This document shows positions 1 to 64,000 of a stretch of DNA of 64,000 nt, one piece after another (position 1 is the first letter of the stretch; each line of letters begins with the position of its first letter). The DNA comes from Isoetes taiwanensis. Taxonomy: Eukaryota > Streptophyta > Lycopodiopsida > Isoetales > Isoetaceae. The DNA lies in assembly GCA_021234155.1 (NCBI GenBank), contig JAJEKV010000054.1:4199962-4263961 (forward strand), read 5' to 3'. The notes under the pieces were generated by a model. The model searched no databases. It was not told the origin of the DNA and saw only the letters and a program-made list of their open reading frames with translations. Made by a program: the position numbers and the translations under genes.

Positions 1-2740
1 CCTTTCTTGCAGGGGTTGCATAAGATGTTCCTTGTCGATCTTCCTTCAAGTGCTTGGGTCATCTCGGGTTCAGGAAGTTAGGTGCGATTCTTTGCTACTC
101 TCACGAAAGTGATGCATCCACGAGGTGTCCCCTCGCAAAAGTCGAGGCAATGGGCCTTGGCGGCCACGTTGAAAAGGATGATGTGAAGTGCATGGTATAT
201 CTTGAATCTTTGCACGAAGCAGAGAGTGCTATAAGAAGCGCCCGCAGTTCTTCCCCCTTGGGTGAACCCATTTGCCCTTGGTGAGGCTGGAAGATAGTAG
301 CGAAGTGCGGTGCCTTTACCCGTGCCTCGCGATCCGGTGCCCTTCCTTTGAAGCGCTCCGCCGTAGGCATCGCCATAAGATCTTCATGGTCTCTCCACAT
401 CTTTGGTTGCATTGTCCAAGTTGATCTTCTTTGGACCCTTCCCTCATGCTCTGGCTCGGCGCGGCTTGAGCTTGGGCCCCTCCGGCTTATGCGGTGTGCT
501 CTGTATCTGCTTTGGAACTCCTCCTCACGAAATGATAGGTTCCTGTCGATAGATCTCCCTTATCTGGCGATAGGCTGCTATATACGACATTGTCTCCCCG
601 GCATAAGAGTGTCTCTCGCCCGGCTCCTTGGAATCTCACGGTATGAATAGTCGATGAGGTCCATGCTTTTTCCCATGTGCTATCATGCCTAGAAGCTCGT
701 CGATTGAAGTCCACGTTCACGGTAGTATGACAAGTTGAGGATGTCATTTGCTAAAATGTACTCCTCTTCCCGTCGATGACTATCGGCGGCCACAATGATC
801 TTAGGCCGGTGGCTCGGTGGCTCTTTCGATGTCGTCGTCGTGCCTTGACATGTATCTCTGCATCCTTGTTGCCTCCTGCTCTCCCATTACGGGTTTTGCT
901 CCCCTAGCGCTCGTAGTCTTCATCGATCTGTGGGGCTGGTGCCCCGGCATGCGCGTGCCATGGTATTCATCGTGGAGGAATCTATGTTGAGGATTTGATC
1001 ACGGGCCCCTACGGGTATCAAGTGGTGCTAAGTCTAAGGGCTGAGCGAAGGTTCCCCTACTTTGTTGATTGACTTATAGTGCATGAAGAGGGCAAGGGCT
1101 GCATACGCACATGAAAGGTACCTATGCCTATTATGTAATGCGGGTCATGTAATGGGTCCTAGTCCTATCCATAGGCTGCTTCTTGCCTTTGGATCCTCCC
1201 ATCTCTCGACCTAAGGCTTGGGTGAGTGTCTCCAGGAGAAACCCAATTCCCTCCCTAGGAGGTAGTCTAACTTCCCAAAGCGGGGACTGTTGGTCATATT
1301 GGCACATGATATCGGTGTAGTATGGTGTTCTAAGACGAGTTGCATGAAGATCAAACAAGTGGTCAAACACGAGAAGGCTTGCTTTCGTGAGGGGAGCTGA
1401 TAGATATGGCTTGCTGACATTGTACCATCTTTCAAAGTTCTTTGAAGCCATTGAGCAAAGAGGGGGTGCGAGAAAATGGCTTGCAAAGATCGGTGAGGAA
1501 TCGAGAAAATCGCCCTAAGTGGTTGGGGCAGATTACATTTGAAGGGAAAATGGCAAATGAGGCCCTTTTATAGACTATGGTTGGCCTCGGGATTAGGTGC
1601 AAAAAAGGTACCTACATAAGAAAGCCTTGGTTCTATGGCTATGGGTGTCCAAATGAGCTACCATGAAGTGCAATTCTAAAGCAAAACAAAGCAAGAGGTA
1701 CATGGCGGTTTGTTTGGTCAAATTTGGCCAATTTGGGTCGAAAATGGGCTGACCGGATGAATCGTAGCGGATGGCCTCCGGCGTCCCTTGAATCTGTTGC
1801 AGCGTTTGGCCTTGATCTCACCGGTTGGCCTATTTTGGAGCCATTTTTGGGAGTTTGAAGATGCTAGCATGACTAATTGGATCAATTCTAGCCTAACTAG
1901 CAACTTATTTTTGAGCAAAACTAACACCTAAAAGCGAATTTTTAGGTGCACCGGGTGAATGTAGCGAAAGCGCCAGCGTCAGCGATTATGAAGAGGCCAT
2001 TGGCAGCGGTCTCACCGGTTGCCCCAATTTTTGCTTTTTCGATGATTTTTTGTCAAAATTTAGTTGTAGACATGATTTCTAGGGTATTCCTAAGCATGCT
2101 ATAAGGAATTCTACTCCAATTGAGTTTAATTTCCTACATTTCAACATCAAAAATTTTTTTACTTACAGGAGGAAAAAACAACTTTCATATTACTAGGGAA
2201 AACACCATTACATAAAAATTTAACTTCTCAACAAAATTTCAAAATTGAGGCTCTAGGGCCTCTCCTGCCGAATCCTCAGGTGCTAAGTGAATGTCCAGCC
2301 GGCATAAGGGTGACTCTCTTAGCATGGATGGCCGCGAAATTCCCTTCCTCAAAGAGGCGCACCAGCTACGCTTGTGTGACCTCTTGCGGGGCCGGGTCAT
2401 TAGTGGGGGTAACCCTATAATCGGTCCGAATTCTGCATGACTTCCCTAAGGAGGCTTCGAAGCCTTCCTTATGAGGAGATTTGTGCACATTTGGAAGTGC
2501 TTGATCTCCCCTAACACCCGGCGCGGACTATTAGGCCCATGGTGAACCCTTTTGGGTTTTCGGTCTAGGTGGGGGTGGCTTAGGCTGATTTTTCTTGACT
2601 GCCGCCCTCGGCAACCCTCTGCACTTCACGGCCGGCGATTACCGGTCGTTGTACCCTCGTCGGCGGCGGAGGTACTCTTTTATGCCGTCATTTTTTTATG
2701 AATTTCGCGATCGGCCGGGCATGAATTCCCGTTCTCCACC

Positions 2741-3376
2741 TTACGCTTCTTGACCACCGCCGTGGCTCCGGCCACTTAGGGTAAGGTGGTCTCGGCGTCG
2801 AAGACCCCCTGCTGCTCCTCCTCCTCCTTGCCCGTCTCCCCCTTCTGTACCTCCTCCTCTTCGAGGCTCTTCAATAACGGCCGGTTTGGCGAAGTCTGTC
2901 GTTTCTTCTCTTCGTCCTTCTCTCCTGCCGCCTCGGCTCCGCTCGCTCCCTCTTCTTCCTAGCGGCCTTCTCCTCATTGCCCTTCTTCTTTGGTCTTTGA
3001 AGGGCCCGCCTCTTGAGTTTGGTCTTTGCTGCTGCTTGCTGCCGCCCACTGCTCTTCTACCTCGGTGTCAGAGCCCGAGGGCCCAAAGTGGCGGGACTTC
3101 GCCCGGTTCTCTGGGTGCCCGCCCGATGAAAGAGCTGCTTTGTTGGGGCTTCGTCGCGTCCTCTTTGTCGTGGAAGGTGTCGCCCGGCTTCTCTTGGAGG
3201 AAACTCCTCATCTCGGCCCGGTCGAAGGTGCTTTCGGGAACCTTCTTGGCGTGCCGACCTCTTTGCCCGCTTAGCGCCATAGAGAGGGTAGGTCGCTCGT
3301 TATACTTCCTCATTTGTTTGTTTGGTTCGAGCCATATCTTACGGTTCAAGAAATAGATGGCGTAAAAGGCGAGCAA
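2741..3376 (-). other. Gag-like basic, low-complexity coding remnant
   Basis: Two minus-strand open stretches lie downstream of the PBS, about where gag is expected. The first (3376 to 3068, about 100 aa) is charged and contains ESTFDRAEMRSFLQEKP. The second (3049 to 2741) is very rich in Arg, Gly and Glu. No zinc knuckle or other diagnostic motif is visible. Position suggests gag, composition only suggests a nucleic-acid-binding tail. It may not be translated at all. Confidence 0.25.
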
Positions 3377-3892
3377 AGAGAGGTGATGGTGGGAAGGTTT
3401 GGAGAGAGAATGAGGTGTCAGATATTTAAAAAGGAGGGTCCTAGGAATATTCTCCCACCATAATTACCCCTATTTATTAACCTCCCTTATTAATTACACC
3501 TTATTTAGTAGTTATTTAATTATTAATGTATGTATTAACCGTATTAATTAATTCGTATTATACCTTAGATTTTTGAATTTTCTAATGGTTTGAAGTGCTA
3601 ATTATGGATTTGCGCCATTTTTCACTCGGGTCTCCGATTGGCATGATTCTTCGACCCATTTTAGGTGAAATTGATGCAGATGCATAATTTTCATTCCAAA
3701 TTTACTAGAAGATGAATTAGACTCACTCATTCCTTCGTCTAACACTTAACCTTACTCCGGACCCACTACCTAAGAGAAAACTTTTTTCCCTTATTTTCGG
3801 GGTTCGATGGTGGAAATTTTATTTCACACCCTATAGGCATGTTAGACTACTTTCATGGTTATGGTCAGTGCTAGTTCCTGGTCAACCAAGAA

Positions 3893-3909
3893 CATCGCTC
3901 TGATACCAT
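3893..3909 (-). other. Primer binding site, tRNA-iMet type
   Basis: Read on the minus strand, the bases next to the LTR are ATGGTATCAGAGCGATG. They contain TGGTATCAGAGC, the usual plant initiator tRNA-Met complement, one base away from the LTR end. This fixes the element's orientation as minus. Confidence 0.75.
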
Positions 3910-5562
3910 TGTGACGCTCCCTGCTAAACATCACGGTATTTCGGCCGTACACTCGGCAGGAAATCCCCCGTCCGGCTCAACAACCGCACAGGCCCTCCGT
4001 CTATCCCGCACTCTGGAACCTCCGTAGTGCGGAAAGGGGACACGAAGGTGTCTTGCGCGCCCTTCCCCTATGGGCTCCTATCACAGCGGAAGCATAAACA
4101 CATCAGAACTAGCAATACAATACAATACAATAGGCTACCTCGAGGGTAGCTCAACCGCACATCCATAGATGCAAAGAACATAATCATATGCCATGAAACA
4201 TGAGAGCTCCTACCCGTGTCTCGACACATAGGGTAGTCGGCCCGACTAGATAGGCCTCAAGATAGAAGCGGCCCGAGTCATAACAATGGCGGGGCTGGCA
4301 TAGGACAATGGCTAGGGTTGACCACTCCATCCGCCCCTCCTGTGCATACTTTGCGGATGGGCTAGATCAAGGCGTGGCATGACTCTAACCTTATGGGATA
4401 CACAATCCCATGGCATCACCCATCGGGACTACTCCGGGTTGCATCTCCCGGGTCCGGCCGAGGTAGGAAGGGTTGCATCTCCCCTTCGGGGGTCTAGAGG
4501 CTCCGCAGGCTGGCTAGAGAATGCGTGGCGACACCGCGATTCGTACCCGTGAACCCCCAAAACAAGAGCCAAGCTGACACTTGCAACTCTTGAGAGGCAG
4601 GGCGACACCATTGCCTCAGGAGGTGTCGGACCCATGCTCGGCCCCCACCGAAGTGACCGACCATAAGCCTAGCCTTTGTGGGATCCCCGAAGCCCCCACT
4701 CGGCGGGGATCCACCCTCCATCTTGCCTCTAGCCCGTTGTGTGGTCTTTGAGTCACATCATAGCTTCCATAGCCCGGTGGGTTCCTATGCGCAGGGCCGC
4801 CAACTAATAGGAACTAAAGGGATCTACACTAGGAGCATACTACATATGGCCCTAGGTCTCTACCCCCTTCCCAATACAAGAGGAGCACATGATCAACCAA
4901 TATCACATACATCACATCATGATCAATATCAATATCATATGAACATCTTACCCTAACATACATAGCTAACTAAGGTTAGGGTTCCTTGATTAGGGTTCAA
5001 GATGTTCAACAAAGATCTAGGATGGCTCTACTCTAGACACGAATCAATAACCCCTGCGGGTGCTAACTTCCGGATGAACTAACATGAACTCTACTCAACC
5101 TACCTCCTCGAGCGCTTCCTCCCATCCCAGGCGTCTCCATGCTCCTAGGCGTGGTTGAAGGCTTGCTCCCTCTACGATCATACACACCTTCTAGGGGCTG
5201 CTTTGCTCCGAGGCTAGACTATGAATGAGCGATTGCGAAAGCGGGGTTTTGGGCTGCGTGGGAATGAGAGCTTCAGGTGCTAGGTCAGGAAAAAGGGTCT
5301 AGGGTTAGGGTTAGGGCTCATATAGGTGTGGGTCCCGTGGGATGCCACGTGGCACCACTAAAATAAAGGCGTGTGGCGGTTGCCCAATAGGATAAGGCCA
5401 TGTGGAAATGGGCCTTATCCTAAGGTTATCTAAGTTAACAATTAACTTAGATGTGCACCTACTGCCACTTATCCGAGGCATACAAGGCTACCTCGGTAGA
5501 CTTGTATGGTGGCAGTCGAGAATATCACGTATTTATGGCATATATTCCCTTGGAGCGTCACA
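3910..5562 (-). repeat. Long terminal repeat (1,653 bp)
   Basis: The plus strand begins TGTGACGCTCC at 3910 and ends GGAGCGTCACA at 5562, giving an 11-bp perfect inverted terminal repeat with TG...CA ends, next to a PBS. Inside are an (AATAC)n stretch near 4113 and telomere-like units (GGGTTA) near 5297. The partner LTR is not in the window, so the target duplication cannot be checked; the right flank is CATTT. Confidence 0.6.
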
Positions 5563-6605
5563 CATTTGCTCTGCTATGCGGTATTTTTGACTTGATAATT
5601 TGCAATGGCACATCACGGTGGCCGCTTCTCACAAGTGCACTGCGCAGGGGACAATCGAGGGGAGGGTCTAGTGTGGTGGACTATGTGCTCGTAGTTGCAC
5701 AAGATATGCATCTCATCGGTCGTTTCGGGTGGGCAGCGGCGGTCGGGATGAGGAGGTCGACTCGAGATCACCTCCCACTTTATTTGGACATGGCTTGGCA
5801 AGTTGCCGAGAAACCCCCACTATGCCACCCCTCGCCATCCTCGGTTGCCTGGCTGGATTATGGCGGTGAGAGGACTTCTGTAGAGAGATGCTCATGGATG
5901 CCACTGCCCGGCAATTCTGCGGACCCCCACACTAGAGCGGTGGGCGAACCCGGTTGGTGAGCTATTCGAGATGCGGCGGGCCGGTGTTTTTGGGAGACCC
6001 CCTCCCCTTGCGTATCGGCTCAAGGACAACAACACCCCGGCGTAACCGGTGGTTTGATGCAGTGTAAAAAGCATAGCGCCGGCTCCCGTCACGATGCGGA
6101 TCAAGTACCCGCTTGCGAGGCCACTACGCGTCTGCGCCCATCACGAGAAGGAGACAAAGCGGCGGTACCTTACCGGCACCGAGGGGAGATGTTTGGCTGC
6201 TTTGGACACTCATCCTCGAACCTTTTGGCGCGAGAGTGCTTGAAGGCCAACCCGACCCCTGAGGGGACATTACACGGCGGTGGGAAGCGGTACTGCGGCG
6301 GCTCTATGACCCACCGGGGGGCGTGCGCCCATACCCTCACAGGATGGCCCCCATTGGTTTCGCGGAGGAGGATGTTGTGGAGGGCACAGCTTGGTGGCTA
6401 ATGGGAAGGTAGCCGACCTCGGCGGTATCGCAGTCGAGTTACTCAAATGGGCGAGGCGGCTGGTGCCGATCCTCACTACCCTGTTCAACCCGAGCATTGC
6501 GGGGAAGGTTTCCCCGACAATGGACCCTGGCGGGGTTGTCCCCATTCACAAGGCGGACGACCCACACTGTCCGGCCAATTACCGGACGATCATGATCAGT
6601 TCAAT
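5563..6605 (+). pseudogene. LINE ORF2, endonuclease and RT N-terminal part
   Basis: An APE-type endonuclease C-terminus is visible at about 5585-5810: an ICNGTSRWP-like block, then GGSSVVDYVLV, then DHLPLYL. These match the late conserved motifs of LINE endonucleases. After a disrupted linker, 6391-6600 encodes the RT entry region: GIAVELLKWARRLVPILTTL, then GGVVPIHKADD and ANYRTIMISS. Several frameshifts and stops separate these blocks, so no functional protein is possible. The piece ends at the TCAAT target site of the LARD. Confidence 0.7.
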
Positions 6606-7050
6606 TGTTGATGTTTGGGGTTCTTGGCATCACCTTGCAGCAGCAGTCCATGACTGCCGGATGCCACAAGGCTGCCACAAATGCTCATGGATCAACAAAA
6701 GAAGATGGGAAGAAACTCCAAGAACAAGAACAAAGCAAAGAATGAACAAAACATAATCATATTGATGCTCAAAAGGAGGTGCTCCAAAGCGTGAGCAAAA
6801 CCTCAACAATGAGAGGAAATGCTCTCTCTAAATAGTAGAGCAAAACCCTAACCCTAAATGATATCTCACCCTCCACAGATCTAGGCTAAATCTGGGCCAT
6901 AGATTGTGGGGTCCAATATGACAAATACATGTGGCCTATGCCACCTACCACATATGTGGGCTAAATCTGGGCCCTAGATCAAGTGGTCCAATGTGATAAA
7001 TACATGTGGCCTATGCCACTCATACATATGTTTAGCCCAAAGGGCTAACA
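6606..7050 (-). repeat. LARD 3' LTR (445 bp)
   Basis: It begins TGTTGATGTT and ends GGGCTAACA on the plus strand. An internal imperfect duplication of about 72 bp (starting near 6885 and 6957) repeats CTAAATCTGGGCC and ATACATGTGGCCTATGCCAC. It is almost identical to the copy at 10762-11208. Confidence 0.9.
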
Positions 7051-7062
7051 CTCCCCCCCACC
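7051..7062 (-). other. LARD polypurine tract
   Basis: Plus-strand CTCCCCCCCACC directly abuts the LTR; the minus strand reads as a purine run (GGTGGGGGGGAG), the usual plus-strand primer next to a 3' LTR. Confidence 0.65.
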
Positions 7063-7179
7063 ACACCAAACTATGTAGAACCTTTATAACAGGAGGTTAA
7101 ACATTTACAACAGTGTCCAAAGTGAGGGGAAATAATGAGAATGTCGCCGTAGATCTTGATCCAAAAATGCCAATGTCGA

Positions 7180-7320
7180 TGAAGTACAAAAATCATGAGA
7201 GGTTGAGAAGGCTGTCACCACTTCTCTTGAGCTTGCCACAAGCTCCTTTAATTCCATAGAAGTCAAATCTAATGTTGAGAAGGCTGTCACCACTTCTCAT
7301 AGAGCTTGCCACTTAGCTCG
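7180..7320. repeat. Short direct repeat inside the LARD
   Basis: GTTGAGAAGGCTGTCACCAC followed by TTCTC...GAGCTTGCCAC occurs near 7202 and again near 7272. Confidence 0.6.
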
Positions 7321-7384
7321 GAATACATGCGCCAATCAAAGTGTCTTGTAATGAGTTGAACAAAATGAGAAAACAAAAATTGTT

Positions 7385-7789
7385 GAAGGGGCGAAAGGTC
7401 CTAAGTCATCTTCACGCCAGTGTTGAACTTGAAAAGTTGAAACAAGGAGTTGAAACATAAGTGATTGAAAGGGCGGAAGGCAAGTCAGCGTCACGCCATT
7501 TGTTGAACTTGAAAGAGTTTGAGCAAATAGTTGAACTTGAAGGAGTTGAAATTGAAGGGGCGGAAGGCTATAAGTCATCTTCACGCCATTGGTTGAACTT
7601 GAAAGAGGCTCGACCGCCATGTATGATGGACGGATGAGGTTGATCAAAATGTTGAACTTGAAAAAGTTGACACCAAAGAGAAATTGCTGAAATTGGCCTG
7701 CACATGCCATGTGGCCATGTGAGGTTGATGCATGAAGGGGCGGAAGGCAGAATTCATCTTCACGCCATTGCAGGAACTTGAAATTTGTT
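7385..7789. repeat. Four imperfect ~55-bp repeats inside the LARD
   Basis: A unit of the form GAAGGGGCGGAAGGC...TCATCTTCACGCCATTG...GAACTTGAAA recurs near 7385, 7466, 7553 and 7733, with unlike spacers. Farther right, 8160-8770 is full of related GGCCGTGG-type motifs, and 10270-10340 repeats GAGCCGTTGGGCCTCTG. The interior looks built from short duplications, not from decayed genes. Confidence 0.65.
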
Positions 7790-10743
7790 GGTACAAAGGT
7801 GCAAAGCAGATATAAGAATCAGGCAAAAGATGAGGCGTCCCCCAAAATGTGCCAAAAAGATGCTCGGATCTTTGCTTGCGTCAAAAGTGGATCGAAAGTT
7901 TGTGCTTGAAGTCACTTGCGGGAGGGGCCATGACAATTTTGTGGGACTCACAGCAGGTGGGGCGTGATGTTTGAAGTCCGCAGTTGCATGAAATTTTACC
8001 TCCAAAGCGAGAATGATAGGACCCGGATATTCTTGTATGTAAAAAAATGGCTTGATCATTAGAAGGGGTGAAAAACACCAAAAATATGGGCCATGTGGAA
8101 TATTCAAGTGTCGAAGTCTCTCTAGGAAAGAAAATCATAAAGATGTCATAAAAAAAACATGACAAGAGGTGTGACAAGAGAGGAATGTTCCCGCCAAGGG
8201 ATGGGCGTGGGTTTTGATGTAACAAGTTGCCATGGCCGGAGAGCCCGCCGTAGGGGGCCGTGGGGGCTGTGGGTCGCGCAAAGGCCCGCCCGTGAGGTCT
8301 TTGATATTGAGGCCCGCCAGGTGGGGGCGTGGTTCCGCTGTGAAGATATTGCGGACTTCGAAGCCCCGCCCGTGATGGCCGTGGGCTTCTCTGGTTTTTT
8401 GCAGATGCACGCTGGTAAGATTTTGCAGACTGGAAGCCACGCCGTGATGGGCCGTGGGGCTCGATCTTGTGCCGGACGGGTTTGCTTTGAGGTCTTTGAA
8501 GACCCGCGCCGTGACAGGCCGTGAAAAGAAAATGTCCCGCCAAAAGGGCCGTGGTGATGCCGTGATGCCGTTTACCATCGAGTGGTGAGATCTATGCCAA
8601 GGGGCCTTGGAAATCCGTCACGGGTGGACTTCCGCGCAATGAAATGTGGCGATGGGATGGGCGGTGGGTGAAGATCATGGATTACGGGGCTGTCGAAGGC
8701 GTGGATCGACCTTGGAAGGTCGTGAAAAAATTTCCACGCCAAAAGGGCCATGGAAATGAAAGTTTTGTGTCGCGAGGTTTTGATATGCTTTGGGCATGCC
8801 GTGCTCGAAGATCAAGGGCTTCTTTGTTGCATGGTTTTGCTTGATAAAAATGAGAGTAAAAGCGTCATGATGGTATAGGTGCATGAATTGATCAAGATTT
8901 GGCTTTGAAAGATACTCGGGGCGGTAGAATTACATTTGTTGATGAGTTCATTTAGGCAGGTGTGCATCGCGATCCCAGAATGAATTTGTGGTGTAGAAAC
9001 CCCCCTTTCTTGGGCTACATCGTCTGGCCATGAAGGCTCTGACATACAGAGATACTTGGGAAGAAAGCCGCCTTATGGTAGACTATGGAGCGCCAATGCA
9101 TTTGGATACAAAGTCTGCAACTCCATGTGGGTGTGAGAAATGAGCCCAAAATTTTTAGTACGTTTTTGCGGATCTGACCGGTTGATGATAAAAGCGTGCA
9201 AAAACACAATCGATTTGTGGCATCTTTGAGCCAATAAAGGGTCTGCCCCAAGAAAATGGAGGTGCTTGCTGTTTCTTAATCTCATAGATCGGTATAGGAA
9301 ATCGAATTTATCAAAGCCACATGTGTTTGAAGAAACTATTGGGCAAAAATCACAAAATATGTTGATGAAGAACAGGCTGAAGACCCAAAGAGCATCTCCC
9401 GTACTGCAAACGACAAGAACTGTAACATCTGCAACGTAATAGTATGAATGAATAACTGGTTGCTTTCCGGTGGGCAGGACAAGGATGGAACAAGGGAAAA
9501 AGTTCTTGAAAGAAATGAAATGGTGCGAATCCTTAGCTCGATTTTTCGTGTACGGTTTGTCTAATAATGGAGCAAACTGCCGAAATGAAATGATGGGGCT
9601 TTTGCCCCAATTTGCTGCAGAAAGCAAATCCAGCTCCCTGCATGGCACAGAACAAATCCAGGAATGTTGCCTGAAGAATGTCCAGAAACCCAATTGAACG
9701 TAGTTGCATGTGGTGAATGTCGGCTCGTTGCTCAGCAAGTTTTTGAGATGAAGAATATGCTAGAATAAGAATGCCTGTGCTCTTCAAAAAAAACAGAGCT
9801 TCAGCCCACAAGACAGGGCTGCCAAAATACCTGCAGATGAGCCGTTGGGCTGCGTCTTAAGTGCGTTGCTTGCCCAAGCAAGGTCATGGCCGTCAAATCC
9901 AATGCAGATCCGATTTCTTTACGGTGACTAATTTTGTTGATCTTTTGCGAACTTGCGACTCTTGTGTGGAAAGACATAGAAGGAGAAAATCTTGAAAATG
10001 GATTGGCCTGGGTGCGTAGAGACCATTATGGAAGGATCAATCGGGGAAGAATTCCCAATGATAGCGTTACTGTCTGGCCGACATATAACGAGTATGCAAA
10101 AAGACTTCAATGCGAGAACTAAGTGGTGAAGCAAGCGAGCAATGATTATGGGCTACGGATGCGTGCAAAAAGCGAGTCCCATTCCACAATAAAATACATC
10201 TGCGAGATGATGGCCGTGATGGTGGGCTTTTACCGCAGCTTAAAAACTGCTGCAAGCCGTTGAGCAGGAAAAATTGCAGAGCCGTTGGGCCTCTGTGCTG
10301 AGAAGAAGATCTGTGCAGAGTCGTTGGGCCTCTGGGCAGAAAATATGTGCTGGCAGAAAATCAAGGACATTGCAGAAGAACCATATCTCTCTTTCAAATG
10401 TCATGAGAAGAAATGGGGCTTCTAGGCACGAATGTATAGACAGAACACAGAAAACACAGGATAGCAAAAATAAAATGTGTCTATGAGGAACCCAAATAAA
10501 TGGAACAAAGATATGCTCGTGGCTTGAATGTTTACACAGAACAGAGTATGGATAGTAAAAACAAGGTGGATAATGAACCCATATGTGACGAATAACAATC
10601 TTAGTTCGCCCCTTTTTTAAAAACGTGGGCAGATCTAGCAGAGATGAGGAGTGAAGACAGTGTCGATGTAGAATCAAATTTTTTCTTGAAAACTTTTGGA
10701 GATGCTTGAAATAAAAAACAAGAGTGATCATGAGCCCAAGAGA
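7790..10743. other. LARD interior without recognisable genes
   Basis: I find no conserved retroelement protein motif on either strand here. The open stretches (for example minus strand 10752 to 10240) begin within the PBS side but have no gag-like sequence. Confidence 0.6.
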
Positions 10744-10760
10744 CCCCGGCAACGGCGCCA
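10744..10760 (-). other. LARD primer binding site, tRNA-Asp type
   Basis: The plus strand reads CCCCGGCAACGGCGCCA one base before the LTR. This equals the 3' end of plant tRNA-Asp including CCA, so the minus-strand PBS is TGGCGCCGTTGCCGGGG, a primer used by several plant gypsy groups. Confidence 0.85.
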
Positions 10761-10761
10761 G

Positions 10762-11208
10762 TGTTGATGTTTGGGGTTCTTGGCATCACCTTGCAGCAGC
10801 AGTCCATGACTGCCGGATGCCACAAGGCTGCCACAAATGCTCATGGATCAACAAAAGAAGATGGGAAGAAACTCCAAGAACAAGAACAAAGCAAAGAATG
10901 AACAAAACATAATCATATTGATGCTCCAAAAGGAGGTGCTCCAAAACGTGAGCAAAAACCTCAACAATGAGAGGAAATGCTCTCTCTAAATAGTAGAGCA
11001 AAACCCTAACCCTAAATGATATCTCACCCTCCACAGATCTAGGCTAAATCTGGGCCATAGATTGTGGGGTCCAATATGACAAATACATGTGGCCTATGCC
11101 ACCTACCACATATGTGGGCTAAATCTGGGCCCTAGATCAAGTGGTCCAATGTGATAAATACATGTGGCCTATGCCACTCATACATATGTTTAGCCCAAAG
11201 GGCTAACA
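10762..11208 (-). repeat. LARD 5' LTR (447 bp)
   Basis: It is homologous to 6606-7050 along its full length with one substitution and two single-base insertions. It borders the PBS on its left and the TCAAT duplication on its right. Confidence 0.9.
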
Positions 11209-12840
11209 TCAATATTTGCCAAACTGTTATCGGCATTCTCGGCGGCGATTGACCCATTTGAGGCAGGCGGCAGATGTGCGAGCCCTCACACAAGCAGGCT
11301 TTAGACCCCGCCACTCAACGATTGACCATATCTTTACACTGCGGGCACTGATTGAAGACAGCCAAAACCATCGGCATGACTTGTATTGCTGCTTTGTGGA
11401 CTTCGCGAAGGCTTTCGATATGGTCCCCCGGGAAAAGCTGTGGGCTAGACTGCGTCAGCCGATGGGCCAAGCATTCACCAGTAGTATCGGGGTCCGGCAG
11501 GGCTGTGCCCCCTCTCACCAACATTTTTTGGCTTCTATATTGACCCGGTTAGATTACGGCTTCCCGAGCATGGAGGGGGTGTCATACGGCTTTTGCACCA
11601 GGTCAACTGCCGGCTCATTTATGCGGGACGATGTTGACCTTCCGCCCACAACCCGAAGCTATGCGATCTCATCACGGATGCCTAGACACATTACGCCAGC
11701 TCTGGACATGCGGCGTGAATCTGGCCAAGACCAGGGTGGTTCTCATATCCTCTTCACGCCACCCCACGCCTCCTGCACTCACATATCGAGGACAGCCTGT
11801 GGAGGTCACGCCCACCTACAAGTACCTAGGGGTGGAGTTCCCCTCCTCGCTCTGTTGGGAGACGTCCATCCGCTACTTGGGTGACAATGAGGGCCGAAAG
11901 CTTTATGCCATGCGTAAGAACAACGATCACCGTGCCCGAGCTCTATGATTGGGGCCATCAGTCACATCTGTTTCGGGCGCTGGTCGAGCCTGTCCTTCTG
12001 TACGGGGTCGAGGTTTGGGGCCCGGTCGTCTCTTTGGCGACCTGGAATGACTTGGAGCAGGTGCAGAAGGCATTTTTGGCACGGGCACTTGGGGTGAAAC
12101 CTTCAGTCCCCTATCAGATTCTGCTGCAGGAAACTGGATTCTTGCCGCTTCAGCGGGCAGCCCTTGATAGACACATCGTCTACTTTCAGAAAGTGGTTAA
12201 TATGGGTGATGCTCGGCTCCCGCACCTGGCTTACGCTGTGGCAATGGGCCCGCAGCGGCTCAGGGCCTGTTGGAGGGGTAAGAGAGATCAGTGGTTCGCC
12301 AGATGGAACGTGCAGGAGCACAGATGCGTGCAGGTGGACACAGAGGCCGATCGTGACAGCTTGCGGGAATACCTGGACGCTTGCTTCCTTGGCAAGCTCT
12401 GGGACCCCGGCGCTCTAGAGCAGGTCAAAACGGCCCATTACAAGGAGCACATCAACCCCGCGTTGGCCCGGGGCCCGCAGCTCTACCTGCGTTCCCAGCT
12501 GCCCCTGAAAAAGCGCAGACTCATTGCCTCCATTCGCACAGGTGCCCACCATCTCCGCATCGAGACGGGCAGGTGGATTGGGGAGCCCCGCCGATAGGAG
12601 CTCTGTCGGCTAAAGCGGGTGCCATTGAGGATGTCTCACACTTTCGAGTTGCCGGGATTGGTCGATCCGGGCGGATCGTTCCTTTAGTGCGACCGGGCTT
12701 GCCCCTACATTTGCCGATGAACACGCCGTCGGTCGTGCCCTAGGGTCATACATTCGGGAGGTACTTGGATCTGCGAGTCCACCTTTGCCCCTTTGGTCGC
12801 TGTTGATCGGGCACTATGGGTACGGTACATGAGTGTATAT
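11209..12840 (+). pseudogene. LINE ORF2, RT palm to C-terminus
   Basis: The reverse transcriptase core is clear: QAGFRPRHSTIDHIFTLRAL, then CCFVDFAKAFDMVPREKLW with the first catalytic Asp, then GVRQGCAPS. The YADD box is altered to a form reading MRDDVDL near 11625. A frameshift follows; 11700-11860 gives VNLAKTRVVLIS and PTYKYLGVEF, and another shift leads to 11941-12597 with YDWGHQSHLFRALVEPVLLY and the C-terminal domain. Stops and at least three frame changes show it is dead. The text after 12600 still reads as LINE C-terminus in another frame (IEDVSHF). Confidence 0.8.
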
Positions 12841-13035
12841 ATTTGTGTGTTTTTGTATTTCGTATATTGGAACAGTTTGTCAGCAGGCTGATTGCTGCCA
12901 CGGTTTTTCCCTCGAAAACCCTTCAGGGCGGGGGTTTTTTAATCCGGGTAGTAATCCGCTTGCTGCGCTTTTGTATTGGGTCCCATAGAACGATTGGTCT
13001 CCGTGGACGATAAAAATACCTTCCTTCCTTCCACC
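12841..13035 (+). other. Probable LINE 3' tail
   Basis: Non-coding. It contains a local stem-prone stretch (CCTCGAAAACCCTTCAGGGCGGG) and ends near repeated CCTT units. Assignment as the LINE 3' UTR rests only on position. Confidence 0.35.
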
Positions 13036-13659
13036 TTAAAACCTGCATAGTCCCTACAAGACTTGATATATGCATGTTATTATCATAATTATATTACAAT
13101 TACAATTAATAAACAATTTATAAAAAGTTACAATTATTTTTAAGGCCATTAAAATTGCCTTAAGTTTACATTTCTATTATCAAAATGTCAAAATTTGAAA
13201 GTTCTACTTGATCGCCATTCTCCTTATAGCACATAATGCGCGCTTATATGCCACAAGTGTCCGTGGTGCGACTCCCTGCCAATTTTCTTTTCTATTGGCC
13301 TGCTGGGTTAACACCACGTTAGCATCTATTATATAATGTAAGGATGGTTATTAAGGGGACCACCCATTTGGATTAGAATTATATTAACTAAATGAATGCA
13401 TGCATTGTGTCCCGATGTAGGAAGAGCATGCTTCTTCCATCGTGACCGTGGAGACAAGTATTCTATCATGCCTGATGGTTCTTAATGCCGACACCTTTCA
13501 TCACCCTTGACGTAGAGGGTGGCTTCTTCCTCGGTAATGGCCATAGAGTAGAGGTGCCTTCCTATCGTGCATAATCTATATGGCCTCTTATCTCTCAAGG
13601 GTGTCTACCTCCGTCTCATCGGAAGTAGACTTTAATCTACCTTCCACTCACCTCTCAAT
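13036..13659. other. AT-rich spacer, nothing recognised
   Basis: No gene-like reading frame, repeat boundary or RNA motif seen. Confidence 0.5.
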
Positions 13660-14690
13660 TCGGTGTCGACTACTTCAGGGACGAGTCAATCTTTACATAG
13701 CTCCATGAATTGTGATACTGCTTCTGAAGATCCGACTGTAGCACCACGCAGCGTATTTTTGGTAATTGTGTCCATTTTACAAGGTATTGGAGAAATTGTG
13801 ATCTTCTTGTTTTCTTGTAATCTGTCAAGAAGAACTTCGAGAACAATCTCAAGTTGTTTGTCGGCCATTTCCAGTAATGCTGGTGTGTCCAATACTTCAT
13901 TTGGATTAGGAGTGTGTCTCTTTAGAAGGCTTACATAAAAGACTTTATGGATTTTGAGGTGTGCCGATAGATCCAATTTATAGGATTGATTCCCCACACT
14001 TTGGACTATTTTAAGTGGTCCAACCCATTTTATAGCAAGCATTTTGCAGTTGTTGATGCGGAGCTTAGCTTGGTTGACCTTTATCTTCAACCAAATAGCG
14101 TCCCCTACTTGGAATTTCCTTATTGCCCTGTGCTTATATGCTGTGGACTTTTGTCGACTTCTTGCTGCTAGAAGATTCAGGCATTGATAGCCATAGTTTT
14201 TCATGAATGACGACATTTGAGATCCTGTTTGGTGCTGTTATATGCAAATTCCACCAAATGGATATAGTCTTCCCATTTTGACTGCTTATTCCAGACATAG
14301 TTTCTCAACATATCTTACAGTGTTCGATTGGTGCGTTCTGCCTGCCCATCTGTTGAGGTGATATGCTGTGCTCATGGACAACTTCATTTGGATCGTGCTA
14401 AAGAGATCCTTCCAGAATGCGCTCGTGAACTTCGGATCCCCGTTATAAATAGTCTCCCTCGGCATTCTCTGGAGGCTGAGAAGATTTCCTTTGTAAAGAG
14501 GACAGTTGTGTCTAGTGTCTTGTCGGTGGTTTGATAAGGCACAAAATGTGCCATCTTTGACAGCTTGCCCACCACGACCATTAGGGCATCCTTCTCTTGT
14601 ATCATTGGGAGCCTAATTATGGAGTCCATACTTACTACCTCCCATTTAGCATTTGGAACTGCCAAAGGTTCTAGCGCTCATGGTATGGGA
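13660..14690 (-). pseudogene. Ty3/gypsy integrase relic (family A)
   Basis: Minus strand 14665 to 14470 encodes the start of the integrase core: KWEVVSMDSIIRLP, DALMVVVGKLSKMAHF and LDTTVLFTKEIF. After a gap, 14216 to 13700 encodes the C-terminal part: FQVGDAIWLKIKVNQAKLRI, KWVGPLKIVQSVGNQSYKL and KIHKVFYVSLLKRHTPN. The middle of the catalytic core, including two of the three acidic residues, is missing or frameshifted. The core matches the plus-strand relic at 29907-30360, so both belong to one family. No LTR of it was identified. Confidence 0.75.
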
Positions 14691-14736
14691 ACAACCCTGC
14701 ATTGAGAAAGACGTGAGGAAAGATGTTTAATGAATA

Positions 14737-14797
14737 TTGGTAGCGCACTAGGCAAAGGTGCTTGACTCCCAATTAGAAGGTTGCAAGTTACAAACCT
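14737..14797 (+). repeat. Possible tRNA-like SINE relic
   Basis: TTGGTAGCGCACTAGG resembles a pol III A box and is followed at about 40 bp by AGGTTGCAAGTTACAAACCT, a decayed T-arm-like stem. The pattern resembles tRNA-headed SINEs but the B box is poor. Confidence 0.3.
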
Positions 14798-14826
14798 TGC
14801 TTCATGCAACTACCTTTTTGCATTCG

Positions 14827-14888
14827 TGTGACGACCATATACGAGTATAATATGCACAAATAATACGAATATCTGTATGGTCGTCACA
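14827..14888 (-). repeat. Inverted-repeat block, possible minimal 3' LTR of the chromovirus
   Basis: The block begins TGTGACGACCATA and ends in its exact complement, TATGGTCGTCACA. On the minus strand it is preceded by a purine run (GTAGGAGAGGGATGG, 14887-14902), as a 3' LTR would be, and follows the chromodomain C-terminus. At 62 bp it would be an extremely short LTR, so it may be a deletion remnant. Confidence 0.4.
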
Positions 14889-14918
14889 CCATCCCTCTCC
14901 TACACCGGCGACGAGTCC

Positions 14919-15162
14919 TCGGAGCTGGAGCTAGAGCTGGAGTACTCAACCTTGGCTTATCGGGGCAACGTCGGTGAAACTCCGCAACTTTATCAGGAGC
15001 ATTAGTCAGATTCTCAGCAGCTCCCAAGTTCGATCACCAATCGGAGCTGGAGCTAGAGCTGGAGTACTCAAACTTGGCTTATCGGGGCAACGTCGGTGAA
15101 ACTCTGCAACTTTATCAGGAGCATTAGTCAGACTCTCAGCAGGCTCCCAAGTTCGATCACTT
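14919..15162. repeat. 122-bp tandem duplication
   Basis: Two adjacent copies starting at 14919 and 15041 share TCGGAGCTGGAGCTAGAGCT and run to CAAGTTCGATCAC with only a few differences. The duplication covers the end of the chromodomain reading frame. Confidence 0.85.
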
Positions 15163-16714
15163 GGTGAGTAACCTTCCCAATCGACCAAATAATAAAGACG
15201 ACGTCGTAGAAACTTGGAGTCCAAAATTTTTCGAACTTCAAATTCCTCATGATCATCCATCTCGACTGGTGGTGGAGGTGAAGGTACTCAATCTGGAAAT
15301 GGATTCGCCATATAGGGTTCCAATAAAGGCACATGGAAAACTGGGTGAAGTCGAACTGATGATGGATTCTCAAGTCGGAAAGCAACATCATCAACTCATT
15401 CAATGATCCGATAGGGACCTAACTGCCGGTAGTCGAGCTTGTTACAAGGGCGAGCTGTCGGCAAATCTTGACGCAAGAGCCAAACAAGATCACCAACTGC
15501 AAAATGAGGAGCATCCTGACGGTGTTGATCTGCATGATAACGATAATGTGCTTGGGCCTGGAGGAGATGGTGCTGAAGATCGTTCTGAAGCCTGCGAAGC
15601 TTCTCGAGCCTATCCTCGGCACTGGGATTTGACTGAGTCATATCCAGGAGCAATGAAAGACCACCGGGGATGCATGCCGAAATTAATAAAGAATGGAGTC
15701 TGGCCTGTGGAAGCATGGACATAATTATTGTAAGTAAATTCTGCCAGAGGTAGCCAATCAACTCAGTCATCCTGCTGATAATTGATGAAGCATCGCAAAT
15801 ACTGCTCAAGTGTTTGATTAGTGCGCTCCACCTGCCTACTGGTCTCTGGGTGATGTCCGAAAGAGAGCGAACGTTCTACATGCAAGAGTTACAAAAGACG
15901 CTTCCAAAAGCTAGCAACAAACTGGGGGCCGTAGTCACTGACAATGTTATCTGGTAAGCCATGGAGTCGAACCACCTCTCGAAACAAGAGAACTGACGTG
16001 GCTTAAATGGAGATAGAAGTGTTGCAAGGAATGAAATGCACCATCTTGGAAAAATAGTCAACAACAACAAGGATGGCAACATGGCCCTAGGAGGATGGAA
16101 GCTCAACAATCAAATCCACCAAAATGCTCTTCCAAAGACCGGCTGGAACTGGTAAAGACTGAAGCAGGCCATGTGGACGGTGCTTGGGAGCTTTTGCATG
16201 ACAATAAATATCACATGAGCGTATAAAAGTCTCAATAGTGCAGTGGAGACCTGGCCACCAATAATCTCAAGCAATAAGTTCAAGAGTCTTGGCAATGCCA
16301 AAATGGCCGTCGAGAGGAGAATCATGACAGGACTGCAGAACTTAAAGTTGAGATGCACCATCTGGAATATACAGAAGTCCATCACGAAATAGAAGTCCAT
16401 CTCAAACCTCAAAATGATCATAGTCCAGCCTCAATTGCTGGGAAGATGATGTTGAGACAAGATGCGATATTAGATCCTGCGGCAATGGATCAGAAGGAAG
16501 AGATATTCGAACAGACTCCAACAAGGATATATCATAAGGCCTCTCGAACAAAGTGATGGCCATAATCTGAAAATGATCAGGTCCTAGAATAACCTGTGAT
16601 TGTTGATCAAATGCTGGCTCCCCTGCCTTAGGTTTGAAATAAGATCTGCAAGAAAGAGCATCTGGTTTTTCTTGAAGCATGTCAGGCCGAAATTTGATGA
16701 CGAAATCAAAGCGG
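15006..16714 (-). pseudogene. Integrase plus chromodomain of family B gypsy
   Basis: From right to left: residues reading LDGHFGIAKTLELI and DYWWPGLHCTIE (zinc-binding and linker part), LVVVDYFSKMVHFIP (core), then [14 protein letters not shown] near 15900, then HFAVGDLVWLLRQDLP with KLDYRQLGPYRI (C-terminal barrel). The chromodomain at 15260 to 15070 reads EFEVRKILDSKF, YYLVDWEGYSPSDRTWEPAE and VAEFHRRCPDKPS. Several in-frame stops and frame changes break the integrase. Chromodomains of this type target integration to marked chromatin in related elements. Confidence 0.75.
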
Positions 16715-17318
16715 TGTTAATAAATTAGATAGATCAATGTCTAACAATTACCATTCAACTACAAGTTACACTTAGAAGATAACCTTTTCTTTTCAAATGA
16801 ATTTCAAACAATCCAAATTCTACAATGGTTAACTTAGAAAAGTACTGTAGCAATGGATTACACGAATCACTATAGCAAAGGTTAGACTCTTATTTTCCTT
16901 TTACTATTTCCCTTCGACAGCACAGGCATTTATACAAGTATGAACCCGATCAGCTCACTCCAATCATGATTACAATGATCCTCCTTTTTATCTTATCTGA
17001 TCGGCACCGATCCACAAGGAATCGGCACCAAATTCGCCATCGCTGTTTCGCTACTCATCTTTCTATTTAAACATTCTTATCTGGCAATATCCTATATGAC
17101 CGAGATACCCTTTAAAATATAATGTAGACCTTAGGTCAATGGTCACTGATTATTTAACCATAGGCCTTAACTCAGTTATTACAACCATTCTCGTCTTAAA
17201 CCATAAGTTCCTAAGAGCTTACTCCCTAAGCTCATATAATACTGGCTTCCCTTGATTGTATCTGCTGGATATCACCCTGACATTAACTCACTGATTATAA
17301 TATGATCATATTTCAACA
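16715..17318 (-). repeat. Copia 1 3' LTR (604 bp)
   Basis: Plus-strand ends are TGTTAATAAATT and ATATTTCAACA. It is adjacent to the polypurine tract at 17319-17330. Confidence 0.92.
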
Positions 17319-17330
17319 CTCTCCCTTCAT
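17319..17330 (-). other. Copia 1 polypurine tract
   Basis: The minus strand reads ATGAAGGGAGAG directly before the 3' LTR. Confidence 0.75.
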
Positions 17331-18722
17331 ATTATAATCCTTACAATTAACTTTCTCAACTTGACAAACCTGTTTTCTGCCAGTGATTTTGTAAGAATAT
17401 CTGCTAGTTGATTTTCTGTCTGAACATACTTCACCTGCACAATGTTTCTGTTTACTAGATCACGAATGAAATGCATCTCTAACTCTATATGTTTACTCCT
17501 CTCATGTAAAACATGGTTTTTCGTCATAGCAATACAACTTGTGCTATCTGACTGCAAAATCAAAGGATCTTCCTGAGTTATTCCTAACTCATTTAGTAGT
17601 CTTCTACACCATAAGATTTTCTTTGCTGCAAGTGTGGTGGCTGCATATTCAGCCTCTGCAGTTGAAAGGGCTATTGAACTTTGTTTTTTGCACTTCCAGG
17701 AGATTGGTCCACCTCCTAGCAACAGGATAAATCCAGAAGTGGATTTTCTTTCATCAAGATCTCCACCCCAGTCTGAGTCACAAAATGATTGAAGTACTAG
17801 ATTTATTGAATTAAACATTATACCATAATTGCTTGTACCTTTTAGGTACCTCAAAATCCTTTTAGCTGCATTCCAATGACCTATGCCTGGATCATTGCAA
17901 TATATGCTTAAGATATTTACTGCATAAGAGATGTCAGATCTGGTACAGTTTGCTAAGTAGAGCAAACATCCAATCAACTCTCGATATGGCAAATTTTCTG
18001 CTATGAGCTTCTCCTTTTCTGTTTTAGGACATTGTTCTTTAGATAACTTGCTTCCAGCAGCCATTGGAGTCTTTACAATATTGCATTCTTCCATGTTAAA
18101 TCTTTTCAACATCCCTGCTACATTTTGTCCCTGTGATAGTGTCATAATTCTTCTTTCCCTGTCTCTGTGAACTTCAATCCCTAGAAATTTTTTTAATTCC
18201 CCCAAATCTGTCATTTCAAACCTGCTCTTTAGGATGCCTTTGCACTTCTGCAGTATACTCATGTTACTACTAATCATTACATTGTCGTCTACATACAAGG
18301 AAATGTAACAAAATTCCTTTTCCTCCTTGAACAGATATATGTTTCCATCATTTTTACAGCAGTAGTTACATCCATGTGATGAACTTCTAAATTTTGAGCA
18401 TTTGCCATTGACAAAAGCATTCAATGCTGGCCATTTTGACTATAGGTGAAAATGTATCCTCATAGTCAATCCCTTTTTTCTGAGTGAAACCTTGTGCAAC
18501 AAGTCTTGCCTTGTATTTAACAGAATTCCCATCAGTTCCTTGTTTCACTTTATAAATCCATTTACATCCTATTGCATTCTTATCTTTAGGTAGATCAGCT
18601 AATTCAAATGTGTCAGTTCTGCTAAAAGCACTCAGCTCCTTTTCCATAGCTTTGTGCCATTCTTCCCATAGCTTTCTCAAAATTTTCAGGTGCCTCATAG
18701 TCAAGCAGTGCCAATATCTCAA
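17327..18722 (-). pseudogene. Copia 1 reverse transcriptase and RNase H
   Basis: The first part (18722 to 18400) gives [32 protein letters not shown] and [10 protein letters not shown], the conserved start of copia RT. The text then reads into MDVTTA in a shifted frame and jumps directly to KNDGNIYLF, losing about 60 residues (about 180 nt near 18360) that are present in copia 2, including the LKKAAYGLKQSP block. The second part (18424 to 17327) keeps the catalytic LYVDDNVMI box, ELKKFLGIEV, and an RNase H with CDSDWGGDLDERKSTSGF, STAEAEYAA and ADILTKSLA. The deletion must abolish polymerase activity. Confidence 0.85.
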
Positions 18723-18728
18723 CTAGAT

Positions 18729-19990
18729 TTATTTCAGCAGAGATATTTTTAACCTCCTACTCCTTCCTAATGCATCTCTACCATAGAGATCAGTACTTAC
18801 CCGTGCCTCATCTTGCACTATTTGAGCATTTGTTCTTTTCCCATGATCAGCCCTTGTTTCAATTATCTCATTGTTTTGAGCTGCTGCTACCCCTTGGTCG
18901 AGATTTGCAGGGATTTGTATTTCTTCATCCCTTGGCTGATCCTGCATAACAGTTGTATTAGTATCATCATCATCAAGTAAACTTGTGTTGTGTAACCTTT
19001 CCTTTGAATCGTTATCTCCCTTTGATTCATTATCTTTTCTTCCCTCAGCATTGGCAGATCCGGATTTATAAGTTTTGTAGCATTGACTCTCATCAAAGAG
19101 CACATCTCTGCTCACTATGATCTTCCTTTTTGCTGGCTCGAACATTCTGTAGGCCTTAGACTCTTCATCATAGCCTATCAAATATGCAATCTTTGCCCTG
19201 CCATCAAGCTTAGATCTCAGCTCTTTGGGAACATGCACAAACCCTAGACATCCATAGACTTTAAGTTTATCAAAATCTGGTCTCCTTCCAGACCAAAGCA
19301 TTTCTGGTATTGCACCATTGATGCTTGTTGAGGGTAGCATATTTTGAACGTTTACTGCAGTTCTTACAGCTTCCTCCCATAGAATGTTAGGTAATCCTGG
19401 GTGTTTCAACATTGCTCGAACAACATTGAGTATTGTTCTATTTTTTCTCTCTGCAACTCCATTTTGTTGTGGAGAGAATCTGCAAGTGAGTTGTCTCTTA
19501 ATTCCTCTATCTCTGCAATATTTTTTGAACTCATCATATAGATATTCACCTCCCCTGTCAGAGCGTATGCATTTAATTTTCCTTCCAGTTTCCAACTCTA
19601 CTTCTGCAGCAAACATTTTGAATGCCTCAAAGGCTTCACTTTTCCTCCTTAAGCATATACATTTTGTTCTTCTACTGAAATCATCAATGAATGTAACAAA
19701 ATACCTTTTCCCAGACATGCTTCTCACATTCAAAGGCCCACATAAATCTGTATGTACCATATCTAGTACTCTCTTTGCTCTTTTGTTTGTTTTTTTGAAA
19801 GGCAGTCTGGAATGCTTCCCCATCATGCAACCATAACATATCTTTTCTTCTTTGCATAAATTATCAGCCTTAATCATTCCCTGTTTGATCATGTTCTCAA
19901 TATTTTTATTGCTGGCATGACAAAGTCTTTGATGCCAAATGTTTATATCAGGAATAATAATTGCATTGACATTAGGCAGCTCATCAATTG
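18729..19990 (-). pseudogene. Copia 1 GAG-pre-integrase and integrase
   Basis: The zinc-binding part reads CYGCMMGKHSRLPFKK, followed by the catalytic core with Asp in VHTDLCGPL, Asp in IRSDRGGEY and Glu in NGVAERKNR, so the D,D-35-E triad is intact. The C-terminal GKR-like region (YGCLGFVHVPKELRSKLD) and a Ser/Asp-rich linker follow. It no longer joins gag-protease: the frame is broken and a short stretch is missing at about 19943-19990. Confidence 0.9.
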
Positions 19991-21295
19991 AAGTTTGTCA
20001 AAATTAACTGTATAACCCATGTCAACCAACTGACTTACAGAAATTAAATTTCTAACTAGTGATGGAACACACAACACATCTTTCAGAACTAGAGCTTTCC
20101 CTTGTAAGTCGAACAACTCAAGAATGCCTCCACACTGAACCTTCTGCAATTCTCCATTTCCAAGTTTGATGTACCCTGTTCTTGCCTCATTTTCTTGTTT
20201 GAAGAATTTTGTTGATCCAGTCACTGTTTTTTCGGCTCCACTATCTAATATTGACATATCATTCAAGTCATTAGATTCCTTTTTTGAAACAGTCAAAATG
20301 TCATTATGCCTTACCTCAGCATCCTCATCTTCTTCACTTGAATCTTCTTCATTTTCTTCAGCAAGATTGACAGCAGCATTCTTGTTTCCATAACCTTTTC
20401 CTCGACCTCTAAATGAGACTCTCCCTTTGCTGCCTTTTCCCCTTCCTCCTCTACTGCTGGAACACCTATTTGCAAAGTGTCCCTTACCTCCACAATTGTA
20501 GCATTCTACATCTCTCAACTTAGGGCAGTCTGCCTTAAGATGTCCAAGTTCCTTGCAATGATAACATGGCCTAGGCTGCCTCCTTTCCTTTGACTTGTTT
20601 GAGGTACTTCCTTTGTATTTTCCTTTTCCAGTAAATAATACTTCAACATTATCTTCATTCTCATCAGAGAGTCCCCTATTCTGTTTAAACTCGGTTCTGA
20701 TCATCTCTTCAGCTGCCTCTCTGGTTTTTGCTACATTCCTAATCAAGGTAGCTAGCTGTTTATTCCCTTCTACAGCTCTAGCTATATGAAGAAGCTTCTG
20801 TTGATCAGTGAACACCATCCCTGCACCTTCCAAGTCTGCTATTATATTGTCATATTTTGAAAAGAACTTGGTAAGATCATCATCATCTTTAAGCCTTAGT
20901 TTCCTAAGAGATTTATCCAAAATCTCTATCTGAGAATATGATTTTTCTTCAAAATGCTTTAACAAATACCTCCAGATCTCTGCTGGTGATTTTCCTCTCA
21001 CTTTGAGCATAATGGATGCTCCAACTTTGCTTGTCAATATGGCATATGCCTCTTTGACCTTAGCGTTTTCACCTCCACCACTAGTCACAGTGGTTCTTGT
21101 TTCACTTGTATCAGATGAACTGCTCTCCCTTCTTCCTGCAACAGCACTAGAAGATTCATGAGAACCTTGCACTATCTCCCATAGATTTTCATTTTCCAGC
21201 ACATTTTTGATCTGCTCTTTCCATATTTGAAAACCAGGGCCACCTTCATAAACTTTGATTCCAGACAATAGAGAAGCTCCAAACCTGCTAGACAT
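19943..21295 (-). CDS. Copia 1 Gag and protease
   Basis: About 450 codons from the ATG at 21295. The N-terminal half is the UBN2-type capsid (FQIWKEQIKNVLENENLWEI, then KSYSQIEILDKSLRKLRLKD). Two CCHC zinc knuckles follow at about residues 240-280 (CYHCKELGHLKADC and CYNCGGKGHFANRC). A retropepsin-like start, SILDSGAEKTVTG, is at about residue 350. It ends in an out-of-frame tail just after VNFDKLQL. This open frame could still make Gag, but not a Gag-Pol polyprotein. Confidence 0.85.
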   Translation of the reverse strand: MSSRFGASLLSGIKVYEGGPGFQIWKEQIKNVLENENLWEIVQGSHESSSAVAGRRESSSSDTSETRTTVTSGGGENAKVKEAYAILTSKVGASIMLKVRGKSPAEIWRYLLKHFEEKSYSQIEILDKSLRKLRLKDDDDLTKFFSKYDNIIADLEGAGMVFTDQQKLLHIARAVEGNKQLATLIRNVAKTREAAEEMIRTEFKQNRGLSDENEDNVEVLFTGKGKYKGSTSNKSKERRQPRPCYHCKELGHLKADCPKLRDVECYNCGGKGHFANRCSSSRGGRGKGSKGRVSFRGRGKGYGNKNAAVNLAEENEEDSSEEDEDAEVRHNDILTVSKKESNDLNDMSILDSGAEKTVTGSTKFFKQENEARTGYIKLGNGELQKVQCGGILELFDLQGKALVLKDVLCVPSLVRNLISVSQLVDMGYTVNFDKLQLMSCLMSMQLLFLI

Positions 21296-21300
21296 TTTGA

Positions 21301-21317
21301 ACCTGGCTCTGATACCA
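21301..21317 (-). other. Copia 1 primer binding site, tRNA-iMet type
   Basis: On the minus strand TGGTATCAGAGCCAGGT lies one base from the 5' LTR end. Confidence 0.9.
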
Positions 21318-21318
21318 C

Positions 21319-21922
21319 TGTTAATAAATTAGATAGATCAATGTCTAGCAATTACCATTCAACTACAAGTTACACTTATAAGATAACCTTTTCTTTTCAA
21401 ATGAATTTCAAACAATCCAAATTCTACAATGGTTAACTTAGAAAAGTACTGTAGCAATGGATTACACGAATCACTGTAGCAAAGGTTAGACTCTTATTTT
21501 CCTTTTACTATTTCCCTTCGACAACACAGGCGTTCATACAAGTATGAACCCGATCAGCTCACTCCAATCATGATTACAATGATCCTCCTTTTTATCTTAT
21601 CTGATCGGCACCGATCCACAAGGAATCGACACCAAATTCGCCATCGCCGTTTTGCTACTCATCTTTCTATTTAAACATTCTTATCTGGCAATATCCCATA
21701 TGACTGAGATATCCTTTAAAATATAATGTAGACGTTAGGTCAGTGGTCACTGATTATTTAACCATAGGCCTTAACTCAGTTATTACAACCATTCTCGTCT
21801 TAAACCATAAGTTTCTAAGAGCTTACTCCCTAAGCTCATATAATACTGGCTTCCCTTGATTGTATCTGCTGGATATCACCCTGACATTAACTCACTGATT
21901 ATAATATGATCATATTTCAACA
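21319..21922 (-). repeat. Copia 1 5' LTR (604 bp)
   Basis: Same ends and length as 16715-17318; borders the PBS on the left and the AGCGG duplication on the right. Confidence 0.92.
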
Positions 21923-21927
21923 AGCGG

Positions 21928-22764
21928 GATAGCACCTGTGTATGCCATCAAGCCTGACGACGATTAAGAACTCGAGCAGATTGAAAATACTCCAGATTAT
22001 GATGGTCTGCATACACAGTCACCTTATGAGGAAAACCTTCAAGAAATCGTCGCCACTTCTGAAAAGAGTCAACAATCGCCAAAAGTTCCTTATCGTAAAT
22101 AGGATAGTCGATCTCTGTAGCCTGAAACTTTCGAGAATGATAGGCGATCAGGTGTAGCTCATGATCATCCCCCACTTGCGACAAGATGCTGCCAAGAGCA
22201 AAATCTGATGCACCAGTTTCGAGAATATAGGGACACGCAGGATCTGGGTGTGCAAGAACAGGTGCTGCTATAAAAGCATATGTTTCAGAGTGATGAATGC
22301 TGATGGGAATATCCTTCCTGGCGAGACGTGGCAAAGGCAAGACGATCTCCGAATCGTCCTTGATGAAGCGGCGATAATTGGCAAGCCCCAAGAAGCATTG
22401 TATATCTTTAACCAAGGAAGATGTTTCCCAATCAAGAATTGTGTTGACCTTCTCTAGATCCATGGAAACACCCTGAGATGTGATGGCGATAGCCAAGAAA
22501 CTCGACATTGTCCTGCTCGAACTGACACTTCGCCAGCTTGACATAACGTCCATGTTCCCGTAGCTTCTGAAGGACCTTCCTGACATGTTCTTCATGCCCC
22601 TCCAAAGCCTTCGAATAAACCAGAATATCACTTAGATAGATGATAACAAAGAGATAAAAAAAACTCCCGAAAAACATCGTTAGCCATATGCTGAAAGACC
22701 GTCGAAGCATTGGTAAGGCCGAAAAGGTTAATGTACACAAGTATAAATAGATGTATCTGATCAT
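21928..22764 (-). pseudogene. Family B gypsy RT C-terminus and RNase H
   Basis: The RT catalytic box reads YLSDILVYSKALEGHEEHV where YxDD is expected, so the first Asp of the pair is replaced. It continues with KLREHGRYVKLAKCQF and VEFLGY. The RT thumb and RNase H follow: NTILDWETSSLVKDIQCFLG, FALGSILSQVGDDHELHLIA, YPIYDKELLAIVDSFQKWR and VYADHHNLEYF. A frame change lies between the blocks. The element stops at 22764, upstream of the rest of the RT. Confidence 0.8.
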
Positions 22765-24140
22765 TCCTTCGAATAGGTTAAATTAGTAGTGCCTCTAGAT
22801 ATCAAATGATACAAATACATTAAATGTATCTCAAATGATTTTCTGATCATAGTTTTTGTCGAAAGAAGAAGGAGAAAAAACAATTTTTACGTCATGCCAC
22901 TTGGCAACATCCCTGAAGATATATAACGCACAACACCACTCTAACATTGCTTAGTTGTGTAATTGTTGGAACCCCCCCTCCCTCCCCCCTATTTTACATT
23001 GAATGCGACTCTGGGCGGCCTTGAATTCGAGATATATTTGTTCTAGAACTAGCGTGTTACCATTAGATCAAACGTTTTGATAGTCAATATGCGACCCCTA
23101 TGTCACATAAAACAAGGTGCCAAAATTTAATGGCATTTGGTGATTGTAGCTATAGTTGTTAGTACTTTGTCCTAATATTTTGTTTCAGGTGGTGATAAAG
23201 AGAAATTTTCGCGGCGCCCTTGGTCGTGCGGTAAATTTCTTGTATTATATAATGATGATATATTTAAATATCTATATTATACATTGTGTTTCTACGTTGA
23301 ATAACATATGTTGCCAGATTAAAAGTTATGTTAAAATGACTCTCGCCCAATCAAAAAATCTTGATTTAGATGCATTGATCAGGTAATAAAATTTGGTAAA
23401 AATAAATGGATTTTAATGTAAAATTCGATAAGTTTGTTCAAGATTTGATGTAAAATTAATTTGACACTTATATTTCAGCAAATGGATCGTGGCCACATAA
23501 GGTCTTTTTTCCATGACTACGTTTAAGACATGTCTCATGAGGCCACCGTACAACAGAGTAGTCTTATTTTCTTTCGGGTGAAACCCCTCGCCATAAAATA
23601 AGACACCATTCTTCCATCGATCAAAACCACTTTGCTTCTTTCATTTCTGCCTCAAATCATGCTCCATGCTTGGATTAAAAGGATGCGACATGTCCTATTT
23701 GTAGCACTGGGGAAGCACTCTTCATAAGAGATACTACAAATCTAATGTGGCAGTTGCAAACATTGTCGCAAAGATATACGACAGCCATATCTTGCTCCTT
23801 TGGTGGAAAAAGGTCCAACGTTTGTAGTTTTAGGCAAACTTGCTGGCTACCCTAATTTCCAATTCGAACCTAGTTTCCGCCTTTGTTCAATATTCATAGC
23901 CACATAAGGGCCAAATAAGTGCCACGTGGGTTTATTTCATTGGATTGCTTTATAAGTTGGTGGATATCCCTAGGCAAGCCATTTACGCCTCGCCTTGAGA
24001 CATATCCCTTCGAAAATGAGTGCAATGATTTTTTCCAAGATTTCTTTACAGTAATCCAAGCCGTTGGGGCGCGGCCTCGATATTCGAGGGCGGAAAAGCC
24101 AGGAGGGTTTCCTCCACCGAAAGGCAGCCAGGTTTAGCTT
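22765..24140. other. AT-rich upstream region, no gene recognised
   Basis: No conserved protein motif or element boundary seen. It ends at the promoter of the vasculin-like gene. Confidence 0.5.
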
Positions 24141-24144
24141 GCCC

Positions 24145-24150
24145 TATATA
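24145..24150 (+). promoter_or_regulatory. Likely TATA box of the vasculin-like gene
   Basis: CCCTATATACG is followed after about 25-35 bp by a pyrimidine-rich stretch (CTTTCTCTTTCGTCTTCTTC) typical of plant 5' leaders. The start codon is about 1 kb away, so a 5' UTR intron is likely but its borders are unclear. Confidence 0.45.
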
Positions 24151-25176
24151 CGCCTTTCTTTGGTGCTTGGCTTTCTCTTTCGTCTTCTTCTTCATCCTTG
24201 TTTTCCTTCCTCAAAACTGGAGCGCCGCTTCTTTGGAGCCGACTGGCAGCGCCTTTTCTCGTTCTGGATCTTGCTCGCCCTTTCCGACGAATAATTTTTC
24301 GGCCCTTTTCAGGTTTTTCCGTGGAAATGGTGGTCAGTTTTTCCTGATAAATCGTCTTCGTGCTTCCGGTTGTTGAGAAAATTTGAAGCGGTGCATAATT
24401 CTTGTCTTTTTAAACGGTTTGCCATGTTTCTTGGATAATATGGCAGTGGTCTCTAGATAATTACGGCATAGCATGTGGTTGCCTTTTTGTCTTGTCCACG
24501 CTTTTTAATCAAAGAACTGCAGTGGCACCATCTATGGGAAATCAGGTCTGTAGAACAGAAACAAACTAGGGCAGTGTTTCGGAACACGGTTTTTTAAGGT
24601 CCTTATTGTTTACTTCACCTAATTCCTTATGGGCAAAGACTTGCTATTAAGAAACCGATCTGGTATTTTTGTCAGCAGTTGTTAAGCCTGTTGGGTCGAC
24701 CTTTTTATCATGCTGTGAGTTTGTTGTATTTTACATATAGCCATGCCCATGAGATATTGTCCTGGAGTATTTTCGGTTTCCAATATGGCATGCCATTCTG
24801 GATTAGGGTATGAAAGCCAAAACTGCTGAATTAGTAGTTTGATTATGACGAGGCATACACTACTATTTAGACTTGGAGGCATGGCTTGAGTTCTCTCATC
24901 TTAGGAAGTTTTTGGTGATTGCCATCCAGCTTTTCTGCTGGCTCATGGGTTTTGGGCTTGGAAGACTGCAGCATCTTTGGGTTTCCCTTTCTGTTTCAAG
25001 CTTCTCTAACTGTAGCATGGGCAATGGCTTGCATGCCAAGTAATGGGGTGAACAGGAAGGGGGTAAAGATGCCTTAGGATTTCCAATTCTTATGGTTAAT
25101 TGACAACCGCTTTTTTCATCTTCTGAGTTATCTTGCAAGAGAAGGCAGCGCTAAGTGGGTGCCTTGTACACATATC

Positions 25177-25206
25177 ATGGTCTGTTGTGGAAATGGGAAG
25201 AACTGA
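25177..25206 (+). other. Upstream ORF overlapping the main start codon
   Basis: A 9-codon frame starts at ATG 25177 (context ATCATGG) and ends in TGA at 25204-25206, 11 bases beyond the main ATG at 25193 and in a different frame. If in the mature leader it could limit translation of the main protein. Confidence 0.35.
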
Positions 25207-27887
25207 ACCATGCTTGGTTCCAGAGTGGCTCAAAGGAGGCACTGGGACTGGTGCAGGGTCAACACATTTTTCCCATCAAGGTCTGGATCTATTTTTCTTT
25301 CCATTTAGATATGCATTGAGATGCCTTTATTTGATACTGGTGTCTGGTTTGGTTTGTCATGGTTTTGCAGGTACTTCCAATTTGGCAGATTATGATTCTC
25401 AGAGAAATTCAGCACCATATAGACCTCCTTATGCTTTATCAAGAAGAGCAGGTGGCAGCAATGGAAATGTGACGGAGCGGCTATCTGATAAAGATAGTCA
25501 TTACAGATCACATACGAGCTCCAGCAAGTATAATTTTGGTCGTGCATATGATGGGCCTGACAGGGACCGTGAAATGCATCGTAGTGAATTAGAATATGAT
25601 CGAGAATTTGACAGAGAAAGGGATTGGATTTCAGGTCTTGGTTCAGATAATGAGAGACGTGATGGATTTGAAAGTTTTCGGAGGAATGGAGATAGGCTTG
25701 AGGCAGACTTGTCGTTGCCTCGACAGTCTGCCACATATAACAGGACTTTGCTGAAGAACGGGACTAAGAAGACTATTATCAGTGAGCCTGGCTCACCATC
25801 TTTAACCCAAGAAAATGGAAGTTTACTTGTCAGTAAGATGTATAAGACTGGACTGGAGAGAAGTTTTTCTTCTTCTCGTGGGACACTTGAGAGGCCTGCC
25901 ATTCAGTCTCATCTTGTAGATATGTCTACATTTAGTCCTCGGCCTTTATGGCAAGCTCCACGGCCCGAATTTAGTTCTACTTCTGCCGCTGGAGTAACAA
26001 GTGGTACACTCCAGGTATCGATTGATTCACCTGATAGTCCTGCAAGCAGAGTTGATATGGAAAGCCCTACTTCCACCCCCTCGGAATCATCAGCTGCTGT
26101 CAATGGTGATGCCCACAGTATTCGTGGCGGATCATCTAATATGTCTAAGGTTAATGACTTGGGAATGCATATTCCTCCCCGTGTTCGAACACCACCATTA
26201 GTATGTTCTTTTATTCTACCAGCACTGGCTTAATGATGTTCATTTTGTGCCAAGTGTTGAAATTCAAAAATTTTCTTGACAGGTCGAAACACAAAGGCTT
26301 GATGAACTTACCTTAAAGCAGTCGCGACAGCTTATTCCTATGAAACCATCATTACCAAAAGCCATGGTAAGTGGACTGGAACTAATTTGGCATTTTTAAT
26401 TCTCTTCGAAAGTGTCCTACTGTTGACAAGGATTGTGGGAAAATATAGAGTGGCCAGATAGGATCCAAAACAGAAAAACGAAACATATAACCCCCCTTGC
26501 AATTTGTTTTGAAGTGGGCAAATATTGTATCTGGAAAATTGTTGGTAACAGTTTCTAATTTGTGCATTTTTAGGATTAAAAACCTTGCTTTGAATATGTA
26601 AGCTTCTTGCCAAATTATGTTTCTTTGGGTTGTATAAATAAAGATGGAACTTCATTCTATGCAGGATCCTGCTGCTCGTGAAAAATCAAAGCCAAAGTTA
26701 GGAAATACAGCTGCCCCAGCAGCAGTTAGATCAGCTTTACCTACTAGTCAGACTCTAAATGCATCATCCTACAGATCTCCATTGTTGTCAAGGTCAGATG
26801 CCTCGAATAAGCCTGTCCAGGGCAAGCTATTTTTACTGAAGACAAGCAAAGAAACTGGCCTGAGATCAGATCGGAGTGCTAATACATCTTTGGGTAGTCC
26901 AAGCATTACTTCTGGCAGTGCTATAGTTGGGAATGCTACTAATCCAGCAAACCTTGCTGGAGCCCCTTGGAAACAGAGGTCAGCAGGAGAGCTAAAACCT
27001 TTAGCATCCAATGCTGGTAATGATAACATTCGTCCTAGGGATGGATGGACTGTGAGTGAAGATAGGCGACCCACGGTTCCAGTTCAGAATAGAAGTGACT
27101 TCTTTAATTCTCTTCGGAAGAAAGCAGCAGAAAGTGGAGCTATCCAAAGTGCAGGAGAGAAGTTGCAAGAGAAATCTGAAGTTAGGTGCAATGAAAATCA
27201 TGTCATTGACAAGGAGAGCAGTCTTTCTGATGAAACTCGTCATGCGAAAATGGTTCATGAAAAGAATCACCATGTAAACATGGTCGAGAAAGAGGAGCAA
27301 CATGCAAATATGGCAGATTCTCAACAAAATGGAGTTATTGGAGAGGATGTTAACGGCACCCTTGAGAAATCCAATGGTTTAATTGCCAATGGCCATTTTG
27401 TGGGACTGCAAGAGAAGAGCATTGTCAATGGTGACTATAGTCTTGAGCAGCAGTCATCTCCTGTAGGTGGTACAGAAGAGGAAGAAGCTGCATTTATGCG
27501 TTCTCTTGGTTGGGAAGAAGGCATTGAAGAGGAGGATGCAGCCCTGACAGAAGAGGAGATCACTACTTTTCTGCAAGAAGTAAGACAATTTTTTACAGGA
27601 GACAGTTAACAATGTTAATCTCACTTGTTTCTTAACAGCCCCCTTTTTTTTAATTTAAGCATACGAGATTCTTTAAAAAAAAGTAACAATGTTAATTTTA
27701 CGTTCTTAACCTCTTTTGTTTTTTATTTCAGCATATGAGATCTCTCACGTCATCGCCATCCCTTCTCAGTCAAAAATTGAGGAATGCTATCTTAGAGTTA
27801 CATATAGAAGTTTCTGGAAATCTGTCGTCTGCAGTGAATACATCAGAAAGGAAGTCGGATGTTGAGGTGCGGGTGCATCGGCCTTAG
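25193..27887 (+). CDS. Conserved plant protein with vasculin/GPBP1-like motifs, five exons
   Basis: Coding exons by GT-AG borders and reading phase are 25193-25280, 25371-26200, 26283-26366, 26665-27579 and 27732-27887, giving 690 codons plus stop. Intron 1 (90 bp) has no stop and could be retained in frame. The start is chosen for GRTEPCLVPEWLK, which I recall as the family's N-terminus, and for the GAAATGG context. A long disordered Ser/Arg/Asp-rich part follows. Exon 3 reads VETQRLDELTLKQSRQLIP. Exon 4 has GKLFLLKTSKETGL (about residue 387), RSDFFNSLRKKA (about 477), and an acidic run leading to MRSLGWEEG (about 612) and LTEEEITTFLQE (628). The last three resemble vasculin (GC-rich promoter binding protein) motifs, so a nuclear regulatory role is possible but inferred. 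No frame damage seen. Confidence 0.8.
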
Positions 27888-29130
27888 GTTTTGGTTTCAA
27901 ATTGAGTTCCGTTCCAAGTCTCTGTATCTTTATATGGGCATGTTAGCTCAGATCTGTTAAATATGTGAAAGATGAAAGGCATGTGCAGGGGAAGTCATGG
28001 TAGCACATCATGCCAATAACCAGATGTGGGAAGTTATCCTTTTGTTACACACAATTCATGAAGCCAAATGAACAGTGTTTGGCGTGAACTATCTAGCACT
28101 AGCATGGCAATTTTCTGCCTTTCCAGTTTCATTTCCGTTTTCAGAGTCTGAAAACGCTTTTGTTGTAAAGGTCTGCCCTTCATTTGCGTTGCCTCTTTAC
28201 ATTTTAGGCTTTGCCATGGATATTTTTTCTTGCAAAGAGGGAATTTATGATTGTTCACATCAAGTTTGTCATGTTCTTTACGAAGTTTTTGAACAATTTG
28301 GTGTTGAGTCGTGATGTTTTGTGTAAGGCTAAGAACCGGTCTTGCAAAATGCGTATCGTTTGGATCCAAATGCCAGCACATTCTCAAAGTAGGTACTGGG
28401 TAGTCTTCACAGGGCATTTTAGCGCCAGCACACCCAAATTTTGTCGTTGACAATAATATGGCATTGGGTGGGAAGCGTTTGCTGTTTATGATATGGCATG
28501 GGTGGGAAGTGTTTGCTGTTTATGCTCCCTTTGACACCCAACAATATCTTTTGCAAGATGCCCTCCCCTCCCCTCCCCCCACCCCAGGGAAGAAAAAAAA
28601 CATAGAAATAAAAAATCGCCTTACTCTAGCCTTCGACAAAAGCCAAGAATGAACATAAATCTTTTAATTTTAAACATTTGTAAAATTCTAAAAAGCTAGG
28701 AGTGAAATTCAGGGCATTTTGTAAATTTTTTTCCAGTATTTGTCTATCTATTTATACATTACCATTAGGTCTAAGATCCTTGCACTTTCAATCCTAGAGA
28801 ACTAACAAAATCTAAAAAAACATATATCTTTAAATCTAAATCTAGGTAATAAAAACCTTCAGTCCCAAGAACCAAATGACAAACACTTTGATATTTCTTT
28901 ATGTTCGAAGAAGATCTTGTAACAAAGACCAATGTCAAAGTACCAAAGTTTTATTTCTTCTCTTTATTTCGGTTAATGCTTTCCAACATCCAATTCTATG
29001 TATTAGAACAATTAAGGCGACGATCCTAGTTTTTAGGGACTATTTAGATATGTTACCAGATCAATTTTCAGAGACCATGTTAGTGTGTTTCCATTGGGTT
29101 GTACTAGGTTATTCCTTCTTCTGATCCTCA
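27888..29130 (+). other. 3' region and spacer
   Basis: It probably begins with the 3' UTR of the preceding gene. It contains a 34-35 bp tandem pair near 28456-28524 (ATATGGCATGGGTGGGAAG...GTTTATG) and otherwise nothing recognised. Confidence 0.4.
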
Positions 29131-29132
29131 AT

Positions 29133-29400
29133 ATTTTTCTATATCTTCCTCTTTCCTCCTTGTATCCTTCAAGCCCTTTAAGCTCTATGACTCTTCTTTA
29201 TTCCTTGCATTATTCCTTCTTTAGTCCTCTCAAAGATTCCGTCTGCAGTTTCTGTCATTTTTCTATATCTTCCTCTTTCCTCCTTGTATCCTTCAAGCCC
29301 TTTAAGCTCTACGACTCTTCTTCTTTATTCCTTGAGTTACCATTAAACTATTCATATTTCCCGGTTTAGTCCTCCCAAAGACTCCATCTGCAGTTTCTGA
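29133..29400. repeat. 124-bp imperfect tandem duplication
   Basis: TTCTATATCTTCCTCTTTCC begins at 29137 and 29261, and both copies run through CAAGCCCTTTAAGCTCTA to CCATCTGCAGTTTCTG or CCGTCTGCAGTTTCTG. Confidence 0.8.
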
Positions 29401-29489
29401 CATGATATCGTTCATCTTATCATCTGCCTCCCTGCATTTTCTTCCCTAATCCAGTAAGCTCAAGGAAGCCTTGACAACACCAATGCTCT

Positions 29490-30360
29490 CTCCTAGATCC
29501 TGAGAAGGATAAGTTGATAGCGGCAGATGCAAGTAAGATTGCAACCGACGAAGTTCTTATGTAAGAAGATCGAGTATGCTTATGACTCTTGTAAGTTGAA
29601 TGATGCCGAAATGTGCTACTCAACTCATGATCGAGAGCTGCTAGCAGTAGTGAGAGCTTTAAAGGAAAGCTCCAATTGGATACCGACCGTCAGAGCCTCC
29701 AGTACATATTCATGCAACCATACCTCAATTTGAGGCAGTGTAGATGGATGGAATTTCAAGAAGAATACGATTACGATATCCTTTTATGACATGAGTGCAT
29801 TGCAATGAACAGATAAAGAGTTTATAGAGGTATGGGCAACTGTTTCTAGAAATGCAAGGATAAGGAAACGGAAACCTTCAAACATTTTAAGAAAGAAGGT
29901 AAACTATTGTACTTCAAAGATAAGCTATGCATTCAGGAGTCTCTAGGAGTAAGGAGTTTGATCCTTCATGACATGCACAATATCCCAATTGCCGGCCATG
30001 CAAGGTTCATAAAAACCTACTTTAAAATTAGGAGTAGCTATCAGTGGAGGGGCATGAAAAAGCAAATAGTGAAGTACATCTGTGAAAGCCATCTATGTCA
30101 GCAGACAAAGGCGGAACAACCCCGAATTTTGGGCCAGCCTAAATTGTTGGGTATTCTTGATGCAAAGTGGAAGGCCATATCTATGGACTTCATAACTTGT
30201 CTCCCAAGGATAGAAAGGGACCATGACGCCTTAGTAATGGTAGTGGTTGACAAGTTATCTAAGGTGGCAGATTTCTTGCCATGTCAAACTACTGACACAG
30301 CTTTAGATACTGCCTTGCTATTCACCAAAGAGATCTTTAGATTACATGGAATGCCTTGAC
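29490..30360 (+). pseudogene. Ty3/gypsy RNase H and integrase relic (family A)
   Basis: 29494-29680 gives an RNase H: LIAADASKIATDEVLM, then YAYDSCKLNDAEMCYSTHD and RELLAVVRALK in another frame. 29740-29790 retains EEYDYDIL. 29907-30360 is an open integrase fragment: LILHDMHNIPIAGHARFIKT, a zinc site with CESHLCQQTKAEQP, then KWKAISMDFITCLP and VMVVVDKLSKVADFLP. It stops at HGMP before the second catalytic Asp. The integrase core closely matches the relic at 14384-14665. Confidence 0.75.
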
Positions 30361-30436
30361 TTAATGGAGTTGCATACAATAATAAGAAACAAGAATCATC
30401 GAGGATGTCTCCCGTTATGATTAATGATGGCTATCA

Positions 30437-30562
30437 ATGGCTAACTCCCAATACATGGCACAATCCAATGTCCAAATGGAAGTTTCTCAACAGCTTTTGG
30501 CAGATATGCAGCAGCTTGTCGAGGAGGTGCGAGGGTATCTTCTCGCTGCGAGGACTCGCTAA
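30437..30562 (+). other. Small ORF (41 aa), possible Gag fragment
   Basis: An ATG-initiated 41-residue frame beginning MANSQYMAQSN, with a heptad-like hydrophobic pattern (VSQQLLADMQQLVEEV) suggesting a short coiled coil. Nothing else supports a gene; it may be a retroelement remnant. Confidence 0.2.
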
Positions 30563-30759
30563 AAAAGTCTAGTAGATAGACATAGATCTCCAAAAGAATT
30601 TCCCTGGGAGATAAAGTTTAACTTAAGATTATGACATTCCACGTATTTATACGCCTTTTGGATATAAATACGTGACACATCACTATGAATAATTAATAGT
30701 GTTTTAATTATTCATAATCTAAGGTTGGCTATGTCAATCATTAATTATTAAGGTGGAAA

Positions 30760-30784
30760 CCTAACCCTAAACCCTAAACCCTAA
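30760..30784. repeat. Short interstitial telomere-type repeat
   Basis: CCTAACCCTAAACCCTAAACCCTAA: about three plant-type CCCTAAA units in a row. Confidence 0.7.
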
Positions 30785-32110
30785 TTCAAATTTAGGGCTT
30801 AACCTAATATTAAAAAGGCTAAGATACTAAATTATTTAATAATAAGTAATTGGGCAATGGAGAGTTGCTAACTTGGACACCCAAATTGGGGTTAGCGAGC
30901 CATATCTAAGCCATAGTCATGGCCTACGTTAGCGAGCCTTCTTAAGAATCTTAACTTACCTAGACTCATCAAGATGCATGCCTTGCATTTTGTAGGCCTT
31001 CCTAAAATACCTACATCTGATATAACACCGATGATTATTTTTCTGCTACTCTGGCTTGTATTGATGTTCGAGCTCTATATGTTCTAACTTACACCTCCAT
31101 GCAAACCCATGGGGATCATCTCTGCCTGATCCGGGTATGGATCATGTGGAAGATCTAGTCTTCGGTGTCTACACAAGACACATTCGAGCTTCTAGTAGGT
31201 ACCAACTACAACATCCTACCTTAGCATGCAATAGATTGACTGTTGTTTGCACATTCCAGACATACTCGAGACCCTTCATTGGTAAGTTTGGGGTACACTC
31301 GTCTTTCTCTCCCCATGTCAGTGCATAGATTACCTCTCCAAGATGTTTATCGTATGTGTACATAGTACGTACGCAGTAAACATATGTTCTCATCCCACAA
31401 TACTAGAGCTCTTCTCTAACTTAGCCCAAAGTGTGACCTTGGTAGTTCCTTGAAACAAAACCCATTGCCTATGTGCCTTTACGATGTGGCTGAGCCACCG
31501 ACTTCCCAAATGAACGGTGACCAACTCTATGTTGGAATTGTATATGCTGCCTATATTTTAATAAGGTCCCCCGGTACTTCAACCATTCCTTTAGTACCTT
31601 ATAGTACTTCAGTCCCATATATAGACCATGCTTCCCCAATGAGATTATGCCATAATTCTGAAGGTTACTACCCCAGTTGAAGAGCTTTTCTAAAGGTTTC
31701 TTCAGCTAAATATCCTTTGTGTTCAACCATGCTTTGTTATAATTAACTTATTTTCTTAAGTTATCGTGTCAACTTCAACTTTTGATCGCTTTCAAATGTT
31801 GGCGTCTTTGGCTCCCTCATAATGAGATGGAGGCATTAAACCCTCTCGATTTCATAATAGAAAACCCCTATGTTCGAAGCTTCGTTAGTAACCGCCATTT
31901 GGTTATCCAATTCCTTACCCCCTTAAGAGTCGTAAAGTCATAATCTATAAGAGGTCTATACCTCAAGGCAAGGGATCCTCCAGCCTCTACTTCAGGGTCT
32001 AGAATTGCTCCTCGTGAGTAGGGTAACTCTTAGGATATATAGACTATTGGTATTCCTTATTAACCATAATGGCTTTAGCTAAACGTGTTCGAGATCAATC
32101 CCAAGACTTT

Positions 32111-32633
32111 ATGTGGTTTAGCTAAACTCTACACATTTTTGCCCTCATACCTTCTACTGTTTGGCTAAACTAACCTAAATTTATCCCAAAAAATTCTATG
32201 ATGCCAATGAAAAACATTAAGCTAAAATTACTATATTATTTCAATTGTTTTCATTCACTTTAATAATTTTCTTTGTGAAAATATTCTTAAACAATGCCAG
32301 CTAGCTAAAGTCTAGGCTTCAAATTATTCCATAGATGCTAGAAAATTAATTACTATTCATATTTCATTCCGTTCATAGATGCTAGAAACTTAGGGGAATG
32401 ATCGAAATTTATTCCATAAGATTCTATGGTTTAGCTAAACAATACAAAATTTTACTCTCTTACTTCCTAACTTTGGCTAAAGAGATTGAAGATTGGTGCG
32501 GGAGCGAAAGAAGTTAAGCTAAAATTATTTTGTTGTTCCCAATTTTTTCCATTTACATTAGCCAACATATTTTGAAAATGTGTCAAAAAATCCCCAAATA
32601 GCTAAGCTTAGCCCTTAAATTATTCCGTGATTA
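32111..32633. repeat. Diverged tandem duplication with GTTTAGCTAAAC palindromes
   Basis: Two units beginning near 32116 and 32429 share the 12-bp palindrome GTTTAGCTAAAC, then TTAAGCTAAAATTA and ...GCTTCAAATTATTCC or ...GCCCTTAAATTATTCC. The offset is about 313 bp and divergence is high. Confidence 0.55.
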
Positions 32634-33129
32634 GGACTTGGAATTGCTATGTATTGCCCTCTTCTCGGTTATCCCTAAAGGTATAATCGGCAAAGTCGCC
32701 GTCCTTCTCTTCTTCCATCATCGGACGAGATATTTTATACATCTTGTTATTCCCAAAACCCAATAAACACTCTCAGCTTATAATGCTGGTTTAATTCATC
32801 CGTATTTACAACCCTTGAATAGAGACAAATTCCCATTATCTATTTTTAATCACTGTATATGCTAGACTTCTCTAGCTATTTTTCCTGATTTAAACTCTTT
32901 TCATATCCCTTAGTACGATGTATCTAAGATAGTCAACTCCAACCATTGGGATAACTTGAATGCTTATCTCTGGTAGATCATACTTGACCCAATATCTTCA
33001 TATATAAGCACATCATTATGCTTATTCTTTAAATCTTGTCAAGTAATATTTCACTTCTCTTGTATGAATATTCTATTATTTTCCAACTAGAAAAGGGCCC
33101 GGCTGGCAGCGTTTCCTTTCCCCTCATTC

Positions 33130-33241
33130 CTCGGCTCGGCCAGGCCTCGGCCGGCCCTTCCGCATTCGATCTGGACCAACCCATGCCCTTCTTTTTTGTA
33201 GTATTCCTCAGCTCGGCCGGCCTTCGGCCGGCCTCGCCTCG
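33130..33241. repeat. GC-rich palindromic blocks before the CT tract
   Basis: CTCGGCTCGGCCAGGCCTCG (33130) and CTCAGCTCGGCCGGCC with TTCGGCCGGCCTCGCCTCG (33207-33241) are GGCCGGCC-centred palindromes. A third copy at 35281-35316 stands before the next CT tract. Confidence 0.7.
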
Positions 33242-33289
33242 ATTTAAACCCCATTAGCACTTTTGACTGAGCCCCTTCCCTTTTCTAGC

Positions 33290-34996
33290 ATCTATGTCTC
33301 GTCTCTCTCCTTTCTCCGCTCTCTCTCCCCTTCTCTCTGTACTCTCTATTCTCTCTCCTCTCTCTTCTCTCCATTCTCTCTGCTCTCGCTTCTGTCTCTC
33401 TCATCTCTCTTCTCCGTACTCCCTTTTTTGTCTCTTCTCTCTCTCCTCTCTCCCTTCTGCATCTTCTCTCCTCTCTGTTCTCTCTTCTCCCTTTCTTCTC
33501 TCTTCTCTCTTCTCCCTTCTCTCTCTCATCTCTCTCTCCTCTCTCCGCTCCCCTTTTCCCCTTCTCTCTATACTCTCTATTCTCTCTTCTCTATCTCCTC
33601 GTCCTCTCTCTCTCCTATCTCTCCCCTCTCTTTCCCCTCTCTCATCTCTCTTGTCTTCTCTTTGTTTTTAGCCTCTCCCACTCTTCCTCCCCCTCTCTCT
33701 TCCTATCTCTCCTCTCTCTCTTTCTCCTTTCCCTTCCCTCTCTCCTCTCCCTCTTCTGTCTCCTATCTCTCTCTGTCTCTCCTCTCTCTTCCCTCTTCTC
33801 TCTATTTTTCTCTCTCTCTCTCCTTTTCTCTCTCCTCTCTCCTCTCTCTCTCCTCTCTCTCCCCTTTTTCATTCTCTCTCTCCTATCTCTCTCCTCTCTC
33901 TCTATTTCTCCTCTCTCTCTCTTCCCTCTCCCCTTTATCTCTTCTCTCCCCCCTCTCTCTCTCCCCTCTCTCTCCTTTCTCTTCTTTCCCCTCTCTGTCT
34001 CTCTCCCCTCTCTCTTCCCCCCCCTTCTCTCTCTTATTCCTCCTCTCTCTTGTCTCTCCCCTCTCTCTCCTCTCTCTCTCTCTCTCCTTTTTCCTTCTCT
34101 CCCCTACCTCTCTCCTCTTTCTATTTCTCCCCTCTCTCTATCTTTCTCTCTCTCTTTCTCCTCCCTCTTCCCTCTCCCCTTTCCCTCTTCTCTCTCCTCT
34201 CTCTCTCTCATCTCTCTTCTCTCTCCTTTCTCTTCTTTCCCTCTCTCTCTTTCTCCCCCTCTCTTCCCTCTCTCTTCTCTCTTCTCTCCGCTCTCCTCGC
34301 TCTCTCCTCCCTTCCCTCTTTTCTCCCTCTTTCCTCTCTCCTCTCTTCTCTCTCTTTTCTGTTTTCTGTCTCTCTTCCGTCTCTTCTCTCTCTCCTCTCT
34401 CTCTTCTCTCTCTCTCTCCGCCCTGTTTTCCTTCTCTCTTCCCTATCTCTCTCCTCTCTTTCTATTTCTCCCTCTCTCTATCTCTCTCTATGTCTCCCCT
34501 CTCTCTCCGCTCTCTCTATTTCTCCACTCTCTTCTCTCTTTCCCCTCTCTCTCTCTCCCCTTTTTTCCTTCTCTCTTTTATCTGTCTCCCCTTTCTCTAT
34601 TTCTCCCCTCTATCTCTATCTCTCTTTCTCTCTCTCCTCTCTCTTCCCTCTTCCCTTTCCCTCGTCTCTCTCATCTCTCTACTCTCTCCTCTCTCCTCTC
34701 TTCTCTTCTCTCTCTCCTCTCTCTCTCCTCTCTCGCTCCCTTCTCTCTCTTCTCTCTCTCTCCTCTCTCTCTCTCTTCTGTCTCTCTTCCCTCTTTTCTC
34801 TCTCTCCCCTCTCTCTCTCTTCCCTTTTTTCCTTCTCTCTCTCCTATCTCTTTCCTCTGTCTCTATTTCTCCCCTCTCTCTCTATTTTTCGCTCTCTTTT
34901 CTATTCCTCTCTCTCCCTCTCCTCCCTCCTCTCTCTTCTCTCTCCTCTCTCTTTCCTCTCTCTTCTCCCCCTCTATCTTTCCCTCTTCTCTCTCTA
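33290..34996 (+). repeat. Polypyrimidine (CT-rich) tract, 1.7 kb
   Basis: Almost pure C/T on the plus strand, built from CTCTCTC, CTCCTCT and CTTCTCT units. It creates a 581-codon frame of Ser, Leu, Pro and Phe on the plus strand and Arg/Glu frames on the minus strand. These are composition artefacts: low-complexity, no motifs, all frames open. Confidence 0.9.
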
Positions 34997-35316
34997 GCTT
35001 CATTCTAGAACATTCTAGAAGGTTCTAGGATCATTAAGGTTTTTAATTAACCAAAGGAATTTCCATTGCCCCAGCCTTAACTAAATATGGACTTCCTATT
35101 TTATTGAAGAAGAAATGCTTGGCTTAGTGGTTAGGATTGGGGGGTATGGGGGGCTAGTTTTGGGTTCGAATCCACCATGCAACATAAAATTTTAGATAGT
35201 GGTTGGAAAAAAGGGGGAGGGCCTGGGATCGCGCCACGTGGCACGTGAGGCAGTGCGTTAGGACTTCTTTTGCTCCTTTCCTCGGCTCGGCCGGCCTCCG
35301 GCCGGCCTCGCCTCGG
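34997..35316 (+). repeat. tRNA-headed SINE-like repeat, copy 1
   Basis: The A box TTGGCTTAGTGG (35119-35130) and B box GGTTCGAATCC (35163-35173), about 33 bp apart, form a pol III internal promoter like that of tRNA-derived SINEs. The block continues through GGGCCTGGGATCGCGCCACG to the GC palindrome at 35281-35316 and the next CT tract. A heat-shock-type motif lies at its left edge. A second copy is at 37386-37665. Confidence 0.65.
35003..35027. promoter_or_regulatory. Heat-shock-element-like motif
   Basis: Five alternating pentamers nTTCn/nGAAn in a row: ATTCT AGAAC ATTCT AGAAG (35003-35022) then GTTCT. This fits the consensus for heat shock factor trimer binding. An identical motif is at 37392-37416. 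Confidence 0.55.
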
Positions 35317-35340
35317 TTTGGGCCCACTCACGTGCCATAT

Positions 35341-36285
35341 CTCCCTCTCTCCTCTCTCTCGTCTCTCTCTTCTCTCTCTTCCCTCTCTCCTTTCTTCTCT
35401 CTCCTCTCTCTTCCCATCATCTCCCTCTATCTGTCTCTCTCTCTTCTCTCTCCTCCCTCCTCTCCTTCTCTCTCCTCTCTCTTTGTCTCTTTCTCTCTTC
35501 TCTCTGTCCCCTCTCCCTGTGTCTCTCTTCTTCTTCTCTCTCTCTCTCTCTCTCTCTCTCCCCCTATCTCTTCTCTCCCTTCTGCCTTTTTTCTCCTCTC
35601 TCTCTCCTCTCTCCTCTCTCCTCTCTCTTCCTTCATCTCTCTCTCCTCTCTCTCTCTCTCTCTCTATCTCTCTCTGTCTCCCCCTTTCTGTCTTCTCTCT
35701 CCTCTCCTCTCTCTTCTCTCTCTCCCCTCTATCTCCCCTCTCTCTCATCTTTCTCTCTCCTTTTTTTTCCTTCTCTCTCTCCTATCTCTCTTCTCTCTCT
35801 CTATTTCTCCCCTCTCTCATCCCTCTCTCTTGTCTCTCTTCTCCCTCCTCTCTATTCTATCTCCTCTCTCTCTCTCTCCTCTCTCTTCCCTCTCTCCTTT
35901 CTCTCTTCTCTCCTCTCTCCTCTCTCTTCTCTCCCTCTCCTCTCTCCTCTCTCTCTCCTCTTTTCTCTCTCTTCTCTCTCTCTCCTCTCTCTCTCTTCCC
36001 CTTTTTTGCTCTCTCTCCTCTCTCTATTTCTCCCCCCTTTCTCTGTATTTCTCCCCTCTCTCTCTATCTTTTTCTCACTCTCCTCTCTCTCTCTTCTCTC
36101 TCCTCTCTCTCTTATCTCTCTTCCATCTATTCTCTCTCTCCTCTGTCTCCTCTCTCTCTCTCTCTCCTCTCTCCTCTCTCCTCTCTTTCCTCTCTCCTCT
36201 TTCTCTCCTCTTTTCTGTCTCTCTGCCCTCTCTCCTCTCTCTCTCTCCCCCCTTTTTTCCTTCTCTCTCCTATCTCTCTGCTCTC
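35341..36285 (+). repeat. Polypyrimidine tract, 0.95 kb
   Basis: C/T-only sequence like 33290-34996, following the GC palindrome. Long Ser/Leu frames here are artefacts. Confidence 0.9.
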
Positions 36286-36289
36286 CAAA

Positions 36290-36754
36290 GTTTTAGCAAA
36301 CTCTTCTGTTTTTAGACTACTGTACTTTCTATTTTTAGGCTAAGATGCTTAATTCTAGGACATTCTATTTGAGTTTTTACAAAGTTTAAGCAAACTTTCT
36401 ATTTTTAGATTGAAACTTTTTATTTTTAGACTGAGGTGCTTACCTTTAAGCATTTGCAACATTCCAGAACATTCTATTTTGAGCATTTGCAAAGTTTCAA
36501 AAAACTTTCTATTTTTGGATTGAGGTGCTTACCCATCAGCATCTGCAACATTCCATAACATTCTATTTTAAGCATTTGCAAAGTTTCAAAAAACTTTCTA
36601 TTTTTAGACTGAAACTTTCGAACATTCTATTTTGAACACTTGCAAAGTTTCAAAAAACCTTCTATTTTTAGACTGAAACTTTCTATTTTTAGATTGAGGT
36701 GCTTACCCATGAGCACCTGGAACATTCCACAACATTCTATTTTGAGCATTTGCA
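36290..36754. repeat. AT-rich tandem repeats with HSE half-motifs
   Basis: Units of roughly 80-110 bp repeat GCATTTGCAAAGTTTCAAAA, CTTTCTATTTTTAGA, TGAGGTGCTTACC and AACATTCYANAACATTCTAT four to five times. One at 36461-36475 reads ATTCC AGAAC ATTCT, a three-pentamer heat-shock-like motif. Confidence 0.65.
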
Positions 36755-37385
36755 AAGTCTCTCTCCTTCCTCTCTCTTCTCTCTCCTCTCTCTCTCCTCT
36801 CTCTTATTTCCCCTTTATCTCTCTCCCATGTCTCTTCCCTCTCTTCTCTCTCTTATTTCCCCCTCTCTCTCTCTCCCATGTCTCTTCCCTCTCTCCTCTC
36901 TCTTCTTTACCCCCCCTCTCTCTCCCATGTCTCTCCCCCTCTCTCTCTCCTATCTCCTCTCTCCTCTCTCTTCTTTCTCTCCTCTCTCTTCTTTTTCTCA
37001 CCTCTCTTCTCTCTCTCTCCTATCTTTCTCTCTCCTCTCTCTTCTCTTCTCTTCTCTTTGTCTTCTCTCTCTCTCTCTCTCTCTTTCTCTCCCCTTTTTT
37101 CCTTCTCTCTCTCCTATCTCTCTTTTCTCTCTCTATTTCTCCCCTCTCTCTCTATCTTTCTCTCTCTTTTCTATTCCTCTCTCTTTCTCTTTCTTCTCCT
37201 TCCTCTTTCTCCTCTCTCTTTCCTCTCTCCTCTCTCTTCTTTCCCCTTTCTAGGCATGGGAGACATGCACATGCCCTAATTCTCTCCTCTCTCTCTCTCC
37301 TCTTTCTTCCCTCTCTCATTTCTCTCTTTCTCTCCTCTCTCTTTCCTCTCTCTTCTCCCCCTCTATCTTTCCCTCTTCTCTCTCT
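36755..37385 (+). repeat. Polypyrimidine tract, 0.6 kb
   Basis: C/T-rich with a short interruption near 37252-37280 (GGCATGGGAGACATGCACATG). Its right end is nearly identical to the right end of the first tract. Confidence 0.9.
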
Positions 37386-37665
37386 AGCTTCATTCTAGAA
37401 CATTCTAGAAGGTTCTAGGATCATTAAGGTTTTTAATTAACCAAAGGAATTTCCATTGCCCCAGCCTTAACTAAGCATGGACTTCCTATTTTGTTGAAGA
37501 AGAAATGCTTGGCTTAGTGGCTAGGATTGGGGGGTATGGGGGGCTAGACTTGGGTTCGAATCCACCATGCAACATAAAATTTTAGATAGTGGTTAGAAAA
37601 AGGGGGAGGGCCTGGGATCGCGCCACGTGGCGCGTGAGGCAACGCGTTAGGACCGTCCGGATCGC
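37386..37665 (+). repeat. tRNA-headed SINE-like repeat, copy 2
   Basis: Nearly identical to 34997-35265 at an offset of 2,389 bp. A box 37509-37520, B box 37553-37563, heat-shock motif 37392-37416. Homology is lost around GCGTTAGGAC, and the GC palindrome of copy 1 is absent here. Confidence 0.65.
37392..37416. promoter_or_regulatory. Heat-shock-element-like motif, second copy
   Basis: Same five nTTCn/nGAAn pentamers as at 35003-35027, conserved exactly between the two repeat copies. Confidence 0.5.
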
Positions 37666-38320
37666 GCCAAGTGGCGCCACGCAGGCCGTCGATGGGGGTG
37701 GAGTTACATTCGTTACAACGCGGTATTTTTTTATTATATTAGAGTAGATATAACATACATCTAAATGTCACAGTCGACATCCTCACCAATGTAGTATTTG
37801 ATACTACTAAATTCTTCCAACATCCATGACCACCACCTTGTTATTATATGATATAGTAACATGTGTTATAATCCACTCCTGTATAACAATATAGTAAATG
37901 ATGATATTATCCACCAAAAATTTGACTTCTTGTTGCCGCAAACATATTTTCTCAACTCGTTTATCTTGTACCATATACATGTGGTTTTGATACCACACTT
38001 TTTAGACTCTATAACCGTAGTTCGACTTGATCCTCAAGCTCTAGTCACAAATTCCACAGTGAGAGAGGCCACCCTAAGTTCCTAGTGGACATGTTTAAAG
38101 TCTAATATAGGAACTCTTATCTTTATTATTTCCGTATTCATACGGACTGTCAACTAAAAGTTCTCTTACACACCTTTTCTTTTTGTTGTTATGCCATTAA
38201 GTGGTCCTAGTACGCATAGTAGATGTTAAGCTAAATGACATCTCTGTTCTGGTGATAGATATTCTTGAACCATAACCCCTAAAATGGGGCTGACTAAGGA
38301 TCATAAACTCTTGTATTCCT
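37666..38320. other. Spacer, nothing recognised
   Basis: AT-rich, no gene or repeat boundary seen. Confidence 0.5.
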
Positions 38321-38324
38321 TAGG

Positions 38325-38646
38325 GGGTAAAAGCATGTTAGGGTGTCCCTTAAAAAGTATTATTTAGTGACCAAAAAGGTACCTAAAAAGGTAGCCAGGA
38401 CTGGGTACTGGGTACCTGTATAATATCTCAATATAAGGTATATTTTAGAACTTTTTATCTATATATTGATCTCCGATAGCATTATCTTTACCTTAACTTT
38501 GAATATTACCATGTCCTTGACTTTTATTTTAGATTTTTGTATTAGTTTTAATGAAAAGAAAAATGAGAAAGTACCCAGTTCTGAAGTACCTAGTGCATGT
38601 ACTTTTGCAGGTTCCAAAAGTGGTACACCCTAACATGCTTTTACCC
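38325..38646. mobile_element. MITE-like element (322 bp)
   Basis: Perfect 22-bp inverted ends: GGGTAAAAGCATGTTAGGGT (first 20 bases) at 38325-38346 and its complement at 38625-38646. The flanks are TAGG at 38321-38324 and 38647-38650, a possible 4-bp duplication, although the G run makes the left edge uncertain by two bases. No coding capacity. Confidence 0.7.
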
Positions 38647-38650
38647 TAGG

Positions 38651-39160
38651 ATTAGATATAATATATTAGAACTGTTTTTCTAATGTTACGATATGTATGA
38701 TCATAGTATGATGCTCTATTTTGCACCTGTTGTGTGTGCAAAAAGGGGATAGAGACCTAGAAGCCATGTTAGATGACTCTAATAGTTAGATTTCATTAAT
38801 ATTCATAACAATTCGGCCTGTGCATAAAGAGACGGATATCTAGCATTATAACAGAGGGTTTTTTTTGTGATTTTATACGCTTTTTGGCATGTGTTTCATA
38901 TGATTTCATGGGCATATTGCATGAGGCATACTAATCAGTATATCTAGAGTGCACTCCGCATTTTTTTGTCTAAATTCCATATCACCAATGGTTTATCCCC
39001 TTTCATTTTTATTCCTCTATTTCTTTTTAATAAGCCATACATGCAAGCATCGAGATGTTTCACTTTAGGGGCAGTTTGTAGGTTTATTCTAGGGTTTCTC
39101 GATGGGTGCCATTTGTCAACAGAGGAGGCCAGACTCAAGGAAGTAAGACTCACCGTTTTT
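38651..39160. other. Spacer, nothing recognised
   Basis: AT-rich; no supported feature. Confidence 0.5.
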
Positions 39161-39161
39161 T

Positions 39162-39626
39162 ACAGGGATTCTATGGAGCACACCTGCTTTTGATATGCCG
39201 AATCAGGCTCTTTGAGAGCTTGCCAAATTTATGTGTACCACAACAAGCAAGGCAGCTCTGTTGGCAAGTATCCTGGCTAGCCAGCCCACAGAGGCCCCCC
39301 TTTTTTTTAATTCTATGTAATATTTACAGAGCCGATCTAAGTGGTATTTACAGAGCCGATGAAGCTAGACATTTGAAAGGCAAGATACCATATCCAAAGA
39401 GCAGGTGTGTGGTCGATTCATGAAAATTATAAAGACTGGTGGAAGCCTGAAGTATGTTTTGTCGCCTCCCTTTACTTTGGATGCCATGGCATGTGAGGTC
39501 TAACTTCTTCAGAACAGGGATTCTATGGAGCACACCTGCTTTTGATATGCCGAATCAGGCTCTCTGAGAGCTTGCCAAATTTATGTGTACCACAACAAGG
39601 AAGGCAGCTCTATTGGCAAGTATCCT
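39162..39626. repeat. 113-bp direct repeat pair, 352 bp apart
   Basis: 39162-39274 and 39514-39626 share ACAGGGATTCTATGGAGCAC through TTGGCAAGTATCCT with a few mismatches. Between them TATTTACAGAGCCGAT is itself repeated (39322 and 39346). The second copy abuts the left end of the LINE ORF1 relic. Confidence 0.85.
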
Positions 39627-39639
39627 TCAGTGGTAGTAA

Positions 39640-41353
39640 ATGATAGGGCAGAGTCGACATTTGTTCTTTTCCAGTCGAAATGGCCGATGCTCTCATCAAG
39701 TAACAATCCTCATGTCCTCCTGGATCTTGTGACTGGCCCATACGGATTTGGAGTATAGACCTTCCTCTGCCTTGTCTTTTTGGTTGTCTGAGGAGTGAAG
39801 AATGTCTCCTCCTCACAATTCTTTACATTTTCCTCATCAGTGCTGTCCCCATCGTCCCAAAATTTTCCTTGAGGAGTGTCCCCAATTTCAATTTCAGGGC
39901 CCAAGGAAGATAGGACCCTTTGGTTATCATCCAATAGGGGAGCCCCCTGTGCCTGTTGTCCAAAGGCAGGGGAGTTCTCTACCATTAGATTTGTGGGCTC
40001 TGATTCTAATTGAGATTCCTCTTCATCAATAGGAGAATCCAATTGATTTCCTGCTAGGTCCACTATCCTATTTGCATTATGGGCATCTGAGAGGTCTAAT
40101 CGAGCTTCTTGAGCTTGATGTTCAGCAATTGGTGAAGCCAGATGATCCTCTATTGAGTCGGCTACCTGGGTACAGCTCAGAACGTTCTGTCTCTGTTTTA
40201 TCATTTTTCTGCTTATTGCTCAAGCCCTCCCCAGCACCTCCCTGCTGTTCATCACCAGGGTTCATATCACTGGCATCCTTGAATAGTTGAAGGATAGGGG
40301 GAGAAGAGATTAACCTTGATGGTTCTCCCTGCTCCAACAGTTTCCCAGGAGTCATCGAGTCCAGAAGTATTCATTTTCTTTGGAGGACCATTGGGTTCTT
40401 CAATGGTTAGAACCTTAGCTCTAACCTCATGGCGAGGGGGTGATCACAAGAGCATTAGGGTCCACAATTTCTTTCCCTTTGACTCTGTTTAGAATCTTAA
40501 CACTCAAGTCCTCTGTTTGGAACCTGACCTTCTTTTTCCACTGTTTCTTTTGTTCCTTTTGCCTTTGGTTCTCCAATTTCTGTTGCTCCATTAGATCTCT
40601 TTCCTTTTGTTTCTTTGCCTTTCTTTTAGCACTCCCATTAATGTTTTTCTTCTGCCTCTGAGTCGGTGTAACCAGATTTCTCTGGGATTTCCCTTTATTG
40701 GGAGTTATCCATTCTGGTTCCTTATCTTGCTCCACTATGCATCTGGGTTTTCCTGCTGTCACCCCCTTGCAGATCCCTCCTCCATGTAGTCAAATTCCAC
40801 AGATTCCACAGGGCTCCGGTAACCCATTCCAAGCCAGCTTCAAAGTTTTGGGGTTCCCAAAATAATCTATGTAGTGGATATTACTAGGCACAGGCTTCAA
40901 GAGATCGATCTGTGCCCATACTCTAGGGGCTCGGTCGGGCGAGATTTCAAGGTCAATATAGTTCCCAGTGTTTTTGAATAGTGAGAACAGGGACTGCTCA
41001 TTCCAATACATGGGGTTCAAGCCTTGTAGAGATGACCAGGCTGGGTGGAAAAGCTCAGTTAGGTTTTGAGGGTCAAAACCTGGGTACCATTTTTGGAAGA
41101 AAATCTGAGTGTTGGCCCTATTGATGGTCCCCTTTTTTAGGAGCAAGGTAGCTGATCGAGTGTTTTCACACTCCACTATGAAGAAGGGGAACTCAGTCCA
41201 ATATAGATTTTTTATTAGAATATCCTTTTCCTTCTCTAGTTCAGCTTTCAAATATTGCAGTCTAACCCCTTCATGTCGGACACAGCCAATGAGACCCAGA
41301 CTAGATAAATATTTTAATTTACTTTCTACAGCTGGGTTCTTGAGCTTACCCAC
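39640..41353 (-). pseudogene. LINE ORF1-like protein (DUF4283 plus zinc knuckle)
   Basis: From ATG 41353: a DUF4283-type domain with FFQKWYPGFDPQNL, NPMYWNEQSLFSLFKNTG and APRVWAQIDLLKPVP, typical of plant L1-like ORF1 and retro-derived proteins. A zinc knuckle CGICGI-stop-LHGGGIC keeps C-x2-C-x4-H-x4-C spacing but has a stop at 40790. The same frame continues with a Lys/Gln/Glu-rich segment (QRQKEQKKQWKKKVRF) and an acidic C-terminal part to about 39710. Another stop lies at 40427. ORF2 is not present downstream. Confidence 0.65.
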
Positions 41354-42905
41354 ACATGCCGGGATTGGTTGATCTTTTAGTTCACGTAAGTCTTAACTAG
41401 CATTAATTCCTTAAGAGTTAAAAGGGAAGCTAATTAAAGGCAATGCATTTTTATCTAATATAAGGTCTTAACCTTTAGAAAAAGGGAGGGAATCTTTCTA
41501 ATAAAACAATGGACCTTTTTAAAAGGGTCTCGACCACTATAAAGGGGGCACTGCGAATAGATGGATAGGCAATGGAGTCTTCAAGCGGACAACTCGGCGA
41601 CAAGGTTGGAATCTTCAACGGACAGTTTGGCAACAAAGTGGGAGGCGCTATATTAGCATTGCGACATGCTAGTGATTCTGGAACCAACATCTGCGAATTT
41701 GACATCAACATGGTCTTAACGGCTTGGCTTGGATCCATCGATTCAACCAATGTCCAGCCTAATCTAATTCCTGTTTTGCAAATGACACAATCCATTGTAT
41801 TGCAGGTTATCCCAAAGCTTCTAAGCCATTGCAAGTTCTTGAGAAAAAACTCTTGGATCATCTTTGAGCTGAATTCTTCACTGAGAAATTGGATAGGGAT
41901 TCTATTAATTCATCTGGTGAATAGTTCAAATCCAGTTCAAGCCCTTTTTAACAATACCCTTCTCCTCAAATTTGAGATTTAATTAGAGTGAATGTTCTAA
42001 TGTTAAAATTGAATTTATCCTAAGCCAATCCTTTCCAAAAATTTAGTCTTTCTTTGGAATTCTCTAGCTCAGGACAACCCGGTTGAGTGGTGAGCTTAGC
42101 ATTGGATGCTGGACTTTGTTCTTTGATTTATCTTTTGCTTGCTTGGCCTTACTCAAAGATTATTGTTTTGCCGCAATATTTTGTATTCGTATCAGGACTA
42201 TGGGCTAGCTCACAAGGATCGCAGTTGTGGTCCTTTTGAGCTAGCTGATGGACCAAGTACGGCACGAACCGCAAGCACAGGCCATTTAAAAGTATGATGC
42301 AGAACAATAGAATCAAAGGAACTCTTGTGACCTCGAATTAGAAAGATCATAAATTCCTAATCTTATTTTTGCACCTCATTGGATAATGGGGCTTAGGAAG
42401 TATCTAGGCCACATATAACTAGGGAGGGGGAGAAAGAAAGATTAGAAATCCCTGAAGCTTTCAAATGAGGTATAAAAATTCGGACGATTAAACTCACGCA
42501 AGTTTGTGACTGGACTATGACTCAAGATAATGAAGCAAGGCACGCATGCGTGACTAGACACCCAAGGATAATGATTTCTTCTACATTTGTGAAGTCATAG
42601 AGATGCTGAAACTTCGGCCATCTATTGCAGATACATTACACTGCAACACATGGACGAAGATTAAGCATCACTATGGGCTTCAATAACTATAGAAGAATTC
42701 ACTGGCCTGACTCAGAAGGATTGCGACCACGATCATTTTAAGGTTAATGGACTATGTTTTGATCAAGGGCTAATATCGCTCTTAGGATTCAGCATGGTAA
42801 ACCCACCTAGCAATGTCAGAGCTTGAGTAGTTTCACATGCTCGGAAGGGGCGCAAAAGAGATCCTTTCGAATTGGTGAAAATGCTAAAGAACGCTGATAT
42901 TGCTC

Positions 42906-44400
42906 GGGAGGTTTGCCATGGCGATCCTTTGAAGTTAAGAATGCCAGGCAAAAAGTGAAACCTAGGTACGAGCCTAGCTGAAGCTAAATGAAAACTCATC
43001 TTTGCGAGGAACTTATCCTAGCGCCATTGACACGTCGAACAGGTAGGCACTCACAAAAATCTTAACCCGCGTCGAAGAAATTAGCGTTTAATGCCATCAA
43101 TGCAGGCGTCACCATTAATGCTCCATAATGGTGTCGTGCTTGTCATTAATGCGGTCGACGCGTTACTTACAGATGGCTGGATGACGCATTAATTATGGAT
43201 GATCGGCCCCATTCCAAAGCGTGGAAGCTAGACAACACTTTCTAAAGAGGTGAAGCCTAGCTCGATACGATCGTATGGCAATACCTCGGAGCTAGGCCTC
43301 TTAGTTAAACTAGAAACAAATGACTGTAAACCAAAGATGACCAAGAAGGCACTGAAGTTTGTATAATAAGAAATGTTACAATCTTCTTTTGCCATGTAGA
43401 GATAAAAGCAATACGGGGTTGTATTTACATGGGCAAAATATTCATCTGCAGCAATGCAGGTTTGTATTTACATAAGCATTTTCCTCCGTAGCAGTCCTGT
43501 CAGGACATCAAAATCGCATGACATATTTGATCTGATCAGGACAGATCCCGAAAGGACATAAGACCTCCCAACCATGAAGACAGCCATGCCTAAGCGATGT
43601 GTGTCAAATACAGAGCACAGGCATGAAGCACGATGTCCTGATTGTCACCAAAATAACAGTTCAATCTCAGTCATCAGCAGACTCACGCATTCCGCAAATG
43701 AGGCTAGTAGGGCGCCGTCTCCAGACATAATTCCAGACGCGCACACTAGAACTGTTGGTGTTCAACATCCGTTCAATGCTGTGTACGTGTAAGTACGAAA
43801 ACTTCTCAATCGTTCTCCACATATCCTCGTTCTTATTGCTCGAGCATGCCACATCTGTATTGATTGAAGTTGCTGCATCTGTCGCATTTCCTATGCAAGG
43901 CATAGAGGAGCATTATTATTATCTGCCTTGAATTTTCCCACGACCATTCTTATTACTAGGGAATTCTGGCTGATCATAGAAGAATCGCGGCTACGATCCT
44001 TCTGAGCTACTCGATGGACCAAGCAAGGCACGACAATATTAGTGCTCCTTAACAGTTTCACTAGGTATGAAGGAATGCAGTTACTATCTGCCTCAACTGG
44101 TGAAACTGCCAAGACACACTTATATGGCGATCGCCGTGGCAATCCTTTCTAGCTTGAATTGGCAAGAGAGACTTAAATCCTGGCAATGCCCAAAGTTAGA
44201 GCTAAAAAATTTTCTGAAAACATATCTTCAATCGAGTAGGTGTTGGCAGCTACAGGTGCTCCTGAGAATTCTAACCTGGATCGAAGAAATTAGCGTTGAT
44301 CATATAGGTTTAGTGCCGTTAATACAGGCGGTTATAATTATTGCTCTATAATAGTGTCGTATATGTCATAACTACGGCCAACACATTAAGTATGGCTCGG
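42906..44400. repeat. Old diverged direct repeat, offset about 1.2 kb
   Basis: Blocks at about 42906-43190 and 44120-44400 share CATGGCGATCCTTT or CGTGGCAATCCTTT, TCGAAGAAATTAGCGTT and AATGGTGTCGT or AATAGTGTCGT at a constant offset near 1,213. They may be remains of ancient LTRs; ends cannot be set. Confidence 0.4.
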
Positions 44401-44819
44401 TTCGATAACAATGCAATTTTCGTGCACATTTAGAAGAACGTGATGGCGATCCTAGTGATCGCGCGATGTTTCTGGCAAAACAATGCAGGATTGCCAGAGT
44501 TCTTGGGAGGACCGTCATGGCGATCCCCCTGAGCTCAAAAACACAAAACGACTAGCTAGAAACTAAGCTTCAAGTTGAGCCCAAAACAAGCCAAAAAATA
44601 TATCTTTTCGTGTGGTTTTTACTGGCGGCATCAGGAGTTGGAGCCTGTAGACGCATAACGAAAACTGGAACTGGGCGACACTCGCAGGGCAGATGCTCGC
44701 AGAGTCTAGAAACGGCTCGCAAACTCTCGGGTAGGTTTCATAGATGGGCAAATGCGTTTTCTAAGGCCGCACTGTTAATAGATATCTGTTCGGCCGAAAA
44801 AGCAACTAAAAATTTCTGA

Positions 44820-44856
44820 TCAAGCTATGCTATGTTATATTTTTAGCATAGCTTGA
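44820..44856. repeat. Hairpin with 11-bp perfect stem
   Basis: TCAAGCTATGC (44820-44830) and GCATAGCTTGA (44846-44856) around a 15-base AT-rich loop. Confidence 0.6.
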
Positions 44857-44990
44857 AAATAAGTACTCGCTCAAGCATATCGCATAAGCAATTTTCTTGA
44901 AAAAATTGTCTATTGAATTCATGATAATCGCCATGACAATTTGTCGGACCTGCTTTTGATATATTTTTGTACTATTGTTGTAGCTTCCAG

Positions 44991-45313
44991 ATGTCTTCAA
45001 AGCTACTACTTATAGCGAAGGGTGTGGTTGTGGCTAAGGGTAAGATTCATGATTTCAATATACATCACAATGCTCAAGTTCCAGATGGACCCTTTGTTGT
45101 TTCCATTGACACGGTTCTCGAAGGTTCAGCTAGACTGCATTTTATTGAGCCCGAAGTAGAGACTGTAGAGCAAGCCCGCGGTGCATTCATACTGTGGCCT
45201 ACAACTGACATTGTACCTAAAACTGCAAGAGGAGCGCTAGAGATCTCCATCTCTCAAAAGCAGAAAATAAGTTGGCCGGTCCATGATGAGGAAGGAAGTG
45301 CTCCAGTTAAAGC
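44991..45313 (+). pseudogene. DUF8039-like domain gene, first part, cut by copia 2
   Basis: The frame from ATG 44991 reads LIAKGVVVAKGKIHDFN, GPFVVSIDTVLEGSARL and VEQARGAFILWPTTDIVP, resembling the DUF8039 domain common in plant transposon-linked proteins. It runs in frame to PVKA, where copia 2 inserted; removing the element and one AAAGC copy continues it at 50642. A 3' splice-like TTGTAG lies just upstream, so earlier exons may exist. With 50638-50880 and 59857-62483 it probably made one element-encoded gene. Confidence 0.55.
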
Positions 45314-45805
45314 TGAAGAATTCAAACAACACTCAACAAGTTAAATTAATAAACTTGTTAGTATATTCAAGCAAGCAATAGACAAGATAAATTACAAGTT
45401 ATCTTCGAACTATTGCATTTGCATCCACATCATACAAATAAGATATGAAATTGATTTATAACACTTCGACAGCCCAAGCCCGGATCATATCATGTCTTCC
45501 GGCTACTGCTGTATTCTCCCTTCACAATGATAATAACAATGCAATTCTTCTTTTTTCTTTATAACCTTCAGTCCGGCCGCTATGCCGGACCGAACGAGCT
45601 GCTTGCTATCAGATTTCTTAATTGGGAACTTTGAATCATATTTCCCCCTTTAGGATATGCAAGGTGTCGTTCTTATAATGACCTGCTATGTATATTCAAT
45701 GGTTTATTAACCATTGCCTTATTTCCAAATCCCAATCGTGCTTCAAGTGCTTCAAGTGCTTCAAGCACTACCTAAGTGCAATTACTACATGACATATATT
45801 CAACA
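45314..45805 (-). repeat. Copia 2 3' LTR (492 bp)
   Basis: Plus-strand ends TGAAGAATTC and ATATTCAACA; three CTTCAAGTG-type units near 45740-45765. Adjacent polypurine tract at 45806-45816. Confidence 0.93.
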
Positions 45806-45816
45806 TTCCCCCTTCA
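45806..45816 (-). other. Copia 2 polypurine tract
   Basis: The minus strand reads GAAGGGGGAA immediately before the 3' LTR. Confidence 0.75.
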
Positions 45817-45869
45817 TGTTGTAATCCACACATTTAATCATGCACTTCAACTCGTAAATTTTTGTCCTT

Positions 45870-48800
45870 TGCCGGGGTTTTGTGAGCAGTCGGCTAATTT
45901 GCTTGGTGTGTGTTAACATATACTAACTTGACTATATCCCTTTGCGATTTCCACGATAAAATGAAGTTCAAGTTCTATGTGTTTAGATCTTTCATGAAAG
46001 AGCGGGATCTTTTCGTCATTGCAATGCGACTTGTCTTGTCCACATTTACAATTAAAGGGCCTTGTTTTGATTGAAACCAAGTTCTATTAGCAGCCTTCTT
46101 TCCCATATTACTTCTTTGGTAGCTAATACAGCTGAGGCATATTCAGCCTCAGCACTTGACATGGCTGTAGCATTTTGCTTTTTACATTTCCAACTAACAG
46201 GAGCTCCCCCTAAGAATGTTAAATATCTTGAAGTGGATTTCCTTGTATCTAGATCTCCTCCCCAATCAGCGTCACAATAAGCATGCAATTGTAAATTTTC
46301 TGTATCATAGCTAACTCCATGATTCATTGTACCTTTTAAGTATCTAAGCACACGCGTTTAGTTTGCCATCCAATGCTCCTTTCCTGGGTCATTGTTGTAT
46401 CTGCTCAGCATATTCACCACATAAGCAATGTCTGGCCTAGTACAGTTGGCAACATAGGACAAACAACCAATCAATGACATATAGGGTACATTACTCATTT
46501 CCTCTCGTTCTGTATCTGTCTTTGGACACATTTTTGCTGAGAGTTTGCAGCCTGGAACTATTGGAGTATTGCTGATATTACATTCAGTCATTTTGAACTT
46601 TTTGAGCATTCCCTCAATCTGTCCTCTTTGAGTCAATGTCAGAGTTTTGTTCTCCCTATTTCTATGAACTTCTATGCCCAGAAATTTCTTCAACTCACCT
46701 AGATCTGACATTTTAAATTTGCTTTTCAGAATGTTCTTGCAATGTTCCAAAATATCAATGCCATTAGCTACCATTATATTGTCATCTACATAGAGAGCTA
46801 TTATGCACCACTCAACTCCTCTATGAAATTTGTAAATATTGCCATCATTTTGCAATTTTCCAAAGCCCTGCTCTCTAAGAAAGGAATCTATACACCTGTA
46901 CCATTCCCTTGGGGATTGTTTAAGGCCATAAGCTGCCTTTTTTAATTTCCATACTTTTCCATTTCCTTTTTCAAAACCTGGAGGTATTTTCATATAGATT
47001 TCTTCTTCTAAGTCTGCATTCAAGAAAGCAGTAGTTACATCCATATGATGTACTTCCAAGTCTGCAGCATTTGCAATTGACAGTAGCATCCTTATGCTAT
47101 TCATTTTTACCAGAGGAGAAAAGTTTTCTTCATAATCTTGTCCATACCTCTGGGTAAATCCCTGAGCAACCAGCCTTGCTTTGAATTTTGGTGTCACTCC
47201 ATCTGCTTGAGTTTTTATCTTGTACAACCACTTGTTACCAACAATATTCTTGTCACTAGGAGTATCTACAACCTCATAAGTGTTTGTTCTCTCAAATGAT
47301 TGTATTTCTTCTTTCATAGCCTTCAGCCAGTTTTTGCAATCATGTGAGGTTACGGCTTCATCATATGTTTTAGGTACAACTACATCCAAATGCATTAGAA
47401 TTTCAAAGAGTCCAAGAATCTCACCTTCTTTTTCTTTCAATCTTCTGCTCCTACCTGAGGCATCACGTCCAAGTAGATCATGTTGTGTAGCAGCTTCCCC
47501 CTTAAGCATTTCTGCTTCCGTCCTCCTTTTCTTTTTAACAACATTATTTTGTACCTCATCTTGTTGATCTTCTGAACCTGCTGCCTGCACATTGTCATCA
47601 GCAATAACATTATGGTCAGTTGGCAATTGTTCATCTTCCTCATCCCAGTCAACTGTGATTGTTGGCTCAGCCTTTTCTTCTGGAATATTTGGTACTTCCT
47701 CAATCCTGTGGTTATCTGTTTGACCCTGATTGTTGATCCCTGGTAATACCTTGTAGTATTGTTCTTCATCAAATACAACATCCCTGCTAATTAGAATTTT
47801 CCTTTTGCTTGGATCATAAACCCTGTATGCCTTTGATTCTTGGTCATACCCAACCAGGTATGTAATATAAGCTTTGTCATCAAGCTTCTTCCTCAACTCA
47901 TCTGGCACATGAACAAATGCCAGACATCCATAGGCCTTAAGCCTTTCATAGTCTGGTGTTTTGTTAGCCCATAATATAACTGGAATTTCTCCTTTGATGC
48001 TTAAGGATGGTAACTGGTTTTGCACATGCACTGCTGCCTTAACAGCTTCTTCCCAAAGGAAATTTGGTAAACCAGAGTATTTTAGCATACTCCTTACGGC
48101 GATTGAGAATGGTTCTATTCTTCCTTTTCAGCAATCCCATTTTCTTTGGCGAGAACCCTGCATGTCGGGTTGCCTCTTAATGCCATGTATATTGCAATAT
48201 TGCTTGAATTCATTAGACATGAACTCTCCTCCCCTATCTGACCTTAAGCATTTGATTTTCCTCCCTGTTTCAACTTGCACCTCATTTGCAAATTTTTTAA
48301 ATGCTTCCAATGCTAGGTCTTTTGTGCTCAAGCAGTAGACTCTGGTCATTCTACTATAGTCATCAATAAAGGTCATAAAATACCTTTTTCCAGAAATGCT
48401 AGTAACATTTAAAGGCCCACACAAATCTGTGTGTATCAAGTCCAGCTTATTCTTTGCCCTTTTTTCTGATTTCTTAAAAGGAAGTCTACTATGCTTGCCT
48501 AAAATGCAGCCAACACATTTAAGCTTCTCATTATCATCAGTTGTGCCCTTGATCAGCCCCTTCTTGATCATAAGTTTGACAATTTTAGAGTTTACATGGC
48601 ACATTCTCTCATGCCATGTTTTTGTACTTGCACATGTTACAAGGTTAACACTTGGAACATAATGATTCAAGTTTAAGCCAAATAAATTGCCAATTCTTTT
48701 ACCAAGAAACTTGAGTTTATTATTGAGAAACACTTTACATTCCAATCTCTCAAAGAGAACTTTATACCCAAGATCAACTAACTGGCAAACTGAAATCAGG

Positions 48801-49033
48801 TTTCTAACTAAACCTGGAACACAAAGCACATTTTCTAACTTGACAGCCTTCCCTTCAAGATCATACAGTTCAAGCATTCCTGTATCTTTGATTTCTTGCA
48901 AATCACCATTTCCTAGTTGCACATGTCCACTTTTTACTTTCTTGCAATCTTTAAGCAACTTTGCGGATGATGTTACTGTCCTCTCAGCTCCTGAATCTAT
49001 AATTATCATATTGTGATCATTATCATGCATCAA
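45870..49033 (-). pseudogene. Copia 2 protease, integrase, RT and RNase H
   Basis: From 49033: IIDSGAERTVTSSA (protease), WHERMCHVNSK and CVGCILGKHSRLPF (GAG-pre-integrase), IHTDLCGPL and LRSDRGGEF (integrase Asp residues). A frameshift near 48100 hits the region of the catalytic Glu. From 48088 a 576-codon frame holds the integrase C-terminus, then a complete RT: KWLYKIKTQADG, MDVTTAFLNADLEEEI, LKKAAYGLKQSPREW and LYVDDNIMVA. A stop or shift near 46355 separates RNase H (YCDADWGGDLDTRKSTSRY, SSAEAEYASA), which decays after 46052. Confidence 0.88.
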
Positions 49034-49039
49034 ATGACA

Positions 49040-50116
49040 TAATTTAGCATAACTAACCTCATCATCTTCATTTTGCTCGTCCTCCTCACTTCGAGCCTCC
49101 TATGTTAAATTTAATGCTGGATTATCTTTAGAACCTCCCTTTCCTTTTTGTATGAATGTCCTGCTGCCTCTACCTCTGGTTTTGCCTTTAGCATTCGCCC
49201 CTTTGAATTTGGGGACGGTTTGGAAGCAAAGTGGCCTTTACCATCACAATTGTAACATATAACCCTTCCCTGTTTTTGGACAATCAGCCCTTAAATGACC
49301 ATATGCATTGCAATTATAACAAGGTCCAACTTTGTCCCTGCCAGCCTTTCCAAATCCTCTTTTTTCCTTATGTTTACCTGCATAAAGTACTTCGGTAGCT
49401 TGTTCGTCTTCATCTTGGCCAAAGCGCCTCTGATTTCAAATTAGGCCATTATCATTTTGTATTGCATGATCTTTGGTTCTTGCAATATTCCTTAAAAAAG
49501 TAGCCAAGTAAGCATTGTGAGAAGCTTGACCACGGAAATAGCCCGACAATTGATATTGCTCATTTAATATTACACTGCTCCTTCTAGATGCTGCTACAAT
49601 GGAATCAATTTTTTCACAAAATTCAGTTATATTATCTTTCTCATGTAGCTTTAGTTTTCTCAACTGCTTCTCCAAAACATCAATCTGGGATGATGTTTTA
49701 ACTTCATAATTTGTGACCATGTAGGTCCACATTTCACTAGGGCTTAGCCCTCTAAGCTTGAGCTTAATAGTTGTTCCAACCTTGACAAATGATAGCTTGA
49801 GCCTTTTTAATCTTAATTACCTCATCGGTTGACACACTTGAGGTATTTGTTGGACCTGCACTTTGCGGCAGACTATACTAGCTTCACCACTTCCACCAGG
49901 TGTGGAATCCCACGTGCTTGAGCTTGAGGCGGCTCTCTGGTTGACCCCTGCACTAGCATTAGCACTAGATCTCCTGCTTGCTTTAGGATCAACTAAATAC
50001 CACAGGTTTTCAAACTCCAGGACTTCCTGGATACTTTGTTTCCAGACTTGGAAACCACTTTCCCCTTTGAACACCTCAATGGCGTTAAGCAGATTTGCTC
50101 CAAATCTGCTAGACAT
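49040..50116 (-). pseudogene. Copia 2 Gag
   Basis: It begins MSSRFGANLLNAIEVFKG at 50116, homologous to copia 1 Gag. Frame breaks lie near 49820 and 49435. The capsid part SQIDVLEKQLRKLKLHEKD is intact at 49732-49600, and zinc-knuckle remains appear in mixed frames at 49200-49330. Confidence 0.8.
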
Positions 50117-50140
50117 GATGAATTTTTTTATAGGATCTGT

Positions 50141-50153
50141 AGCTCTGATACCA
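50141..50153 (-). other. Copia 2 primer binding site, tRNA-iMet type
   Basis: The minus strand reads TGGTATCAGAGCT one base from the LTR end. Confidence 0.9.
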
Positions 50154-50154
50154 A

Positions 50155-50637
50155 TGAAGAATTCAAACAACACTCAACAAGTTAAATTAATAAACTTGTT
50201 AGTATATTCAAGCAAGCAATAGACAAGATAAATTACAAGTTATCTTCGAACTATTGCATTTGCATCCACATCATACAAATAAGATATGAAATTGATTTAT
50301 AACACTTCGACAGCCCAAGCCCGGATCATATCATGTCTTCCGGCTACTGCTGTATTCTCCCTTCACAATGATAATAACAATGCAATTCTTCTTTTTTCTT
50401 TATAACCTTCAGTCCGGCCGCTATGCCGGACCGAACGAGCTGCTTGCTATCAGATTTCTTAATTGGGAACTTTGAATCATATTTCCCCCTTTAGGATATG
50501 CAAGGTGTCGTTCTTATAATGACCTGCTATGTATATTCAATGGTTTATTAACCATTGCCTTATTTCCAAATCCCAATCGTGCTTCAAGTGCTTCAAGCAC
50601 TACCTAAGTGCAATTACTACATGACATATATTCAACA
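50155..50637 (-). repeat. Copia 2 5' LTR (483 bp)
   Basis: Identical in my reading to 45314-45805 apart from one missing 9-bp unit. Confidence 0.93.
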
Positions 50638-50880
50638 AAAGCATCGCCTAAGGTTGTCACTAGGGACGACTTCATAGGATGTCCTTGCAAGTTAATGCAT
50701 GAGTGTTTTGACAGACCCTGTAGCATAGGTACTATAGTATTTACAAATCCAAATCATTCTATTTCTGGTTTACCTCTAGGAGATGAGTTCATTGCTGCCA
50801 CAGTCATGGAGGTGCTTCACATGCTAGCAAATCCATCAACGAGATGTCTGGCTTTGCATCGAAATGTCTCAGCTGCATGA
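50638..50880 (+). pseudogene. DUF8039-like gene, second part
   Basis: It continues the frame of 44991-45313: SPKVVTRDDFIGCPCKLMHE, then CSIGTIVFTNPNHSISGLPL and GDEFIAATVMEVLHM. This is a second unit of the same domain type (GTPC...G-PLG pattern), so the protein had two tandem copies. The frame ends in TGA at 50880, 20 bases before the TIR transposon. Confidence 0.55.
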
Positions 50881-50902
50881 CTTAGTCCCTGTGAAGGAGT
50901 CT

Positions 50903-50932
50903 AACAAGGTTTAAAATGAAACGCACTTATTT
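50903..50932 (+). repeat. Left TIR (30 bp)
   Basis: Matches the complement of 59827-59856 at 29 of 30 positions; preceded by GTCT. Confidence 0.85.
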
Positions 50933-50939
50933 AAGAAGT

Positions 50940-51367
50940 GCGTTTGAAAGATTCCTTTATAAAAATTGGAAACTTGAAAAAAACAGACAAAATAGGGAGC
51001 AAAATAGATTGTTAAGCAATTAGCATTCGAAATACCCCCAAAAAAACAACATTTTTGAAGCCTTTTCATTTTTTAAAGAGGGCAAAAAAAAAAAAAGCTT
51101 GTTTTGAGGAGGGTGACATTAAATTTAAAAGCTGAATAAGTATTTATTGCTGAAAATAGAAGGAAATACAGTTTGTCTTTTTGCAAGCTTAATATAAGTA
51201 CTAAGAAAATTAAACATAGGGAAGACAAAGAGTGTGAAATCATGGAGCAAGAAAGAGTTGCTCTAATTAAGCACTGTTGAAGAGACAAAGCTTTCAGATT
51301 AAAAATCATCATCAAAATATGTTATATTTCTTAGCACATAGTTTACAATAAAAGTTAGTTTGTAATC
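50940..51367. other. Left subterminal region of the TIR transposon
   Basis: AT-rich, non-coding, with an A12 run near 51086. Confidence 0.5.
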
Positions 51368-52152
51368 TTATTTGTATAAATTTATACAAGCCCGGTGGAG
51401 GAGGTGGTTCTTCCGGTCCACGGGACTCTCGTTACCCTTAGGATCGACTCTTGTGAGGGTATGATAGCGAGGCTTTGCCGATTCCAATGGCGCAGTGCAG
51501 TTTTGTTTCTCTAGCTTTCGGGCACCACCGGGCTCTAAGTCGACAAACTCCACCTCCTCATCTCTTCTTCACGTAAGTGGAGGTTTGGATTTACGTGTAA
51601 GTGCCCTTAGCATCGCTAGCACCGTTCTTTGCTCCAGTTCCTCATTTTCATCGGGAAAGGATTCACAAGAGCTTATCGGTCTGATGAAACTTACTATCAC
51701 GGGTCTATGTCATTTGAGGCGACATTGCGGCTGCTTTTTAAATGGCTGGCGTGGTGCCCGATCCGGAAAAGGCATCTAAGATCCGATCTCGGCGAGAAAA
51801 CCAGCGTACCAAATTATTAATAAGCGTGGCTTACGATAATGGGACACCCGGCCTTTGTCATTTGTGGGTCTCTTAATTTCTGCCGAAACGGTTGGGAGGC
51901 CGAAATGCATTGCGGGGAGGAGTCTTCTCATCGTGCGTGTTAAAATGAATCATGGTTTTTGGTGTCCGCCAAAAAAACCTATATGAAAAATGCCGAAAGC
52001 TTGACTCACTAAGCGGACCACCACCATGACCCTTGGCGTTTGTTTTAAGCACGCCAAGCAAAGCGGCAATTAGAAATTAGTAAAAAGAAAACAAGGAAAA
52101 TAAGTTAGCGGTAGTGTGGCGGTATAAACTTATCACGACGGTTGCCTTCTTT

Positions 52153-52286
52153 GTATAAATTTATACCACCGGCGGCAAAGCCGTATAAATTTGAACAGAC
52201 ATTGCCTTCTTTGTATAAATTTATACCGCGGTTGTTCCGACCTTTAAAATTTAAACCTTAAGGCGGATGTGGTATAAATTTATACG
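52153..52286. repeat. Palindrome cluster 1 (intron of the methyltransferase gene)
   Basis: GTATAAATTTATAC at 52153, 52213 and 52272 plus a partial copy at 52182; a single copy lies at 51374-51387. Confidence 0.8.
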
Positions 52287-53338
52287 ATTGGAGTTAAAGT
52301 AAAACAAAAGCGTTAATTGTGAAGCTTACCAAAGCGCGTTTTGAAGCGGCCCGGCGTTCTGAGACCGCTCCCATAGGTTTAAGCACCGACATCGTCGAAG
52401 GTCGGAATGAAAAATGATGACCCTCCGGTTTTCGGATGTCGTGACTTCTTTTAGGCCATCGGGAAAGGCCCGGACTTGCGTGGTGAAAGCCTCCTCATCA
52501 AAAGCGCTATCCTTTATTTTAAATCCATAAGGAATATCGCAATGCATAATGTAAAATTTTTTCTTGTCTAAAAGAGTCCCCGACCTTGTACAATCACCCT
52601 CAACAACCTGTCTTGGGCGTCGACCAAATGTGGTAAATCTCTCATATACGAGTCAAAGCTGGAAGTGGCGACCTCTCTACCTGTTCAATTGCCTTAAGCC
52701 TTTGCCTCTCTTCTTTGGCCCTCTGAACCGGGTTTAAAAATCGGTTGGTAGCCCCTTTTTTCTTGTTACGTAAGAGTAATGTAAGACAAAGGCACAAACA
52801 CATAACATATTGTTTGCAAAACTTACCCGACCTTTGGAGTTAAGCTGCGTGCTCTCTCGATAATCTTTATGCGTGGTGCAACTTGGGTACAAAAGTTTGC
52901 ACTCCTCCCAATCTTCTAGGTTGAGCTGCTTCATTAACTCGGCACGGCAAGTGACAATGTCTTTCTGACTGCAGAGGGAAAAGTATTGTAAGACAAAAAA
53001 AGGTAGAAAAAAACTTGGCATAGCAAGTGAGGCTTACGTTTTAGCTTCCTTGGCCATCTCGTCTAATGTGAATTCTTTGGCAACTACTTTTTCCAACAGG
53101 CGAACAAATATTTCTTTGCTTTTAAGACCCTGTAACTGCGTCCAGGGTACAATGCTCATATTTTTTTGTTTTGATTCACCACCTTTCTTTGGTTTCTTTC
53201 CTGCGTCCCTAGCTTGTTCTTTGAGCTCCCCATCTTCGAACATACAAAAAATTCTCTCTTGAAGATCCCACACCTGTAAATGTTCAAACGAAGTTTAGTG
53301 TTGAATGGCGTAAGAGGATGGGCACGGCGACTCAACAC

Positions 53339-53545
53339 GGTATAAATTTATACCGTGCCTGGCCGCGGTATAAATTTATACCGTGCACGGCGTGATATAA
53401 ATTCATCCGGGTGCTGTATAAACATGCGTGATATAAATTTATCAGATGCACGGCGACGTGATATAAATTTATTGGGTATAAATTTATACGCGGCGGCCGC
53501 GGTATAAATTTATACAAAGGTGACGGTTAAACCGTATAATTTATC
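53339..53545. repeat. Palindrome cluster 2 (intron between ParB-like and methyltransferase exons)
   Basis: Perfect GGTATAAATTTATACC at 53339-53354 and 53367-53382, then six or more variants such as GATATAAATTTATC. The cluster lies inside the predicted intron 53613 to 53274. Confidence 0.8.
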
Positions 53546-54439
53546 ACGAATCACTAAGGCTATTACAAGCTTCTAACTTCGCTAAACATACTACAAAGAT
53601 TGAATTGAAGCTTTTACTTACTTGACCATCTCACGAAAGCTAGCTGAAAGTAGTTATCGTATTGTTTTGACCGACCATAATGGGTTTCTTATCCGAATCA
53701 TAAGCGGTGACACTTTCTGTCACCACGGGCTTCTCGAAGCTCTTGAAGCTTGTTCTTTTGTTTTTGAAGTCGTCTCCATGCACTTGTTTGAAATCCCGTA
53801 CTCTCGGTGCATGGCGAATCTTGTCTATTAGGCTCATCTTTAGTCACGAAGTCATTGTCGAGATTGTGACTCACGGCAATGACTTTTGCCTCTTCGTCTG
53901 TCACCCCCACATAGATATATGCTTCTTCCGCTCTTCAGGACTTCATTCGACTTTCTTCTTTTGAAAGTTCTTTTCTTGCTTTATAGCTATGTGTGCCTCC
54001 AAGAACATAATAGGTGTAATCTTCAAAATCTGCCTTTTGTAGTCTTTTAATTGGTTGCCTTGACTTACGTCCCACCATCACAACTAGTGGCGACACATGG
54101 GCATGAGGATTCCTTCTCATTCTTTGCTTAAGGATAGCCACATGTGCGATACAACTTTCGGACCTGAAGCACTCGACCCCATCTTCATTTTTGGTGGCCT
54201 CTTAATAGTGCTTAGTGTCAAAGAAATGAATGCTTGAGCGGTTTGGTTTCATTAACACAGCTTGAGAATAGCACTTTCGACTTATCTGCGGGCTTCTAGC
54301 GATATCGCTCCACGGAGCCTTCGAAGAGCCTGGCGACTCCTCTATAGTCAAGGACTTTGTGATTCTAGACTTTTTCTTGGTAGGAGGCATGTGTATCTTC
54401 TACCGGGGAATACTTCCTACCCTTTCCCTTTTTCGACGG

Positions 54440-54495
54440 CCTCTTGGTTCCTCCTCTTCCTCTTCCTCTTCCTCTTCCTCTTCCTCTACTACTTC
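54440..54495. repeat. (CTTCCT)n microsatellite
   Basis: Seven or so hexamer units. On the minus strand they encode Arg-Gly repeats at the N-terminus of the ParB-methyltransferase frame. Confidence 0.8.
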
Positions 54496-55247
54496 CTCTT
54501 GATAATGCGGGGGGTACCATAGACCCTTGACCAACACTTTTCGTCGCTTACGGCCTCACGACATCAAAATTTCTACTCGTCTGTAATGCGGGGTTAAGTT
54601 AAGAAGAATAGCCGGTATAAATTTATCACGGAAAGCATGTAAGAATAACTTACGAAGCCGCTCTTGTAATTGTCCGCAATGTAATCGTTAATGCGTCTTT
54701 AGGCTTGCACATGCTAATTCTAAGCATTCTAGTATTGAGAACATAGTGGGCCGGGACCCTTGTCATGGTTACCTTTGCATTAGAACTTCATCATCGTTCT
54801 CTGTAGCAACAAGGCTTATAATTTCGCCCGGCGGGGTAATAATCATCGGACTTGAACTTGCCCTTCCGATTGTTTGCACAAGTAAAGTGCGCCTCGGTGG
54901 GTTTGCTCTCTCTTGCGCCCCTGTGGGCGTACCAAGTCGATCCTTTAGTTCATAAGTCTGTGGCTCGGTGGTGCACCCTTTGATGATGACCCTCAAAGTA
55001 CAAACTTGATCTTAGGGACACTTTGTAATGCATAAAAACAACCATTTTTACAAAAAAAGCGTACCTTTTGAATTTTTGAAACACAAAAGCGGTAGAAAAA
55101 GAGGATGAAAGGGCATAAAATCCACACTAAATTAACACTTCATTTGTGTCATTTAAGCTGAAAACACACAACAATATTACCAAAATATTAAGGTTCGGGA
55201 CCATTCGTTTGAGCACTAGGCGTCAAAATTTAAAATGGTTCTCGAGC

Positions 55248-55600
55248 GGTATAAATTTATCTGACTCGAGCACTTGCGGTATAAATTTATACGCTAGTGC
55301 TTCTGGGCGGTATAAATTTATACCGCTTTCGAGCGCAGGCGATATAAATTTGGCTTTCGAACGCGGCGGTATAAATTTATCACCGCTTCGGGCTGCCGAA
55401 TGTGTTGCGGGCGGTATAAATTATACCGCTTCGTGCTCGAAAGATAATATAATTATCGCCCGTCTTTCAGCGGTATAAATTATACCGCTCGAAACCAATA
55501 TACGCCAAGTGCTACGGCGGTATAAATTTATCCGCTTCGAGCACGGGCGTATAAATTTATCCGAATCGAGCCATCTCGGTATAAATTTTTATACCGTGGG
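55248..55600. repeat. Palindrome cluster 3, densest
   Basis: About eleven copies in 350 bp, including a perfect one at 55309-55324, often set in GAGC/CTCGAG-rich spacers. Variants such as GGTATAAATTATACC and GATAATATAATTATC stay roughly palindromic. Confidence 0.85.
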
Positions 55601-56060
55601 GCTTACACTCTAACAGATTAAAACCAAAGAGAAACTAAGATTAAAACCAAAGAGAAACTAAAACAGTACGGAAAGTAGACTTACGTGGCCATGACCGTAT
55701 GGACTAGAGTATAGAGGTTGGGAGAGCAAATAAGAGGGGTATATAAAGCGGACCATGGCCGACTTTTCTCGGCATATATCGCCAAGTGCTACGGGCGGTA
55801 TAAATTTATACCGCTTTCGAGCGCGAGGCGTATAAATTTATACCGATCGAGCCATCTCGGTATAAATTTATACTGGGGGCTTACACTCTAATGATTAAAA
55901 CCAAAGAGAAACTAAGATTAAAACCAAAGAGAAACTAAAAGCAGCGACGGAAAAGTAGACTTACGTGGCCATGGCCGTATGGACTAGAGTATAGAGGTTC
56001 GGGAGAGCAAATAAGAGGGGGTATATAAAGGCGGACCATGGCGCCGACTCGAGCTGCGTA
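55504..56060. repeat. ~280-bp tandem duplication with TATA-like boxes
   Basis: Units beginning GCCAAGTGCTACGG at 55504 and 55781 both include palindromes, the doubled text GATTAAAACCAAAGAGAAAC, CTTACGTGGCCATG and a TATATAAAG box (55740 and 56022) followed by CGGACCATGG. Confidence 0.85.
55797..55875. repeat. Palindrome cluster 4
   Basis: Perfect copy at 55797-55812 and near-perfect copies near 55829 and 55858, within the second duplicated unit. Confidence 0.8.
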
Positions 56061-56165
56061 TATGAAAAAAGGGTGGCCGGCGCCCGGGCTTAAGTACCCT
56101 GCTAAGTGCCGTTTCAGTATAAGCGTTTCTCCATAAAGATTCCAATACAAAGTAATGTGAGTTTT

Positions 56166-56325
56166 AGGTATAAATTTGTGCGTGTCTTCCTCCTCAGGTA
56201 TAAATTTATACCATCTCGTATAAATTTATCTGGTCTGCGACTCTAAGTTTGCCTTCTACAGTATAAATTTATACCATCCCTGTGTAAACTTTTACCATGC
56301 TCTTACGTAGGTATAAATTTATACG
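56166..56325. repeat. Palindrome cluster 5
   Basis: Perfect copy at 56197-56212; variants near 56166, 56217, 56262 and 56309, ending where the transposase region starts. Confidence 0.8.
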
Positions 56326-56639
56326 GTGTGGCCGCTACCTTTTTAAGTATGGCTCGAGAAAAAAAGCTGCCGAGCCTCAAGTCTGTTCGCGGGCTTCCTC
56401 TGCAATGACATTCACACCTCCTCAGCTGACTTTGAAAGTAGCCTCGGAAATTGCGCCTTTGATATTCAAACCCCTAGCTCTGTTGAGTTTACTCGGCCAC
56501 GACCACCTTAGCTTCCACCACCGGTTCAACTTACTCCACCACACCCACGCTCTGAGCGTCGTGCGCCCCACCAATCGTTTTACCCCACCTCGGGCTAGAG
56601 AGGTCGGACTACCTCCTCCACTTCAGTTTAGTACATAGC

Positions 56640-59383
56640 GCCCTTAGTCCGCAGTAGGCTAAATCCCCGGGAGGCAAATCACGCCAACTCCATCAATTTA
56701 AGCTAAATGATACTACAACAAGTGGAAGTCGTCGACACGCAACTCCTGTGTTCTCACGACACCGGGGCTGGTCAACCTCGTCACCAACCTCGATTACTTT
56801 TTCCCCGGAGAGAGGGAAAGCACCTCCCCCGGGACTTGCACACACCAAACCTATCGGCATCTACAAGTACACCTCAAGTTGATCTCTCGGGCGAAGAAAC
56901 ACCTCATGTTGATCTCTCGGGCGAGGACCTACCAAAGCCACAAGACTCCTTGTTGAATTCAAAGCCCCTGCAAGTAAGAATCTTAAAGCGTAACTTACAC
57001 AAGAAAGCATGTACAAGCTGTTAGAAGAAAGAAACTCATGAGCGAGGCTCACTTGCGGGCAACACATACAAAGCACTTGTTGTTCTCAAGCGTTGTTTGC
57101 TTAAGATTGGACTAAAGGAATTGAGGTTGATTCGTGATAGTTACAGTTCAATGACTCTGCTAGACCAAAGGGGCTACTTAGCCTTCAATATTAGGCGGAT
57201 GATGGTGAGAAGTTTACTTACACGCTGGTGGCCACACCGTCATGTCAAAGCGGCCTTCAAATTGATTCATGCTTTAGGCGTGAGACGACTTGACCGCTGA
57301 AGAAAAGGCTTGACAAGAATCCGGGCATCAATGACTCGCCATTCGGGAGGCATAACCAGAATTCATGCCCTTCAATGTGTTTCTGGATGGAAGGTTTCTT
57401 TAAGGAGTCTTGTGAGAAACTCCCTAATAGCCCTATGTACCACTTGGTGACAATTTCACGAAACAAGAAGTCTACGATAATTATAAGGAGATGTGTGTTG
57501 AGGTGGAGAAGCGCTTTGCGCTACTCTTACTTTTTGTGCTCTGGAAAAAAGAGTTTTCTCGGCGTGTCCATTCCTAGAAAGCATAGGATGTCTGTTTGTG
57601 CTACATGCTCGAATTAAAAGCTCGGAGACAAAATGCAAGGACACTTCACACTAAAAGTAAGCTTCGGGGCGTGTTCTTGCCTAGTTCTACTTAAAAGTAG
57701 GTTCTTTCCTAAACATATTTTCCTTTCGGATGCATTGAAGGAGGGCCCGAACAAGCACAGAGAACAACAATCTTTGGAAAGGAGAAAATTGACAAAACAT
57801 AGGAAGAAAGCCTTTGGAACAACCACTCAACTACATATCGGTTGTTATTGATGGAATGGACGAGAAGAAGACCACCCTACCACATTTTGTCAATGTGCCT
57901 AAGGATCTTTCTTGAAGAAGATTTCATACATACGCATGTTGTTGGTGCTATGGTATTTAATGGAAAACTATCTTGCAAGGCATTTTTGAATTATCCAAAC
58001 ATTCATGCTGATCCAAATCTCACTATCACAATATTGAATAAGCTTCTTTCCAATCTAGAACATATACCGCCAGGTTACGTATCTTGACTAGATAACACGA
58101 CAAGGGAAAATAAGAATCAAAAGGCGTTGTTTGCTTCTTGTGCTATGCTAGTAGAGAAACAAATCTTCAAGAAGGTGAAGATTGGTTTCTGCTTGTTGGT
58201 CATACACACGACCAAATTGATCGGATGTTGATAGGTTCTCTAAGCGTCTTGCTCGAAAAAAAGCTCTAAGCACGCCAGACCATGATTGAGGTCATCCAAG
58301 ATTCCTACAATCCTCGTCGGACATCGAGTTATTGGAAGAAACTTATGATTTCAAGGAATGGATTTTTAGGAGAGATCAACTAGGTCTTTGTGCTATTGAG
58401 CCCTTGAGAAACATTACATTTCAGCATCGGATCAAAATTTCACTTGTAGATGGCAAGGCCATCTTACAAGGAAAGAAATATGCCACATCCTTGCGGTGGC
58501 GGCCCGGTAAGCCAGTATTCAATTCATTCGCAACATCCCCAATACTAGTTCCATGCTCTCTGCAGATCAAATGCCTCTAAAAAAGCTTGAAAGAAATCAC
58601 AAAGAGTAAAAAAGGAGGGAAGAGCATTTGACTCAAATAAATCATTGGATTGTATTGAGACAAGTATTGATCTGCTCTAACCACTTTGGGGAGGCGGATG
58701 CTTTATGGTGGCCTCAATTTTTTTTTCGACAGCGTGACATGTTGCAAGCTTCATTACAAGGTCGAAGACCGGTTACATTCAAGCTGGCCATCTAGGCAAA
58801 CCCTCCTGTGCAAGTTGAGATATTGGCTAGCTCGGATGAAGATGACAGAGTCATGTGTACGGCCCTAGGCATACAAAGCACAACAAGTTGCTTTCAGTAT
58901 ACAGTTCGGTCTCGAGAGATTGAGAAAGGAATGCTCATAGCTGTCCCGGTGATAATGATGAATCTGGGGAGGCCATTCGGCTAGCTAAAATCTTGGAGGT
59001 AACAAGAGGATGGAATTCCCACTCAATTAAAAGTGCTTTGGATGAGAACATTGCGCCAATGCTTTCGATTGGGAGTTATACTTTGGAGATGGTAAAAGCA
59101 GGAGTGGGAAAAGAGCTAAGTCCAAAGCAAGCACCGCTTTGTCATAGATCTAAGCGAAGTAAAGGTTCTTGCATATGACTTTGTTACATTGGCGCTAATA
59201 AGTTACGTATGGTCCTCAAACTTTAATAAGGTCGGCATGTGGATTAGACAAACAAGCCAAAAAGGTGGCCAAAAAGATGATGATGAAGACTCACTTGTAG
59301 GCGGTGAGGAAGAAGATCGTTCGAGTACATCGATCTTTGAGAGTGAAGGCGAGGATGAAGGCTCGAGTGATCGAGGGGAATAA
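56640..59383 (+). pseudogene. DUF7869-type transposase of the TIR transposon
   Basis: Plus-strand blocks appear in the order of this family: FKLIHALGVRRLDR (57255), FWMEGFFKESCEKLPNSPMY (57380), KHRMSVCATCSN (57580, Cys pair), VVIDGMDEKKTTLPHFVNVP (57841), LSCKAFLNYPNIHADPNLTI (57970), LDNTTRENKNQKALFASCAM (58088), and LVGHTHDQIDRM (58192). The Asp residues in IDGMDE, LDNTTRENKN and GHTHDQID suggest an RNase H-fold D-D-D/E site. The C-terminus is acidic (DDDEDSLVGGEEED), ending TAA at 59383. Frameshifts between nearly every block, including one just before GHTH, show it is dead. The 5' end is uncertain. Confidence 0.65.
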
Positions 59384-59826
59384 ATGAGTCGAGGATGAGA
59401 TGCATCGATCTTCTTTGCAAAATGTAAGTTTTGTCAGATGATTTCGAACATGTAAAAAAACGAGAAAGTCGCGGTGATGATTGTGCGTCAAAATATCCTA
59501 TATTTTTGACAATTTTGTTCATAATTTTGTACAATTTTCACAACCTTGAATATATCACTTCTTTGTCACTCTACTACCCTTGCTATTTTTTTTATTGCCC
59601 CTTTTTTGCTACACTTTATAAAAGTAACTATTTTTTGTTCTAGTTTAGGAGGATGAAAATTGCTATTTAAAATTTTTGCACGAAAGTTATGTTCAATCAA
59701 CCCCTCAAAAATGGTACCTAAATTACTTAAATTGTCACACCTGTCACAAAAAAATCTTAAAAATGGACTTTTTAAAGGGAATTTTAGGGAATCTTTCAAA
59801 GATTCCTTTTGAAGTGCGTTTCCAGC
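59384..59826. other. Right subterminal region of the TIR transposon
   Basis: AT-rich, non-coding. GGAATCTTTCAAAGATTCC near 59789 is a near-perfect palindrome; its half GAAAGATTCC also occurs inside the left end (50946). Confidence 0.5.
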
Positions 59827-59856
59827 AAATAAGTGCGTTTCATTTTAAACTTTGTT
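59827..59856 (-). repeat. Right TIR (30 bp)
   Basis: Complement of the left TIR with one mismatch; followed by GTCT. Confidence 0.85.
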
Positions 59857-62483
59857 GTCTGCGAAGGGCTGTTGATGAGGCTTCTGAGGCAAGGAAGAAG
59901 CATGAAGAACTAGAATATGCTAATTCGAAGAGAAAATATAATTTAGATAAAAGACACGCAAGGCAAGCAAAAAGGCCTCCAAATGTGCTAGGAAGACAAC
60001 CGACCAAGCAATTACGGAATTCATCAAATCTTCATGTTGTGCAAAGCTTTGTTGTTCCATGTTTTCGGTTAAGGAGATTGCTAGCCTTAGAACTTTCTAC
60101 TGGAATATGGATTGTTGGATCGGATCACCTTGTTCTATAACATGTTTGACCTATGTGTTGTTGATGGTCAGGAAGGCACAGTGATGCTCAATAATAAACA
60201 GGTCTGCCAGCAAGCATGACAGATGGTGTATGACATAGCTTCGTCGATTTTTTACAGATGGAAGAAGAATTTCATGGAAGGCCACAGTGTAGTTGAGCAT
60301 GGAAATTCAGATTCGATGAAGCCGAGGTTCCAAACTCCGACAGCAGATAGCATATTCACACTATACGTCAATGAGAATGCTGAGACTATGCCATATAGGT
60401 CAAAGAAGACCACACATGGGACAAGAGAGAATATATTGAAGTTGTCCTCCATTTCGACCAAAAAGGATATACATCAAGAAGTTGATATTGCTATGGAAGA
60501 GCTGACTGGTAAGCATATGTCATGCTCTTATTTCTTGCATATTTGGAAAGATAATCATTCGGAGGTTGCCATAGCCAAGTGCATAGCTTTCTTCAAATGT
60601 AACACATGTATAGTCATTAAAGAAAAGCTAGCTAAAACACATGATCCATTGGAAAAAAGAGAGTTAGCATGGGAAAGAAAGGTTCGTATATTTGCATAGC
60701 TGTCTTGCAGAAGCTTTTATCGATCCTGACGAGCATTGTCGCATTGTGCACCGGACCAAGCTCCTACGATCATTCATGATAAAATGGACCAGAATAACAA
60801 TATGTAGCAAAATAACCGGGGGTTCCAGGGGGATTTGATGTGGATGTAAAAAATAACAATTCTTGAAACCATAGATCATATATCCCTAAAACAATTGAAT
60901 GGGTTGTTATAAAAAAAAAAACCATAGATTCAAGATAAGAATTAATCACATTAGCTCACTGGGTATATTGGTTAAAGTAGTTTTATTGGGACATTGAGTT
61001 ATTTTGGTAGAGGTTCGAGCCCCTGTATTTTATATTCTATAATCTTAGGCAAAGCCGTATAGAGGTTCGATATTCCCTCAAAACCTTAGGCGAAAGCGTA
61101 TTTCATATTTCAAAATCATAGGCGCCTCCAATCATAAATGATTATACGCGAAAAAAGAGAGGTGCTCACAGGCCCCAACATACGATCTGGGTCGTACGAT
61201 CGACGAATCCGACTACTATGGTAGTACAGGGTGCCCTCGTTTAGACTATGGTGCCTAGACTTGAGAAGTTGGCCAAGTCGATGTGGAGAGGGGAGCGTCT
61301 AAAGGTTAGCATCACTGGAGCTCTGATACATGATCATGGTACAAGCGCACTAGGTCATTTTTCGGTTGAGCTTTGGCAAGATGACTCTAACTTTCACATT
61401 AGATCTCTCAATGATGTATTGAAGACACTGGAAGATTCAACTGAAGATAACTGGGGTCACCTACGTGATATAGCTAAACCCACATGTGCATGGGCTTCTT
61501 CAATTCTAGAGTCTGAGGCTTTGAGGACCAAGGTGATCAATAAATCAAAAAAAACTATATGATGTGCCTCCAAGGGAAATCTCAAAACTGAAAAAGCTAC
61601 CGACGAGTATCTTCATCTTGACGACTGCCCTGGCCAGAACAAGAATAGATATGTGTTTTCATACTTTTATTACCTTGTATGGCAAGGTGTGTTTGATGAG
61701 ATGAAATTGGGTTTCATGATGGTTGGGCATACACGTGATGATATAGATGCTTTGTTTGACAACTACTCTATTGTTTTGAGAAAGTCAGATGCACTAGCCA
61801 TTCCAGAGTTAATGCAAATGTTTTGGGAATGTAGCTGGAAAGCTCTAACGCCTTACCTTGTGCACGAGGTGATTCACGAAAGGCTACATTCTTGCTCAGA
61901 AGGAATGTCTGATGGGCCATCTAGAGCCACTTCTGTCCAAATTCTGCAACAAAGACGAATGGCCTCTAATATTTTATAAGATAAAACCTGTGAGTGGCGG
62001 AGAAGGAAATTAAAATATGTAGATGATGCACCCATGATTCCTCAAGGAGTGCCAAAGACTGTACCTCCAGTGAAAGCTCTCAAGGACATTAGTGCTTTGA
62101 GAAGCTTCATAACAAAATACATCATCCAGTTCAAATCCTTAATCCATATCAAGATATCAGGAAGGGTATGTTCTTGCTTGTGAGGCCAACTGATAGTTGC
62201 CTTACTTGGTTAGCTAAAGACCCAAACGAGCCTCACTACGAAGAAGTGTATGTCTCATGGTGGGAGCCTGTCAATAGGAAGGTTATCCCAATAACTATGT
62301 TGATTGTTGGGAGAAGAGGTGGAGGCTAATGATCCGTCTCGATACCAACTGATAAAAACCATTGACTATGCATGGACAATTGAAGGGGTGCCTTCAACCA
62401 TGTTGATCCCAAGCGACGTAGCCTCTCAATTAAGAGACCTGGTTGCTAATGAGGATAAGGATGATGATAAGGATGAAGAATAA
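59857..62483 (+). pseudogene. Host gene of the TIR insertion: second DUF7869-type transposase
   Basis: It starts with a basic region (EARKKHEELEYANSKRKYN). 60223-60699 is open: SIFYRWKKNFMEG, CSYFLHIWKDNHSEVAIAKC and CNTCIVIKEKLAKTHDPLEK (the Cys-pair block). The putative triad is in HDKMDQ (60775-60792), LDDCPGQNKN (61612-61648) and VGHTRDDIDAL (61722-61751). PRLEKLAKSMWRGERLKVSI with ALIHDHG follows the first motif after a 450-bp interruption holding a SINE. It ends with acidic NEDKDDDKDEE at 62483. Several frameshifts. With the DUF8039 parts upstream it likely formed one older transposon, distinct from the element that split it. Confidence 0.65.
60951..61130 (+). repeat. tRNA-headed SINE-like insertion
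   Basis: A-box-like TAGCTCACTGGG (60952-60963) and B box GGTTCGAGCCC (61012-61022). The following text repeats AGGCAAAGCCGTAT or AGGCGAAAGCGTAT and GAGGTTCGA. A 12-base A run precedes it at 60911. It lies inside the transposase gene between its first acidic motif and the next conserved block. Confidence 0.5.
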
Positions 62484-62494
62484 GCTTGTCTTTC

Positions 62495-62640
62495 CACCTG
62501 AGTAAAATGTGTTTTGCTTGGTAGCTTAAGAGCTATAAAAATGGTCTTGCTAGTTAGCTTAAGTTGAGCAAAATGTGTTTTGCTTGCCTGCTTGCTATGA
62601 GCAAAATGTGTTATGCTTGCTAGCTTAAAATTCTCAAATT
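62495..62640. repeat. Short tandem repeats, GAGCAAAATGTGTTTTGCTTG type
   Basis: Three units of GAGCAAAATGTGTTTTGCTT or close variants with GCTAGCTTAAG-type spacers, just after the stop of the preceding gene. Confidence 0.65.
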
Positions 62641-63512
62641 AGTTGTTTTTGGGTTGCCCCTAAGGGGGCAAACCCTTGTTTATGTGGGCTTGTGGCATAT
62701 TCTAGGTATGTACTAGAATATGCTTAAAATATGCTGGTGACTGCTAAAAACCTAGTGTTCCCTGTAAATTGGCGGTCAGGTGTATTCTGGATGGACGATG
62801 TTTCAACCGGGTAACTGGTAACTGGCTTCTCGCTGCGGGATGCGCCGTTAAAGGAAGACAAAATGGAGCTAGGAGTTGCAGCGATGGTGGAACAGTGGAC
62901 ATTTTAGGTGTAGGTGCAAGTAAGGATGTGCTGGAGTTTGAATACACCCCCAGTCCGTGGCTCACCTTCACAGCTTGGCCAACTACATCGGCTAAACTAG
63001 TCCTTCCCTTGGCAACGACTGAAATTGGATGAATTAGACTGAAATCTATGGCACAAACCAGCTGTTTCTTACCAAACACCCCATTTCCGAGATCTAGCAA
63101 CATATTTTCAGCCAAAAATTGACAAGATGGTGGAAGAAGCAGCAATATGGGTTCCAAGCTGCAGCCATGGAAGATTAACGTAGCATGCATCAACCAAAAT
63201 ATCACAAAATTAAAATGCCCAGAACCTGTACTGGAGGCTTCAGATGTTGATATGAAGAGTAACTCATTGCAAGATTATATCCCAGGTGCCATTCTGATTA
63301 CCTTGAAATAGCGTATGTGATCATGTTTGGGGCTAGGTAACAGTTTTCAAAGAAAAACATGGAAAAATTTGTGTACTAAGGAGGCTAATACTGGCGATGC
63401 CCTTTGCTGCACTGATTTCGCCAGCAATAGCAGGTTCCAGCTCTTCCAGGGTTTGGGAGTTCTGTGCTTCGAAGTCTTGGGCTGGGAGATTCTGATATAT
63501 ACTATACCACCT
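62641..63512. other. Spacer, no gene recognised
   Basis: A minus-strand frame at 62744-63205 (153 codons) has no motif I know and is probably chance. Confidence 0.45.
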
Positions 63513-63520
63513 TATAAATA
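63513..63520 (+). promoter_or_regulatory. TATA box of the peroxidase relic
   Basis: TATAAATA lies about 57 bp before the start codon at 63570, at a normal plant distance for a TSS near 63545. Confidence 0.5.
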
Positions 63521-63569
63521 CATCTTTAATCTAAAGCTACTGGGCTTCTCTAAGGTCTGCAGATTTAAG

Positions 63570-64000
63570 ATGCAAAAATTAGCCGTCTACTTTAGCTGCT
63601 GCAACATTTTGATCATCTTGCTTTGTACGAATTATAAAGCACTGGCACAACTTATCACTGGGTTTTATGATAAACGCTGTCCAGAAGCGGAATCGTTAGT
63701 GAGGGGCTAATTGAGTCTTGAGAATGCACTTCCACGATTATTTTGTAGATGTAAGGATAAAAATAGCATTTGACTTATATCAACATTACATTAAGCATGT
63801 AATTGAATAAGCTTTGGTTTCTCGGCGGGGATGTGATGCATCGGTTCTTCTAGATGATCGTCAACCATGCGCGAGGAGAAAGAATGCACGAACCAAATAA
63901 GAATTCTCTTAGAGGTTATGAATATATAGATGAAATGAAGGCTGCATTGGAACAACAATGTCGGGGAGTAATATCTTGTGCGAGATATTATAGCCATAGC
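63570..64000 (+). pseudogene. Class III peroxidase pseudogene, 3' end outside the window
   Basis: ATG 63570 starts a signal peptide (hydrophobic CCNILIILLC, ending ALAQ) followed by LITGFYDKRCPEAESLVRG, the N-terminus of secreted class III peroxidases with the first disulfide Cys. A stop follows at 63708. In other frames come LRMHFHDYFV (the distal His motif, with Tyr instead of the usual Cys), CDASVLLDD (63828), EPNKNSLRGYEYIDEMKAAL (63890) and CRGVISCA. An extra G near 63980 shifts CADIIAIA out of frame. About 15 residues before the distal His motif are gone. In plants these haem enzymes oxidise phenolics in the cell wall; this copy cannot. Confidence 0.8.

Follow-up and report, generated by a model that had tools for sequence, protein, structure and literature searches.

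A frameshifted two-gene DNA transposon of Isoetes taiwanensis with a probable N4/N6 DNA methyltransferase gene and clustered palindromes

A DNA transposon of 8,954 bp was found at positions 50903-59856 of a 64,000-nucleotide stretch of the Isoetes taiwanensis genome (the window). The element has 30-nt inverted repeats at both ends, a pair also recovered by blastn (1.8e-6), and GTCT lies flush at both flanks, a putative 4-bp target-site duplication seen in one insertion only. A sequence-only reading of this DNA had described terminal inverted repeats around a methyltransferase gene; these repeats are present and lie outside the interval given for that gene. The layout is of two divergent genes, a methyltransferase gene on the minus strand and a presumed transposase gene on the plus strand, both of which are frameshifted in this copy (Table 1). 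A copia-type reverse transcriptase and DUF4283, which we take to be a plant family, occur near the transposon, indicating a plant setting for the window.

The plus-strand gene matched Pfam DUF7869 with an E value of 3.4e-32 on joined frames, and an unjoined fragment (57803-58084) matched at 1.2e-5. We infer that this gene encodes the transposase of the element, which would be a DDD/E enzyme of the DUF7869 type acting on the terminal inverted repeats. Elements of the Sola superfamily have 4-bp target-site duplications, terminal inverted repeats of 11 to 1124 bp and sizes of mostly 2 to 9 kb (PMC10741241); the GTCT on both sides (one insertion only), the repeat length and the size observed here agree with this description. 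Zisupton duplications measure 8 bp in the accessible part of PMC12730594, as against 4 bp in this element, and a KDZ identity was rejected on account of the 4-bp flanks and DUF7869.

Table 1. Features of the transposon and their positions in the window
Feature	Position	Strand	Details
Left terminal inverted repeat	50903..50932	+	30 nt; GTCT directly before
C-terminal tail of methyltransferase gene	51368..51658	-	Frameshifted; end overlaps exact palindrome at 51374
Methyltransferase C-terminal part	51666..52075	-	HYRKP (motif X-like), LDAFSGSGTT (motif I), NDIDP; frames differ
Array 1	52123..52285		Six palindromes (3 intact, 3 with 2 edits); spacings 31, 30, 30, 31, 28 nt
Intron D (putative)	donor 52329	-	Array 1 downstream of donor
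Methyltransferase motif IV exon	52330..52652	-	LLDKKKFYIMHCDIPYGF ... RRVIIFHS
Intron C	52762..52826	-	65 nt; GT-AG; open frame maintained across
Intron B	52969..53037	-	69 nt; GT-AG; open frame maintained across
Intron A	53274..53621	-	348 nt; GTAAGT ... TTTACAG; 4 exact palindrome cores inside; frame across ambiguous
Array 2	53340..53545		Eight palindromes, intact or with up to 2 edits; within intron A
Exon 1 region	53622..54520	-	Simple-repeat start and ParB-like core (YVLGGTHSYKARKEL ... TDEEAKVIAVSHNLDND); broken by frameshifts and stops
Intergenic arrays	55249..56324 (55249-55592, 55798-55873, 56168-56324)		Between the divergent genes
Tandem duplication, ~270 bp	55501..56045		Intergenic region
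Presumed transposase gene	56340..59400 (approximate limits)	+	Frameshifted; DUF7869 core within about 57800-58330
Right terminal inverted repeat	59827..59856	-	97% complementary to left; GTCT directly after

All of the motif strings quoted in the sequence-only reading were located on the minus strand in the claimed order. The RG-rich start is at about 54520, YYVLGGTHSYKARKEL and VGVTDEEAKVIAVSHNLDND lie within 53698-54201 in two fragments separated by a stop, HCDIPYGF is at 52326-52652, and FSGSGTT, at 51741-51830, precedes NVASNDIDP in a different reading frame. Since the pieces of the gene occupy different frames, this copy of it carries frameshifts. A (GGAAGA)n simple repeat, translated as GRGR, EEEE or RKRK depending on the frame, makes up the RG-rich start, which was, hence, regarded as weak evidence and rejected as a real feature. 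The GT-AG joins of introns B and C link open frames on either side and look eukaryotic, in agreement with the introns proposed earlier. The putative product would contain both ParB-like and methyltransferase parts, encoded on the same strand and in the right order with introns between them, the frame being broken in this copy.

The N-terminal half of this gene may encode a ParB-like DNA-binding domain, as suggested by motif order and by algal precedent. The ParB-like core reads GGxHxYxAxKEL and then TDEEAKVIAxxHN, upstream of the methyltransferase. No ParB match was obtained for this half in Pfam (E values up to 10), PHROGs or NCBIfam or with a phage ParB profile, a match to the last being a mark of the phage ParB-methyltransferase family. 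A tblastn search of phages with a longer query from the gene gave no match, and two such searches of plasmids each returned a single match, one to an aminotransferase (E = 3) and the other, at the motif I end, to a site-specific DNA-methyltransferase (E = 6, chance level by this value). The top Pfam match, outscoring any ParB model, was IgA0_D2 (E = 3.1e-4; 21.4 bits; cutoff, 27) and was taken as chance; an AlphaFold model of the ParB frame made without an alignment had a mean pLDDT of 36.2. The absence of ParB matches in Pfam, with the phage profile and in the phage and plasmid tblastn searches is consistent with an N-terminal half that is not ParB-like, the transposon carrying a methyltransferase whose DNA-binding region is unrelated or lineage-specific. 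This alternative is somewhat unlikely, as the ParB-like motifs occur in the right order ahead of the methyltransferase and published algal transposon genes pair them likewise. The earlier proposal of a ParB-methyltransferase fusion on a plant transposon with terminal inverted repeats was upheld in part, for the transposon, the N4/N6 methyltransferase gene, the introns and the plant setting, while a ParB identity is suggested by motif order and the algal precedent.

A new observation, absent from the sequence-only reading, was the presence of arrays of the palindrome GTATAAATTTATAC. There were 16 exact copies and 25 within 2 mismatches, all located within 51374-56324, as against 0.27 expected (0 of 100 shuffles). 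The copies sit in introns and in the intergenic region. Spacings between neighbors fell within 26 to 33 nt in 17 of 33 cases (0 of 5,000 random placements), a test for which the range and the stretches were chosen after the data had been seen. In the mismatch scan, the palindromes kept a distance of at least 471 bp from the left end of the transposon and of 3.5 kb from its right end; a laxer edit scan added one doubtful site at 51119 (TTAAATTTAAA). These arrays are the strongest sign of how the element might work. Repeated sites for the transposase are common in DNA transposons, and arrays lie both in the methyltransferase gene and ahead of the transposase gene start (56168-56324). The palindromes could be sites for the transposase or for host factors, as promoter or subterminal-type repeats, with the methyltransferase being uninvolved. 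We consider this rather improbable, since the distances from both ends seen in the mismatch scan are unlike those of subterminal transposase sites.

The minus-strand gene probably encodes a bacterial-type, beta-class N4/N6 DNA methyltransferase, judging from its motifs and profile matches. A motif order of IV, X, I and an N6_N4_Mtase match at the C-terminal half are typical of beta-class DNA methylases. When a phage methylase profile was compared with 1,971 six-frame stop-to-stop fragments of the window, the top two matches were the motif I piece (9.7 bits; i-E, 0.041) and the motif IV piece (7.0 bits; i-E, 0.26), in order, neither being significant alone. Among 60 shuffled windows, no single fragment scored as high as the top match, and the summed score was not reached by any ordered pair lying within 1,500 nt and drawn from the 30 best matches. 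The joined methylase region matched Pfam N6_N4_Mtase (E = 8.5e-5; 23.0 bits; cutoff, 26.7) and its motif IV half matched UPF0020 (E = 1.3e-3; 18.9 bits; cutoff, 22.3), both scores being obtained with chosen frame joins and still lying under the Pfam cutoffs. With hhalign, motif IV alone was aligned, with a probability of 90.5 over 23 columns, and motif I was not. Searches of PHROGs gave nothing better than an E value of 0.086, and those of NCBIfam and PDB sequences gave no useful match. Of the two domains proposed earlier, the profiles thus recovered the methyltransferase, though below the cutoff, and not ParB. The Pfam, profile, hhalign and shuffle results indicated that the gene has the N4/N6 catalytic motifs found in transposon-encoded ParB-methyltransferase genes of the algal kind. 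As the motif IV piece is also UPF0020/RMKL-like, UPF0020 being the Pfam match of that half, the enzyme could methylate RNA or protein and not DNA. This is very unlikely given the IV-X-I motif order, the N6_N4_Mtase match at the C-terminal half and the matching of both halves by the phage ParB-methylase profile.

ParB-methylase fusions do occur in phages, a methylase name being present in 28 of 60 phage records with a ParB match among the matches listed (571 found), but contamination from a bacterium or phage was rejected and is, like a chance collection of motifs, scarcely credible, in view of the frame remaining open across two short GT-AG introns where a contaminant would be intronless, the inverted repeats, the neighboring copia elements, the DUF7869 gene and the shuffle tests.

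A base-calling artefact of modified DNA was considered as a source of the frameshifts. The two copies of the internal duplication differed by 17 indels versus 5 substitutions, 20 of the 26 differing columns were within 2 columns of a CpG (compared to 103 of all 276 columns), and the CpG observed/expected ratio was 0.95, with no depletion. This excess of small indels close to CpG sites might be a base-calling trace of modified DNA, but many small indels were also seen in other repeats of the window, CT-rich ones with 55 and 93 events among them. A literature search on nanopore errors in plants found nothing on base-calling of modified DNA. Separately, CAG/CTG occurred in the element at 0.47 of expectation; the value for positions 1-6000 was 0.43, indicating that this shortage is not special to the element.

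The combination of a methylase gene and palindrome arrays points to possible marking of the element's DNA by the element itself. The best explanation, whose chances as a whole we put at about even, is that this plant DNA transposon is of the cut-and-paste type, with two divergent genes that are frameshifted in this copy, and that its ParB-like/methyltransferase protein uses the palindromes to methylate its own element. The accessory protein made from the minus-strand gene would combine two halves, a probable ParB-like one that binds DNA and one that is a beta-class N4/N6 DNA methyltransferase. The DNA-binding half would load on the clustered palindromes, whose frequent separation by ~30 bp, or three helical turns, would allow several copies to be stacked on one face of the DNA, directing the methyltransferase to the introns and promoter region of the same element. 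The resulting 6mA or 4mC mark could keep the genes of the element expressible or tell its DNA apart for the transposase. A more specific version, which we hold to be distinctly doubtful, is a transposon with its own parS-like system, in which 14-bp palindromes set about three helical turns apart in introns and the promoter region load a ParB-methyltransferase, 6mA/4mC is placed only on the element, and host 5mC silencing may be countered. If the main explanation is true, ParB-methyltransferase transposons extend from algae into plants and could be one origin of DNA modification of the bacterial type there. The palindromes provide a concrete hypothesis for the target of the ParB half, and writing of 6mA or 4mC by the element on its own DNA would constitute a directly testable, transposon-made epigenetic mark.

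Phage ParB-methyltransferase fusions (loci L002-L004 and L008-L011) have the same domain order, with motif IV (DPPY) before motif I (FxGSGTT/S), but are single open frames without introns, unlike the plant gene; the aligned fusions have a ParB core with GHxR, and their profile misses the plant sequence. IMG/VR scans with both proteins gave 3 and 2 stretches fitting the peptide pattern, none of which was confirmed, and a scan for the palindrome gave one contig (L001) with a single palindrome and no spaced pair. Fungal transposons carrying TET/JBP likewise combine a transposon with a DNA-modifying accessory enzyme, but, in the accessible part of PMC12730594, this enzyme is a dioxygenase whose target is the methyl group and not a 6mA/4mC methyltransferase, and the transposase families are others. 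Viral Mariner elements also carry methyltransferases, which the available portion of PMC3627910 describes as of the Methyltransf_26 or C5 type and in virus genomes, with ParB unmentioned there. The closest likeness is to Sola1-1_Ec32 of Ectocarpus, in which, according to the sections of PMC12477816 at hand, the gene opposite the transposase codes for a protein with ParB-like and N4/N6 methyltransferase parts, which has been put forward as binding and modifying the transposon that carries it. Palindromes are nowhere mentioned in the main text of that paper. Sola1-1_Ec32 is a 21.5-kb element of a brown alga, whereas the present one is 9.0 kb and from a plant; in both, the methyltransferase gene belongs to a DNA transposon and runs opposite to the transposase gene, here the presumed DUF7869 one within terminal inverted repeats. 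The ParB-methylases of green and red algal transposons, for which that paper refers to Iyer 2011 and Petroll 2025, are accessory proteins of the same kind by the wording of the citing sentence. These published algal precedents, as far as that source presents them, place the Isoetes element, as a plant variant, within a kind already known.

An 8,954-bp TIR element was found to carry two divergent genes, one presumed to encode its transposase and one for a methyltransferase, with phased palindromes in the introns and on the upstream side of the latter. The terminal repeats reported around the minus-strand gene in the sequence-only reading were located by blastn within the window (E = 1.8e-6). 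The tetranucleotide GTCT abuts both ends of the element, flush, as would a 4-bp target-site duplication; at the other offsets from −3 to +3, the flanks shared at most two bases at each placement. Taken alone, this is modest evidence, since the chance of a common 4-mer at one given place is 1/256. The left flank is occupied by a copia element whose two LTRs differ by 0 substitutions and one 9-base gap, indicating that it is probably young. On the right lies part of a second DUF7869 gene (61263-61980, plus strand) with longer open frames; two unjoined pieces matched with E values of 4.6e-5 and 3.9e-23. This gene contains DDCPGQNKN and VGHTRDDID, and the methylase element may have inserted in or beside it. 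Elsewhere in the window, several kilobases at 33200-37700 are CT-rich, with long open frames overlapping in all three plus frames, and a DUF4283 domain, which we take to be a plant family, was matched at 40790-41392 on the minus strand (E = 8.1e-10).

Features of the transposon and its left flank
Feature	Position	Strand	Remarks
Copia element	45314-50637	minus	right end 265 bases left of the transposon
Left TIR	50903-50932		30 nt, 97% complementary to right TIR
Candidate methyltransferase gene	51368-54520	minus
Putative intron D	donor 52329	minus
Putative intron C	52762-52826	minus	65 nt
Putative intron B	52969-53037	minus	69 nt
Putative intron A	53274-53621	minus	348 nt
Internal duplication	55501-56045		copies differ by 17 small indels vs 5 substitutions
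Presumed transposase gene	~56340-59400	plus	Pfam DUF7869
Right TIR	59827-59856		30 nt

The plus-strand gene matched DUF7869 with an E value of 3.4e-32 (112 bits) when frames were joined and of 1.2e-5 (25.4 bits, cutoff 26) for the unjoined fragment 57803-58084. We presume this to be a transposase domain because it lies within a TIR element and has acidic motifs (IDGMD, LDNTxxENKN and VGHTHDQID when the frames are joined). No mention of DUF7869 by name was found in the literature searched, and sequence search found no solved structure related to the protein.

The motifs quoted for the supposed ParB-DNA methyltransferase fusion were all recovered on the minus strand in the order described. They fall in different reading frames, and the gene is frameshifted in the present copy. 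With frames joined by eye, the methylase half (METHYLTRANSFERASE) matched Pfam N6_N4_Mtase (E = 8.5e-5, 23.0 bits, under the 26.7 cutoff) and UPF0020 (E = 1.3e-3, 18.9 bits, cutoff 22.3); earlier joins gave weaker values. As frame joins flatter such scores, a join-free test was made: seven phage ParB-methylase fusions, out of 10 loci fetched, supplied a methylase-part profile that was searched against every six-frame fragment between stops in the window with 20 residues or more (1,971 in all). The top match was motif I, the FSGSGTT piece (51741-51830, minus; 9.7 bits, i-E 0.041), and the second was motif IV, the HCDIPYGF piece (52329-52652, minus; 7.0 bits, i-E 0.26), with the third scoring only 3.3. 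The two stand in the order of beta-class enzymes. Among 60 shuffled windows, the top score was 8.3 and 7.0 was attained in four, while in no shuffle did two of the 30 best matches stand in order within 1,500 nt and reach the same sum; the pair is significant, and neither match is so by itself. Hhalign aligned LLDKKKFYIMHCDIPYGF with LMDGKKANLIVTDPPY of the phage proteins (probability, 90.5) in a local alignment of 23 columns that stops short of motif I. HYRKP, read in a different frame immediately upstream of motif I, occupies the place of HPTMKP in the phage enzymes. A methyltransferase is thus well supported, and its family makes DNA the likely target.

Putative introns B and C have GT...AG ends with open frames on either side, giving a reading from LKSKEIFVRLLEKVVAKEFTLDEMAKEAK through TQKDIVTCR...QLNSKGR to KKGATNRFLNPVQRAKEERQRLKAIEQ. 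Candidate intron A has good ends but leaves the reading frame ambiguous, and of candidate intron D the donor alone is clear.

The N-terminal half is probably ParB, as suggested by the likeness of GGTHSYKARKEL followed by TDEEAKVIAVSHN to the ParB core and by the order of ParB and methyltransferase, as seen in phage and algal proteins. This core was nevertheless unmatched by any profile: no ParB was detected with Pfam at E values up to 10, with PHROGs or NCBIfam, with the phage ParB profile or by tblastn against phages and plasmids. The RG-rich start is present but carries little weight, being a (GGAAGA)n repeat. The best Pfam match of the N-terminal half was IgA0_D2 (E = 3.1e-4, 21.4 bits against a cutoff of 27), taken to be a chance match. 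A single-sequence structure model (mean pLDDT, 36.2) was useless.

A scan of the whole window for the 14-bp palindrome GTATAAATTTATAC detected 16 exact copies and 25 sites with at most two mismatches, all within 51374-56324 (shuffle mean, 0.27; 25 attained in 0/100 shuffles). They are located in intron A, below the intron D donor and in the intergenic region, and the one at 51374 falls in the last open stretch of the methylase gene, at its 3′ end. Allowing up to two edits in a 12-base core gave 34 sites in the element, including a doubtful one at 51119, versus 12 in the remaining 55 kb, every one of these with two edits. Spacings in one array were 31, 30, 30, 31 and 28, and 30 bases is approximately three helical turns. 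Neighbour distances of 26 to 33 occurred in 17/33 pairs, a number that random placement over the occupied stretches failed to reach in 5,000 trials, both stretches and range having been chosen after the data were seen. Judged by sequence, these phased arrays are laid out like a multimeric loading site; the observation as a whole is real, with more regularity than had been seen originally. Within 52123-56324, ten of the 34 sites show TATC or CATC on the right, where intact sites have TATAC; none of the 34 had the corresponding change within the left arm, and two had an extra A just before that arm, which amounts to a bias between the sides.

Both genes are frameshifted throughout. Of the 26 differing columns in the internal duplication, 20 lie within two columns of a CpG, and CpG is undepleted in the element (observed/expected, 0.95) versus 0.30 in the copia element. 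Together with the indel excess, this does not resemble the usual decay of silenced plant transposons; the differences may instead stem from sequencing errors, perhaps where bases are modified. In the eleven repeat pairs compared outside the element, the indel/substitution ratio lay between 0 and 2, with the top value based on three differences; two CT-rich pairs, with 55 and 93 indel events, had ratios near 1. CAG/CTG was half as frequent as expected both in 51374-59400 (0.47) and in 1-6000 (0.43); CTA/TAG was raised in 1-6000 (1.25), as C-to-T decay would give, and not in the element (0.81).

In the mechanism we propose, the palindromes would be the loading sites of the ParB-like half, and the methyltransferase half would mark the DNA of the element itself. 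Such a mark might keep the element's genes active or allow the transposase to recognise its own DNA.

Among the best matches in the open literature, judged by title and start of abstract, no ParB-methylase transposon gene was found for a land plant, which does not imply absence from print. Excerpts of PMC12477816 describe the 21.5-kb Ectocarpus transposon Sola1-1_Ec32, in which a gene opposite the transposase encodes a protein of 1104 aa with both a ParB-like and an N4/N6 methyltransferase domain, and cite green and red algal cases to Iyer 2011 and Petroll 2025. The Isoetes element likewise has its methylase gene on the strand opposite the presumed transposase. Sola elements, according to excerpts of PMC10741241, make 4-bp duplications, are mostly 2 to 9 kb and are known from Physcomitrella; the Isoetes element agrees in its putative 4-bp duplication and its size. 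The kind is already known from algae, and what sets this variant apart as new is its occurrence in a plant and its arrays of palindromes.
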